Source of the DNA: a virus
Virus record (IMG/VR): IMGVR_UViG_3300020437_000017
Span: 1-39,816 of that record
DNA length: 39,816 nucleotides
Direction: 5' to 3' (one strand)
Shown here: positions 1 to 39,816 of the stretch, piece by piece
Layout of the letters: each line of letters starts with the position of its first letter
How positions within the stretch are numbered: position 1 is the first letter of the stretch
Translations under genes and position numbers: made by a program
Notes under the pieces: generated by a model
Told to the model about the DNA's origin: nothing
The model's input: the letters and a program-made list of their open reading frames with translations, nothing else
The model's database searches: none

Positions 1-2
1 AA

Positions 3-1403
3 CTAGTAGTACTGAAACATCTTCTTAACGAAGAAGATTATGCAAGGCGAACTTTGCCTTATCTTAAATCAGAATATTTTTCAGAAATGAATGAGAGAGT
101 AATTTATCAAGAGATAGATAAATATTTGTCTCAGTACAATTCTTTACCAACAAAAGAAGCACTACTGATCGAATTAGATAATAATACAAAAGTAAGTGAT
201 GAAAATTTTACCAAATGTTCATCTATAGTCTCTGAACTAGACGCTGATGCTGAAACTGATAAAGAATGGCTAATAGAAAAAACTGAGAAGTTTTGTCAAG
301 AGAAAGCAATCTACAATGCAATTATGGAATCAATATCTATTATCGATGGTAAAGATAAGCAAGACAAAGGAACTATACCCGAACTTCTCTCTGACGCTTT
401 GTCTGTTTCTTTTGATCCTTCTATTGGGCACGACTTTATTGATGATAGTGATAGTCGTTGGGACTTTTATCACCGTGTTGAAGAACGTATTCCTTTCGAT
501 TTGGAATACCTTAATAAGATTACTAAAGGCGGTGTACCAAAAAAGTCTCTCAATATTATCCTTGCTGGTACGGGCGTTGGTAAATCGTTAGCAATGTGTC
601 ATATGGCGTCAGCTAATTTACTAGATGGTAAAAATGTTTTGTATATTACTATGGAAATGGCAGAAGAAAAAATTGCTGAAAGAATAGATGCGAACTTACT
701 AAATGTATCTTTAGAAGATTTAGCTAATCTACCAAAACAAATGTATGATAGAAAGCTTGATAGAGTGAAAGGTAAAACCAGTGGTAAATTAATTGTGAAA
801 GAATATCCCACTGCCTCTGCACATGTAGGACATTTTAGACATCTTCTAAATGAACTTAGACTAAAAAGACAATTCATACCTGATATCATTTATGTTGACT
901 ATCTCAATATCTGTATGTCACATAGAATACGAACAGGTTCAAACGTAAATTCATATACGCTTGTAAAGTCTATAGCTGAAGAGTTGAGAGGACTTGCAGT
1001 AGAAAAGAATGTACCTATTATATCTGCAACACAAACCACTAGAAGTGGATATACTAGTTCTGATGTAGGTTTAGAAGATACTTCAGAATCTTTTGGTTTA
1101 CCTGCAACTGCCGATTTCATGGTAGCTTTAATATCAACTGAAGAACTTGAAGATTTAAATCAGATAATGGTAAAACAACTCAAGAATAGATATAATGATC
1201 CTACCATATACAAAAGATTTGTAGTTGGTGTTGATAGAGCAAAGATGCGACTCTATGATGTAGAACAATCTGCACAAGATGATGTCTTAGATGGTCCAGT
1301 TTTTGATAACACTACATATGCTGAAAGAGCAGATGAAGAAGATAAAATGAAATGGGCTACAAAGAAAATGGGTAAGAAAGATTTTTCAGGATTCAAAGTA
1401 TGA
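3..1403 (+). CDS. 41: Replicative DNA helicase, T4 gp41/DnaB family (5' end outside window)
   Basis: Hexameric 5'-3' helicase that unwinds DNA ahead of the phage replisome and works with the gp61-type primase at 20.9 kb. The RecA-like core shows Walker A GTGVGKS (codons from 567), a Walker B-like stretch IIYVDYLNI (about 883-909) and the ATQTTRSGY segment typical of DnaB-type helicases. The frame is open from base 3 and encodes HLLNEEDYARRTLPYLK across the TTG at 54. That stretch belongs to the family's N-terminal domain, so the gene begins before the window and TTG 54 is not its start. The 3' end overlaps the next ATG by 4 nt. Family assignment is firm. Confidence 0.95.
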   Translation, partial: LVVLKHLLNEEDYARRTLPYLKSEYFSEMNERVIYQEIDKYLSQYNSLPTKEALLIELDNNTKVSDENFTKCSSIVSELDADAETDKEWLIEKTEKFCQEKAIYNAIMESISIIDGKDKQDKGTIPELLSDALSVSFDPSIGHDFIDDSDSRWDFYHRVEERIPFDLEYLNKITKGGVPKKSLNIILAGTGVGKSLAMCHMASANLLDGKNVLYITMEMAEEKIAERIDANLLNVSLEDLANLPKQMYDRKLDRVKGKTSGKLIVKEYPTASAHVGHFRHLLNELRLKRQFIPDIIYVDYLNICMSHRIRTGSNVNSYTLVKSIAEELRGLAVEKNVPIISATQTTRSGYTSSDVGLEDTSESFGLPATADFMVALISTEELEDLNQIMVKQLKNRYNDPTIYKRFVVGVDRAKMRLYDVEQSAQDDVLDGPVFDNTTYAERADEEDKMKWATKKMGKKDFSGFKV

Positions 1404-1603
1404 GATGGTTTAGAAAAAAGAATAAACAATATATTAGTAAAAGACGTAAAGGTGTTTATTATGTCTACGATACTAAGATAAGTCAGATTATATGGAAGTC
1501 TGAAGATAAAGAGCAAAACGAATCACTTATTGATAGACTTAATAAGGGTTACGGATTCAATGGTAAAATACCTAGCTTTTTCAATAACTTACAAAACGGT
1601 TGA
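1400..1603 (+). CDS. Small basic hypothetical protein
   Basis: A 67-residue, very basic protein (RWFRKKNKQYISKRRKG at the N-terminus). It starts in an ATGA overlap with the helicase stop, so it is probably translationally coupled to it. No domain is recognised. The context suggests an early, possibly nucleic-acid-binding helper gene, but that is inference only. Confidence 0.7.
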   Translation: MRWFRKKNKQYISKRRKGVYYVYDTKISQIIWKSEDKEQNESLIDRLNKGYGFNGKIPSFFNNLQNG

Positions 1604-1628
1604 CATTACTATCATAACCTGCTAGGTT
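1600..1628 (+). promoter_or_regulatory. Possible weak sigma70-like promoter
   Basis: TTGACA at 1600-1605, then 17 nt, then TAGGTT at 1623-1628. The -10 is poor. The downstream context (CTAGGTTAATAG) loosely resembles the repeated early promoter at 1990, 3116, 34290 and 34670, so this may be a decayed copy. The next ATG lies only 6 nt after the box. Confidence 0.3.
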
Positions 1629-1634
1629 AATAGT

Positions 1635-2027
1635 ATGTTAGTTACTTATTTCAATTCAAATAAAGCAGAAAGAACCTTGATTGACAAGGCTCTTGTCTTT
1701 GCTAAAGAGCAACTTCTATCTAAAGTTAGAAAGCTTGAGATAGATGTTATAATGAAGAACAATATGAAGGTAGATGCCACTGTTGATGTTGATATAGATG
1801 ACAATAGGTATTTTACACTAAGAGTGAAAAAGAGTCAAGACACAGATGATCTATTGACTACAATTTTTCATGAGTTCACACACATAATGCAATCAGTTAA
1901 AGGACAAGATATCTTTGCTCCTACTGATGTTGACTATCTTGAAAGAGATTATGAGATTGAAGCTTTTGAGATGCAAGAAAAATTACTAGTTGACTTTAAA
2001 ACCAAATATGCTACTATAATAGTGTAA
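1635..2027 (+). CDS. Zincin-like metalloprotease domain protein
   Basis: A 130-residue protein with the zinc-metallopeptidase signature HEFTH (HExxH) in TTIFHEFTHIMQ, about residues 75-86. A glutamate-rich helix follows (DYEIEAFEMQEKL, residues 104-116) that could supply the third zinc ligand. It is shorter than SprT-type proteins and I see no zinc ribbon, so it is probably a minimal phage zincin. The substrate is unknown. The last codons overlap the early promoter at 1990-2038, so the coding end and the promoter share sequence. The motif is clear; peptidase activity is inferred. Confidence 0.75.
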   Translation: MLVTYFNSNKAERTLIDKALVFAKEQLLSKVRKLEIDVIMKNNMKVDATVDVDIDDNRYFTLRVKKSQDTDDLLTTIFHEFTHIMQSVKGQDIFAPTDVDYLERDYEIEAFEMQEKLLVDFKTKYATIIV

Positions 2028-2038
2028 GTGATTCGAAA
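1990..2038 (+). promoter_or_regulatory. Early promoter, repeated type, copy 1
   Basis: TTGACT (1990-1995), 19-nt spacer, TATAAT (2015-2020), then the conserved downstream block AGTGTAAGTGATTCGAAA (2021-2038). It lies inside the 3' end of the zincin gene and drives the gene at 2050. The same module occurs at 3116, 34290 and 34670, each with a 19-nt gap between the -35 and TATAAT boxes. Confidence 0.8.
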
Positions 2039-2049
2039 GAGAGAGAAAA

Positions 2050-2238
2050 ATGACAGATTGTGGAAAAATTGCAGTTAAAGATTTGTGGCTCAAGTATCAA
2101 GCGATACTAGCTGGTAATGATATCGGCGACTTAGACAAAATCGAAGATAGAATTGCTAAGATATGCAAGATAGAAAATGTGAACATGATAGATGTTCTAG
2201 AAAATATTGATAATGAAATTTATGGAGAGAGTTTATAA
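2050..2238 (+). CDS. Small acidic hypothetical protein
   Basis: A 62-residue acidic protein downstream of the repeated early promoter, with a purine-rich ribosome-binding region (GAGAGAGAAAA) just before ATG. The composition suggests a helical protein. No domain is recognised. It ends in a 1-nt TAATG overlap with the next gene, so the two are probably co-translated. Confidence 0.75.
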   Translation: MTDCGKIAVKDLWLKYQAILAGNDIGDLDKIEDRIAKICKIENVNMIDVLENIDNEIYGESL

Positions 2239-2612
2239 TGGCTTATATTTCACAAGCAGATAAAAAAGAACTTGCACCTGCTATAAAAAAAGTTCTAAAA
2301 GATTTCGGTATGAAAGGTTCAATTTCTATTCGTAATCATATGTCACTCGTTGTGACAGTTACTGAAGGTATTCTAGATTTCTCAGAGTACTTTCGAAAAG
2401 GTGACGATGGACATATTCAAGTCAATACCTATCACATTGACAGTTGGTATTCTGGAACTGTCAAAAAGTTCCTTCAAGAGTTGCACAAAGCAATGAAAGG
2501 AACCAAATGGTTCGATAAGTCTGATATCATGACGGATTATTTTCACACTGCTTACTACATCGATATTAATATCGGTAAGTGGAGCAAGCCTTATGTAAAG
2601 GTAGGTGCATAA
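2238..2612 (+). CDS. Conserved phage protein, LPD29-like
   Basis: A 124-residue protein with KGSISIRNHMSLVVTV near residues 26-41 and a C-terminal segment IMTDYFHTAYYIDINIGKW at about 97-115. This pattern recurs in small marine phage and plasmid proteins that I associate, from memory, with the large-polyvalent-protein-associated domain LPD29. The biochemical role is unknown. It overlaps its neighbours by 1 nt on both sides, inside the early operon from promoter 1990. Confidence 0.75.
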   Translation: MAYISQADKKELAPAIKKVLKDFGMKGSISIRNHMSLVVTVTEGILDFSEYFRKGDDGHIQVNTYHIDSWYSGTVKKFLQELHKAMKGTKWFDKSDIMTDYFHTAYYIDINIGKWSKPYVKVGA

Positions 2613-2842
2613 TGAATAAAGCTTTAGCACTATTACGAAATATGTATGACGATGATCACGGATTTAAAATTACTGTTACTGAACAAAATGGTAATATCTA
2701 TTCAAAATATTATAGATTCGTAGATTACTTAAAAGCTTATAAATTTCTTGAACGTGCATCAAATTATTTTATTCTAAAAGGTGATCATCGAATTTATCAT
2801 AAAGACGTAAAACTAGAGATTGTGAATATCTATGTTAGATAG
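2612..2842 (+). CDS. Small hypothetical protein
   Basis: A 76-residue protein. The ATG at 2612 (MNKALALLRNMYDDDHG) overlaps the upstream TAA by 1 nt and is preferred to an in-frame GTG at 2579 that would lie inside the previous gene. It is rich in Tyr, Lys and Asp. No domain is recognised. Confidence 0.7.
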   Translation: MNKALALLRNMYDDDHGFKITVTEQNGNIYSKYYRFVDYLKAYKFLERASNYFILKGDHRIYHKDVKLEIVNIYVR

Positions 2843-2876
2843 TATGATACGAGCAAAGATAAAAGAGGACATCAAT

Positions 2877-3119
2877 ATGACAGTTCCCTTATATCTCATG
2901 ATGTCTTATGCTTACTACAAGCAAGATAATCCTATCGCTGAAGATGGTACTTTTGATTCTATAGCAAAACTACTTTTAGAAAATTACGATACGATAGAAC
3001 ATCATCACAAAGAATTAATAAGCAAAGATAGTCTGAAAGCTGGTACATATCTAGGAGTATATCCAACTATAGTCAAAGATACAGTAGAAATGGTGAGAAA
3101 ACAATATTTAAAAGGTTGA
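2877..3119 (+). CDS. Small conserved phage protein resembling the NAD+-ligase Ia motif
   Basis: An 80-residue protein. The ATG at 2877 is chosen because AGAGGA (2864-2869) sits at ideal spacing; upstream ATGs at 2832 and 2844 lack such a site. The segment YAYYKQDNPIAEDGTFDSI (residues 11-29) resembles the YYxxDxPxxxDxxYDxL pattern of domain Ia of NAD+-dependent DNA ligases, which contacts NMN. The rest of a ligase is absent, so catalysis alone is unlikely. It may be a nucleotide-binding or accessory fragment. The gene is real; its function is open. Confidence 0.65.
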   Translation: MTVPLYLMMSYAYYKQDNPIAEDGTFDSIAKLLLENYDTIEHHHKELISKDSLKAGTYLGVYPTIVKDTVEMVRKQYLKG

Positions 3120-3164
3120 CATTTCTGACGAGTATGCTAATATAATAGTGTAAGTGATTCGAAA
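3116..3164 (+). promoter_or_regulatory. Early promoter, repeated type, copy 2
   Basis: TTGACA (3116-3121), 19-nt spacer containing TATGCTAA, TATAAT (3141-3146), then AGTGTAAGTGATTCGAAA (3147-3164). It overlaps the stop of the preceding gene and serves the gene at 3182. A Shine-Dalgarno region GAGAGG follows at about 3171. Confidence 0.85.
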
Positions 3165-3181
3165 ACAATAGAGAGGTTAAT

Positions 3182-3355
3182 ATGTCTACTAAAAATAAAA
3201 TAATCAAAGCTATCAAAGATATCAATAAAAAAGCAGAAGAATATCACATGATACGTGAGTATGAAGTTTCAAGAGATTTTCTTGACGTACAAAAGAAACT
3301 AGAGAAACTTTTACCTGATTTATTTGAAGCAATTAATTATTATGAGGACGCCTAA
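3182..3355 (+). CDS. Small helical hypothetical protein
   Basis: A 57-residue protein (starts MSTKNKIIKAIKDINKKAEE), highly charged and probably alpha-helical or coiled-coil. It is the first gene behind early promoter 3116, with GAGAGG upstream. No domain is recognised. Confidence 0.75.
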   Translation: MSTKNKIIKAIKDINKKAEEYHMIREYEVSRDFLDVQKKLEKLLPDLFEAINYYEDA

Positions 3356-3356
3356 C

Positions 3357-3530
3357 ATGTCATGTATACACAATGAAAATTTAAAAGAAAATATTATGAA
3401 TGAGATACTAGAAATGAATGTCGGTGATTTTATTGAGACTTTGTATGACAAAGGTTTCGCAGAGACACTCAAAGTAGATTCAGCGATTACAAAACTAGTA
3501 GAAGAAAAATTTGAAAACTTAGGAGATTAA
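3357..3530 (+). CDS. Small hypothetical protein
   Basis: A 57-residue acidic protein. ATG 3357 is preferred over TTG 3324 because it starts right after the upstream stop and has GAGG at 3344-3347. Features are ILEMNVGDFIETLYDKG and an acidic C-terminus. No domain is recognised. Confidence 0.65.
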   Translation: MSCIHNENLKENIMNEILEMNVGDFIETLYDKGFAETLKVDSAITKLVEEKFENLGD

Positions 3531-3532
3531 GT

Positions 3533-3757
3533 ATGATAGATTATGAAGCATATCGTTTTTTTGAGAACGAAGACGGCATGAAAGAACTTGCCAAAGAGAT
3601 GATAAAGAAAAACATCGACTTAGCAAAGTCTTTGCAGTTTGAACTCAACGCTCAGTTACAAGATAAAGAGGTAGCTGAAGGTTCAATTGATTGGGACATA
3701 AAAGTTCCTGAAGCCTCTGACTTCATCACAGAAAAAGAATATAAATTTGATTGGTAA
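3533..3757 (+). CDS. Small acidic hypothetical protein
   Basis: A 74-residue protein with AGGAG ahead of ATG 3533. It has an amphipathic helical N-terminal half and an acidic C-terminal half. It is the third gene of the 3116 early operon. No domain is recognised. Confidence 0.7.
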   Translation: MIDYEAYRFFENEDGMKELAKEMIKKNIDLAKSLQFELNAQLQDKEVAEGSIDWDIKVPEASDFITEKEYKFDW

Positions 3758-3769
3758 AGGAAAAATATT

Positions 3770-3997
3770 ATGTTTGTAGCAAAGCCTTATCTAAATAACA
3801 ACAAAGATATGAAAGAGTTTCACTGTATTCAAGATGCTATCAAGTATCTAGAACAAGTAACTGGTTATGAAATGTCTTTTGAGTTAGATCGCAAAAAGAA
3901 AAAGAAATTAATTAAAGATGGTATGCCTTCTTTAGAGGCAAATGAATTGTCAAAAACATACGATTGGGAGTTAATCGGTAAACTAATAAGGAAATAA
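3770..3997 (+). CDS. Small hypothetical protein
   Basis: A 75-residue protein with AAAGGAAAA before the start. A lysine run lies in the middle (DRKKKKKLIKDGM) and there is a helical C-terminus. No domain is recognised. It is co-directional with the early operon. Confidence 0.7.
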   Translation: MFVAKPYLNNNKDMKEFHCIQDAIKYLEQVTGYEMSFELDRKKKKKLIKDGMPSLEANELSKTYDWELIGKLIRK

Positions 3998-4034
3998 GCT
4001 ATGATAGTATTATTCGAAATAATGGAGGGTGCAG

Positions 4035-4151
4035 ATGAAGAACCCTCTAGTACAAGCAGTAGGTAAGTGGTTGTTTAGGGCTTACATGTTGTGGAGCATT
4101 AGTGCAGATGTTATTTTAATCTGTGGTATTGCATATTTAATATTCTTTTAA
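4035..4151 (+). CDS. 38-residue single-span membrane peptide
   Basis: A tiny gene with a strong ribosome-binding site (GGAGG) just upstream. Residues 1-16 are polar or basic and residues 17-38 form one hydrophobic helix (YMLWSISADVILICGIAYLI). It is probably an inner-membrane peptide of unknown role. The good Shine-Dalgarno site and fit between genes support it. Confidence 0.6.
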   Translation: MKNPLVQAVGKWLFRAYMLWSISADVILICGIAYLIFF

Positions 4152-4162
4152 TAGGAGAAGAT

Positions 4163-4357
4163 ATGAAAAAAGTATTATTAATTTTAGGTGTGCTTTTCAT
4201 CTCAGGTTGTCAAACTACATATTTGACTTCAGATGGTGAAGAGTTGGTAGGAAACTCAGTGATTGGTTGTTTAGCTGGTGAATTGTTCTTTAAGAACTGT
4301 GAAGCTGGTGCAGTTGGTGGTGCCGCCGTAACTGTGATACGAAACGAGCAAAAGTGA
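4163..4357 (+). CDS. Small phage lipoprotein
   Basis: A 64-residue protein with an N-terminal signal and lipobox ISGC (residues 13-16), so Cys16 would be lipidated after signal peptidase II cleavage. The mature part is short and glycine/alanine-rich (GEELVGNSVIGCLAGELF; GAVGGAAV), with two further cysteines. Such proteins may coat the inner face of the outer membrane, for example in superinfection exclusion, but nothing here proves that. AGGAGAAG precedes ATG. Confidence 0.75.
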   Translation: MKKVLLILGVLFISGCQTTYLTSDGEELVGNSVIGCLAGELFFKNCEAGAVGGAAVTVIRNEQK

Positions 4358-4575
4358 GATATATCGCCATAATATATGTATCTTTTTTTGTCGCATGTAT
4401 TGTAGTTGCAACACCTCTAGGTGAATTTGTAATTGTAAATAAAAATATGCTTGAAGAATATCTTGTAGTTTTATTAATTATTTTTATTTTAGGTATTGAC
4501 AAAAAACGAATCATATGCTATGCTAAAAGCATAGTTAATAAGAAAGTGAGAACAAATGACATTAACAGTAAATAA
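4354..4575 (+). CDS. Two-span membrane protein
   Basis: A 73-residue frame with a GTG start overlapping the lipoprotein stop. It has two hydrophobic segments (about 3-19 and 36-49) and a basic tail. Its end overlaps both the promoter at 4496 and the next gene (20 nt). The GTG start and the overlaps lower certainty, but membrane topology next to a lipoprotein gene is plausible. Confidence 0.5.
   Translation: MRYIAIIYVSFFVACIVVATPLGEFVIVNKNMLEEYLVVLLIIFILGIDKKRIICYAKSIVNKKVRTNDINSK
4496..4524 (+). promoter_or_regulatory. Sigma70-like promoter
   Basis: TTGACA (4496-4501), 17-nt spacer, TATGCT (4519-4524). It drives the gene at 4556 with a leader of about 25 nt. Unlike the repeated early promoters it lacks the AGTGTAAG...GATTCG block. 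Confidence 0.7.
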
Positions 4576-4927
4576 CAAAACTCAATACCTTGAAGCAGGT
4601 ATTGATACTATGTTGAATTTCGCTAGAGGCGATTATGCTAACTGGACTTCCAGGAATGGTACGAAAAAATTAAATGATATTAACGAAAAAATGATTAAAG
4701 AGTTCAATACAGGTTTCGTAGTTAAATACGGCTCTAAGTATGCTAAAATCTTAAATCGTCACCAATGTTGGGGTTTCGTTGTCGCTACTGACACTGATAA
4801 AAAGTTTAAGAAAGGCGATATTCTGATGGCGGCAGGTTACAATAAACCTGCTAGAAACGCCGCCAGAGGTAATGTTCTTGATGGTGGTTATCAAATAGCA
4901 TGGACAGGTCCTCTATATTTGAAATAA
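4556..4927 (+). CDS. Conserved hypothetical protein
   Basis: A 123-residue protein with its own sigma70-like promoter upstream and an intrinsic terminator downstream, so it is effectively a monocistronic unit. The sequence is mixed alpha/beta (FVVKYGSKYAKILNRHQCWGFVV; GDILMAAGYNKPARNAARG). I do not recognise the fold. The isolated, strongly bounded unit suggests high expression early in infection. Confidence 0.75.
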   Translation: MTLTVNNKTQYLEAGIDTMLNFARGDYANWTSRNGTKKLNDINEKMIKEFNTGFVVKYGSKYAKILNRHQCWGFVVATDTDKKFKKGDILMAAGYNKPARNAARGNVLDGGYQIAWTGPLYLK

Positions 4928-4948
4928 TAAGTACACAAGAGTTAGGTA

Positions 4949-4989
4949 AACCCGTCACCTCTCTCTCACTTTCACACACTAGACGGGTT
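4949..4989 (+). other. Noncoding hairpin (AACCCGTC / GACGGGTT)
   Basis: Eight-base perfect inverted repeat AACCCGTC (4949-4956) with GACGGGTT (4982-4989) around a 25-nt pyrimidine-rich loop, in the 3' untranslated region of the 4556 gene. No T-run follows. It may be an mRNA-stabilising stem or part of a small RNA released with the terminator behind it. Confidence 0.5.
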
Positions 4990-4991
4990 AT

Positions 4992-5031
4992 GGGAGGGAC
5001 GCTGACATTGATCAATATCCCTCCCTTTTTT
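4992..5031 (+). terminator. Rho-independent terminator
   Basis: Perfect 8-bp stem GGGAGGGA (4992-4999) with TCCCTCCC (5018-5025), an 18-nt loop with a small TTGATCAA palindrome, and six T residues (5026-5031). The GC-rich stem stands out in this AT-rich DNA. It separates the left early block from the block beginning at 5043. Confidence 0.9.
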
Positions 5032-5042
5032 ATAGGTATAAT

Positions 5043-5333
5043 ATGATTGTAAGAAATAAAAAAGCAATTGAACGTGAGAAGAAATTATTAAATGACTTGT
5101 TAGTGAGAACAGGTTATACAAAACCAAAAACAAAATTTAGATATGAGTTTCCAGATTTATCTGTGAGAAAAACTGCACCTACTACAAACAAAGTTGGTAA
5201 TGGTTTAGCTAAGAAGTATGGTACTTATACTGGTGATGAATTGCTAGGTATAGGAACACTACATAAATCCAATGCAGTACCAATACGTAAAGATAGCAAT
5301 GATGCTATTGATCAAGCAAACATGAGGCGATAA
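5043..5333 (+). CDS. Conserved hypothetical T4-like phage protein
   Basis: A 96-residue basic protein whose C-terminal part (YTGDELLGIGTLHKSNAVPIRK) is a pattern I recall from many marine T4-like phages. N-terminal charged helix, central Pro/Lys-rich linker. First gene after the terminator. Function unknown; possibly virion-associated given the late genes downstream. Confidence 0.75.
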   Translation: MIVRNKKAIEREKKLLNDLLVRTGYTKPKTKFRYEFPDLSVRKTAPTTNKVGNGLAKKYGTYTGDELLGIGTLHKSNAVPIRKDSNDAIDQANMRR

Positions 5334-5542
5334 TGAGAAAGCATAGAATATTTTCAGCAAAATATCAACTATCAAAACAACTTGGTGGTAAAGAAGTGCC
5401 AGCAATTCCAGGAATGTATCATGCAGAAATATTTGATGATAAATCTGGTGTATGGGAAAGAACTGCTTTTTTAACTAGAAAAACGTATAACGATGCATTA
5501 CAAATAGCTGAAGAATATGTAAAGATAGGACAAGATAAATAA
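5333..5542 (+). CDS. Small hypothetical protein
   Basis: A 69-residue protein coupled to the previous gene by a 1-nt TAATG overlap. It is compact alpha/beta (GMYHAEIFDDKSGVWERTAFLTR, then an amphipathic helix). No domain is recognised. The late promoter at 5547 follows directly. Confidence 0.7.
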   Translation: MRKHRIFSAKYQLSKQLGGKEVPAIPGMYHAEIFDDKSGVWERTAFLTRKTYNDALQIAEEYVKIGQDK

Positions 5543-5546
5543 TACT

Positions 5547-5554
5547 TATAAATA
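5547..5554 (+). promoter_or_regulatory. T4-type late promoter
   Basis: TATAAATA in CTTATAAATAGATAT, 36 nt upstream of ATG 5583 in an intergenic gap. It matches the T4 late -10 box recognised by gp55-directed RNA polymerase (known for T4; no gp55 is seen in this window). Confidence 0.75.
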
Positions 5555-5582
5555 GATATTTAAACAAGCGAAAGGTTTAGTT

Positions 5583-6812
5583 ATGAAAGGTTTTACATCA
5601 TTTTTAGCAGAAGCTAAGAATACACACATGGAGCATATAGAAGATAATATACTCAATGGTGGTGTAAATGGTGCCAGAGAATCTATGAACTTTCTAAGAT
5701 CAATAAGAGATATGCTTGCTGGTAATTCTACAACTAGTGTAAATGTCTCTGTTAAATGGGACGGTGCACCAGCTATATTTGCAGGAACAGATCCGTCAGA
5801 CGGAAAATTCTTTGTCGCTAAAAAAGGTATTTTCAATAAAAATCCTAAAGTATATAAAAGTGTAGCAGAAGTTAAAGCTGACACAGAAGGTGATTTGGCA
5901 GAAAAACTAGTAGAAGCATTTACATTATTACAAGGTGCAGGTATAAAAGGTGTTATTCAAGGTGATTTCTTATTTTCAAAAAAAGATATAAAATCTGCTA
6001 AAATAGGTGGTGAGAAGTCTATGACATTCCACCCTAACACCATTGTATATGCCATTCCTTATTCAAATCAAACGCTAATTCAGGAAATAAGACAAGCACA
6101 AATAGGTATAGTATGGCATACACGATATAAAGGTAAATCATTCGAAGATATGTCTGCTGAATATGGTGTTAGTATTGCTGATGGTGTAAATGCTAAAGGT
6201 GTTTGGAGTGTTGATGCACTTTATCAAGACACATCTGGTACTGCTACTATGACTAAAAAAGAAACTGATGAAGTTACTGCAATATTATCTAAAGCAGGTA
6301 CTGTATTTCAAAAAATAAAAGCATCTACATTAAATGGTATTTCAGAAAATGATGAACTTCTTATGAGAATGAAAACATTTTTAAATACTAAAGTTCGTGA
6401 TGGTAAAAGAATTACAAACGTAAATAAAACTGTAGATGAAATGATAACATACTTTCACAATTTCTTTAAAGGAGAAAGTGATAAGAGAAAGTCTAAAAAA
6501 GGTAAAGACGCCGTTAATCTTAGAAAAGAAGATGTTATGAGATTTTTCTCAAAGACTAATAAAACACAACTAGCAAACATTTTGAATCTAATGAATCATT
6601 TCGTTGATGCTAAGTTGATACTTATTAAGCAAATGAATCAAACTGCAAAACTTAAAACATTCTTATCAACAGAAGATGGATTTAAAGTAACAGGACAAGA
6701 AGGATATGTTGCTATAGACAAGTTTGGTAAAAATGCAGTAAAGTTGGTTGATAGACTAGAGTTTAGTAAAGCTAATTTTTCCGACAAGGTTAAAAAAGGT
6801 TGGCAGAAATAG
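5583..6812 (+). CDS. Ligase/nucleotidyltransferase-fold late protein (DUF6267-like)
   Basis: A 409-residue protein under a late promoter. SVKWDGAPAIF (residues 56-66, Lys58) resembles motif I (KxDG) of covalent nucleotidyltransferases such as DNA ligases. GVIQGDFLF (123-131) resembles motif III, and IGIVWHTRYKG is a candidate later motif. I associate this family with DUF6267 of T4-like phages. No OB-fold or DNA-binding domain is obvious and activity is unproven. The N-terminus reads FLAE-AKN (residues 7-13), matching the L-x-E cleavage rule of the T4 prohead protease, so the protein may be packaged in the head. Expression is late, so a replicative ligase role is unlikely. Confidence 0.75.
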   Translation: MKGFTSFLAEAKNTHMEHIEDNILNGGVNGARESMNFLRSIRDMLAGNSTTSVNVSVKWDGAPAIFAGTDPSDGKFFVAKKGIFNKNPKVYKSVAEVKADTEGDLAEKLVEAFTLLQGAGIKGVIQGDFLFSKKDIKSAKIGGEKSMTFHPNTIVYAIPYSNQTLIQEIRQAQIGIVWHTRYKGKSFEDMSAEYGVSIADGVNAKGVWSVDALYQDTSGTATMTKKETDEVTAILSKAGTVFQKIKASTLNGISENDELLMRMKTFLNTKVRDGKRITNVNKTVDEMITYFHNFFKGESDKRKSKKGKDAVNLRKEDVMRFFSKTNKTQLANILNLMNHFVDAKLILIKQMNQTAKLKTFLSTEDGFKVTGQEGYVAIDKFGKNAVKLVDRLEFSKANFSDKVKKGWQK

Positions 6813-6985
6813 TATTCATACTAGCTACTGTTGTAGCTGATAAAACTATACAAGTACAAGAATTTAACTGGAAACGACAGTGCGAACTTGCATCAAAAGG
6901 TAGAATGATGTATACTCCTAATATTAATTATGTATGTATTGAAAGGGTTTATGATGAAAGCAGGAAAGATATGGGGAACAACTGA
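6800..6985 (+). CDS. Small exported two-cysteine protein
   Basis: A 61-residue frame starting with TTG inside the previous gene's last codons. An N-terminal hydrophobic stretch (EIVFILATVVA) is followed by a short polar domain with Cys28 and a second cysteine in YVCIE. The layout matches genes at 38395 and 38766. Probably membrane-anchored or periplasmic with a disulfide. The TTG start and weak ribosome-binding site make the start uncertain. Confidence 0.55.
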   Translation: MAEIVFILATVVADKTIQVQEFNWKRQCELASKGRMMYTPNINYVCIERVYDESRKDMGNN

Positions 6986-7301
6986 ATTAGTTGAAGCCAA
7001 TTGTGCATTAGAATTTCATAGAATAGAAATGAAAAAAGGTGGTATCTGCTCAAAGCATTTACACGAATATAAATGGAATGGTTTCTTTGTCGAGTCTGGT
7101 ATCATGAAAGTATCAGTATGGCAAAAAGACTATGACTTAATAGATGAAACAATACTCAAACCTGGAGACTATACAAAAGTAAAACCAGGACTATATCATC
7201 AATTTGAATGTATTGAAAGTGGTGTAGCATTTGAATTATATTGGGCTACTTTTAATCACGATGATATAATAAGAGAAACAGTAGGAAAAATGAAAAAGTG
7301 A
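6951..7301 (+). CDS. Cupin-fold protein
   Basis: A 116-residue single cupin. Motif 1 is GGICSKHLHEYKWNGFFVESG (glycine, HxH, Glu, Gly) and motif 2 is PGDYTKVKPGLYHQF (GDY...PGxxH). The metal-binding His and Glu positions are present. Start ATG 6951 has GAAAGGG upstream. It overlaps kdsA by 1 nt (TGATG), so the two are probably co-translated, which suggests a sugar-related substrate (isomerase, epimerase or sugar sensor). Family certain, reaction unknown. Confidence 0.8.
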   Translation: MMKAGKIWGTTELVEANCALEFHRIEMKKGGICSKHLHEYKWNGFFVESGIMKVSVWQKDYDLIDETILKPGDYTKVKPGLYHQFECIESGVAFELYWATFNHDDIIRETVGKMKK

Positions 7302-8098
7302 TGAGTCGCTGGTTTAACAGAATAGGTGATTTTGACAAGTGGAACGGACATTTGATTGCTGGACCTTGTGTATACGAAGGATATGATCATGCCTGTTTTA
7401 TGCTTGATAAGATATTACCTATCTGTGTAGACAAGAGAGTAAATCTTTTATATAAGACTAGTTTTGATAAAGCAAACAGAACAAGTGCTGATAGTTTTAG
7501 AGGTGCTGAAAATGCACTCAAAGACTTTGGTAAAATTAAGAAAGAGTTTGGTATTGAGATATGCTCAGATATTCACGAAACCTCACAAATAGAATATATG
7601 GACAATGTGAATGTCATACAGATACCAGCATTTTTGTGTAGACAAACTGATTTACTCAAAGTAGCGTCTGATAGTGGACGTCCTGTCATGGTAAAGAAAG
7701 GACAGTTTCTATCACCAACAGACATGTCAAATGTAGCTAAGAAGTTAGAAAGTTTTGGTTGTGAAAGAATTATTCTAACAGAAAGAGGCACTACATTCGG
7801 ATATAATAATCTAGTGGTTGACTTTCGTTCAATACCTATCATGAAAGAAACTGGACATAAAGTTTGTATAGATGCTACTCATAGCACACAAATGCCAGGA
7901 GGTAATGGTAAAACGAGTGGTGGTGATAGTCAATATGCAAGTCTAATGATGAAGTGTGGTTTAGTGGCTGGTGCTGATATTGTATTTGCAGAAGTGCATA
8001 ATAATCCATTTGAGGCACCTAGTGATGCAGAGACACAACTGGATATAATGGAGTTTGAAAGTTTTGTGGAGGATATATGTCTGTACAACGAAAGTTAA
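7301..8098 (+). CDS. kdsA: 3-deoxy-8-phosphooctulonate synthase (Kdo-8-P synthase)
   Basis: Condenses phosphoenolpyruvate with arabinose-5-phosphate to Kdo-8-phosphate, the committed step toward Kdo of LPS and capsule. Family signatures run in order: LIAGPCVYEG, YKTSFDKANRTS, IQIPAFLCRQTDLL, VKKGQF, LTERGTTFGYNNLVVD, DATHS and AEVHNNP. The cysteine of AGPC (Cys23), His194, Glu231 and Asp242 match the four metal ligands of the metal-dependent class (Aquifex type). The metal-independent E. coli type has Asn in place of the Cys. At 265 residues it is near full family length (about 270-280). ATG 7301 overlaps the cupin stop; GTG 7298 is an alternative. A host-derived auxiliary gene. Confidence 0.93.
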   Translation: MSRWFNRIGDFDKWNGHLIAGPCVYEGYDHACFMLDKILPICVDKRVNLLYKTSFDKANRTSADSFRGAENALKDFGKIKKEFGIEICSDIHETSQIEYMDNVNVIQIPAFLCRQTDLLKVASDSGRPVMVKKGQFLSPTDMSNVAKKLESFGCERIILTERGTTFGYNNLVVDFRSIPIMKETGHKVCIDATHSTQMPGGNGKTSGGDSQYASLMMKCGLVAGADIVFAEVHNNPFEAPSDAETQLDIMEFESFVEDICLYNES

Positions 8099-8232
8099 AA
8101 AAACTGTACATAAAAATGCTTAGAGCCTTTGCAAAAAAGAAAATCAAAAAAGGTAATAAATACAGACAGCATATGATTGAAATAACAGCAACAGGTAATG
8201 TCATTATACAAGCTAAAAAGGATAAAAAATGA
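8077..8232 (+). CDS. Small basic hypothetical protein
   Basis: A 51-residue strongly basic protein (starts MSVQRKLKKLYIKMLRAFAK) overlapping the end of kdsA by 22 nt. GGAGG sits upstream of ATG 8077. No domain is recognised. The good ribosome-binding site supports expression. Confidence 0.6.
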   Translation: MSVQRKLKKLYIKMLRAFAKKKIKKGNKYRQHMIEITATGNVIIQAKKDKK

Positions 8233-8408
8233 CTATGGATTTATTTCGACATTTAAGAATACATACAAAAACTAAAAAAACAAAAGAAGTTAAAAATACT
8301 GGAACTTATGTAGATAAATTAAAAAAAGAACCTACTGAAAAAGAAAAGATGGATAAACATTTCAATGGTAAGTCTTATGTCAAAGATGGGATAGAAAGTG
8401 ATTTCTGA
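8229..8408 (+). CDS. Small charged hypothetical protein
   Basis: A 59-residue, Lys/Thr-rich protein starting in an ATGA overlap with the previous gene and overlapping the next by 11 nt. No domain is recognised. Its tight coupling on both sides is the main support. Confidence 0.6.
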   Translation: MTMDLFRHLRIHTKTKKTKEVKNTGTYVDKLKKEPTEKEKMDKHFNGKSYVKDGIESDF

Positions 8409-9084
8409 AAGTGTATTATTATTTCCTACTCTGATAACAGTAGGTAAGCGTGAAGTAGATGAACTTGAAAAAGAAAGCTGGTTTTCTGCATATCTAGAAA
8501 TGTCTGACGAAGATGGTAAATCTATGGACTATCTAGGTTATCAAAGTATTCATCATGATAAAAGATTCATGAAAGTTTTTAGTGATGTAGCTGATACGAT
8601 TCGTAATCATTTAAAAACCTTAGGTGTAGATATTGAGATTATTGATATTCATATAACTAAATCGTGGTTTAACGTGAAAAAAGAACATGGTAATCCTATA
8701 CATAATCATGCAGAAAATCATTTGTCATTTACTTATTATCCTCATTTACGTCAAGATAAACAATTAGTATTTTATCAAGATAGAAATAAAGTTAATAACG
8801 ATGTATACGAAGATTTTTTAGAATCTAATGTCAATGAATGGTATGACATCAATGCTACGAGTTATTCTTTACCAGTTCGTGAAGGTAATATATTTGTATT
8901 TCCATCTAGATTACTACATGGAGTTGGTACAAAGCACAAAGAAACTAGTTTAGAATCTTTCAAAAATAGAGATGATTTAGAAAGTTCAAGATTCTGTGTT
9001 GGTGGTGATGCCATATTAACAAGAAAAGATACAAAAGGTTACAATAAACTATTAACACCCATTGAAAACTGGAGAAAGTTTTAA
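8398..9084 (+). CDS. Putative 2-oxoglutarate/Fe(II) oxygenase-like protein
   Basis: A 228-residue protein with a GTG start. HNHAENHLSFTYY (His102, His104, Glu106), a central strand region, LLHGV (His174) and SSRFCVGG (Arg198) are laid out like phage 2OG-Fe(II) oxygenases of the TIGR02466 type: His near a first strand, distal His, then Arg for 2-oxoglutarate. The carboxylate of the facial triad is not certain. Substrate unknown; candidates are structural proteins, or a sugar given the adjacent kdsA and cupin. No glycosylation or signal features. Confidence 0.65.
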   Translation: MISESVLLFPTLITVGKREVDELEKESWFSAYLEMSDEDGKSMDYLGYQSIHHDKRFMKVFSDVADTIRNHLKTLGVDIEIIDIHITKSWFNVKKEHGNPIHNHAENHLSFTYYPHLRQDKQLVFYQDRNKVNNDVYEDFLESNVNEWYDINATSYSLPVREGNIFVFPSRLLHGVGTKHKETSLESFKNRDDLESSRFCVGGDAILTRKDTKGYNKLLTPIENWRKF

Positions 9085-9085
9085 T

Positions 9086-9093
9086 TATAAATA
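9086..9093 (+). promoter_or_regulatory. T4-type late promoter
   Basis: TATAAATA in ATTATAAATACTAC, in the short gap before the 1366-codon gene (ATG 9133, 47 nt downstream). It shares the ATAAATACTA extension with the box at 15347. Confidence 0.75.
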
Positions 9094-9132
9094 CTACAGA
9101 ATTAACAGTGTTAAGTCCAAGGAAAACACACT

Positions 9133-12100
9133 ATGAAAAAATTAGTATTTACATTTGGTAGAATGAACCCTCCTACAATTGGGCATGAGAAACTAGCGAA
9201 TAAGATAAAAGAAGTAGCGAGAAAAGAAAATGCGAATCCAAGGATCTACCTCTCTCATACACAAAATCCCAAGAAGGACCCACTCTCATACAACGACAAA
9301 TACCGCTTTGCAACGAAAGCCTTCGGCATCGTTAAAAGATCACAATCAAAGCAGATCTTTCAGATATTACCAGAAATCGAAAAAGAAGGATTCACCGACA
9401 TCATCATGGTTGTTGGATCTGATCGTATAAAAGAGTTCGATAGAGTACTACAAAAGTACAATGGTAAAGACTACAATTTCAATAGCATAAAAACAGTATC
9501 ATCAGGTGACAGAGATCCAGACGCTCAAGGCGTTGAAGGTATGTCTGGTTCTAAGTTGCGTGGTGTTGCTATGAGTGGTGATGAAAAAACTTTCAAATCA
9601 GGCTTAGCATCTAAGTTATCAGATGCAGACAAAACTAAAATCTATAACTTAGTACGTAAGAATTTAAAAGAGGCAATCATGACAGAATGGACAGAAGAAG
9701 ATGATTTAATTCTAGAAGAAGCTATGCAAGAAGTAGACTTCACAGAAGAAGAATTAGATATGTTAGCAGAACTTGGTGAATACTATGAAATGAACGAAGT
9801 TCTGAACTTTATGCAGAGAATAAAGAAATCAAGAGTCATGAAACGTCTAAGTAAGAAGTTAGCACGTTTAAGAAAGATTGCATCTAAGAAGATGAAAGGT
9901 GGTAAGAAACTCATGCAAATGGCAAGAAAAGCCGCCATCAAAGTTTTACGTAAGAAGTTAGTTGGTAAAGATAAAGCCGCCAAGTATAGTTTATTGTCAA
10001 TGGCAGACAAGAAACAAATAGATTTAAAAGTAAAAAAGAACCAAGCTAGAATAGCACCATTAGCTAGAAAGTTATTACCTCAAGTAAGGAAAGATGTTAT
10101 GCAAAGAGTTAAGCAAGCTAGACAAACACCACAGAACAATGAGTATGTACCAGAAGGTGTAGGTGCTGGTAAGTATTCAGCGATGAATTTAAAGAAAGCA
10201 AAAGAACTCATGAGTCCTGCAAAAAATAGAGAAGATGGTATTAAACGTATAATGAATGGTATGAAAGTATCATACAAGCAAGCTATTAGATTTCACGATG
10301 ATGTTATGAAGTCTCATGGTTTTAAGTCTGAAAGTTATGAACTTGGAGAAGCGATACCTAAAAGCACTATGTATGCCTTAGTAAAAGATGGTAAAGTTAT
10401 CGCAAAAGGCTCCAAGAGTGATATGATGAGTAAAAAGAAAAAAGAGGGCGGAACAGTTTATAACGCACCAAGTAAAAAAGTTGGTGATGCTATGAAAGAA
10501 GCTATGGTACCTGTTGGTAAAATGACTGGTAAAGGCTTTGAACCTGCAAAGAAAGATAAAGATACTAAGTTACCACCACATCTCAAAGATTTAAAAACAA
10601 TAAGAAAAGCATTTGCTAAGAGCAAAAAAGTAAAAGAAGATTTAGATGAAGCTAAGTCATCTACTGGTTATAAACTCTATCACAAATCATTTTCTGATGC
10701 TATGCAACACGCATATGCACACGCAAAGTCTAAGTTTGGTATTACTATCAAGAAAGATGAGATTGATAATAAAGTAGCGACTGGTCCTAGAAAACCAGGA
10801 ACAGGCAAGACTAACACATATAGACTAAAAGGTGACAAAGGTAACATTCAAGTACAAGTAGCTAATTTAGATGGTAAGAAGTATGAACTGAATATGTACA
10901 AAGAAGAGTTTAGTTATGGTGCTTGGCTTGAAGCAAAGAACTTTGCACAACAGGCGGCGATTGCCATAGCAAAGAAGAAGTCTGGAAAATATAACAAAGA
11001 TGGTGAAAGAACTGCACCTTATGCTAAAGAAGAGAAAGAAGCACCAAAGAAAACACCACAGGATCCAGATGTAAAGGACGTAGAAGGTACACAACCAAAA
11101 AAGTATTATAAAGGACTTAGCAAAGATACAAAAGACGCTAGAGCAAATTATTTTAAGAACAAAGATACAAGTAAGAATGATAATCGTCCTGCTCCTGGAG
11201 ATGCTGATGCTAAAACTAAGCCAAGTAAGCATACATTAAAGTTCAAAAGAATGTATGGTGAAGGCATCAAAATGCCTGAGTATGGACCAAAGCTAAAACG
11301 AGATGCACAAAAGTTAGGTATGAAAATTAATTTCAAACCTTCTGGATATTTTCTTCTAATAGGTAAAGATAGTGATGATTTTAAACATCATCAGAAGATT
11401 GCAAAGAAGTTAGGTATGACAGCTAGAAATTATAATAAAACAGCAAGTGGTGGTTCAAGAACAGAGTTAGACGAAGATGCGCCTTGTTGGGATACGCACA
11501 AGCAAGTTGGTATGAAGAAGAAAGGTGACAAGATGGTGCCTAACTGTGTACCTAAAAACGAAGATGCTGAAGATAGAGTAAAAGCTAGAATAAAAGCTAG
11601 ACAGACAGCAAATGATAAGAGAGATAGAATAGCCCTTGCAAGAGCAAGAGTAAGAGACACAGTAAGAGATATTAGAGGTGAAGCAAAAACGCCAGTAAAA
11701 ACAGGTAGTAAGCCTGTTAGCACAGGTAAAAAAGTTAGTTCGACTTCAAAGTCTGTAAAAACAGGTAGTGCAAAAGTACAAACTGGTAGCAAGCCTATAG
11801 TAGCAGGTGAGTCTAAAGGTTATTTTACTAGAGCAAAATCACCAACAACTAAAGGTAAAAATCTACTAAGAGTAGCTGGTGGAGATATAAAGAAAAAGCT
11901 AGGAGATATTGAACACAAAATAGAACCTGATAGTACAGGTACAAAATTAATTATTACTGTCGCTAAGAATGATGCTGAAAAAGCTAAAAAGCTTGTAGGC
12001 ATGCCAAACATGACAAAAGTTATTTCTGAAGAATTTTTTCTATCAGAAAATGCTAGTGCTGGTTTGAAAAAGAAATCAGAGAAGTCAGGTATACCTGTAG

Positions 12101-13233
12101 GTATATTAAGACAAGTTTATAATCGTGGTATGGCGGCTTGGAGAGGTGGGCATCGTCCAGGAGCATCACAGCAACAATGGGCTTTTGCGAGAGTAAACTC
12201 ATTCATTACGAAAGGTAGTGGTACATGGGGAAAGGCAGATAGTGATTTAGCCGCCAAAGCTAGAGCCTCTATGAAAAAGAAAAAGAAAAATGAAAGTATA
12301 AATGAAACTGGTGGTGCAGGTGAGTTTGGAACAAAAGCGTTACTCGCAAGATATCAAAAAGATACACCAGGACAACAATTACAATCAGCTTATAATGTAG
12401 ATGATGATTTCGGTGGTAAGCTTAAAAAGAAATTCAAAGACATACGAAAAAAGGACGGATTTGATTCTGTCGAAGAAGAAAATATGGAAGAAAAATTAAC
12501 AAGAGGACAACAAAGTAAGCTTGATGACTTGGAAGCATATTTGGGACATTTACAAAGAGTGTCGATGACACCTTCACGCAGAGCGGAGATAGAAGCTACT
12601 AAGAAAAAAATCAAGAAACTGAAGTCCGAAGAAACAGGAGATATAGAAGAGATGACTGGAATTAATGTTCCAGAACTCATCAAAACTACAATACATAGGT
12701 TATCACACCCAAAAGGATATGCAGATTTAATAAAAGATTATATTAAGAGAGCTAAAGAACCACACAGCGGAACAAATGGTGCGGTGCTTTCTGATGTTGC
12801 TAGAGAGAGAGGTTTCGATAGAGTGAAACCAATTCAAGATTATATAAATAGACTTGTAAATAAAGGTAAGTTACCTAAGTCTCTGATGGCATCTCATTGT
12901 AGAGAAGAAGTTGAAATAGATGAAGATGGGTGTCCTATAGATTTGTTTGATCATGTTCTGGAAGAAGCAGAGTATCAAGGTAAAAAAGTAACCTTGAATG
13001 ATCCTGTTCGTTCTAGTGATGGCAATAAGAAGTTTCATGTTTATGTGAAGAACGAAAAGGGTAATGTAATTAAACTAGGATTTGGCGATCCCAATATGGA
13101 AATTAAGCGAGATGATCCAGAAAGAAGAAAATCATTTCGTGCAAGACATAATTGCGATAATCCAGGTCCAAAATATAAAGCACGATATTGGAGTTGTTAC
13201 CAGTGGAGAGGCGGAGCTAAAGTAGATAACTAG
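9133..13233 (+). CDS. Giant multidomain late protein: N-terminal nucleotidyltransferase, DUF5824-like and other C-terminal domains
   Basis: 1366 residues under a late promoter. Residues 1-178 are a cytidylyltransferase-like fold: FGRMNPPTIGHEKL (8-21) is the GxxxPxxxGH nucleotide-binding motif and GMSGSKLR (136-143) is the SxxxxR-type motif. The rest is lysine-rich with small modules: a basic helical region (230-335), two alpha/beta segments (410-590, 700-765), a KTGSKPV-type repeat (856-892), a DUF5824-like region (about 973-1045, with VYNRGMAAWRGGHRPG), a helical segment (1174-1252), and a conserved C-terminal domain (1280-1360, GDPNMEIKRDDPERRKSF). L-x-E-A steps at 180, 196, 406, 506 and 1278 fall near module borders, like prohead-protease sites. 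I infer a prohead-core or packaged protein. Confidence 0.8.
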   Translation: MKKLVFTFGRMNPPTIGHEKLANKIKEVARKENANPRIYLSHTQNPKKDPLSYNDKYRFATKAFGIVKRSQSKQIFQILPEIEKEGFTDIIMVVGSDRIKEFDRVLQKYNGKDYNFNSIKTVSSGDRDPDAQGVEGMSGSKLRGVAMSGDEKTFKSGLASKLSDADKTKIYNLVRKNLKEAIMTEWTEEDDLILEEAMQEVDFTEEELDMLAELGEYYEMNEVLNFMQRIKKSRVMKRLSKKLARLRKIASKKMKGGKKLMQMARKAAIKVLRKKLVGKDKAAKYSLLSMADKKQIDLKVKKNQARIAPLARKLLPQVRKDVMQRVKQARQTPQNNEYVPEGVGAGKYSAMNLKKAKELMSPAKNREDGIKRIMNGMKVSYKQAIRFHDDVMKSHGFKSESYELGEAIPKSTMYALVKDGKVIAKGSKSDMMSKKKKEGGTVYNAPSKKVGDAMKEAMVPVGKMTGKGFEPAKKDKDTKLPPHLKDLKTIRKAFAKSKKVKEDLDEAKSSTGYKLYHKSFSDAMQHAYAHAKSKFGITIKKDEIDNKVATGPRKPGTGKTNTYRLKGDKGNIQVQVANLDGKKYELNMYKEEFSYGAWLEAKNFAQQAAIAIAKKKSGKYNKDGERTAPYAKEEKEAPKKTPQDPDVKDVEGTQPKKYYKGLSKDTKDARANYFKNKDTSKNDNRPAPGDADAKTKPSKHTLKFKRMYGEGIKMPEYGPKLKRDAQKLGMKINFKPSGYFLLIGKDSDDFKHHQKIAKKLGMTARNYNKTASGGSRTELDEDAPCWDTHKQVGMKKKGDKMVPNCVPKNEDAEDRVKARIKARQTANDKRDRIALARARVRDTVRDIRGEAKTPVKTGSKPVSTGKKVSSTSKSVKTGSAKVQTGSKPIVAGESKGYFTRAKSPTTKGKNLLRVAGGDIKKKLGDIEHKIEPDSTGTKLIITVAKNDAEKAKKLVGMPNMTKVISEEFFLSENASAGLKKKSEKSGIPVGILRQVYNRGMAAWRGGHRPGASQQQWAFARVNSFITKGSGTWGKADSDLAAKARASMKKKKKNESINETGGAGEFGTKALLARYQKDTPGQQLQSAYNVDDDFGGKLKKKFKDIRKKDGFDSVEEENMEEKLTRGQQSKLDDLEAYLGHLQRVSMTPSRRAEIEATKKKIKKLKSEETGDIEEMTGINVPELIKTTIHRLSHPKGYADLIKDYIKRAKEPHSGTNGAVLSDVARERGFDRVKPIQDYINRLVNKGKLPKSLMASHCREEVEIDEDGCPIDLFDHVLEEAEYQGKKVTLNDPVRSSDGNKKFHVYVKNEKGNVIKLGFGDPNMEIKRDDPERRKSFRARHNCDNPGPKYKARYWSCYQWRGGAKVDN

Positions 13234-13242
13234 GAGAATAAA

Positions 13243-14919
13243 ATGTCACTTGAAAGACAAATAAGAAAAATAATGGCAAATAGTGTGGGTATTTCTGAGA
13301 AAGTTATTAAAACGCCTCAGAAGTTACAAAGAAAAATGCAACTAAAAAATAAAACGAACTTTGATTTTAGATTGTTTGATCCAGAAGACTCTCCTGGTTC
13401 TGATAAAGCTAATGATGACATGAATAAAGAAATTGTCAAAGCATCAAAGATGAAAGACAAAAATACTGCCTATCAACATATGATGAAAATTCAGAAGAAA
13501 CACTCTAAGCATGGTGCAACAGATACAGAGCCTAGAGAAATGATACGTGCAATTCTTGATAGAGTTTTTGATGAAAGTGTTAACTTTGAAGAAAACTTTA
13601 TGAATCCCGATTGTGATATCTGTAGTGATGGCTCACCATGTATATGTAAAATTCAAGGAGTAGAAGAAGCACTTGACGCTGATGATACACCTCAAATTAA
13701 AAAGATAGTAAAGAAACTCAAAGGCGCAAGTAAAGCACATGCTGATCAAGCAAAAAGTCTAGAGAAAGAACTATCAGATGATAAAAAAGTTATGTGTCCT
13801 AAGTGTAAAGGTGAAGGCTGTGAGCATTGTGATAACAAAGGATATCACATGTCAGAAGATATCAGAAATCTTCCTAAAGATAAACAACGTGCATTACAAC
13901 ACGCAGATAAGACAGCAAAGCCAAAGAGTAAAGTGTCACTAGCACCAACACCAGGAATAAAGACTGAAGAAACTAATTTAGATGAGGCTTTCGAACAATT
14001 CTTTACTGAAGGTTACGAAGGCGAAGTTAAGAAAGTATTAGATAAAAAAGGTATTGATGCTTACTTTAAGAATGGTAAACTCATGGTGAGTAAGCGAGAT
14101 AAAGGAATGGTAATTCAAATTTTAAAACGGCAAGATTTTGACATGCCCAAGATTCAAGTAGAGGAGATACAAATGGAAAGCAATCGTTTTGGTTTGTCAG
14201 TAAGTCTTGTAGACGCAGTGGCAGATGTGTTAGCTGGTAAACGTCCAGTTGAAGAAAAGAAAAAAATGGATCCAGTAGGACAAGAAGATGGTGACATCGA
14301 CAATGATGGTGATAAAGATGATTCAGATGAATATCTTATGAAAAAGAGAAAAGCTATTGGTAAAGCCATGAAGAAAGACGCTGGTGGAAAAGAGCCAGTC
14401 GATACCAAGCCTAAGATGGACGAAGAAAAAATAGATGAAAAGCTTACACCAGCACAAAGAGATATGCGAGATGCAGGTAGAGGAAAAGATGCAGGTGCCA
14501 AAAGTTATGTGAAACATCAAGCAGGTAGTGACAATCCTCATAAGAAAGGTAGAATGCACAAAGGCGACACTCAGTCTCATGATGATCAAAGACATGTAAG
14601 AAAAGGTGAAGATGATTTCAAAAAACCATCTCAAGATAAGCTTGCCTCTCAACCTTCACCAGCAAAAAGACTAGACATGAAGAAGAAGAAAGATGCTTTT
14701 GATAAAGCAAAGGCACAGTCTCAAAGTCCTTCAGGTAGAGATAACATGGGTGGTGTAGGAGTAAGAGAAGGTGAGATGACTGACGCTCAAATGAAAAGAC
14801 GAGAAGAGATTGTAAAAGAACTCAAGAAGAAGTCTGCTGATTTTGAGTCACGTTATGGTGATAAAGCTGATGCTGTCATGTATGCAACTGCTACGAAGAT
14901 GGCGATGAAAGGTAAGTAA
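13243..14919 (+). CDS. Large charged late protein with zinc-knuckle and EF-hand-like loop
   Basis: 558 residues, AGGAG before ATG, 9 nt after the giant gene. Cysteines at 124, 127, 133 and 135 and a DnaJ-type half zinc finger CPKCKGEGCEHC (185-196) suggest metal binding. Residues 351-363 (DIDNDGDKDDSDE) form an EF-hand/dockerin-like calcium loop. The C-terminal MTDAQMKRREEIVKEL...RYGDKADAVMYATATKMAMK is a conserved tail in T4-like phages. A L-x-E-A step (LDEA, 246-249) matches the prohead-protease rule. Probably a companion core/scaffold or internal head protein; this is inferred from context, not homology to T4 gp22. Confidence 0.75.
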   Translation: MSLERQIRKIMANSVGISEKVIKTPQKLQRKMQLKNKTNFDFRLFDPEDSPGSDKANDDMNKEIVKASKMKDKNTAYQHMMKIQKKHSKHGATDTEPREMIRAILDRVFDESVNFEENFMNPDCDICSDGSPCICKIQGVEEALDADDTPQIKKIVKKLKGASKAHADQAKSLEKELSDDKKVMCPKCKGEGCEHCDNKGYHMSEDIRNLPKDKQRALQHADKTAKPKSKVSLAPTPGIKTEETNLDEAFEQFFTEGYEGEVKKVLDKKGIDAYFKNGKLMVSKRDKGMVIQILKRQDFDMPKIQVEEIQMESNRFGLSVSLVDAVADVLAGKRPVEEKKKMDPVGQEDGDIDNDGDKDDSDEYLMKKRKAIGKAMKKDAGGKEPVDTKPKMDEEKIDEKLTPAQRDMRDAGRGKDAGAKSYVKHQAGSDNPHKKGRMHKGDTQSHDDQRHVRKGEDDFKKPSQDKLASQPSPAKRLDMKKKKDAFDKAKAQSQSPSGRDNMGGVGVREGEMTDAQMKRREEIVKELKKKSADFESRYGDKADAVMYATATKMAMKGK

Positions 14920-15401
14920 TGATAATCTATTGTGACATGGACATGGTTCTATGTAATTTTCTAAAGGGTGCTTTAGATGTTACAGGAGAACCTTTTCCAG
15001 ACAAGACTGGAAAACTTTCAAAAGATGAGAAGAAAGCTATCATTTCATCAAAGAAAGATTTCTGGGACACATTAGAATGGATGCCTGATGGTAAAAAGCT
15101 GTGGGCACACATTACAAAAGGTGGTGCTGATGTTAGATTATTATCAGCGTATGCAGAATGGGATAGTAATTGTAGACGAGGTAAAAAAGTTTGGGTTGCG
15201 AGAAATCTAAAACCAAAGCCAAATAAAATACATTTGGTAAGAAGAGAGCAAAAGAAAGATTATGCTAATGATGATGCGTTACTTATAGACGATCATGATA
15301 AGAACTGTAAAGAATTTATCAACGCTGGAGGTAAAGCAATTCGACATATAAATACTATGCGAACTATTAAAGAATTTAATTCGAAATATAAAGGAGACTA
15401 A
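14919..15401 (+). CDS. HAD-superfamily phosphatase/nucleotidase-like protein
   Basis: 160 residues starting in a 1-nt TAATG overlap. DMDMVLCNF (6-14) is the HAD DxD motif: Asp6 nucleophile, Asp8 acid/base. A later lysine-rich segment and LLIDDHDKNCKEF (aspartates for Mg2+) complete the pattern. It resembles small phage 5'(3')-deoxyribonucleotidase-like proteins, so a dNMP or small phosphate ester substrate is plausible. Its position among virion genes instead of nucleotide-metabolism genes is unusual. A late promoter box lies near its 3' end. Confidence 0.8.
   Translation: MIIYCDMDMVLCNFLKGALDVTGEPFPDKTGKLSKDEKKAIISSKKDFWDTLEWMPDGKKLWAHITKGGADVRLLSAYAEWDSNCRRGKKVWVARNLKPKPNKIHLVRREQKKDYANDDALLIDDHDKNCKEFINAGGKAIRHINTMRTIKEFNSKYKGD
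15347..15354 (+). promoter_or_regulatory. T4-type late promoter (inside the HAD gene end)
   Basis: TATAAATA in CATATAAATACTAT, 56 nt before ATG 15403 of the virion protein gene. The ATAAATACTA context is identical to the box at 9086. Because it is in coding DNA, chance is possible, but spacing and context support it. Confidence 0.55.
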
Positions 15402-15402
15402 A

Positions 15403-16020
15403 ATGGGTTCATGGGGAACAGATCATGCTAGTGCAACGAACAAACCAAAGTTCTTGCCCGAAGATGAAAATTCAAATTACAATAGAGCAGATTCATATGC
15501 AACTAATAATGGTTGGGTAATGAAAGCTGGTTCACCTGCAACAGGTAACGATAATGTAAATGCTAAACCAGAAGTATTGGTAGCAATCAGAGGACTTGCT
15601 GGTACAAGTAGTACAACAGGACTACGTTCAGCAACTGTTACTAAAATGGAATATGTCATAGGTACAACTGCCGCCACAGACTTTACTGCACAAGAAGGTT
15701 CTGCTGAAATGAAAGTTAGAATTACATATGACGAAGCTGTAACAGTTACTGGTACACCACAGCTTGTAGTAGACAATGGTAATCAGTCAGGTGCTGGACA
15801 AGGCGACTACACACTATCATATGAGCCAACACTATCAGATGCTAACCAACTAATGTTTAGAGCAACAAGCAGAAGTTTATCTGTAGGTGATGTTCTAACT
15901 GTTGGTGGTACAAACATAGCATTGAATGGTGGTACAATTAAAGATACTGCTAGTACCGCAGTTAACTCATCACTAGTTCTTTCAGGACTAACAGCGATAA
16001 CACATACAGTACTTGCATAA
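15403..16020 (+). CDS. Virion protein with SwmB/Ig-like beta domain
   Basis: 205 residues, GGAGACTAAA before ATG. The N-terminus (GSWGTDHASATNKPKFLPED) is of a type I recall in marine T4-like structural proteins. From about residue 100 a beta-sandwich repeat appears: VRITYDEAVTVTGTPQLVVD, YTLSYEP, LMFRATSRSLSVGDVLTV, LNGGTIKDTAST. This matches the pattern of bacterial SwmB/Ig-like surface repeats. Likely an external head or tail decoration able to touch carbohydrates. Structural status is inferred. Confidence 0.75.
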   Translation: MGSWGTDHASATNKPKFLPEDENSNYNRADSYATNNGWVMKAGSPATGNDNVNAKPEVLVAIRGLAGTSSTTGLRSATVTKMEYVIGTTAATDFTAQEGSAEMKVRITYDEAVTVTGTPQLVVDNGNQSGAGQGDYTLSYEPTLSDANQLMFRATSRSLSVGDVLTVGGTNIALNGGTIKDTASTAVNSSLVLSGLTAITHTVLA

Positions 16021-16041
16021 CTTATAATATAAGGAAATATT

Positions 16042-16695
16042 ATGGCTGATAAGAAGATAACTGAACTCACAGCCGCCACTAATCATGCGACTAGTGACTT
16101 GTTGCTTGTTGTGAAAGATGCATCTGGTACACCTTTAAGTAGGAAAGCTACGTTTGGAAGCGTATTCGCAAATGTGGCTCACCCTATGACAGTTACCAAT
16201 ATAGCTAATTTTAAATCAAACACAACTATATCAAGCACTACTGCTACTATTAGTGCGAACACTGTTCTAAGTGGTCCAACTGTAACATTGCATGGTAAGT
16301 TACAGACTGAGGGTTCTGCAACAATTATAAGCAATAATGGTAAAATACATGCGAACAATAGCATAACCGCTGGTACAATCAATGTTGCTATGCTACAAGA
16401 AACACCATTAGCAAATACCGCTGGTAGAGCATTGATAGATGCTAAGATAAGTACTACGGCGGCTGACGCAAAGTTTGCTTTGTTATCTAATGGTACACAT
16501 ACTGGTACAACCCAAGTAGATTTAATTAGTCTCCAAGATGCGAAAGGGTTGAGATTAGTAAAGTCAGGAACACCAACTAATAATAATCCATCTACTGATA
16601 GCATTGCAGTTGGTACTATATTCTATGATGATAACTTCTTGTATATAGCAATAAATAGTACGACTTTGAAGAGGGTTGCATTATCAACATTTTAA
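16042..16695 (+). CDS. Virion fibre-like structural protein
   Basis: 217 residues beginning MADKKITELTAATNH, a start common to phage structural proteins. Ser/Thr/Asn-rich beta-repeat middle (TTISSTTATISANTVLSGPTV) and a C-terminal VGTIFYDDNFLYIAINSTT segment typical of fibre/needle proteins that report 'value present' repeats. No catalytic motif. Follows the SwmB-like gene and has AAGGAAAT before ATG. Likely head fibre or tail fibre. Confidence 0.75.
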   Translation: MADKKITELTAATNHATSDLLLVVKDASGTPLSRKATFGSVFANVAHPMTVTNIANFKSNTTISSTTATISANTVLSGPTVTLHGKLQTEGSATIISNNGKIHANNSITAGTINVAMLQETPLANTAGRALIDAKISTTAADAKFALLSNGTHTGTTQVDLISLQDAKGLRLVKSGTPTNNNPSTDSIAVGTIFYDDNFLYIAINSTTLKRVALSTF

Positions 16696-16711
16696 TTATT
16701 GAGTAAAAATA

Positions 16712-17104
16712 GTGTATGAAAATTTGACTGAAGAAAACTTTATGTTATTCGCCGCCAAATATTATGAAAATCCCCACTGCACCGACTTGTTAGAATTTCA
16801 TGATGATTTAAAACGAATAAGATATTTGAAAAGATTATTTAAAAAGTATGAACAAACTGGTGAATTAAAAGAACGATTGATATTAAATCATCTTTTAGTA
16901 TTATACAATGTCTTTGAACATAGAGCGATGACACGTATACTAGTGTTTAAGCTTACAGAACAACTGAAATATTTAAAACCTTTTTTAATATTTCTTAATT
17001 ACTGGAGAACAGATGTAGGTAATATCAATGGTAAAGAAGTAGTAGATGCTGACATATCACTTGATGAAACTATAGTAAAAAAGTTGAGATTAATAGATGG
17101 CTAG
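16712..17104 (+). CDS. Conserved T4-like protein (DUF7207-like)
   Basis: 130 residues with a GTG start. The pattern TEENFMLFAAKYYENPHCTDLLEFHDDLKRIRYLKRLFKKY is one I recall as DUF7207 in T4-like marine phages, always among the structural genes. All-helical and charged; no membrane or catalytic motif. Function unknown. It overlaps the next gene by 8 nt. Confidence 0.75.
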   Translation: MYENLTEENFMLFAAKYYENPHCTDLLEFHDDLKRIRYLKRLFKKYEQTGELKERLILNHLLVLYNVFEHRAMTRILVFKLTEQLKYLKPFLIFLNYWRTDVGNINGKEVVDADISLDETIVKKLRLIDG

Positions 17105-17921
17105 TGGCGTTGCAAATTTAATTTTTACATATTCTTTTCTGAAAAGACTTGTTACGCCGTTCAATGAAACAGATGCGTATAAGTTGGGTATTATTGATGA
17201 GCGTGGAAAGAAGTTAAAATCACCAAAGACTACAGAGGAGTTAAACTCATATAGTACATTTGAAAGATTAGTATTTAATATTAAGAAGATTATAGAAAGA
17301 CTACCAGGTGGTAAAAGTAAACTGGCATCATATGCCGCCGCCTTATTTTTGATAAAAGAACATGATAACACAAAAGAACATTATAGTGAAAAAGAATTAG
17401 TAGAAGCATTGGAGGAAAATATGTCATATTTAAAAAAGAACACAAAGAAGACATATGGCTCAATCATGTCAGAAAAAGATTGGGGAGACATGATGTTTAA
17501 GAAAGAAACAGAACTAAGAGATGTGTCTGAAGCACTTAAACATACACACATGGTTTTAGATACAGATGGTAGAGTTATGAGTATGCACAGTAGCGAAAGA
17601 TCTGCTAATGATAGTGCAAAGCCTACAGGTAATTTATTGAAGAAACAAGGTAAAGTTGTCAAGCTTAGAAAACCTATTTCAACAACAAGAGGTGATAGAT
17701 TAATAGGACAACTACCAGCACATAATCTTGGTGAAGATGCACCAGCAAATGCAACAGGCGCCGCCGTTGCAGGTACAGGAGATGATGCTGTACATTGGAA
17801 GAAACCAGACGCACGAAAAAAAGAAATGAAAAAGTATCTCGCTGATTATCTCAAGAGAAGAGGAAAGAGAGAAGAAGCAAAGAAGAAACAAGAGATGCGA
17901 AAGATTATGGGACTAATGTAA
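17097..17921 (+). CDS. Conserved T4-like late protein
   Basis: 274 residues. The N-terminal segment FLKRLVTPFNETDAYKLGIIDERGK and LPGGKSKLASYAAALFLIKE are recurrent in T4-like cyano- and pelagiphages; the C-terminal AVHWKKPDARKKEMKKYLADYLKRRGK is basic and coiled. No catalytic motif. Role unknown, probably virion assembly from position. It ends in a TAATG overlap with the next gene. Confidence 0.75.
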   Translation: MASGVANLIFTYSFLKRLVTPFNETDAYKLGIIDERGKKLKSPKTTEELNSYSTFERLVFNIKKIIERLPGGKSKLASYAAALFLIKEHDNTKEHYSEKELVEALEENMSYLKKNTKKTYGSIMSEKDWGDMMFKKETELRDVSEALKHTHMVLDTDGRVMSMHSSERSANDSAKPTGNLLKKQGKVVKLRKPISTTRGDRLIGQLPAHNLGEDAPANATGAAVAGTGDDAVHWKKPDARKKEMKKYLADYLKRRGKREEAKKKQEMRKIMGLM

Positions 17922-18781
17922 TGTTTCTCTTAGAGAGATTCGTAACTAAATCTGATTTGACTCAGATTGAGAAATATGCTGATAGGCTTTTTGCTAAAGT
18001 AGGCATAGACGTTGAATTTACTCGACACTTTGTAGATAGAGTAAATGACGAGCGAAATAAAAAACAAATATCAGTTGCAGAATTAGTAAGAATATTCAAC
18101 AAAGCATATCAGAAGTATGGCAAGGCGATAGCCAGACTTGGACCTGATGCTGAAGCTGTTATGAAAGACATGCGAACAGATATAAACATGCCATTCGTTT
18201 TGAAGTTAATGAGAAATGGTATGCTAGAACTCGTAGCAAAAACCATTATGAGAAAGAGAGATTTCAAAACGTCTAATAAAACCTTCTCAGTTGAGGCGAA
18301 GAGAATACCTAGAAAACAAGGACAACCAGCAAATTCTAAGAAACATTCTGATTTATATACAGATGAGAATCCGAAAGGAACGATACACGGTTTGAAATTT
18401 GCTACAGTTGAAGATGCTGAAGATAGTGTCAAGAAAATAGAGAACTCTGGAAAATCTCACGCTCATAAAATACAGGCGGCGATTGCTATGGAGCAAAGAG
18501 CAAGAGTCGCTAAAAAATTTAGTGCCGCCTCAGTTTATAGAAAGTATATAAACAAAATGAAGAAGGTTACCAAAATGAAACGATTAAAGGAGGTAATCGA
18601 ACATGATAAAGAGAATGTATCACTGGTGCAAAGACAGAGCGATGCAAAGAACTTCTTGGGACGGATTAATTCTCATAGGAGTTTGTCTAATAGCACTTCT
18701 AGTACAATCGATCGTTATGTACGCCGCCGTAGCGGGAATACTATGGGGAATATATACGATAATCAAAGATCAAGCGTATGA
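17921..18781 (+). CDS. Conserved T4-like protein with out-of-frame overlap at its C-terminus
   Basis: 286 residues. VEFTRHFVDRVNDERNKKQISVAELVRIFNKAY (about 32-64) and DINMPFVLKL...AKTIMRKRDFKT form a conserved core seen in T4-like phages. After about residue 222 (VTKMKRLKEV) the sequence becomes low-complexity and basic, and this tail (18603-18781) overlaps in another frame the membrane gene at 18603. The family core probably ends before that, so the last 60 residues may be a run-on created by stop loss. Function unknown. Confidence 0.75.
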   Translation: MFLLERFVTKSDLTQIEKYADRLFAKVGIDVEFTRHFVDRVNDERNKKQISVAELVRIFNKAYQKYGKAIARLGPDAEAVMKDMRTDINMPFVLKLMRNGMLELVAKTIMRKRDFKTSNKTFSVEAKRIPRKQGQPANSKKHSDLYTDENPKGTIHGLKFATVEDAEDSVKKIENSGKSHAHKIQAAIAMEQRARVAKKFSAASVYRKYINKMKKVTKMKRLKEVIEHDKENVSLVQRQSDAKNFLGRINSHRSLSNSTSSTIDRYVRRRSGNTMGNIYDNQRSSV

Positions 18782-18785
18782 CTAA
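18603..18785 (+). CDS. Small two-span membrane protein nested in the preceding gene's end
   Basis: 60 residues with an almost perfect Shine-Dalgarno site AAAGGAGGT (18586-18594), 8 nt before ATG. Residues 21-53 form a long hydrophobic region (LILIGVCLIALLVQSIVMYAAVAGILWGIY), one or two spans. It is read in a different frame through 179 nt of the 286-codon gene. First gene of a membrane/lysis-like cassette; a holin-type or anchor role is conceivable but unproven. Confidence 0.75.
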   Translation: MIKRMYHWCKDRAMQRTSWDGLILIGVCLIALLVQSIVMYAAVAGILWGIYTIIKDQAYD

Positions 18786-18789
18786 GTAA

Positions 18790-19155
18790 ATGAGATATCT
18801 AGCGATAATAGGTTTGTTTGTGTTAGTTGGTTGGGGTGCTTATACCTATTATCAAGATACACAGTCACGATTAAAAACATTACAAGAAAATAATGCAAGA
18901 CTTGAAGTTTCGGTGCGTTCTTTAGAAGAAGTAAAAGCAACTTTAATAGAGGACGCACAGAAACAAGCAGAACAGATACAGAAATTAAATAGTAGATTAC
19001 AAGACGCAGAAAGCTATAAAGATGATTTGATAGCTAAGTTACAAAAACATGATTTAACTAAGTTAAGTCTACAACGCCCGAAAGATATGGAAAAGATAAT
19101 AAATGATGAAACTAAAAAGCTATTTACTGATTTTGAGTCTATTACTGCTAAGTAG
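18790..19155 (+). CDS. Inner-membrane spanin-like protein (i-spanin candidate)
   Basis: 121 residues: N-terminal transmembrane anchor (RYLAIIGLFVLVGWGAYTYY) followed by a long periplasmic coiled coil (residues 25-95, heptad-like LKTLQENNARLEVSVRSLEEV). This is the architecture of i-spanins (Rz type), which span the periplasm and fuse membranes in the last lysis step. The next gene starts 53 nt before its stop in another frame and encodes a lipoprotein, the usual overlapping i-/o-spanin arrangement. Confidence 0.7.
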   Translation: MRYLAIIGLFVLVGWGAYTYYQDTQSRLKTLQENNARLEVSVRSLEEVKATLIEDAQKQAEQIQKLNSRLQDAESYKDDLIAKLQKHDLTKLSLQRPKDMEKIINDETKKLFTDFESITAK

Positions 19156-19492
19156 TTGCTCAGTATTCAACACACCAGAAAAAGAAATTGTTACTGTTAC
19201 AGATATTGTTCGTCCAAAAATAACAATAGCTGAAAAACCAAAATCACTAAAATTAACAGATGTAAAATGGTTCATTGTCAATAAGGACAATGTAGATCAA
19301 TTTCTATTAGATTATGAAAATCAAAATGGCGATTTAGTATTCTACGTTATATCTGTACGTGACTACGAAAAGTTAGCACTTAACATGGCGATGATAAGAG
19401 AATATATACTAAAGCAAAACGAGATAATTGTATATTATGAAGAAGCAGTAACACACGAAGAGGATAAGATAGATGAGGAAGTACTTCAGTAA
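19103..19492 (+). CDS. Lipoprotein, o-spanin candidate
   Basis: 129 residues with signal sequence and lipobox LSSC (Cys19) in KSYLLILSLLLLSSC. The mature part is alpha/beta with KWFIVNKDNVDQFLLDYE and a helical RDYEKLALNMAMIREYI. It is longer than classical Rz1, so the o-spanin role rests on the lipobox plus the out-of-frame overlap with the i-spanin-like gene. ATG 19103 and 19106 are both possible starts. Confidence 0.7.
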   Translation: MMKLKSYLLILSLLLLSSCSVFNTPEKEIVTVTDIVRPKITIAEKPKSLKLTDVKWFIVNKDNVDQFLLDYENQNGDLVFYVISVRDYEKLALNMAMIREYILKQNEIIVYYEEAVTHEEDKIDEEVLQ

Positions 19493-20318
19493 TCCAGCAT
19501 CGTTTATAAATGCACCGCTAATATTAGATTGGGATAATCCATCATGGTGTGCTTACTTTTTTGCAGAAGTATCTGCACTTGCATATCACGATGGTACTAA
19601 AGCAAAGAAAGAATTAAAAGCTATAGGTTTTAATAGCTATAAGTTTTTAGAGAATGATGGTGCCCAATGTCACATATTCAATAATAGTGAACACTTAGTT
19701 ATAGCATTTAGAGGTACAGAACCTACAGAGTTCTCAGATGTCAAAGCTGACTTACTCGCAATCAAGAGAAAGTCAAAGACAGAAGGTAGAGTACACATGG
19801 GTTTCAAGTTAGAAATTAGAAAATTATGGGCAGATATATCAGCAATACTGAAAAATAAGAAGCAAAGAATATGGATATGTGGACATAGTTTAGGTGGCGC
19901 AATGGCAACTCTATGTGCAAGTAGATTAGAAGAGTTAGAACCAACTCTTTATACATATGGTTCACCAAGAGTTGGTGGTAGAGAATGGAGAGATGGTTGT
20001 GATGTAGAACATTATAGATTTGTAAACAATAATGATATTGTAACAGCAGTCCCATTATGGTTGATGGGTTACAGACATCATGGCACTGTGCGATATATTG
20101 ATTATTATGGTAGAATCAAAAGAATGACATTTGGACAAAAAGTAAAAGATCAACTATTAGGTAGATGGAAAGCACTAACTAAGTTTCAACTATTTGATGG
20201 TATATACGATCATGATATTGCTGGTGGTTATGCAGATAAATTACAAGCATTGTGGTTTGAAGGTAGAGAAAAGATAAGGAAAAGAGCAAATGTGGGACAT
20301 GATAGAAAGAATGTTTAG
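19473..20318 (+). CDS. Class 3 lipase (alpha/beta hydrolase)
   Basis: 281 residues. Lipase-3 signatures: HLVIAFRGTEPTEFSDVKADL (74-94), GRVHMGF (105-111), nucleophile elbow GHSLGG (137-142, Ser139), SPRVGG (164-169), Asp188 in NNNDIV and His202/203 as the acid and base. No signal peptide is seen, so export would need a holin or other route. It overlaps the o-spanin candidate by 20 nt and is followed by two membrane proteins, so action on host membrane lipids during lysis is a reasonable inference. Confidence 0.88.
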   Translation: MRKYFSNPASFINAPLILDWDNPSWCAYFFAEVSALAYHDGTKAKKELKAIGFNSYKFLENDGAQCHIFNNSEHLVIAFRGTEPTEFSDVKADLLAIKRKSKTEGRVHMGFKLEIRKLWADISAILKNKKQRIWICGHSLGGAMATLCASRLEELEPTLYTYGSPRVGGREWRDGCDVEHYRFVNNNDIVTAVPLWLMGYRHHGTVRYIDYYGRIKRMTFGQKVKDQLLGRWKALTKFQLFDGIYDHDIAGGYADKLQALWFEGREKIRKRANVGHDRKNV

Positions 20319-20574
20319 CGACAGACTATGGATTTATACTGCACTTGCTGGTTCAGTATTTGGTGCAATATTCATAGCATATATTAGCACTACACGTATA
20401 GGCTTATGGTTCTATGCAAAAGTAGATTTAATTATAGATTTTTTAGTAAAAAGATGGGGACTTACTTTTTTAGAGCAACCTGAAGATGCATGGAAGTATA
20501 AGTATCCTGTGATACGCCGTAAGATTAGTGAGATAGAGGAACGTATATCAAAGCTAGAAAACAAAACTAAATAG
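20290..20574 (+). CDS. Membrane protein with C-terminal coiled coil
   Basis: 94 residues, overlapping the lipase by 29 nt. Transmembrane helix at about 12-33 (WIYTALAGSVFGAIFIAYIS), then a second weakly hydrophobic segment and a heptad-like tail (ISEIEERISKLENK). Holin- or anchor-like by context, not by homology. Confidence 0.7.
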   Translation: MWDMIERMFSDRLWIYTALAGSVFGAIFIAYISTTRIGLWFYAKVDLIIDFLVKRWGLTFLEQPEDAWKYKYPVIRRKISEIEERISKLENKTK

Positions 20575-20586
20575 TAGAGCATACTG

Positions 20587-20859
20587 ATGTCTGAGAAGAT
20601 AGATTTATTCGAATACATAAACGATTTACGAAAAGAGAACAAAATGGAGTCCGATCTGTTACATAAACGTATATCAGACATGAAAGATGAACTCATGGAA
20701 CAAATGAAGTCCATGAGACAAGAACAACAAGAAATCAATCAAAAGATGGAACAACGAGTCACTAATCTAGAGAAGTGGAAGTGGAGCATTGTTGGCGGTG
20801 CTATCGTATTAGGATTCTTAATTTCTCTTGGAATGAACTTGACAAAAATACTCACTTAG
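20587..20859 (+). CDS. Coiled-coil protein with C-terminal TM (XhlA-like)
   Basis: 90 residues: long charged coiled coil (1-65), then KWKWSIVGGAIVLGFLISLGMNL as a single C-terminal membrane span. This is the layout of XhlA-type holin-associated proteins and of small DUF7201-type phage proteins. Its end overlaps a sigma70-like promoter for the primase gene. Confidence 0.65.
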   Translation: MSEKIDLFEYINDLRKENKMESDLLHKRISDMKDELMEQMKSMRQEQQEINQKMEQRVTNLEKWKWSIVGGAIVLGFLISLGMNLTKILT

Positions 20860-20867
20860 TATAATAT
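20839..20867 (+). promoter_or_regulatory. Sigma70-like promoter for primase
   Basis: TTGACA (20839-20844), 17-nt spacer, TAATAT (20862-20867); an overlapping TATAAT at 20860 would give a 15-nt spacer. ATG of the primase is at 20875, so the start of transcription would fall almost at the start codon, and no Shine-Dalgarno site is visible there. Confidence 0.65.
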
Positions 20868-20874
20868 AGTCTTT

Positions 20875-21894
20875 ATGACTTATGTAGATTTGAAGTATAT
20901 CAATATACTATCTGGTAGACTTTCCCAATTCAAAAGAAAAACAAATAACTTATTCAACTTTCGTTGTCCATTCTGTGGTGATAGTCAGAAGAACAAACTG
21001 AAAGCTAGAGGTTACATATATGCAAAAGAGAATAAGTATTCTTTCAAGTGTCATAACTGCGGTACTACTTCTAGTGTAGGTAATCTAATCAAACATGTAG
21101 ATACCAATCTATTCAAAGAATATCGCACGGAATCATTTCTAGACACGAATAGAAGCTTACCTACGAAGACGCCTACTAAACCAGAAGGAATTGTATTCGA
21201 TAAAAGGAAATATCATTTCAATACACCTCTTAAAAGTTTGAAGAAGATATCTCAACTAAAATATAACCACCCTGCTAAAATATATGTGGATAAAAGAAAG
21301 ATACCTACAGAGTATCATCGTAAACTATACTATGCACCTTACTTTGCAAAGTTTGTCAATAGTTTGATACCTAGAAAATTATCTGAAGAGAATGATGAAC
21401 CTAGACTTATCATACCTTTCTTTGATGAATATGAAAATCTTATAGGCTTTCAAGGTAGAGCGTTTAGTAAGAATGCTGTTCGTTATATTACAATAATGTT
21501 AGATGAAAGTAAACCTAAGATATTCGGACTAGATGAAGTTGACTGGACAAAAAGAGTATATGTGTTAGAGGGTCCTATTGATTCTATGTTTGTACCTAAC
21601 AGTATTGCTATGATTGGTGCTGACGGAGGTTCCTATATAAATCGTAAGAAAACACAAGATATTGTTATTGTATATGATAATGAGCCAAAATCTAGTATGA
21701 TAAATAAGAAATTGTCTAAAAAAATTGATGAAGGTTTCTCGGTTTGCATATGGCAGAATTTTTTAAAATATAAAGATATTAATGATATGATACTGTCTGG
21801 AATGAGCAAAGTAGAAATCTTGAATATTATAAATGAAAGTACGTTTCAAAATTTAAAAGCTAAAATGAAACTAGTTGAATGGAGTAAATTATGA
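20875..21894 (+). CDS. 61: DNA primase, T4 gp61 type
   Basis: 339 residues. Primes lagging-strand synthesis with the gp41-type helicase. N-terminal zinc-binding module with CPFCGD and CHNCGT (Cys31, 34, 59, 62), then a linker and a TOPRIM-like core: RLIIPFFDEYENLIGFQGRAF, YVLEGPIDSMFVPN (acidic Glu) and DIVIVYDNEPKS (paired Asp). Start ATG 20875 is fixed by the promoter and lack of an earlier in-frame start; translation may be leaderless. In T4, genes 41 and 61 are adjacent, whereas here they are about 20 kb apart. Confidence 0.93.
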   Translation: MTYVDLKYINILSGRLSQFKRKTNNLFNFRCPFCGDSQKNKLKARGYIYAKENKYSFKCHNCGTTSSVGNLIKHVDTNLFKEYRTESFLDTNRSLPTKTPTKPEGIVFDKRKYHFNTPLKSLKKISQLKYNHPAKIYVDKRKIPTEYHRKLYYAPYFAKFVNSLIPRKLSEENDEPRLIIPFFDEYENLIGFQGRAFSKNAVRYITIMLDESKPKIFGLDEVDWTKRVYVLEGPIDSMFVPNSIAMIGADGGSYINRKKTQDIVIVYDNEPKSSMINKKLSKKIDEGFSVCIWQNFLKYKDINDMILSGMSKVEILNIINESTFQNLKAKMKLVEWSKL

Positions 21895-22109
21895 TAGATG
21901 TTGAAGAAGAAGTGCATAAGTTTTGGAGTGACGATCACAAACGACATGCTCATGTTATATACAATAAAGAATTTAAAATGTATCTTGTAAGAATGTTTGA
22001 GAATAACAAACTGGTAAAATCTATACCTATGATATCAGACGCTACAATTCATAGTGAAAGATTTGCAGAAGATGCCGCCGAAAACTGGTGTTTAGGATAT
22101 ATTGAATGA
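21891..22109 (+). CDS. Conserved small phage protein
   Basis: 72 residues in an ATGA overlap with the primase and a 4-nt overlap with ThyX. Ends in AEDAAENWCLGYIE, a helix seen in many small marine phage proteins of the kind 'MFENNKLVKSIPM...SERFAEDAAENW'. Function unknown; coupled between replication and nucleotide genes. Confidence 0.7.
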   Translation: MIDVEEEVHKFWSDDHKRHAHVIYNKEFKMYLVRMFENNKLVKSIPMISDATIHSERFAEDAAENWCLGYIE

Positions 22110-22750
22110 AAAGTGCAAAAATGCGAGTCACATTAGTTGACTCGATGGGAGATGATTTATCGGTTGTAAATGCCGCCAGAGTTTCTTTTGATAAAGAACA
22201 TATTACTATTGATAGTCGTGATGAAAAGCTAATAAAATACTTAGCTGAACATAATCATTGGAGTCCATTCGGACACGCATCGTTGCAATTTAGAATTAAA
22301 GCACCTGTATTTGTTGCTCGACAGTTAGTTAAGCATCAAGTCGGATTAGTTTGGAATGAAGTAAGTAGAAGGTATGTTGATAATGAACCTGAATTTTATA
22401 TACCTGACTTTTGGCGAACTCGTCCTCAAGGTAATATAAAGCAAGGTTCAGGTGAAGATAGAATAGAATACGATATTGCTGGCACTATGGAATATGTCAA
22501 GCAAACATATAATAATTTATTGAATGATGGTGTAGCACCAGAGATGGCTCGTATGGTGTTACCTCAGAATATGATGACAGAGTGGTTTTGGAGCGGAACT
22601 CTTTATGCTTTTGCAAGAGTATGTAATCTAAGACTACATAAAACGGCACAAATAGAAACACAAATTATTGCAGAATTTATAAGTGATAATATAAAAGAAA
22701 AATTTCCACTCTCGTGGAAAAGCTTAATAGGAGAAGGACATGCGAAGTAA
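22106..22750 (+). CDS. thyX: FAD-dependent thymidylate synthase
   Basis: 214 residues. Makes dTMP from dUMP with FAD and methylene-tetrahydrofolate, supplying thymine for this AT-rich genome. RVSFDK, HWSPFGHASLQFRIKAPVFVARQL, WNEVSRRYVD (83-92) and the C-terminal NLRLHKTAQIETQIIAEFI are ThyX signatures. The usual RHRx7S signature appears as KHQ (76-78) with one extra residue before the conserved NExS, an unusual variant. Overlaps RNR by 11 nt. Confidence 0.9.
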   Translation: MKSAKMRVTLVDSMGDDLSVVNAARVSFDKEHITIDSRDEKLIKYLAEHNHWSPFGHASLQFRIKAPVFVARQLVKHQVGLVWNEVSRRYVDNEPEFYIPDFWRTRPQGNIKQGSGEDRIEYDIAGTMEYVKQTYNNLLNDGVAPEMARMVLPQNMMTEWFWSGTLYAFARVCNLRLHKTAQIETQIIAEFISDNIKEKFPLSWKSLIGEGHAK

Positions 22751-24653
22751 TTATTTACCAACAGAATATCAAGAATTTATTCATCTGTCGAGATACTCAA
22801 GATGGATACCCGAAAAAGGTAGAAGAGAAACATGGGAAGAAACTGTTAGTAGATATTTCGATTTCTTCACAGAACATTTGCAAGAACAAAACGATTTCGA
22901 ATTAGATGAAGTATCAAGAAAGAGATTAGAAGAAGCTGTGCTATCTCAAAAAGTAATGCCTTCAATGAGATGTCTTATGACAGCTGGTGAAGCTTTGAAA
23001 AGAGAAAATGTAGCTGGTTATAACTGTTCGTATGTCGCAGTTGATTCTCCTAGAGCATTTGATGAAATACTTTATATTCTAATGAATGGTACAGGTGTTG
23101 GTTTCTCAGTAGAAAGACAAGATGTTATAAAGTTACCAAACGTAGCAGATGAATTACACCCTACAGATACCACAATTGTGGTACCCGACAGCAAACTAGG
23201 TTGGGCAAAGTCATTGAAAGAATTAATACATTTGTTATACTCAGGACAAATACCTTCATGGGATTTGAGTAAGGTGCGTCCAGCTGGTGCACCACTCAAA
23301 ACTTTTGGTGGTAGAGCATCAGGTCCAGAGCCACTAGATCAACTATTTCGTTTTGCTATAAATATATTCAAGAACGCTACTGGTAGAAAACTCACATCTT
23401 TAGAATGTCATGACTTAGTATGTAAGATAGCAGAGATTGTAGTTGTTGGTGGTGTTAGACGTTCTGCTCTTATTTCACTTAGCAATCTAAGTGATGATAG
23501 AATGAGAGTAGCAAAATCAGGACAATGGTGGGAAGACAATGGACAAAGAGCCCTCGCAAACAACTCAGCGTGTTACACAGAAAAGCCAGAAATCGGAATC
23601 TTCATGGACGAGTGGAAGTCACTCTACGACTCAAAGTCAGGTGAAAGAGGAATCTTTAATCGTCAATCTGCCAAAGAACAGGCTGGACGTAACGGTAGAC
23701 GAGACAATGACTGGGATTTCGGCACAAATCCCTGTTCAGAAATAATACTCAGAAGCAAGCAGTTTTGTAATCTATCAGAAGTAGTAATACGTGCTACAGA
23801 CGATATGAAGACACTAAAAGAAAAAGTAAAGTTTGCTACAATACTTGGTACATTTCAATCAACATTAGTTAACTTTAAATATCTTACAAGAGATTGGAAG
23901 AAGAATACTGAAGAAGAAAGACTTCTTGGTGTATCTCTCACAGGCATTATGGACAATACGTTAACAAATGGTAAAGAGTCTGGTTTAGATAAGAGACTCG
24001 ATGAACTACGAAAAGTAGCAATCGCAACAAACGCAGAGTGGGCAGATAAGATTGGTATACAACAATCAGTTTCTATTACATGTGTGAAGCCATCAGGCAC
24101 TGTGTCTCAATTAGTAGACTCTGCATCAGGTATACATGCACGACATAATCCATATTATATAAGAACTGTACGTGCTGACAAAAAAGATCCTCTTGCAATG
24201 TATATGAGAGATGCTGGTTTTCCATGCGAAGATGATGTGATGAAACCAGATCACACTTATGTATTTTCATTTCCAATGAAAGCACCAGAGAATGCAGTGA
24301 TGCGACAAGATATGACAGCTATTGAGCAATTAGAATTATGGCTTGTATATCAAAAGCATTGGTGTGAGCATAAGCCTTCTGTAACAATCTCAGTAAAAGA
24401 AGATGAATGGTTCGAAGTTGGTGCATGGGTATATAAGAACTTTGATTGGATGTCCGGTGTATCATTCTTACCATACTCAGAGCATGTATACAAGCAAGCA
24501 CCATATCAAGATTGTGATTCTGTTGTATATCAAAGAGAGTTGGATAAAATGCCAAAGAACATAGATTGGACACAACTCTCCGCATATGAAACTACAGATA
24601 TGACAGAGGGTGCCCAAGAACTCGCATGTGTTGCTGGTGGTTGTGAAATCTAA
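22740..24653 (+). CDS. nrdJ: Adenosylcobalamin-dependent ribonucleoside-triphosphate reductase (class II)
   Basis: 637 residues. Reduces ribonucleotides to deoxyribonucleotides with B12. Motifs: AGYNCSY (Cys96), TGVGFSVERQ, NPCSEIILRSKQFCNLSEVV with thiyl Cys332, Glu334 and redox Cys343 at the 11-residue spacing of the Lactobacillus RTPR family, and a C-terminal CVAGGC pair (Cys630/635) that matches the RTPR regenerating cysteines. Depends on host cobalamin uptake. Overlaps ThyX upstream and GMP reductase downstream by 1 nt. Codons between about 23540 and 23720 are C-rich and unlike the rest. Confidence 0.95.
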   Translation: MRSNYLPTEYQEFIHLSRYSRWIPEKGRRETWEETVSRYFDFFTEHLQEQNDFELDEVSRKRLEEAVLSQKVMPSMRCLMTAGEALKRENVAGYNCSYVAVDSPRAFDEILYILMNGTGVGFSVERQDVIKLPNVADELHPTDTTIVVPDSKLGWAKSLKELIHLLYSGQIPSWDLSKVRPAGAPLKTFGGRASGPEPLDQLFRFAINIFKNATGRKLTSLECHDLVCKIAEIVVVGGVRRSALISLSNLSDDRMRVAKSGQWWEDNGQRALANNSACYTEKPEIGIFMDEWKSLYDSKSGERGIFNRQSAKEQAGRNGRRDNDWDFGTNPCSEIILRSKQFCNLSEVVIRATDDMKTLKEKVKFATILGTFQSTLVNFKYLTRDWKKNTEEERLLGVSLTGIMDNTLTNGKESGLDKRLDELRKVAIATNAEWADKIGIQQSVSITCVKPSGTVSQLVDSASGIHARHNPYYIRTVRADKKDPLAMYMRDAGFPCEDDVMKPDHTYVFSFPMKAPENAVMRQDMTAIEQLELWLVYQKHWCEHKPSVTISVKEDEWFEVGAWVYKNFDWMSGVSFLPYSEHVYKQAPYQDCDSVVYQRELDKMPKNIDWTQLSAYETTDMTEGAQELACVAGGCEI

Positions 24654-25699
24654 TGTTAATCACTGAAGACATTAAGTTGGATTATTCGGACGTTCTTATT
24701 CGTCCGAAGCGTTCTACATTGAAGACGAGAGCGAATGTAAACATAGAAAGAACCTACAAGTTCAGACATAGTGAAAGAGAATGGACTGGTGTTCCTATCA
24801 TGGCGGCTAACATGGACGTTGTAGGTACTTTCAAGATGCATCTAGCACTTTCAGAGTTTAACATGATAACATGTATAGCAAAAGCACTAAACATTTCAGA
24901 TGATTGGTGGAAATTAGCTTACATGGAAAAAGGCAGAGAGTTCTTAGGTTGTCTAGCTGGTATATCAGAAGATGAAATGAATCGTGTCATAGAGATTTGG
25001 AATGGTGCAAGAATGTCTTTTATAGGCATTGATGTAGCTAACGGATATACAATAGCAGTTGTTGATGCACTCAAAAAATTAAGAGAAAGATTACCTGACG
25101 CAACTATTATTTGTGGTAATGTAGTAACTGCCGATATGACACAAGAACTTATATTAGCAGGTGCTGATATTGTGAAAGTAGGTGTAGGTCCTGGTTCAGT
25201 ATGTACTACACGAATTAAAACAGGTGTAGGTTATCCACAACTGAGTGCAGTGATAGAATGTGCAGATGCCGCCCACGGATTAGGTGGACACGTAATTGCT
25301 GATGGTGGTTGTAACACTCCAGGAGATATTGTAAAAGCATTTGCCGCCGGTGCTGATTTTGTAATGATTGGTGGTATGTTGTCAGGACATGATGAGTGTG
25401 CTGGTGACTTAATATTTGAAGATGATAATCCAACTCCAGTAGGTATGAAGTTCTATGGTATGGCTTCTGAAACTGCAATGGAGAAACATGGTAATCTAAT
25501 AAAGAATGAGTATCGTGGTTCAGAGGGTAAAACAGTGACAGTGCCATATAGAGGTGCGGTGAAACCTACAGTAGTAGATATACTTAGCGGTGTACGTTCA
25601 GCTTGTACATATGTAGGAGCAAGTAATTTAAAACAACTAAGTAAGTGTACTACATTTGTACGTGTTAATAATACACACAACACTATATACGGAGTATAG
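24653..25699 (+). CDS. guaC: GMP reductase
   Basis: 348 residues, IMPDH/GMPR superfamily without CBS domains. Converts GMP to IMP with NADPH. Loop [18 protein letters not shown] carries catalytic Cys184 and Thr186; [27 protein letters not shown] is the phosphate-binding barrel; the segment [18 protein letters not shown] with its Glu and the final [18 protein letters not shown] are GMPR rather than IMPDH type. Would divert GMP toward the IMP/adenylate pool. Begins in a TAATG overlap with nrdJ, so it is likely co-expressed with RNR and ThyX. Confidence 0.92.
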
Positions 25700-25701
25700 A
25701 T

Positions 25702-25899
25702 ATGGCAGATAAAGAAGAAATAACATACGAACTTGAGTGTACAGAGTGCGGAGCAGAGTATGAGATTGTCGGCATAAATACTAGCAAGAATGAACCAATA
25801 TATTGCCCATATTGTGGTGCAGATATTGATTTAGACGATTTAGAAGAAGAAGAGTTTGATGAGCTAGATTATGACGAGGACGATTACGACAGAGATTGA
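25702..25899 (+). CDS. Zinc-ribbon protein with acidic tail
   Basis: 65 residues. Two CxxC pairs: CTEC (13-16) and CPYC (35-38), followed by an aspartate/glutamate-rich tail (residues 43-65). Probably a metal-binding adaptor or transcription-related protein. Its tail overlaps the next gene by 29 nt. Confidence 0.8.
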   Translation: MADKEEITYELECTECGAEYEIVGINTSKNEPIYCPYCGADIDLDDLEEEEFDELDYDEDDYDRD

Positions 25900-26323
25900 T
25901 TATGAAAATCCTTGGACATTCAATAATAAACCATTTACATCAGAAGATATTAAATCATATGTAGGATTTGTTTATCTAATTACAGAATTAGATACTGATA
26001 AAAAGTACATAGGTAGAAAATATTTTTATCAACTCAGAAAGAAGAAAGGTAAATCTAAACGAGTAAAATCTGAATCCGACTGGAAGAAGTATTATGGCTC
26101 GTCAAAAGAACTTTTGGAACAAATCAAAATAAAAGAAAAAAATAATTATAAAAGGCAAATTTTGTCTTTACATACGACTAAAGGTGATGTAAACTACGAA
26201 GAAGTTAAACAATTATTTTTGAATAATGTGTTAGAAGATAGTGATTACTATAACGATAACATAAATGGTAAATGGTACAAGAAACCAGAACACATAAGAG
26301 AAGGTAGAAATTATGGCAAATGA
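25871..26323 (+). CDS. GIY-YIG nuclease (SegE-like)
   Basis: 150 residues. GFVYLITELDTDKKYIGRKYF (32-52) is the GIY...YIG region with a conserved Arg/Lys, followed by SDWKKYYGSSKELLEQI and YKRQIL, patterns of the T4 Seg-type GIY-YIG endonucleases (SegE). T4 Seg enzymes are homing nucleases; whether this one moves genes is unknown. The start, 29 nt inside the previous gene with a weak ribosome-binding site, is uncertain. Confidence 0.75.
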   Translation: MTRTITTEIDYENPWTFNNKPFTSEDIKSYVGFVYLITELDTDKKYIGRKYFYQLRKKKGKSKRVKSESDWKKYYGSSKELLEQIKIKEKNNYKRQILSLHTTKGDVNYEEVKQLFLNNVLEDSDYYNDNINGKWYKKPEHIREGRNYGK

Positions 26324-27041
26324 TCCTGTAAAACTTTTTATAGGTACTTCATCTAATGGTGAAGATGCAAAAATAGAAATGGCATATGAACACTCTATAA
26401 GAAAGAACTGTAGCCGTCCTGTAGATATAACATGGATGCGACAGACAACTGATGAAACATCTTTTTGGTATGGTTGGGCTGACAAAAACTGGAGTACGCC
26501 ATTTTCTGGTTATAGATGGGGTATACCTGAAGCCTGCAACTTTGAAGGTAAAGCAATCTATACCGATGTTGACATGATTAACATGAGAGACATGGCAGAA
26601 CTTGTAGATTTAGAAGTACCAAAAGGTAAATTATGTTTAGCAAGAGATGGTAAGAGATTTGGTGGTAAAGAGTTCTGCGTTATTGTATTTGATAATGCTA
26701 AATGGAAGAAAGTAGTACCGGCAGTAGAAACATGGAAAGAAGATGCTACTGCACACCATCAATTTATCAATATGTTCATTGCGAATAATTTAGTAGGCGA
26801 TTTAGATCCTAGGTGGAACTCACATGATGGTGATACAGATGAAATCTATCAACTACATTATACGCATATGGCAACACAACCATGGCAACCTAAATGGTTT
26901 ACTGGTGAAGTTCAAGAACACCCACGTAAGGATTTAGTTGAGATATACGAAAAAGCCTATGACGAGGCAGTTCTTGAAGGTTATAAATTAGAAGACTACG
27001 AAGTAGATCGTGGTGTAAAATATGGGATAATAGGACAATGA
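26313..27041 (+). CDS. Glycosyltransferase (GT-A, GT8-like)
   Basis: 242 residues. YTDVDMINM (83-91; Asp85-x-Asp87) is the metal-binding DxD; N-terminal KLFIGTSSNGEDAKIEMAYEHSI and the segment WRDxx-like HHQFINMFI fit sugar-nucleotide transferases. First of four glycosyltransferase-type genes in the window. Acceptor and donor unknown; may modify virion proteins or host surface sugars. Overlaps the nuclease gene by 11 nt and the next small gene by 4 nt. Confidence 0.7.
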   Translation: MANDPVKLFIGTSSNGEDAKIEMAYEHSIRKNCSRPVDITWMRQTTDETSFWYGWADKNWSTPFSGYRWGIPEACNFEGKAIYTDVDMINMRDMAELVDLEVPKGKLCLARDGKRFGGKEFCVIVFDNAKWKKVVPAVETWKEDATAHHQFINMFIANNLVGDLDPRWNSHDGDTDEIYQLHYTHMATQPWQPKWFTGEVQEHPRKDLVEIYEKAYDEAVLEGYKLEDYEVDRGVKYGIIGQ

Positions 27042-27154
27042 AGTATGAATTTGATCCAGTAAAGAATGAAGGACTAGGGCTAATACTAATGATAGCTATA
27101 TTCTTTGGTGGTACTTTATTATTAAATGCAATAGTATGGAGTTTTATAGGTTGA
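27038..27154 (+). CDS. 38-residue membrane peptide
   Basis: Starts in an ATGA overlap with the glycosyltransferase stop. A short polar N-terminus (KYEFDPVKNEG) then one hydrophobic span (LGLILMIAIFFGGTLLLNAIVWSF). Overlaps the next gene by 19 nt. Start of the small-membrane-protein cluster. Confidence 0.6.
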   Translation: MKYEFDPVKNEGLGLILMIAIFFGGTLLLNAIVWSFIG

Positions 27155-27351
27155 GTGATGTGAAAGAAGAAGCCCTTGCAGAAGCAAAAAAGACTTATGC
27201 AGGCTTTATTAAATTTTTAAAATGGATTTCTTTGATATGGATACTTCTTGTCATGGTTATGTGTTCTAATAACTTTTTAGAAGACGGTACTGGTGCAAAG
27301 TATGATCCTTCTTGGAAAGAAGATTATGAATCAAATATGGGATTAGACTAA
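27136..27351 (+). CDS. Single-span membrane protein
   Basis: 71 residues with one span at about 29-44 (WISLIWILLVMVMCSNN) and an acidic C-terminal tail ending YESNMGLD. ATG 27136 lies inside the previous gene; TTG 27151 or GTG 27160 are possible alternatives. Ends in a TAATG overlap with the MazG-like gene. No domain recognised. Confidence 0.6.
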   Translation: MEFYRLSDVKEEALAEAKKTYAGFIKFLKWISLIWILLVMVMCSNNFLEDGTGAKYDPSWKEDYESNMGLD

Positions 27352-27602
27352 TGCAGAAATTAGATACAGAACAACAACTCTTTGTCATTACGATGGAAGA
27401 GTGTGGTGAACTTGCTCAAATGTGTTCTAAGGCTATGAGAAAACAAAGAACAGATTTGCAAAATCTCAAAGACGAGATTGGTGATGTTTACGCCATGTTA
27501 GACTTAATGACAGAACATGGCATTGTTACTTGGAGTGAGATACATAATAGAGCAAGAGAAAAACGAAGTAAACTAGCAACATGGAGCGATTTAAGAACAT
27601 GA
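27351..27602 (+). CDS. MazG-like nucleotide pyrophosphohydrolase
   Basis: 83 residues. All-alpha NTP-PPase pattern: EECGE (EExxE, 16-20) and DEIGD (ExxD, 42-45), which bind Mg2+. The family hydrolyses NTPs or (p)ppGpp-like substrates, and phage MazG enzymes can act on dGTP/dCTP. It may clear unusual nucleotides for replication or reset host signalling. Start ATG 27351 overlaps TAA by 1 nt. Confidence 0.85.
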   Translation: MQKLDTEQQLFVITMEECGELAQMCSKAMRKQRTDLQNLKDEIGDVYAMLDLMTEHGIVTWSEIHNRAREKRSKLATWSDLRT

Positions 27603-28039
27603 GAAACATTTATTTACCAATAATTTTAGTAGGCATTTTATGTGGTATGTTACTGCAATGCAACATGGCAACGGCAGAATCAATGACTATCGAAATGCTA
27701 AACAAAAAAGGCAAAGAGAAAATGCTATATAGTGAAAATATAGCACGAATTGATGTAGGTGATACAATTACATGGGTACCAACATCAAAAGGGCATAACG
27801 TACAATTTGTATCTGTACCCGATGGTGTAGAAAAAATAAAGAGTAAAATGAATGATGAAGTTTCTTTTACTTTTGAACAAGAAGGCGTTTATCTTTACCT
27901 TTGTACACCACATGCAACTATGGGTATGATTGGTGTTGTCGTAGTTGGTGATTCTGAAGTAAACTTAGCTGAAGCGAAAAAGTATAAGTTCAGAGGAAAA
28001 TCTAAAAAGAAATTTAAGAAGATAGTGAAGGAACTATAA
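27599..28039 (+). CDS. Pseudoazurin (blue copper electron carrier)
   Basis: 146 residues from ATG 27599 (GGAG at 27583; upstream ATG 27581 has no site). Signal peptide MRNIYLPIILVGILCGMLLQ...ATA then a cupredoxin domain. Type-1 copper ligands His66 (GHNVQF), Cys102, His105 and Met110 (CTPHATMGM) have the pseudoazurin spacing, and GDTITWVPTSKGHNV and EGVYLYLCTPH match the family closely. Known role: periplasmic electron transfer, e.g. to nitrite or nitrous-oxide reductases. A phage copy is a probable auxiliary metabolic gene. A basic C-terminal tail (SKKKFKKIVKEL) is extra. Confidence 0.92.
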   Translation: MRNIYLPIILVGILCGMLLQCNMATAESMTIEMLNKKGKEKMLYSENIARIDVGDTITWVPTSKGHNVQFVSVPDGVEKIKSKMNDEVSFTFEQEGVYLYLCTPHATMGMIGVVVVGDSEVNLAEAKKYKFRGKSKKKFKKIVKEL

Positions 28040-28335
28040 TGAGAGAAGCGATTGTCAATATGTGGAACTCAGTGATGAATGCTGATGTTAATCCTCTTAA
28101 AAATATTCCTAGCTTACAAGCAAGACACATGATATTGCAAATACTCGCCTGGACTTGGGCGAGTAGTTTTGCACTTGCTTATGGTAGTTTGTGGATATGG
28201 GGTTTTTCTATGATAGCACACCTTTGTATTATTGCCGCCATCGTAGTGACAGTAGCTACATTTGAAACCGCTAAGAGAAAACCAACAGTGTTTGCTGGAT
28301 ATAATGGTAGAGGAAATGGCGGAGAACACGAATAA
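28039..28335 (+). CDS. Two-span membrane protein
   Basis: 98 residues, TAATG-coupled to pseudoazurin. Two helices (about 32-51 and 54-75; LQILAWTWASSFALAYGSLW, MIAHLCIIAAIVVTVATF) joined by a tight turn. A soluble tail (KRKPTVFAGYNGRGNGGEHE) follows. No recognised family; position suggests a partner of the pseudoazurin gene or a general membrane helper. Confidence 0.7.
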   Translation: MREAIVNMWNSVMNADVNPLKNIPSLQARHMILQILAWTWASSFALAYGSLWIWGFSMIAHLCIIAAIVVTVATFETAKRKPTVFAGYNGRGNGGEHE

Positions 28336-28495
28336 CTTTCCTGAAACTATTGTCTATACTGATAAAGATAGAGTGTGGTGTACTGGCGAAACAAATGATC
28401 ACCCTAGAGTATACTACACTGTACCAGATGAAGGCTTTGTAATTTGTGGTTATTGTGATATTAAATTTATGAGGAGAAAAAATGAAGAATCTTAA
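28316..28495 (+). CDS. CHCC zinc-finger protein (NDUFS6-like fold)
   Basis: 59 residues from ATG 28316 (an in-frame ATG at 28304 is an alternative; the AGAGGA site is very close to 28316). VWCTGETNDHPRVYY...FVICGYCDIKF gives Cys22, His29, Cys44, Cys47, the CHCC zinc site of the family that includes the complex I accessory subunit NDUFS6. Bacteria have free-standing copies. Its role in a phage is unclear. It overlaps the previous gene by 20 nt. Confidence 0.78.
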   Translation: MAENTNNFPETIVYTDKDRVWCTGETNDHPRVYYTVPDEGFVICGYCDIKFMRRKNEES

Positions 28496-28601
28496 AGAAA
28501 TGTGGGAAGCAAGTTATGGTGAAGGTACTAAATTTGATCTTGACTATGGTAAGATAATTATAGTATTATTGTGTATATACATAGCAGTAAAGGTAAGTTA
28601 A
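28482..28601 (+). CDS. 39-residue single-span membrane peptide
   Basis: GAGGAG ribosome-binding site just upstream. Polar N-terminus (KNLKEMWEASYGEGTKFDLDYG) then a hydrophobic helix (KIIIVLLCIYIAVKVS). Overlaps the zinc-finger gene by 14 nt. Confidence 0.6.
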   Translation: MKNLKEMWEASYGEGTKFDLDYGKIIIVLLCIYIAVKVS

Positions 28602-28602
28602 T

Positions 28603-28752
28603 ATGAAAAATTTTGGTATTATATTTTGGGTAATGATAGTAGTGGCAGGCTGTTTAAGTGTGATGACTACTCTCGCAATAGATAGTCGAATGGACGAAAT
28701 GGAAACTAACATTGAAGAAATAAATTCAATGTTGAAAGATATGTCAAGCTGA
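28603..28752 (+). CDS. Small membrane/lipoprotein-like peptide
   Basis: 49 residues. Hydrophobic N-terminus with VAGC (14-17), a possible lipobox, followed by a helical acidic tail (RMDEMETNIEEINSMLK). Either lipidated or a single-pass anchor with a coiled coil. TGATG overlap with the next gene. Confidence 0.55.
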   Translation: MKNFGIIFWVMIVVAGCLSVMTTLAIDSRMDEMETNIEEINSMLKDMSS

Positions 28753-28952
28753 TGCCTGGACAGAATTTTATAAGTCCACCTAATCCTAGAGGTAAAGAAG
28801 AATATACTTTAGATGGCAAGATACCTGTAAAGAACCAAAAAGAATCATGGTTGAAGTATATCGGGATAGCATGGCTAGTAGAAAATCCTAAAGCACCTTT
28901 TTTATGGTTCGCTGTAGGAATAAGTTTAATTTTATATATTGAAGGTTTTTGA
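28752..28952 (+). CDS. Single-span membrane protein
   Basis: 66 residues. A Pro/Gly-rich soluble N-terminus (PGQNFISPPNPRGKEEYTL) precedes a C-terminal span (APFLWFAVGISLILYIEGF). Coupled by 1-nt overlap to the gene before. No family recognised. Confidence 0.65.
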   Translation: MPGQNFISPPNPRGKEEYTLDGKIPVKNQKESWLKYIGIAWLVENPKAPFLWFAVGISLILYIEGF

Positions 28953-28953
28953 A

Positions 28954-29211
28954 ATGAGTAATCAAGCGTATCACAACAAAGGTTTTGGACCTGCGTTTCT
29001 ATGGATTATATTTTTGACAATGATATTACCTGTCTTAGGACTATTCACGATTGACGATACATGGGATAGAGTTGTTAACAAATATGTAAGTGCATGGACT
29101 TCAGAGTGTTGGCAAAATAGCAAACATGAGAGAGTGTGTAGAAGTGATAATAATTGTAAGTTTTTACGTAATTTTTGTATTGATGAGGTTTACAGATGGA
29201 AAGCAAAGTGA
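28954..29211 (+). CDS. Membrane-anchored cysteine-rich protein
   Basis: 85 residues from ATG 28954. N-terminal helix (FLWIIFLTMILPVLGLF) then a soluble domain with four cysteines (SECWQ, RVCRS, NNCKF, NFCID), which suggests two periplasmic disulfides or a metal site. Overlaps the DoxX-like gene by 16 nt. Confidence 0.65.
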   Translation: MSNQAYHNKGFGPAFLWIIFLTMILPVLGLFTIDDTWDRVVNKYVSAWTSECWQNSKHERVCRSDNNCKFLRNFCIDEVYRWKAK

Positions 29212-29633
29212 GAAAATTTAGAATACCAGATTTTTGTATGTCTCATTGGTTACTCAGATTACCACTGGTAGTAGTTTTTATTCAGCAAGGTATAATGAAA
29301 ATACCAGTAAGTGCTGAAGAGGCGGCAACATTTGGCTTATCATATCTAGTTTGGTGGTTTGTTGCTTATGGTGAGTTACTTGGTGGAATAGGACTTATTG
29401 TCGGTGGTATAATGAATAAGCCGTATTTACCTATTTTAGATAGATGTTACATTCCAGACATAGGTGATGCAATCACACGTTTTAGTGGTATTACATTATG
29501 TTGCATCATGACGGGCGTAATATGGATTGGTGAACCAGAAAGTATCATGGACGTTATAATGTATGACAATCTACATGTATTTTTATGGGTTGGTGCTTTG
29601 TTCTTTGCACTGAGAGGTAACAGAGCGTCATGA
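29196..29633 (+). CDS. DoxX-like integral membrane protein
   Basis: 145 residues with four predicted spans. LLRLPLVVVFIQQGIMKI, FVAYGELLGGIGLIVGG, FSGITLCCIMTGVIWIG and NLHVFLWVGALFFALRG follow the DoxX/DoxD family layout. DoxD is a thiosulfate:quinone oxidoreductase subunit; most DoxX proteins have no assigned reaction. Neighbouring pseudoazurin suggests redox context. Overlaps the glycosyltransferase by 4 nt. Confidence 0.75.
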   Translation: MESKVRKFRIPDFCMSHWLLRLPLVVVFIQQGIMKIPVSAEEAATFGLSYLVWWFVAYGELLGGIGLIVGGIMNKPYLPILDRCYIPDIGDAITRFSGITLCCIMTGVIWIGEPESIMDVIMYDNLHVFLWVGALFFALRGNRAS

Positions 29634-30361
29634 TATACGGAGAACTTCCCACTAAACCTGTAGTATATGCCGCCTGCGATACAAAATATTTTGTAGAACA
29701 TGCACCATCTTTAATATATTCTATTAATGATATAGGTAAAGATATTCATATACATATATGCGATCCTGTAGAAGAAACTCATAAAATAGAATCTATACTA
29801 AGAGCAGATTTAGATGTAGATATAACTTTTAGTTATAGTGATATAGGTGCTACACCTATAGATATACGAGCGTATTATTCGTGCTTACGTTTTATGATGT
29901 TACCTAAACTTTTACCACATGCTAAAAAAATGTTAGTGGTAGATACTGATTGTGTGTTTATGAAAGACTTTGAATATCCTACTACACCTACAGGTTACTT
30001 TCCTAGAAAACCTTTACAAGGTACAATTGGTTGGGAAGCTAAAGGTACACAAGTGGCGGCAGGTTGTGTTTATATGGACGATAGAGCAACACCTGTAGCT
30101 GAAGCCATAGCAGAAAGAATATCTAAAGGACCTATGAGATGGTTTATTGATCAGATAGCACTAGCTGAAATATTTGAACTAGTCAATGATAATGATGTGA
30201 CAAAGTTTGATGGTAATTTTATGGATTGGGAGTTTATTGAAGGCACAGTTATATGGACTGGGAAAGGACCTCGCAAACATGAAAATGAAACTTACTTAGA
30301 AGCTAAGAATAAGTTCAACAGACTACCTAGTGCTGTTAGTAGAATTTGGGAAAAAGCATGA
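29630..30361 (+). CDS. Glycosyltransferase (GT-A, DxD)
   Basis: 243 residues. VVYAACDTKYFVEHAPSL is the nucleotide-binding start; MLVVDTDCVFMKDF (101-114) carries the DxD (Asp105-x-Asp107); QVAAGCVYM and DQIALAEIF are GT8-like. Distantly related to the gene at 26313. Probably adds a sugar to a phage or host surface molecule. Confidence 0.72.
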   Translation: MIYGELPTKPVVYAACDTKYFVEHAPSLIYSINDIGKDIHIHICDPVEETHKIESILRADLDVDITFSYSDIGATPIDIRAYYSCLRFMMLPKLLPHAKKMLVVDTDCVFMKDFEYPTTPTGYFPRKPLQGTIGWEAKGTQVAAGCVYMDDRATPVAEAIAERISKGPMRWFIDQIALAEIFELVNDNDVTKFDGNFMDWEFIEGTVIWTGKGPRKHENETYLEAKNKFNRLPSAVSRIWEKA

Positions 30362-31344
30362 ACAGAAAAGTTCTGATACTAAAACCTAGATTAGATTTAC
30401 CATTCAAGAGATTTGGTTTAGAAAAGAGAAAACCTCATATAGAACCTATACGAGTGCATTGGCAAAACTTTGTTGATAAGCTTGCTGAATATCATGGTAT
30501 GAGAAAGGATAAAGTAGTTATAGTAGAAGAGCAGAAATGGAAGTTCTGTGAAAGATTTGTTAGAAGTGGATTTAATCCTGATATAGCTTATGTACCTCAT
30601 ACAGACAAAAAATTATTTAATGGAAGAGAAGAGTGTAGATACTATATGCAAACAGTTTTTCCTTGGTTGTTTACAGTAGATAAAGATGGTTGGGGCGGAA
30701 CATCTAGTCACTCAAAATTAGGTTGGTATGAAGTTGCACCAGATGATGACGCAACATTTGAAGAGTTTAGAAAGAGAGCAATTAAAGGTGAGTCTAAGTA
30801 TAATCAACCTCTCGCTGAATTTGATAATCCTTTCGAAGATGGTTTTATATTTGTTCCTTTACAACTACCTCATGATGAAACTATAAAATACCATTCTAAA
30901 GTAGGTGTTATTAATTTTGCAGTGGCTATCATGAAGTGGGCTTATGAGAAAAGAATAAATGTTGTTTTTAAGAATCACCCTGCTAATCCAAATAGTTTAG
31001 AAGATGTAAGACTATTTGCTGAACAATATAGTAATGCACATTGGTTGGAACACCAAGTAAATATACATTCTCTCTTTGCTCAAGCAAAAGCAGTATATGT
31101 TGTAAATTCAGGTTCAGCTAAAGAAGCCATGTTACATGATGTACCTATCGTTAGATTTGGATTAGCTGATTATAATATGGCAGTTATTGAGGGCGATATA
31201 AAAGACTTAGAAAGAACTTGGCAAAAAGTCTTAAATTTAGAAAGAAGAACCATGAAAGAAAACTATAGAACATTTTACAATTGGTTTATAAATCGTATAT
31301 GTTATGATAGTAGAAATATTGGTAGCTTTCTCAAACTTAGATAG
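30358..31344 (+). CDS. Capsule-synthesis family protein (KpsC/KpsS-like, putative Kdo-transferase)
   Basis: 328 residues from ATG 30358 in an ATGA overlap. FIFVPLQLPHDETI, VVFKNHPAN (HP at 207-208) and AVYVVNSGSAKEAMLHDVPIVRFG (NS 250-251, Glu256) match the capsule-synthesis family (KpsC/KpsS type). KpsC and KpsS are known retaining beta-Kdo transferases. Together with the phage kdsA at 7301 a Kdo-linked product is plausible. Donor and acceptor are not proven. Confidence 0.68.
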   Translation: MNRKVLILKPRLDLPFKRFGLEKRKPHIEPIRVHWQNFVDKLAEYHGMRKDKVVIVEEQKWKFCERFVRSGFNPDIAYVPHTDKKLFNGREECRYYMQTVFPWLFTVDKDGWGGTSSHSKLGWYEVAPDDDATFEEFRKRAIKGESKYNQPLAEFDNPFEDGFIFVPLQLPHDETIKYHSKVGVINFAVAIMKWAYEKRINVVFKNHPANPNSLEDVRLFAEQYSNAHWLEHQVNIHSLFAQAKAVYVVNSGSAKEAMLHDVPIVRFGLADYNMAVIEGDIKDLERTWQKVLNLERRTMKENYRTFYNWFINRICYDSRNIGSFLKLR

Positions 31345-31387
31345 GTGATATGCAAGTAGTTGAAGATTAAACGATTATATATACTGG

Positions 31388-31401
31388 TGAGTGAAAACTC
31401 A
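31388..31401 (+). other. Short GNRA-type hairpin in a 90-nt gap
   Basis: TGAGT-GAAA-ACTCA, a 5-bp stem with a GAAA tetraloop, in the 31345-31434 gap, followed 11 nt later by six T (31413-31418). Too weak for a confident terminator; perhaps a processing or mRNA-stability element. Confidence 0.4.
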
Positions 31402-31434
31402 TTCTCTTAACATTTTTTCGGAAAGGAAACGACA

Positions 31435-31704
31435 ATGGCAGTTGTAGCAACTGTATACGATAACACATGTAAAGTATGTGATGTCGTAAGATACCAATTA
31501 TATAAAGCATTCATATACGTACAAAGATCCAGACAACTTGGTGCGAATGAAAGAATTTTTCATGACATCAAAGAAGTCGATAAAGATGCTGGTTATCATT
31601 TAGCGAATATGAATGAAGCGACAAATAAAAAATATGACGAGAAGTTGAAAAACTTCAAAAGTAACTTGAATGCTTGGGGTTGGGAAAATCCCATTGACGA
31701 TTGA
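31435..31704 (+). CDS. Small hypothetical protein
   Basis: 89 residues with GGAAAGGAAA upstream of ATG. N-terminal TVYDNTCKVCDVVRYQLYKA includes a CxxC (Cys12, Cys15), then a charged helical body. Could be a redox or zinc-binding protein, but no family is recognised. Followed by a sigma70-like promoter. Confidence 0.7.
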   Translation: MAVVATVYDNTCKVCDVVRYQLYKAFIYVQRSRQLGANERIFHDIKEVDKDAGYHLANMNEATNKKYDEKLKNFKSNLNAWGWENPIDD

Positions 31705-31707
31705 GTC

Positions 31708-31737
31708 TTGACAAATGAGTAGACAAGATGTTATAGT
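31708..31737 (+). promoter_or_regulatory. Sigma70-like promoter
   Basis: TTGACA (31708-31713), 18-nt spacer, TATAGT (31732-31737), directly after the gene at 31435. It would drive the gene at 31809 with a leader of about 65 nt. Confidence 0.6.
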
Positions 31738-31798
31738 AATCGCAGGACTAATTATATTAGTAGGCTTATCTTTAAAGATAGGCATGGTATTAGATTAA
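31715..31798 (+). CDS. Possible 27-residue membrane peptide
   Basis: ATG at 31715 opens a 27-residue hydrophobic frame (VIVIAGLIILVGLSLKIG). No Shine-Dalgarno site, and it overlaps the promoter at 31708. It may be a real leader peptide or chance. Confidence 0.3.
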   Translation: MSRQDVIVIAGLIILVGLSLKIGMVLD

Positions 31799-31808
31799 GG
31801 AGTTAAAT

Positions 31809-32093
31809 ATGACTGGGTTAAGAAGACAAATGTTAGATGCAGTTAGAGATCATGCACAAGCACATATCGATAAGCATCGAATGAATGTTGAAATCTATTT
31901 GACAAATCCTGTGGGTGTTGGTGAACATTCAGAAGTCATGGACGAAATCGAAAAGCAGTTAGAAGAGATGGCTAAGTATGAAGATCACTTAGAAATGCTT
32001 GATAAATATTTTAATGAGTATCAAGCACCAGCTGTTCTAAATGAAAATGTAACGAGTACTTCTAGTGAGAACTTCCAAGATTCGGGTTGCTAA
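31809..32093 (+). CDS. Conserved small phage protein
   Basis: 94 residues, AAGGAG before ATG. AVRDHAQAHIDKHRMNVEIYLTNPVGVGEHSEVMDEIEKQLEEMAKYE is a conserved helical unit in marine T4-like phages. Function unknown. Overlaps glutaredoxin by 1 nt. Confidence 0.75.
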   Translation: MTGLRRQMLDAVRDHAQAHIDKHRMNVEIYLTNPVGVGEHSEVMDEIEKQLEEMAKYEDHLEMLDKYFNEYQAPAVLNENVTSTSSENFQDSGC

Positions 32094-32323
32094 TGTATAC
32101 TATTTACGGGCGTCCTAATTGCGGTTGGTGTGTACGTGCTAAAGGTTTATTATCTTCAAATAATGTAGAATACAAATACATAGACATATACGAAGATAGT
32201 AAATCAATGGCATGGATAAAAGAGAAAGGGTACAAAACTGTACCTCAAATATTTGATGATGATGAACACATAGGTGGTTATAACGATTTAGAGATAAGGC
32301 TTATGCGTTTTAACGGGAGCTAA
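32093..32323 (+). CDS. Glutaredoxin
   Basis: 76 residues from ATG 32093. Active site CGWC (Cys10, Cys13) in YGRPNCGWCVRAK, cis-Pro loop KTVPQIF, and GGYNDL near the C-terminus. Likely supplies electrons to enzymes such as ribonucleotide reductase (in T4, NrdC serves this role), though class II RNR usually uses thioredoxin. Start ATG 32093 overlaps the previous stop by 1 nt. Confidence 0.92.
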   Translation: MYTIYGRPNCGWCVRAKGLLSSNNVEYKYIDIYEDSKSMAWIKEKGYKTVPQIFDDDEHIGGYNDLEIRLMRFNGS

Positions 32324-32330
32324 ATACATT

Positions 32331-32648
32331 ATGAATGATTATAATATGCAAAGTATGGAGTTTGATACTAACATTATGAAAGACATTGAGAAGCAAAGAA
32401 TTATAGAACAACTTGAAGAAGGTGTTCTAGTTATAAATTTCACAAAAAAAGATGGTACTACTCGCAGAATGAAAGCGACATTGCGTGAAGATATCCACGG
32501 TTATGTGGGTGCTAATAGAGATCCTCTTGGACCTAAAGCAAATGTTGAAAGAGAAATTCTAAAAGAGTATCTTGCAGTATATGACACTGAAAAGAAAGAT
32601 TGGCGTTCTTTTCGTTGGGATTCATTAATAGGAGTTAATAATGGCTGA
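32331..32648 (+). CDS. WYL_2/Sm-like SH3-fold protein
   Basis: 105 residues. EEGVLVINFTKKDGTTRRMKATL (30-52) and VYDTEKKDWRSFRWDSLIGV (83-102) are the pattern I recall for PF10902 (WYL_2), an Sm-like SH3 beta-barrel family in T4-like phages. Role unknown, perhaps nucleic-acid binding. Overlaps the glycosyltransferase by 8 nt. Confidence 0.75.
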   Translation: MNDYNMQSMEFDTNIMKDIEKQRIIEQLEEGVLVINFTKKDGTTRRMKATLREDIHGYVGANRDPLGPKANVEREILKEYLAVYDTEKKDWRSFRWDSLIGVNNG

Positions 32649-33705
32649 AGCACAAGCAACTGAAAATCCAGATGAGTTTTCTTTGAAAACAGTACAGAAA
32701 CAAGGTGGTATCATGAATGATGATGGCACATATCGTGAGTCATTTGGTGGTACTGAACTAATGACTAAAGCTTTAGAGCAATATGTTGATAAAGATTTAT
32801 TAGAGCAATTCAATATAATTAAATCTAGAGTTCGTACTGTATCTGAAGATAAACCAAATGTTCTTTGGTTGCACGATTTATGGAATGATCCAGAAAACGA
32901 ACATCTAAAAGATGCAGAAGCAAGAAAGAGATTTGCACGTTTAGTTTTTGTTTCTAATTGGCAACTAATGACTTATCAGTTAGGTTTAGGTGTGCCTTAT
33001 TCAGAATCATTTGTTCTTAAAAATGCTATTGATCCTATACAGGTTCCAGGAAACGCAGACGGAACTTTGAATAAAGATAAAGACGTAATACGTTTAATCT
33101 ATCACACAACACCTCATAGAGGATTAAATATTGCAGTTGCTGGTGTTCAAGCATTATGGGAAAATGGTTACAAAGATAAAATACATTTTGATGTGTTTTC
33201 ATCATTTAACGCATATGGTTGGCCCGAAAGAGATGAACCATACAAAGATATTTTCAAGACTATAGAAGAACATGATGGTATGACATATCATGGTTTTCAG
33301 CCTAATAGTGTTGTTAGAGAAGCTTTAGGTAAAGCACATATCTTTGCATATCCTAGCATATGGCAAGAAACTTCATGTATATCAGCTATTGAGGCTATGT
33401 CTGCCGGTTGTCATGTAGTATGTCCTAATCTTGGTGCATTACCTGAAACTACAGGTAACTTTGCAACAATGTACAACTTTCATGAAAATTTACAGTTTCA
33501 TGCCAATGTATTCGCAAACTTTCTAAAAGGTACAATAGATAATTGTCAAAGTGATGATATGCAAAAGAAAGCAATCTTTGCTAAAAACTGGTGTGACAAC
33601 TTCTACAATTGGGAAATACGTAAGAATGAGTGGATAGGAATGTTCAACGGATTACTTCAAGTAGAAAAGCAAAAGAAAGAAGTTGCAAATGGACAAGGAG
33701 CCTAA
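32641..33705 (+). CDS. Glycosyltransferase, GT4-like (GT-B)
   Basis: 354 residues. C-terminal donor-binding domain: IYHTTPHRGLNIAVAG, then AHIFAYPSIWQETSCISAIEAMSAGCHVVCPNLGALPETT with the E...E(x7)E pattern of GT4 transferases. N-terminal acceptor domain includes LWLHDLWND. Probable retaining transferase; sugar unknown. Coupled to the upstream gene by 8 nt overlap. Confidence 0.85.
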   Translation: MAEAQATENPDEFSLKTVQKQGGIMNDDGTYRESFGGTELMTKALEQYVDKDLLEQFNIIKSRVRTVSEDKPNVLWLHDLWNDPENEHLKDAEARKRFARLVFVSNWQLMTYQLGLGVPYSESFVLKNAIDPIQVPGNADGTLNKDKDVIRLIYHTTPHRGLNIAVAGVQALWENGYKDKIHFDVFSSFNAYGWPERDEPYKDIFKTIEEHDGMTYHGFQPNSVVREALGKAHIFAYPSIWQETSCISAIEAMSAGCHVVCPNLGALPETTGNFATMYNFHENLQFHANVFANFLKGTIDNCQSDDMQKKAIFAKNWCDNFYNWEIRKNEWIGMFNGLLQVEKQKKEVANGQGA

Positions 33706-33943
33706 TAGGTACTACGATTGGATGCTTTGGAAACTAAGAAAAGAAAAGAAGAAAGAAAAACCTATTGAAGAACAGGTTGTGGGCATAAGTGCTGGAGCAG
33801 GAGGTAGAAATATCTCAGAAGAGTTTAATATACCGAAAACTAAACTTATGTCAACTTCTACAGAAGAGATAGTCCGACATCTAAATAGAATAGAAGCAAA
33901 AATAGATTTGCTTTTATCTAAGTCAGATGGAGGATTAAAATGA
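33689..33943 (+). CDS. Small hypothetical protein
   Basis: 84 residues from ATG 33689, overlapping the transferase end by 17 nt. Basic N-terminal half and a heptad-like C-terminus (IVRHLNRIEAKIDLLLSK). No domain recognised. Confidence 0.65.
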   Translation: MDKEPNRYYDWMLWKLRKEKKKEKPIEEQVVGISAGAGGRNISEEFNIPKTKLMSTSTEEIVRHLNRIEAKIDLLLSKSDGGLK

Positions 33944-34035
33944 TATTCTTTGTATTCACAGTGTCTTATTGTACCTATTGTGGTTCAGAACTGGACAGTG
34001 CAGATTTCTGTCCTAGATGTAAGGTGAGAAGATGA
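33940..34035 (+). CDS. 31-residue zinc-ribbon peptide
   Basis: Tiny gene in an ATGA overlap with GGAGGA upstream. CTYCG (11-15) and CPRCK (24-28) form two CxxC knuckles. Probably a minimal zinc-binding protein; also overlaps the next gene by 4 nt. Confidence 0.65.
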   Translation: MIFFVFTVSYCTYCGSELDSADFCPRCKVRR

Positions 34036-34286
34036 GAGATGATTGGGACGATATACCTGAAGATGATGTAGATGAAGTCTTTAGAGATGTTTTACAACTT
34101 GTAATGAATAAAATGGAAGAAGGTTGTAATCCTATGGCTCTTGCAGGTGTCATGATGGCTCAAGCTATGATGATGTACAAAACTCACCTTAAAGAAGATG
34201 ACTATAATAGAGTCATGTCGATGATACTAGAACATCGCAATTCTGTAGGTGAATCAGGAAATAATTTAAGCAAGTATCTACATTAG
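34032..34286 (+). CDS. Small acidic helical protein
   Basis: 84 residues, ATGA overlap. DVLQLVMNKMEEGCNPMALAGVMMAQAMMMYK is methionine-rich and helical. Function unknown. Ends just before early promoter copy 3. Confidence 0.7.
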   Translation: MRDDWDDIPEDDVDEVFRDVLQLVMNKMEEGCNPMALAGVMMAQAMMMYKTHLKEDDYNRVMSMILEHRNSVGESGNNLSKYLH

Positions 34287-34289
34287 CTA

Positions 34290-34339
34290 TTGACATATTC
34301 TCTCCTTCTGATACTATAATAGTGTAAGATGATTCGAAA
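34290..34339 (+). promoter_or_regulatory. Early promoter, repeated type, copy 3
   Basis: TTGACA (34290-34295), 19-nt spacer, TATAAT (34315-34320), then AGTGTAAG with one inserted A, then GATTCGAAA (34331-34339). Drives the gene at 34352. Confidence 0.85.
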
Positions 34340-34351
34340 GTGAGAGAAAAT

Positions 34352-34666
34352 ATGATAGACATTAAAAAAAACTTGAAACAAACAGATTCAGTTTTCATAG
34401 ATACACACAGCAATAAAAAAATAGGTGTTTATATCGGTGCTGGTAATCTAGTCGGTACTGCTAAGAACGCTCTTGAATTGCTAAAAATAATCAAGAAAAA
34501 TTATATAGACTTACATATGCATGAAATCTACTTTTGTAGCGGAATGGACTTCGCTACTGAAGCTGGCTTTGCCGATGATGGTGATGCTAGAACAATTTTC
34601 TTTGAAATGCAAGCAATGTGGTTGAAAGACTTGAAGTGGTATTTTGACAAGTTAGTTGAAAATTAA
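34352..34666 (+). CDS. Small hypothetical protein
   Basis: 104 residues from ATG 34352, with GAGAGAAAA upstream. Alpha/beta composition (IGVYIGAGNLVGTAKNALELLK). No family recognised. Monocistronic unit between two copies of the repeated early promoter. Confidence 0.7.
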   Translation: MIDIKKNLKQTDSVFIDTHSNKKIGVYIGAGNLVGTAKNALELLKIIKKNYIDLHMHEIYFCSGMDFATEAGFADDGDARTIFFEMQAMWLKDLKWYFDKLVEN

Positions 34667-34669
34667 TGG

Positions 34670-34715
34670 TTGACTTTATTTGTCAGTATGCTATTATAAT
34701 AGTGTAAGTGATTCG
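34670..34715 (+). promoter_or_regulatory. Early promoter, repeated type, copy 4
   Basis: TTGACT (34670-34675), 19-nt spacer containing TATGCTA, TATAAT (34695-34700), then AGTGTAAGTGATTCG (34701-34715). GAGAGG precedes ATG 34736. Confidence 0.85.
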
Positions 34716-34735
34716 TTAATAGTAGAGAGGTTAGT

Positions 34736-34936
34736 ATGAAAAAACTTTTTGTTACATCTATATCACGTATTAATTCTTCAGATATCCTATACAGCATAGG
34801 TTCTTCCGCAAAAGAATCTGAAAAACGAGCGATAGCTATCTACGAAAAAGCAGGATACAAAGCTGAAGATTTATTTGAAATTATAACAACAAAAGTGAAA
34901 GAGAAAGCGTATGATAGTCAATACAGAATTGCGTGA
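34736..34936 (+). CDS. Small hypothetical protein
   Basis: 66 residues, basic and helical (AKESEKRAIAIYEKAGYKAEDLFE). First gene after early promoter copy 4, overlapping the next by 26 nt. No domain recognised. Confidence 0.7.
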   Translation: MKKLFVTSISRINSSDILYSIGSSAKESEKRAIAIYEKAGYKAEDLFEIITTKVKEKAYDSQYRIA

Positions 34937-35117
34937 ACATCAAAAGAAGTTAAAAGAAGCTATGAAACATTTTATGAGTGGTACTTCAGAGTCAACTCAT
35001 AAAGACGAAGCCTTTGCAAAAGGTTTACATGTTCTTGCAGTTGAGATTGGTAAGATACAAGCACAACTAGATAGAGCAGATGAAAATGGTGAGTGGGGTC
35101 CGTTCCCATTCGATTGA
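34911..35117 (+). CDS. Small hypothetical protein
   Basis: 68 residues, helical, with ALEVGKIQAQLDRADENGE-like repeats (HVLAVEIGKIQAQLDRA). C-terminus EWGPFPFD. No domain recognised. Its start lies inside the previous gene. Confidence 0.65.
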   Translation: MIVNTELREHQKKLKEAMKHFMSGTSESTHKDEAFAKGLHVLAVEIGKIQAQLDRADENGEWGPFPFD

Positions 35118-35125
35118 GAGGTAAA

Positions 35126-35248
35126 ATGATAAAAAAATATATAATAAAGGTAGCAGAAACAATATTAGATGCAGTAAGTTTATTTTCGATATTCGCTATC
35201 GGATACGTAGTATTAATAATTTGTCATGATGGAGGTTGCACATGGTAA
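35126..35248 (+). CDS. 40-residue membrane peptide
   Basis: GAGAGG upstream. Residues 8-33 form one hydrophobic span (VAETILDAVSLFSIFAIGYV). A short tail HDGGCTW. Overlaps the next gene by 7 nt. Confidence 0.6.
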   Translation: MIKKYIIKVAETILDAVSLFSIFAIGYVVLIICHDGGCTW

Positions 35249-35625
35249 AAAGACGTAGAATGTCCGCAGAAGCCCGTAAGGCGGCTGGTGAAAGACTAGC
35301 GAAAGCTAGAGAGGAAAGGGCGAAGAAAAACCCACCTAAACTTTCACACATACACCCCGATGTTTTAGCAAAAGGTGATGATCACCCACTATGCTATAAA
35401 AATGTAAAAGCTTGGTTAGTTTACAACAAAGCTTTAATACCAGGTTTAAAAAAGAATGTTCGTAAGAATGTACGAGGTTCGTTAGCTAGACTTTCTGAAG
35501 TTGAATGCTATGTAGTAAACCTACAAGCTTACTTACGAACTGGTGTTTATCTCGACTTGTTCTATGGTGCTGATCAAGAGAAATTAATCCACTATCGAAC
35601 TGTAGTACCAGCTGGAGATAAATAA
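35242..35625 (+). CDS. Conserved basic T4-like protein
   Basis: 127 residues from ATG 35242 (GGAGG at 35231). Basic N-terminus (RRRMSAEARKAAGERLAKARE), then IHPDVL...KNVKAWL and VECYVVNLQAYLRTGVYLDLFYG. This matches a conserved family in T4-like marine phages. Function unknown; DNA binding is plausible from charge. Followed by a 137-nt noncoding gap. Confidence 0.75.
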   Translation: MVKRRRMSAEARKAAGERLAKAREERAKKNPPKLSHIHPDVLAKGDDHPLCYKNVKAWLVYNKALIPGLKKNVRKNVRGSLARLSEVECYVVNLQAYLRTGVYLDLFYGADQEKLIHYRTVVPAGDK

Positions 35626-35667
35626 CATAGCAGAGTAATTTTTACCGGTGCGGTTAGTTTTGAACTC

Positions 35668-35724
35668 TTTAAACTCAGAAACTAAAGTAGCGAGTTAATG
35701 TTTTTTGATAGTTTTTTAAACTCA
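35668..35724 (+). repeat. Direct repeat of TTTAAACTCA in the 35.6-35.8 kb gap
   Basis: TTTAAACTCA occurs at 35668-35677 and again at 35715-35724, 47 nt apart, within a gene-free stretch. The second copy overlaps the left arm of the inverted repeat at 35706. Confidence 0.5.
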
Positions 35725-35744
35725 CATAAAGAAAAAAACTATCA
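35706..35744 (+). repeat. 12-bp inverted repeat (hairpin)
   Basis: TGATAGTTTTTT (35706-35717) and AAAAAACTATCA (35733-35744), perfect 12-bp arms with a 15-nt loop, in the gap before the gene at 35763. Ends 18 nt before ATG, with AAGGAAAGA between. May hide or expose the ribosome-binding region or act as an attenuator. Confidence 0.6.
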
Positions 35745-35762
35745 CAACTATAAGGAAAGAAT

Positions 35763-36119
35763 ATGAGCAACATTGTAAAGTTTCCAAATGATTATGTACC
35801 ACCTGAGCAAGAGACACTCTCAGACTTGAAAAAGAACATTGAGAAGAACAAGGAAATTTATATCAACAATGTGGTGGATCAACATAGCAGTAGTCTTCTA
35901 GCAAACATCTCTTTATCAGGATTTAACATAGACAAAGACGAGTTTATGAAAGACTTTGCTTTCACAGTAGAAACAATCCGTTCGTCACTTTATCGTAACA
36001 TGGGACTACATCATCATTTTCAAGAACATATTGATGCTAATGTAGAAGTCACTGGTATTGAAGAATTAGGTGATGACGAGCAAATGTCATTAGATTTCGG
36101 AAAGGAAAAAGATGAATAG
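35763..36119 (+). CDS. Conserved hypothetical phage protein
   Basis: 118 residues, AAGGAAAGA before ATG. Helical and acidic at the C-terminus (EELGDDEQMSLDFGKEKDE). No family recognised. Coupled by 8 nt to the next gene. Confidence 0.7.
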   Translation: MSNIVKFPNDYVPPEQETLSDLKKNIEKNKEIYINNVVDQHSSSLLANISLSGFNIDKDEFMKDFAFTVETIRSSLYRNMGLHHHFQEHIDANVEVTGIEELGDDEQMSLDFGKEKDE

Positions 36120-36273
36120 TCTCGAAATGCAAACTGCCGCCGTACTCAAAAGAGAACTTAACAACACAGATAAAAAAGATAAAAGTGCAGAAGTCATAAA
36201 ATGGCTTGAGAAACGCATTGCTCATTACGATGAACTAAAGAAAAGAAAGAACGATAAACTACCACCACCTTAA
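36112..36273 (+). CDS. Small helical protein
   Basis: 53 residues starting inside the end of the previous gene (GGAAAGG upstream). Lys-rich helices and a PPP end. No domain recognised. Stops 1 nt before the Mom-like gene. Confidence 0.6.
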   Translation: MNSLEMQTAAVLKRELNNTDKKDKSAEVIKWLEKRIAHYDELKKRKNDKLPPP

Positions 36274-36274
36274 T

Positions 36275-37045
36275 ATGATACTCAGTGAAATAAACAAAGA
36301 CAGAGCAAAAGCTTTTATACAAAGTAGACACTATTCACCTATAATGCCTAAACTAACCAAGCATTACATGGGTGTGTTTGTAGATAATGAACTACAAGGT
36401 GTGATAACTTTTGGTTGGGGTACACGCCCTAAACATACTATTCAAGTTTTATTCCCAGACTTAGATACTAAAGATTACTTTGAAATAGGTAAAATGTGCA
36501 TGGACGATTCTATGCCTCGCAACTCTGAGTCTCAAATGCTTAGACACTCTGTTAGATGGTTAAAAGAAAATACAGATATAAAATATCTTTTTACATGGGC
36601 AGATGGTATCGTTGGCAAGGTTGGTTATGTTTACCAAGGTTCTAACTTTTTATACGGAGGATTCAGCACAACAGACACCTACGTGACGGAGAAAGGTGAA
36701 AAGATACACCCTAGAACAATGCAAGGTGTTATACCAAATACTAAGAACAGAAAGTATGGTATGCGTCCTAATCCAGAACAACTAAAAGAAATGAATATAT
36801 CTAGAGTTAAAGGTAGACAATTTAGATATATTTTTCCTATGACTAAAAGAGATAGAAAGTATCTTAAAAACTCAACTGTTACTTGGAACTTAGATTATCC
36901 TAAAGAGAAAGATTTAATTTGGAAGATAAAGAAACCAGGAGAAACTTCATACAATCAGACAGAGAAAATGCCATTTGATTTATCGAAAGAAACTGAAATC
37001 AATAAGCAAAAGTATGATGGTGCGAGTCTTGACAAGTTCTTCTAA
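36275..37045 (+). CDS. Mom-like DNA modification protein (GNAT-type acyltransferase)
   Basis: 256 residues. HYSPIMPK (19-26), GVFVDNELQGVITFGWG (33-49), KMCMDDSMPRNSESQMLRHSVRWLKE (73-98) and TWADGIVGKVGYVYQGSNFLYGG (107-129) follow the Mu Mom family order (MCxxDxxPxNxES, ADxxxGxxGxxYQxxNxxYxG). Mu Mom adds a carbamoylmethyl group to adenine and so blocks host restriction. The C-terminal half (about 180-256) is a phage-specific extension. No companion regulator is recognised. Modification in this phage is inferred. Confidence 0.72.
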   Translation: MILSEINKDRAKAFIQSRHYSPIMPKLTKHYMGVFVDNELQGVITFGWGTRPKHTIQVLFPDLDTKDYFEIGKMCMDDSMPRNSESQMLRHSVRWLKENTDIKYLFTWADGIVGKVGYVYQGSNFLYGGFSTTDTYVTEKGEKIHPRTMQGVIPNTKNRKYGMRPNPEQLKEMNISRVKGRQFRYIFPMTKRDRKYLKNSTVTWNLDYPKEKDLIWKIKKPGETSYNQTEKMPFDLSKETEINKQKYDGASLDKFF

Positions 37046-37064
37046 AATGTGATATAAATATAAT
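37029..37064 (+). promoter_or_regulatory. Mixed early/late promoter region
   Basis: TTGACA (37029-37034), 18-nt spacer, TATAAA (37053-37058), which is also the first part of the late-type box TATAAATA (37053-37060), with TATAAT at 37059-37064. Serves RNase H. Could be read by both sigma70 and late factors. Confidence 0.6.
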
Positions 37065-37090
37065 TAGATAAATTAAATAGAGAGTATATA

Positions 37091-37954
37091 ATGATACTTT
37101 TGGACTTAAATCAGGTTATGATTAGTAATCTGATGATACAACTCCAAAATAACAATGATGAAATAGAAGAAGGCATGATACGTCATATGGTTCTTAATTC
37201 TATTCGTCTATACAATGTTAAGTTTGGAGAAAAATATGGAGAAATGGTAATCGCCTGTGATGATAAGAATTACTGGCGAAAGAGTATCTTTCCATATTAC
37301 AAAGCACATAGAAAAGCAGATAGAGAAAAGTCACCATTAGATTGGAATAATATATTCAGTATTCTCAATAAAATACGTGATGAACTCAAAGAAACATTTC
37401 CTTGGAAAGTTATACAAGTCGATACGGCAGAAGCAGATGATATTATTGCTACACTCTGTAATCGTTTTGGTAAGACACTCAAAGCTGAAGACGATATTGA
37501 TATACTAATTATATCTGGTGACAAAGACTTTGCACAACTACAAAAATATGCAAACGTAGAACAGTATTCACCAGTGACTAAGAAGTGGATACGTATCAGC
37601 AATCCAGAGTCTTTCTTACGTGAACATATCATGAGAGGTGATAGAGGTGATGGTGTACCTAACTTTCTATCGGCAGACAATGTAATAGTTACAGGTGCTA
37701 GACAAAAGCCTCTTGCATCAAAGAAGATAGAGAAATGGGTAAGTTTAGATCCTAGAGATTTCTGTAATGAAGTTATGTTGAGAAACTACAAGCGAAATGA
37801 ATCTTTAGTTAATTTAGCTTTAATACCTTCAGCTATCGTTAATCAGATAAATGAAAAGTATGATAATTATAAAATACCGCCAAAGAGTGGATTACTAAAT
37901 TATTTTATAAAGAATAGATTGAAACTACTTATGGATAAGATTGGAGAATTTTGA
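37091..37954 (+). CDS. rnh: RNase H / 5' nuclease, T4 Rnh type (FEN-1 family)
   Basis: 287 residues. Removes RNA primers during lagging-strand processing. FEN-type acidic motifs: Asp5, EADDII (114-119), ISGDKDF (141-147) and GDRGDGVPN (183-191). Length is close to T4 Rnh (305). Follows a mixed promoter and is joined by 1-nt TGATG overlap to the next gene. Confidence 0.92.
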   Translation: MILLDLNQVMISNLMIQLQNNNDEIEEGMIRHMVLNSIRLYNVKFGEKYGEMVIACDDKNYWRKSIFPYYKAHRKADREKSPLDWNNIFSILNKIRDELKETFPWKVIQVDTAEADDIIATLCNRFGKTLKAEDDIDILIISGDKDFAQLQKYANVEQYSPVTKKWIRISNPESFLREHIMRGDRGDGVPNFLSADNVIVTGARQKPLASKKIEKWVSLDPRDFCNEVMLRNYKRNESLVNLALIPSAIVNQINEKYDNYKIPPKSGLLNYFIKNRLKLLMDKIGEF

Positions 37955-38391
37955 TGCCAACAAAATCACTACATAGCGTCTTCTCTGAAAATGAAAAGAT
38001 TAAGGGAAAGATTGAGCGTGTAAGACATATGAGGGAAAACTATACACCAGCAATGGGTATAGTTCTAGAGTTTACATATAATACAGCTAATAAATGGTTA
38101 CTACCAAAAGGTAAACCACCATACAAGAAAAATGAAACGCCTTGGGATAATCAAGGACAACTTCATCATGAAGTTCGTAGATTTTATCTCTTTACAGAAG
38201 GTGAAACAGAAGCACAAAAAAATCTAACTCCTTTGAGAAGAGAAACATTATTCATTGATATGCTAGAAAATTTACCTGATGAAGAAGCACAAATATTATT
38301 AGGTATGAAAGAAGGTAAACTACCATACAAAGGTATTACTAAGAAGTTTGTAATGGATTGTTTTCCTGGTATGTGTGAGACTTGGGAATGA
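37954..38391 (+). CDS. Conserved T4-like protein (DUF6433-like)
   Basis: 145 residues from ATG 37954. The pattern LPKGKPPYKKNETP...LHHEVRRFYLFTEG...RRETLFIDMLENLPDEEAQILLGMKEGKLPYKGITKKFVMDCFPG is one I recall as DUF6433, typical next to replication genes in T4-like phages. Function unknown. Confidence 0.78.
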   Translation: MPTKSLHSVFSENEKIKGKIERVRHMRENYTPAMGIVLEFTYNTANKWLLPKGKPPYKKNETPWDNQGQLHHEVRRFYLFTEGETEAQKNLTPLRRETLFIDMLENLPDEEAQILLGMKEGKLPYKGITKKFVMDCFPGMCETWE

Positions 38392-38394
38392 TAA

Positions 38395-38577
38395 GTGTTT
38401 AAGTTAGTTTTCGTATTAATGATAATGAATGGTTCAGAAGTAGAAGCGGAACTAACGTATTCTAGTATGCAGAAATGTATTTGGTATGCAAAGCAAATCA
38501 ATGTACATGAAGATAGATTAGTCGGTAATTATTCAGCATGGTGTAAACCAACTGTTGTAGAACAAGCAGAAGAATGA
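38395..38577 (+). CDS. Small exported two-cysteine protein
   Basis: 60 residues, GTG start. Hydrophobic N-terminus (FKLVFVLMIM) then a polar domain with Cys28 and Cys50. Same layout as genes at 6800 and 38766. Overlaps the next gene by 4 nt. Confidence 0.6.
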   Translation: MFKLVFVLMIMNGSEVEAELTYSSMQKCIWYAKQINVHEDRLVGNYSAWCKPTVVEQAEE

Positions 38578-38756
38578 TATACAGAAGAATAATAAAGACT
38601 TGCACATGGCAACTTTTAGGTATTGTATGGTTTATGAGTTATGCAGTAGTTACGGGTGGTGATTTATGGTATACATTAGGATTATCTCTTGCAAGTATTC
38701 CAGCAGGAAGTATAATGTTCTATTGTCATGAATGGGTATGGGATAAATTAAAATAA
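38574..38756 (+). CDS. DUF2061-like membrane protein
   Basis: 60 residues, two spans. KTCTWQLLGIVWFMSYAVVTGG and a C-terminal FYCHEWVWDKLK fit the DUF2061 family (KtitWR ... YyhErvW). Membrane protein of unknown role, often near nutrient or surface genes in bacteria. Confidence 0.75.
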   Translation: MIYRRIIKTCTWQLLGIVWFMSYAVVTGGDLWYTLGLSLASIPAGSIMFYCHEWVWDKLK

Positions 38757-38765
38757 GGAAATGAA

Positions 38766-38951
38766 ATGATATATGGTTGGATTTTAGTAGCAGTTATGAT
38801 GAATCCTGATGGTACGCTTGAAGGAGAAGGTTTGGATTATTTTGATGAATATGATGCTTGTTATGAAAAAGTTGTAGAATTATCTACAATAGGACAAGGA
38901 ACAGGCTATACATGTATAGATGATTATGTTGATGTAAAGCATGAGATTTAA
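38766..38951 (+). CDS. Small exported two-cysteine protein
   Basis: 61 residues, AAGGAAATGAA before ATG. Hydrophobic start (MIYGWILVAVMM), polar domain with Cys32 and a Cys in YTCIDDYVD. Third member of a paralogous group with the genes at 6800 and 38395. Overlaps the next gene by 11 nt. Confidence 0.65.
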   Translation: MIYGWILVAVMMNPDGTLEGEGLDYFDEYDACYEKVVELSTIGQGTGYTCIDDYVDVKHEI

Positions 38952-39141
38952 ACGATTTATAGGACACTATAAGAAAATGCGAGAGTCAGAAATTAATCGT
39001 ATTGATGATCCTCTATCTTTTGTAGAGTTTATTTTCTCACAGTATCCTCTTGGTATGAGACACTCAAGAAGTATGTGGAACTGTATAGTATGGGCTTGGG
39101 CTAATAGTAAAACACATAATGTAGATGGAACTTATCTATGA
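38941..39141 (+). CDS. Small hypothetical protein
   Basis: 66 residues, basic N-terminus (MRFKRFIGHYKKMRE) and a tryptophan-rich C-terminus (RSMWNCIVWAWANSK). No domain recognised. Coupled by overlaps on both sides. Confidence 0.65.
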   Translation: MRFKRFIGHYKKMRESEINRIDDPLSFVEFIFSQYPLGMRHSRSMWNCIVWAWANSKTHNVDGTYL

Positions 39142-39341
39142 CATTTGAAGTATTTTCAATTATATGTTTTATAGCAACTGTTGCTATTGTACCCATATAC
39201 ATGTGGTTATTATATAATATTAAAAACTCTTGGACATCAAACTCACATGATACTCAAGGTGGTAGCATGACTATCATTGATGACAAAAAACAAAAAGTAA
39301 CTTGGTTAGATCCGATAGTTAAGAAAAATGAGAAGAAATAG
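39138..39341 (+). CDS. Single-span membrane protein
   Basis: 67 residues, ATGA overlap. N-terminal span (FSIICFIATVAIVPIYMWLLY) then a polar tail with KKQKVTWLDPIVKKNEKK. No family recognised. Confidence 0.65.
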   Translation: MTFEVFSIICFIATVAIVPIYMWLLYNIKNSWTSNSHDTQGGSMTIIDDKKQKVTWLDPIVKKNEKK

Positions 39342-39504
39342 AAAAGTAGATCCGAAAGACTATATACAGATAAGAATAACGCAACTAAAAGAAGAGCGAA
39401 AGAAATCTGAAGATAGAATGACTCAAATGTGGATATATAAAATAATTAGCGAATTGCAATACGTTCTTCAGATAATGGAGAAAAGAAGTGATAGATTATC
39501 CTGA
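39328..39504 (+). CDS. Small basic helical protein
   Basis: 58 residues, starting 14 nt before the previous stop. Charged helices (ITQLKEERKKSEDRMTQMW). No domain recognised. Overlaps the last gene by 16 nt. Confidence 0.55.
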   Translation: MRRNRKVDPKDYIQIRITQLKEERKKSEDRMTQMWIYKIISELQYVLQIMEKRSDRLS

Positions 39505-39816
39505 TGGTTTTAGCAACGAATGGAGAGATTACATGACAAGTGATAAAACAAAAATGGAAAAAAGAGATTATGATTGGGCAATGAGACATTACGGAAAAAA
39601 TCCAACAAGAGAAACATACGATAAAGCTACAGATCCAGATGCTGGATTAAAACTGTATGATTCAGAAGAAGCTTTTACATTAGACTTTACTTCCAAGAAG
39701 AGAGAGGGTTTTACATCTACAACTGATCACGCTATGCGACATGAGATGCAGAGAATGGCTGATAAAATTAATGAACTTGAAAAAAGAATAAATGAATTAG
39801 AAAAACCAATTGAACT
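39489..39816 (+). CDS. Hypothetical protein, 3' end outside window
   Basis: Open from GTG 39489 to the window edge (at least 109 residues) with GGAG at 39477-39480. Acidic middle (TYDKATDPDAGLKLYDSEEAF) and a C-terminal heptad coiled coil (INELEKRINELEKPIE). No domain recognised. The true end lies beyond the window. Confidence 0.6.

Follow-up and report, generated by a model that had tools for sequence, protein, structure and literature searches.

Does this locus encode proteins that travel in a phage head and are trimmed there by the prohead protease? The window (the whole stretch of DNA analysed, 39,816 nucleotides from a marine T4-like phage) contains three genes whose products were described in the initial annotation as late proteins with L-x-E|A steps, the largest being a putative polyprotein:

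5583..6812, + strand: 409-residue DUF6267 protein (P0001), likely a packaged enzyme with a predicted RNA-ligase-like nucleotidyltransferase domain (Pfam, AF2, BFVD)
9133..13233, + strand: 1366-residue bead protein (P0002), predicted packaged polyprotein (module map, architectures, AF2 beads, PHROG and Pfam matches)
13243..14919, + strand: 558-residue bead-like, lysine/glutamate-rich protein (PHROG matches to pieces)

Late promoters and the prohead protease

The designation as late proteins is supported for the first two genes. Both are preceded by an exact T4-type late promoter that is conserved in G001, a close relative with a 146.6-kb genome, in which the giant protein reaches 96% identity in its best segment:

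5547..5554, + strand: TATAAATA, an exact T4-type late promoter; lies 36 nt ahead of the 409-residue gene and at the same distance from its G001 orthologue
9086..9093, + strand: TATAAATA, an exact T4-type late promoter; precedes the 1366-residue gene by 47 nt and is kept 50 nt upstream in G001

The motif stands 15-80 nt upstream of a gene in 4/6 cases in the window and 17/29 in G001 (expected 6-8%), and genes 18, 22 and 23 of G001 also carry it. The 409-residue gene is thus predicted to be expressed late, alongside head genes. The gene for the 558-residue protein lies downstream of the giant gene, after a gap of 9 nt.

A gp21-type prohead protease (PF03420) is encoded in 10/10 complete relatives, including G001; it was not found in the window because the window is a fragment. 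Cutting at L-x-E|A is also predicted for the capsid protein of the lineage itself, with sites LGE|A, LSE|A and LGE|I (LTE|A in T4).

A T4-type tag on the DUF6267 protein

FLAE-A is present at residues 7-11 of the 409-residue protein, as first described, and forms part of a putative targeting sequence:

5583..5612, + strand: capsid targeting sequence MKGFTSFLAE, predicted cut E10|A11 (register with T4 IPII/IPIII, conservation, disorder)

MKGFTSFLAE|A matches the exact register of T4 internal proteins II and III (MKTYQEFIAE|A), with hydrophobic or aromatic residues at positions 4 and 7, L/I at 8 and E at 10. Genetic mapping of the IPII/IPIII tag assigned residues 4 and 7 to targeting and residues 8 and 10 to processing; in T4, an aspartate at position 10 stops processing while targeting persists. 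E10 is invariant across 45-49 homologues (39-72% identity), and [LIVM]xE at residue 8 is exact in 80/81 relatives, although residues 1-14 are predicted to be disordered (pLDDT<50) in an otherwise confident AF2 model (pLDDT 87.6). Given the T4 register, this conservation, the late promoters and the gp21-type protease, together with the spread of the tag and the virion reports described below, a T4-type head-targeting tag on this protein is well supported. The protein holds two [LI]xE[AG], against 0.4 expected when its residues are shuffled (p~0.05). LVEA at residues 109-112 was rejected as probably not a cut site; it sits in a confidently predicted helix. The DUF6267 protein of cyanophage S-SM1 lacks the tag, and DUF6267 itself has no report from any virion.

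The same protein had also been called ligase-fold. Its assignment to DUF6267 is clear (E=2.5e-103, 346.8 bits vs a cut-off of 27), and K58-W-D60-G61, E373-G374 and K387 are all invariant except W59, which is nearly so; we take these to be ligase motifs (KxDG motif I, the later EG and K). RNA ligases are the best named BFVD matches of the model outside the DUF6267 family, the best of all being an RNA ligase with E=4.6e-3 and prob 0.91 but a TM of just 0.24-0.29. Against these signs, neither a profile search nor Foldseek returned a PDB match, and hhalign of DUF6267 with T4 RNA ligase 2 (Rnl2) and T4 DNA ligase (gp30) was negative. The predicted ligase fold is weakly supported.

Beads and borders in the giant protein

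The module map and the architectures of relatives divide the 1366-residue protein into a nucleotidyltransferase domain and at least five other modules, joined by linkers. Its AF2 model, of low overall confidence (pLDDT 62), has beads with disordered stretches between them; the beads are strongly basic and the linkers acidic.

9133..9672, + strand: bead A, residues 1-180, NMNAT/cytidylyltransferase-like domain (phrog_3041, E=7e-76)
9796..10122, + strand: bead C, residues 222-330, basic helical module (tagged stand-alone forms, upstream [LI]xE)
10654..10932, + strand: bead E, residues 508-600 (stand-alone homologues begin MITLREFKEKMHEA|)
11050..11280, + strand: bead F, residues 640-716 (stand-alone homologue begins MKTFQEHISEVAQD)
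12055..12270, + strand: bead H, residues 975-1046, DUF5824 domain (Pfam DUF5824, E=1.5e-16)
12970..13230, + strand: bead K, residues 1280-1366, highly conserved C-terminal module (82-92% identity in most relatives among the matches listed)

Bead A fits the nucleotidyltransferase domain originally assigned to this chain, and its match to Pfam CTP_transf_like (19.9 bits) falls slightly below the cut-off of 21. The protein begins MKKLVFTFGRMNPPT, directly with the enzyme domain, and has no N-terminal tag; nor does the giant protein of G001 or of most of the closest relatives, and 15/51 relatives that start near the bead A domain are tagged. The proposal of prohead-protease processing and packaging is supported in part: there is a T4-type tag on the 409-residue protein, and there are gp21-family proteases and predicted LxE|A capsid sites in the lineage, but no tag on the giant protein.

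Elsewhere, the modules turn up either as short proteins that bear the tag or in fusions, with an L/I-x-E linker ahead of them. Alone and tagged, bead C begins MLSFKQFVSEV in C48C1 and MKKFSELTSEL in Melnitz. Both DUF6267 and bead proteins are encoded by Methylophilales phage Melnitz and Pelagibacter phage HTVC008M. The tag is found on 3/8 short ORFs of bead F (expected 0.0) and on 12/17 stand-alone forms of bead H (expected 0.1), which begin MIKFKHYIKEDA, MKFKEYISEDA or MLSFKSYLNEDA. Bead K is mostly a separate small protein in relatives, starting for example MKTFREFTEE...LQEA|EYQG. Where beads are fused, [LI]xE lies at most 12 residues upstream of bead C in 42/58 cases (expected 9.4) and of bead H in 47/59 (expected 8.3). 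For bead K, [LIVMF]xE[ASG] lies within the same distance in 24/29 fused forms (expected 1.7) and 49/61 short-upstream forms (expected 2.9).

Pooled over 43 non-redundant multi-module relatives of the giant protein, [LI]xEA occurs 80 times against 24.9 expected (3.2x). In the same proteins the controls stay flat or below ([LI]xDA 0.65x, [LI]xKA 1.0x, [LI]E 1.0x, [LI]xxE 0.94x). The motif is also more frequent than in other large proteins: in 296 large proteins without bead modules, [LI]xEA reaches 1.5x, not above [LI]xDA at 1.7x. Helix periodicity was rejected as a cause of the motif, since [LI]xD, [LI]E and [LI]xxE have no excess in these proteins.

It could be that the giant chain enters the head in one piece, as a multi-domain 'polyvalent' protein with linkers that are merely flexible and LxEA steps that are never cut. 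Virion-packaged polyvalent proteins with many unrelated domains are an established class, and the sites from 178 to 504 are individually poorly conserved. This reading is nonetheless unlikely, as [LI]xE stands directly before beads far above expectation, the enrichment is specific relative to [LI]xD and other spacings, and beads encoded alone begin with a tag that ends in LxE.

Rather improbable, too, is that the bead proteins are mainly prohead-core or scaffold material like T4 gp22, gp67 and gp68, which would be built into the prohead, cut up by the protease and for the most part lost again before the DNA is packaged, with no delivery to the host. Their charge pattern would suit that role, T4 gp22 is cut at many sites under the same rule, and the late promoter is common to the polyprotein genes, gp22 and gp23. 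However, bead A and DUF6267 are enzyme-like with conserved residues, which a disposable scaffold would not need, and relatives have a separate gp22 gene. Moreover, virion studies report tagged nucleotidyltransferases and the bead-like S-CREM2 protein gp160 in mature virions.

The L-x-E-A steps first noted at 178, 194, 404, 504 and 1276 are all present; the site at 970 is new. An alignment of the giant protein combined collinear relatives with DUF5824 and K fragments. The sites and their conservation are:

9664..9675, + strand: LKE|A, residues 178-181, where bead A ends; 12 BLAST matches of relatives stop exactly at 178; exact [LIVM]xE kept in 13/76
9712..9723, + strand: LEE|A, residues 194-197, acidic linker, predicted helical; exact [LIVM]xE in 12/58
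10342..10353, + strand: LGE|A, residues 404-407, disordered linker; exact [LIVM]xE in 9/38
10642..10653, + strand: LDE|A, residues 504-507, directly before bead E; exact [LIVM]xE in 17/46
11467..11478, + strand: LDE|D, residues 779-782, disordered linker; candidate site, kept in 8/45
12040..12054, + strand: LSE|NA, residues 970-974, before bead H; kept in 42/62
12958..12969, + strand: LEE|A, residues 1276-1279, before bead K; exact in 47/65, within a few residues in 63/65

LGE|A is also present in the major capsid protein of G001.

The placement of sites at module borders holds in part: 970 and 1276 are conserved, and borders match the starts of tagged proteins in relatives, but 178, 194, 404 and 504 are individually poorly conserved. 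Conservation is likewise uneven across the locus, high at residue 8 of the 409-residue protein and at 970 and 1276, and lower at those four sites and in the 558-residue protein:

13978..13989, + strand: LDE|A, residue 246 of the 558-residue protein; exact [LIVM]xE in 6/15

The suspicion that L-x-E-A arises by chance in lysine/glutamate-rich chains fits the 558-residue protein, where the count of [LI]xE[AG] is at chance level (1 vs 0.5 expected, p~0.4, residue shuffles), and the excess in the 1366-residue protein is just p~0.02 (5 vs 1.3, residue shuffles of the same protein). Such single-protein counts are too weak to decide, and the comparison with relatives is decisive: with the 3.2-fold pooled enrichment, flat controls and conserved borders at 970 and 1276, chance is very unlikely as the general explanation and, taken over the whole family, largely refuted, but it may account for single sites such as 194, or 246 of the 558-residue protein. 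That protein has its LDE-A at 246-249 as described, but is the weakest member of the proposed head-cargo set. Cutting of the giant protein into beads by the prohead protease is likely, with conserved borders only near 970 and 1276.

The tag in relatives and in virions

Among 3028 ORFs from relatives, 238 carry the tag, against 13.4 expected from shuffles or 9.4 from an internal-Met control. More than 20 families with no relation to one another are represented among the tagged ORFs; HD_4, adenylate kinase, HAD and zeta/AAA kinase are examples. Pfam gave a clear assignment for just 4/20 tagged cargo proteins. The late promoter is about twice as common on tagged genes (17% vs 9% of others, Fisher p=0.0006). 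A looser tag pattern in six single genomes or genome parts gave matches near expectation in most, because few genes per genome carry the tag; pooled ORFs and the internal-Met control are needed.

In the published S-CREM2 virion proteome, the products of tagged genes gp6, gp13, gp14 and gp154 are present and gp175 (55 aa) is not, that is, 4/5 tagged vs 52/219 (hypergeometric p~0.01, computed by hand). Tagged bead A homologues (nucleotidyltransferases) have virion reports for both S-CREM2 and S-SM1. If MxxFxxFLxE had nothing to do with the head and instead belonged to the fold of the enzyme, or served as a signal for membranes or translation, its strong conservation inside DUF6267 might be accounted for. 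This is highly implausible for a motif that is predicted to be disordered, sits on more than 20 unrelated folds and marks the S-CREM2 enzymes detected in virions.

A proposed route from head to host

We think it likely that the 409- and 1366-residue proteins, and probably the 558-residue protein, are products of late genes that are bound for the head, processed at tags or linkers by a gp21-type protease and delivered with the DNA. F4 and F7 of the tag would dock the DUF6267 enzyme on the prohead core, and the protease would cut it after L8-A9-E10. The giant protein would consist of folded beads strung on flexible linkers that contain L/I-x-E steps, with an NMNAT/cytidylyltransferase-like enzyme as its first bead. 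It too would probably be cut by this protease, at least near 970 and 1276, which would free beads within the head before the DNA is packaged. On infection, the DNA would be accompanied into the host by tagged enzymes and beads that act early, like T4 Alt and the internal proteins. We infer the cleavage, the packaging of the untagged giant protein and the injection; tagged and bead proteins are probably injected with the DNA.

More broadly, we lean slightly towards a reading in which marine T4-like phages use one short T4-type tag throughout to mark for export a large injected arsenal of exchangeable proteins, part of it made as polyproteins that the prohead protease cuts into beads in the head; the injected proteome would therefore be readable from genomes. 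The arsenal under this reading would span RNA-ligase-like, NMNAT-like, HD-domain (possibly alarmone-hydrolysing), adenylate kinase, HAD and zeta-kinase proteins, and further a SAM hydrolase, a protein kinase and a Cas9-annotated nuclease. Enzymes recur in the virion proteomes of cyanophages. The S-CREM2 authors leave the choice between cargo and contaminant open, noting that virion enzymes could be co-purifying contaminants. As the tag can be read in the sequence of virion enzymes and of many further families whose function is unknown, the cargo question is directly testable, and from the genomes of abundant ocean viruses one could list the effectors predicted to act in the first minute. Should the capsid maturation protease also open a cargo polyprotein, that would be a new use of the enzyme.

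Comparison with known systems

The closest parallel is with T4 IPI, IPII, IPIII and Alt, which share the 10-residue tag in the same register (F/Y4, F7, I/L8, E10), a gp21-family protease, late expression (predicted here from promoters) and the L/I-x-E cleavage rule. Packaging, cleavage and injection have been shown for the T4 internal proteins and are proposed for the marine phages. The T4 proteins are small, and what they are known to inhibit is the GmrSD restriction enzymes, whereas here the tag is borne by many kinds of larger protein that resemble enzymes, and cargo also comes as fused strings of beads.

Like the polyvalent proteins of Iyer et al. 2017, the giant protein joins several unrelated domains in one late-encoded chain with presumed DNA-linked delivery; cyanophages are not named in the accessible main text of that study. 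Polyvalent proteins are thought to be released by an embedded metallopeptidase, a zincin-like domain that is common but not universal. In contrast, a Pfam search of the giant protein gave no peptidase domain at E<=1, and we propose the prohead protease in its place. In phiKZ and SPN3US, many head proteins are similarly matured by a gp21-like protease after x-x-E, but the phiKZ motif differs (S/A-x-E), and there are N-terminal propeptides rather than exchangeable bead strings.

The virion cytidylyltransferases of cyanophages S-SM1 and S-CREM2 are homologues of bead A with N-termini MKKFSAFLNEA (S-SM1) or MKNFSSFLTEA (S-CREM2 gp154), and the available text of the two papers draws no link from the enzyme to a targeting sequence. 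There the cytidylyltransferase is a separate protein, whereas here it is the first bead of an untagged 1366-residue chain.

A candidate packaging and cleavage signal in the DUF6267 protein

The stretch is a 39.8-kb IMG/VR fragment of a marine T4-like myovirus. Among named phages it is closest to Kyanoviridae (Phage C48C1, Methylophilales phages Melnitz, Pelagibacter phage HTVC008M and cyanophages) and also to Stenotrophomonas phage DLP_6. As a stand-in for the rest of its genome we used G001, a 146.6-kb IMG/VR contig encoding a homologue of the giant protein (96% identity in the best segment). Three genes are central:

5583-6812, + strand: 409-residue DUF6267 protein
9133-13233, + strand: giant 1366-residue protein
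13243-14919, + strand: 558-residue protein

The initial annotation proposed that a T4-type prohead protease cuts L-x-E/A (slash, predicted cut) in late proteins, making the giant protein a polyprotein. All of its motif positions are present in the three proteins. The DUF6267 member begins MKGFTSFLAEA; the T4 record gives MKTYQEFIAEA as the start of internal proteins II and III. In T4 IPIII, the first ten residues alone suffice for packaging, with residues 4 and 7 involved in targeting and 8 and 10 in processing (PMC9026906); gp21 cleaves after L/I-x-E. The mapped residues here are F4, F7, L8 and E10. E10 is invariant across 49 homologues (39-72% identity), and 80 of the 81 distinct sequences in the alignment retain [LIVM]xE. 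The AlphaFold model has a mean pLDDT of 87.6, and its sole stretch below 50 is residues 1-14. Because the peptide is conserved yet not folded, it fits a targeting and cleavage signal, for which it is a candidate. The DUF6267 gene of cyanophage S-SM1 (NC_015282 147295-148269, MCDSTLSCYNNG...) lacks the tag, and the adjoining cytidylyltransferase is tagged.

The KWDG, EG and K motifs are invariant in the homologue alignment, and we take them to resemble nucleotidyl-ligase motifs. Against viral models, the top Foldseek match is an S-PM2 protein in which this domain is naturally fused to a cytidylyltransferase, and RNA ligases are the best named matches outside the protein's own family (E=4.6e-3, probability 0.91, low TM); no PDB match was found. 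The most likely reading would be an enzyme, delivered at infection, that repairs RNA or modifies RNA ends.

The tag occurs on many unrelated proteins

Among 3028 distinct ORFs from relatives' loci, 238 start with the pattern M.{1,3}[FYL]..[FYHIL][LIVMT].E, against 13.4 expected from shuffling or 9.4 from the internal-methionine rate; the approximate consensus is MKSFKQ(F/Y)(L/I)TE. With the tag removed, these proteins sort into more than 20 families unrelated to one another; DUF6267, nucleotidyltransferases and bead proteins (homologues of giant-protein modules) are among them. Pfam identified an HD_4 domain protein, an adenylate kinase, a HAD phosphatase and a zeta/AAA kinase, and most other tagged cargo had no Pfam match. 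The chance matches to be expected probably account for a few small groups, RecA-like UvsX being one. The tagged HD_4 protein (MKTFKKYIAEDTLNES...), found in two relatives' loci (L032:13785-14339 and L095 near 12820), resembles small alarmone hydrolases; were that resemblance true, it would be a head-delivered stringent-response modulator.

Tagged proteins in virions

A genome scan of Synechococcus phage S-CREM2 found five annotated genes tagged at their start, which we compared with the mass spectrometry virion proteome in Table 3 of PMC10665884.

Tagged S-CREM2 proteins and that virion table
gp6; SAM hydrolase; MKDFDSFLEE; present
gp13; MKDLHSFLTE; present
gp14; APH-like kinase; GTG start, KRFDAFLTE; present
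gp154; cytidylyltransferase; MKNFSSFLTEA; present
gp175; 55 aa; MNWLKNYLIE; absent

Thus 4/5 tagged genes are in the table, versus 52/219 of all genes (hypergeometric p ~0.01). Two more virion proteins carry looser forms, gp136 (MQTFSMFFSE) and gp12. The latter, a virion-detected nuclease annotated 'Cas9/Csn1' (OR473000 7704-10313, minus strand), has LRFASFMAEAA ~17 residues past its annotated start, which suggests either a tag extended upstream or a misannotated start. The virion-detected S-SM1 cytidylyltransferase T4-GC190 begins MKKFSAFLNEA (virion data from PMC3037559). The S-CREM2 authors caution that such enzymes could be contaminants (PMC10665884); this reading is disfavoured because the enzymes share the tag.

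Protease and late promoters

A gp21-family protease is encoded in 10/10 complete relatives searched. The lineage's protease very likely recognises L-x-E/A, because predicted major capsid propeptides end in L-x-E: SLLGE/A in G001, AFLSE/A in Melnitz, GMLSE/A in a second contig, AFLGE/I in HTVC008M and SFLTE/A in T4. The 409-residue gene is preceded at 36 nt, and the 1366-residue gene at 47 nt, by an exact TATAAATA late promoter. Both promoters are kept in G001, whose genes 18, 22 and 23 have TATAAATA too; there, 17/29 octamers precede a gene by 15-80 nt, versus 6% of positions. Across the whole ORF set, TATAAATA is about twice as frequent before tagged genes as before others. In the window, two exact octamers at 12843 (giant protein) and 23357 (ribonucleotide reductase) are intracoding, away from annotated starts, and are possibly chance or internal late starts.

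Candidate cut sites in the giant protein

Counts of [LI]xE[AG] are 5 in the 1366-residue protein (1.3 expected), 2 in the 409-residue protein (0.4) and 1 in the 558-residue protein (0.5), a modest single-protein excess. The initial annotation had called for a comparison with other large proteins. Pooled over 43 non-redundant relatives with at least three of the giant protein's modules, [LI]xEA is 3.2-fold over shuffles, and control motifs are flat or low ([LI]xDA 0.65, [LI]xKA 1.0, [LI]E 1.0, [LI]xxE 0.94). Among 296 large proteins that lack the modules, [LI]xEA reaches 1.5 and does not exceed [LI]xDA (1.7).

BLAST coverage by relatives splits the giant protein into six beads and rarer pieces, and architectures range from lone beads to A-C-E-F-H-K. 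For fused beads, we scored [LI]xE at most 12 residues upstream, with expectations from shuffled linkers.

Beads, tags on stand-alone homologues and border sites of fused beads (expected in brackets)
A; residues 1-180; NMNAT/cytidylyltransferase-like; stand-alone nucleotidyltransferase 15/51 (0.4); fused 8/8 (0.7)
C; 222-330; stand-alone 3/20 (0.2); fused 42/58 (9.4)
E; 508-600
F; 640-716; stand-alone 3/8 (0.0); fused 25/63 (7.7)
H; 975-1046; DUF5824; stand-alone 12/17 (0.1); fused 47/59 (8.3)
K; 1280-1366; stand-alone 16/56 (0.5); fused 19/29 (4.1)

The giant protein itself has no N-terminal tag in this phage. Its well-conserved sites are LSE/NA near 970 and LEE/A near 1276. Conservation in relatives, which had been suggested as a check, is good for the 409-residue N-terminus and for 1276 and poor for 178, 194, 404 and 504. 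The AlphaFold model, of low overall confidence, has folded blocks with long disordered stretches between them; sites 404, 779, 1056 and 1262 fall inside these disordered parts, and sites 970 and 1276 border beads H and K. As a set, the [LI]xE sites show no statistical concentration in the model's low-confidence residues. Bead A would most likely be an NAD-related enzyme. From position and composition, the 558-residue protein is a candidate head cargo.

Other genes in the window

A Mom-family protein (36275-37045; Pfam Mom, E=2.7e-54) is encoded in this T4-like marine phage; the Mom family, which is involved in DNA modification, is known chiefly from phage Mu. The DAHP synthetase I family protein at 7298-8098 (Pfam E=3e-53), probably a KDO-8-phosphate synthase judging by its sequence, adjoins a cupin (6930-7301). 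Together with glycosyltransferase and capsule-synthesis genes at 30346-31344 and 32641-33705, these suggest phage-encoded sugar biosynthesis. A plastocyanin/azurin-type copper protein (27581-28039; E=1.2e-17, signal-peptide-like N-terminus) and a DoxX-like membrane protein (29196-29633) are possible auxiliary electron-transfer genes. An IMP dehydrogenase/GMP reductase (24653-25699; E=4e-72) lies immediately 3' of a ribonucleotide reductase that matches a class II insertion domain, and a Class 3 lipase (19473-20318; E=8e-23) lies beyond the bead proteins and some small genes that look structural.

Comparison with known systems

For many-domain cargo, the nearest concept is that of polyvalent proteins (PMC5512222), whose processing is ascribed to embedded metallopeptidases. 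Capsid targeting sequences are an established device of T4, suggested to let T4-like phages package various proteins (PMC9026906), and the internal proteins that T4 injects are inhibitors of type IV restriction (PMC12373910). Here the tag is seen in marine T4-like phages. The open-access papers searched contained no report of it for cyanophages or for any other T4-like phage from the sea. As far as that literature goes, what appears to be new is the extension of the known T4 device to cyanophages and marine T4-like phages.
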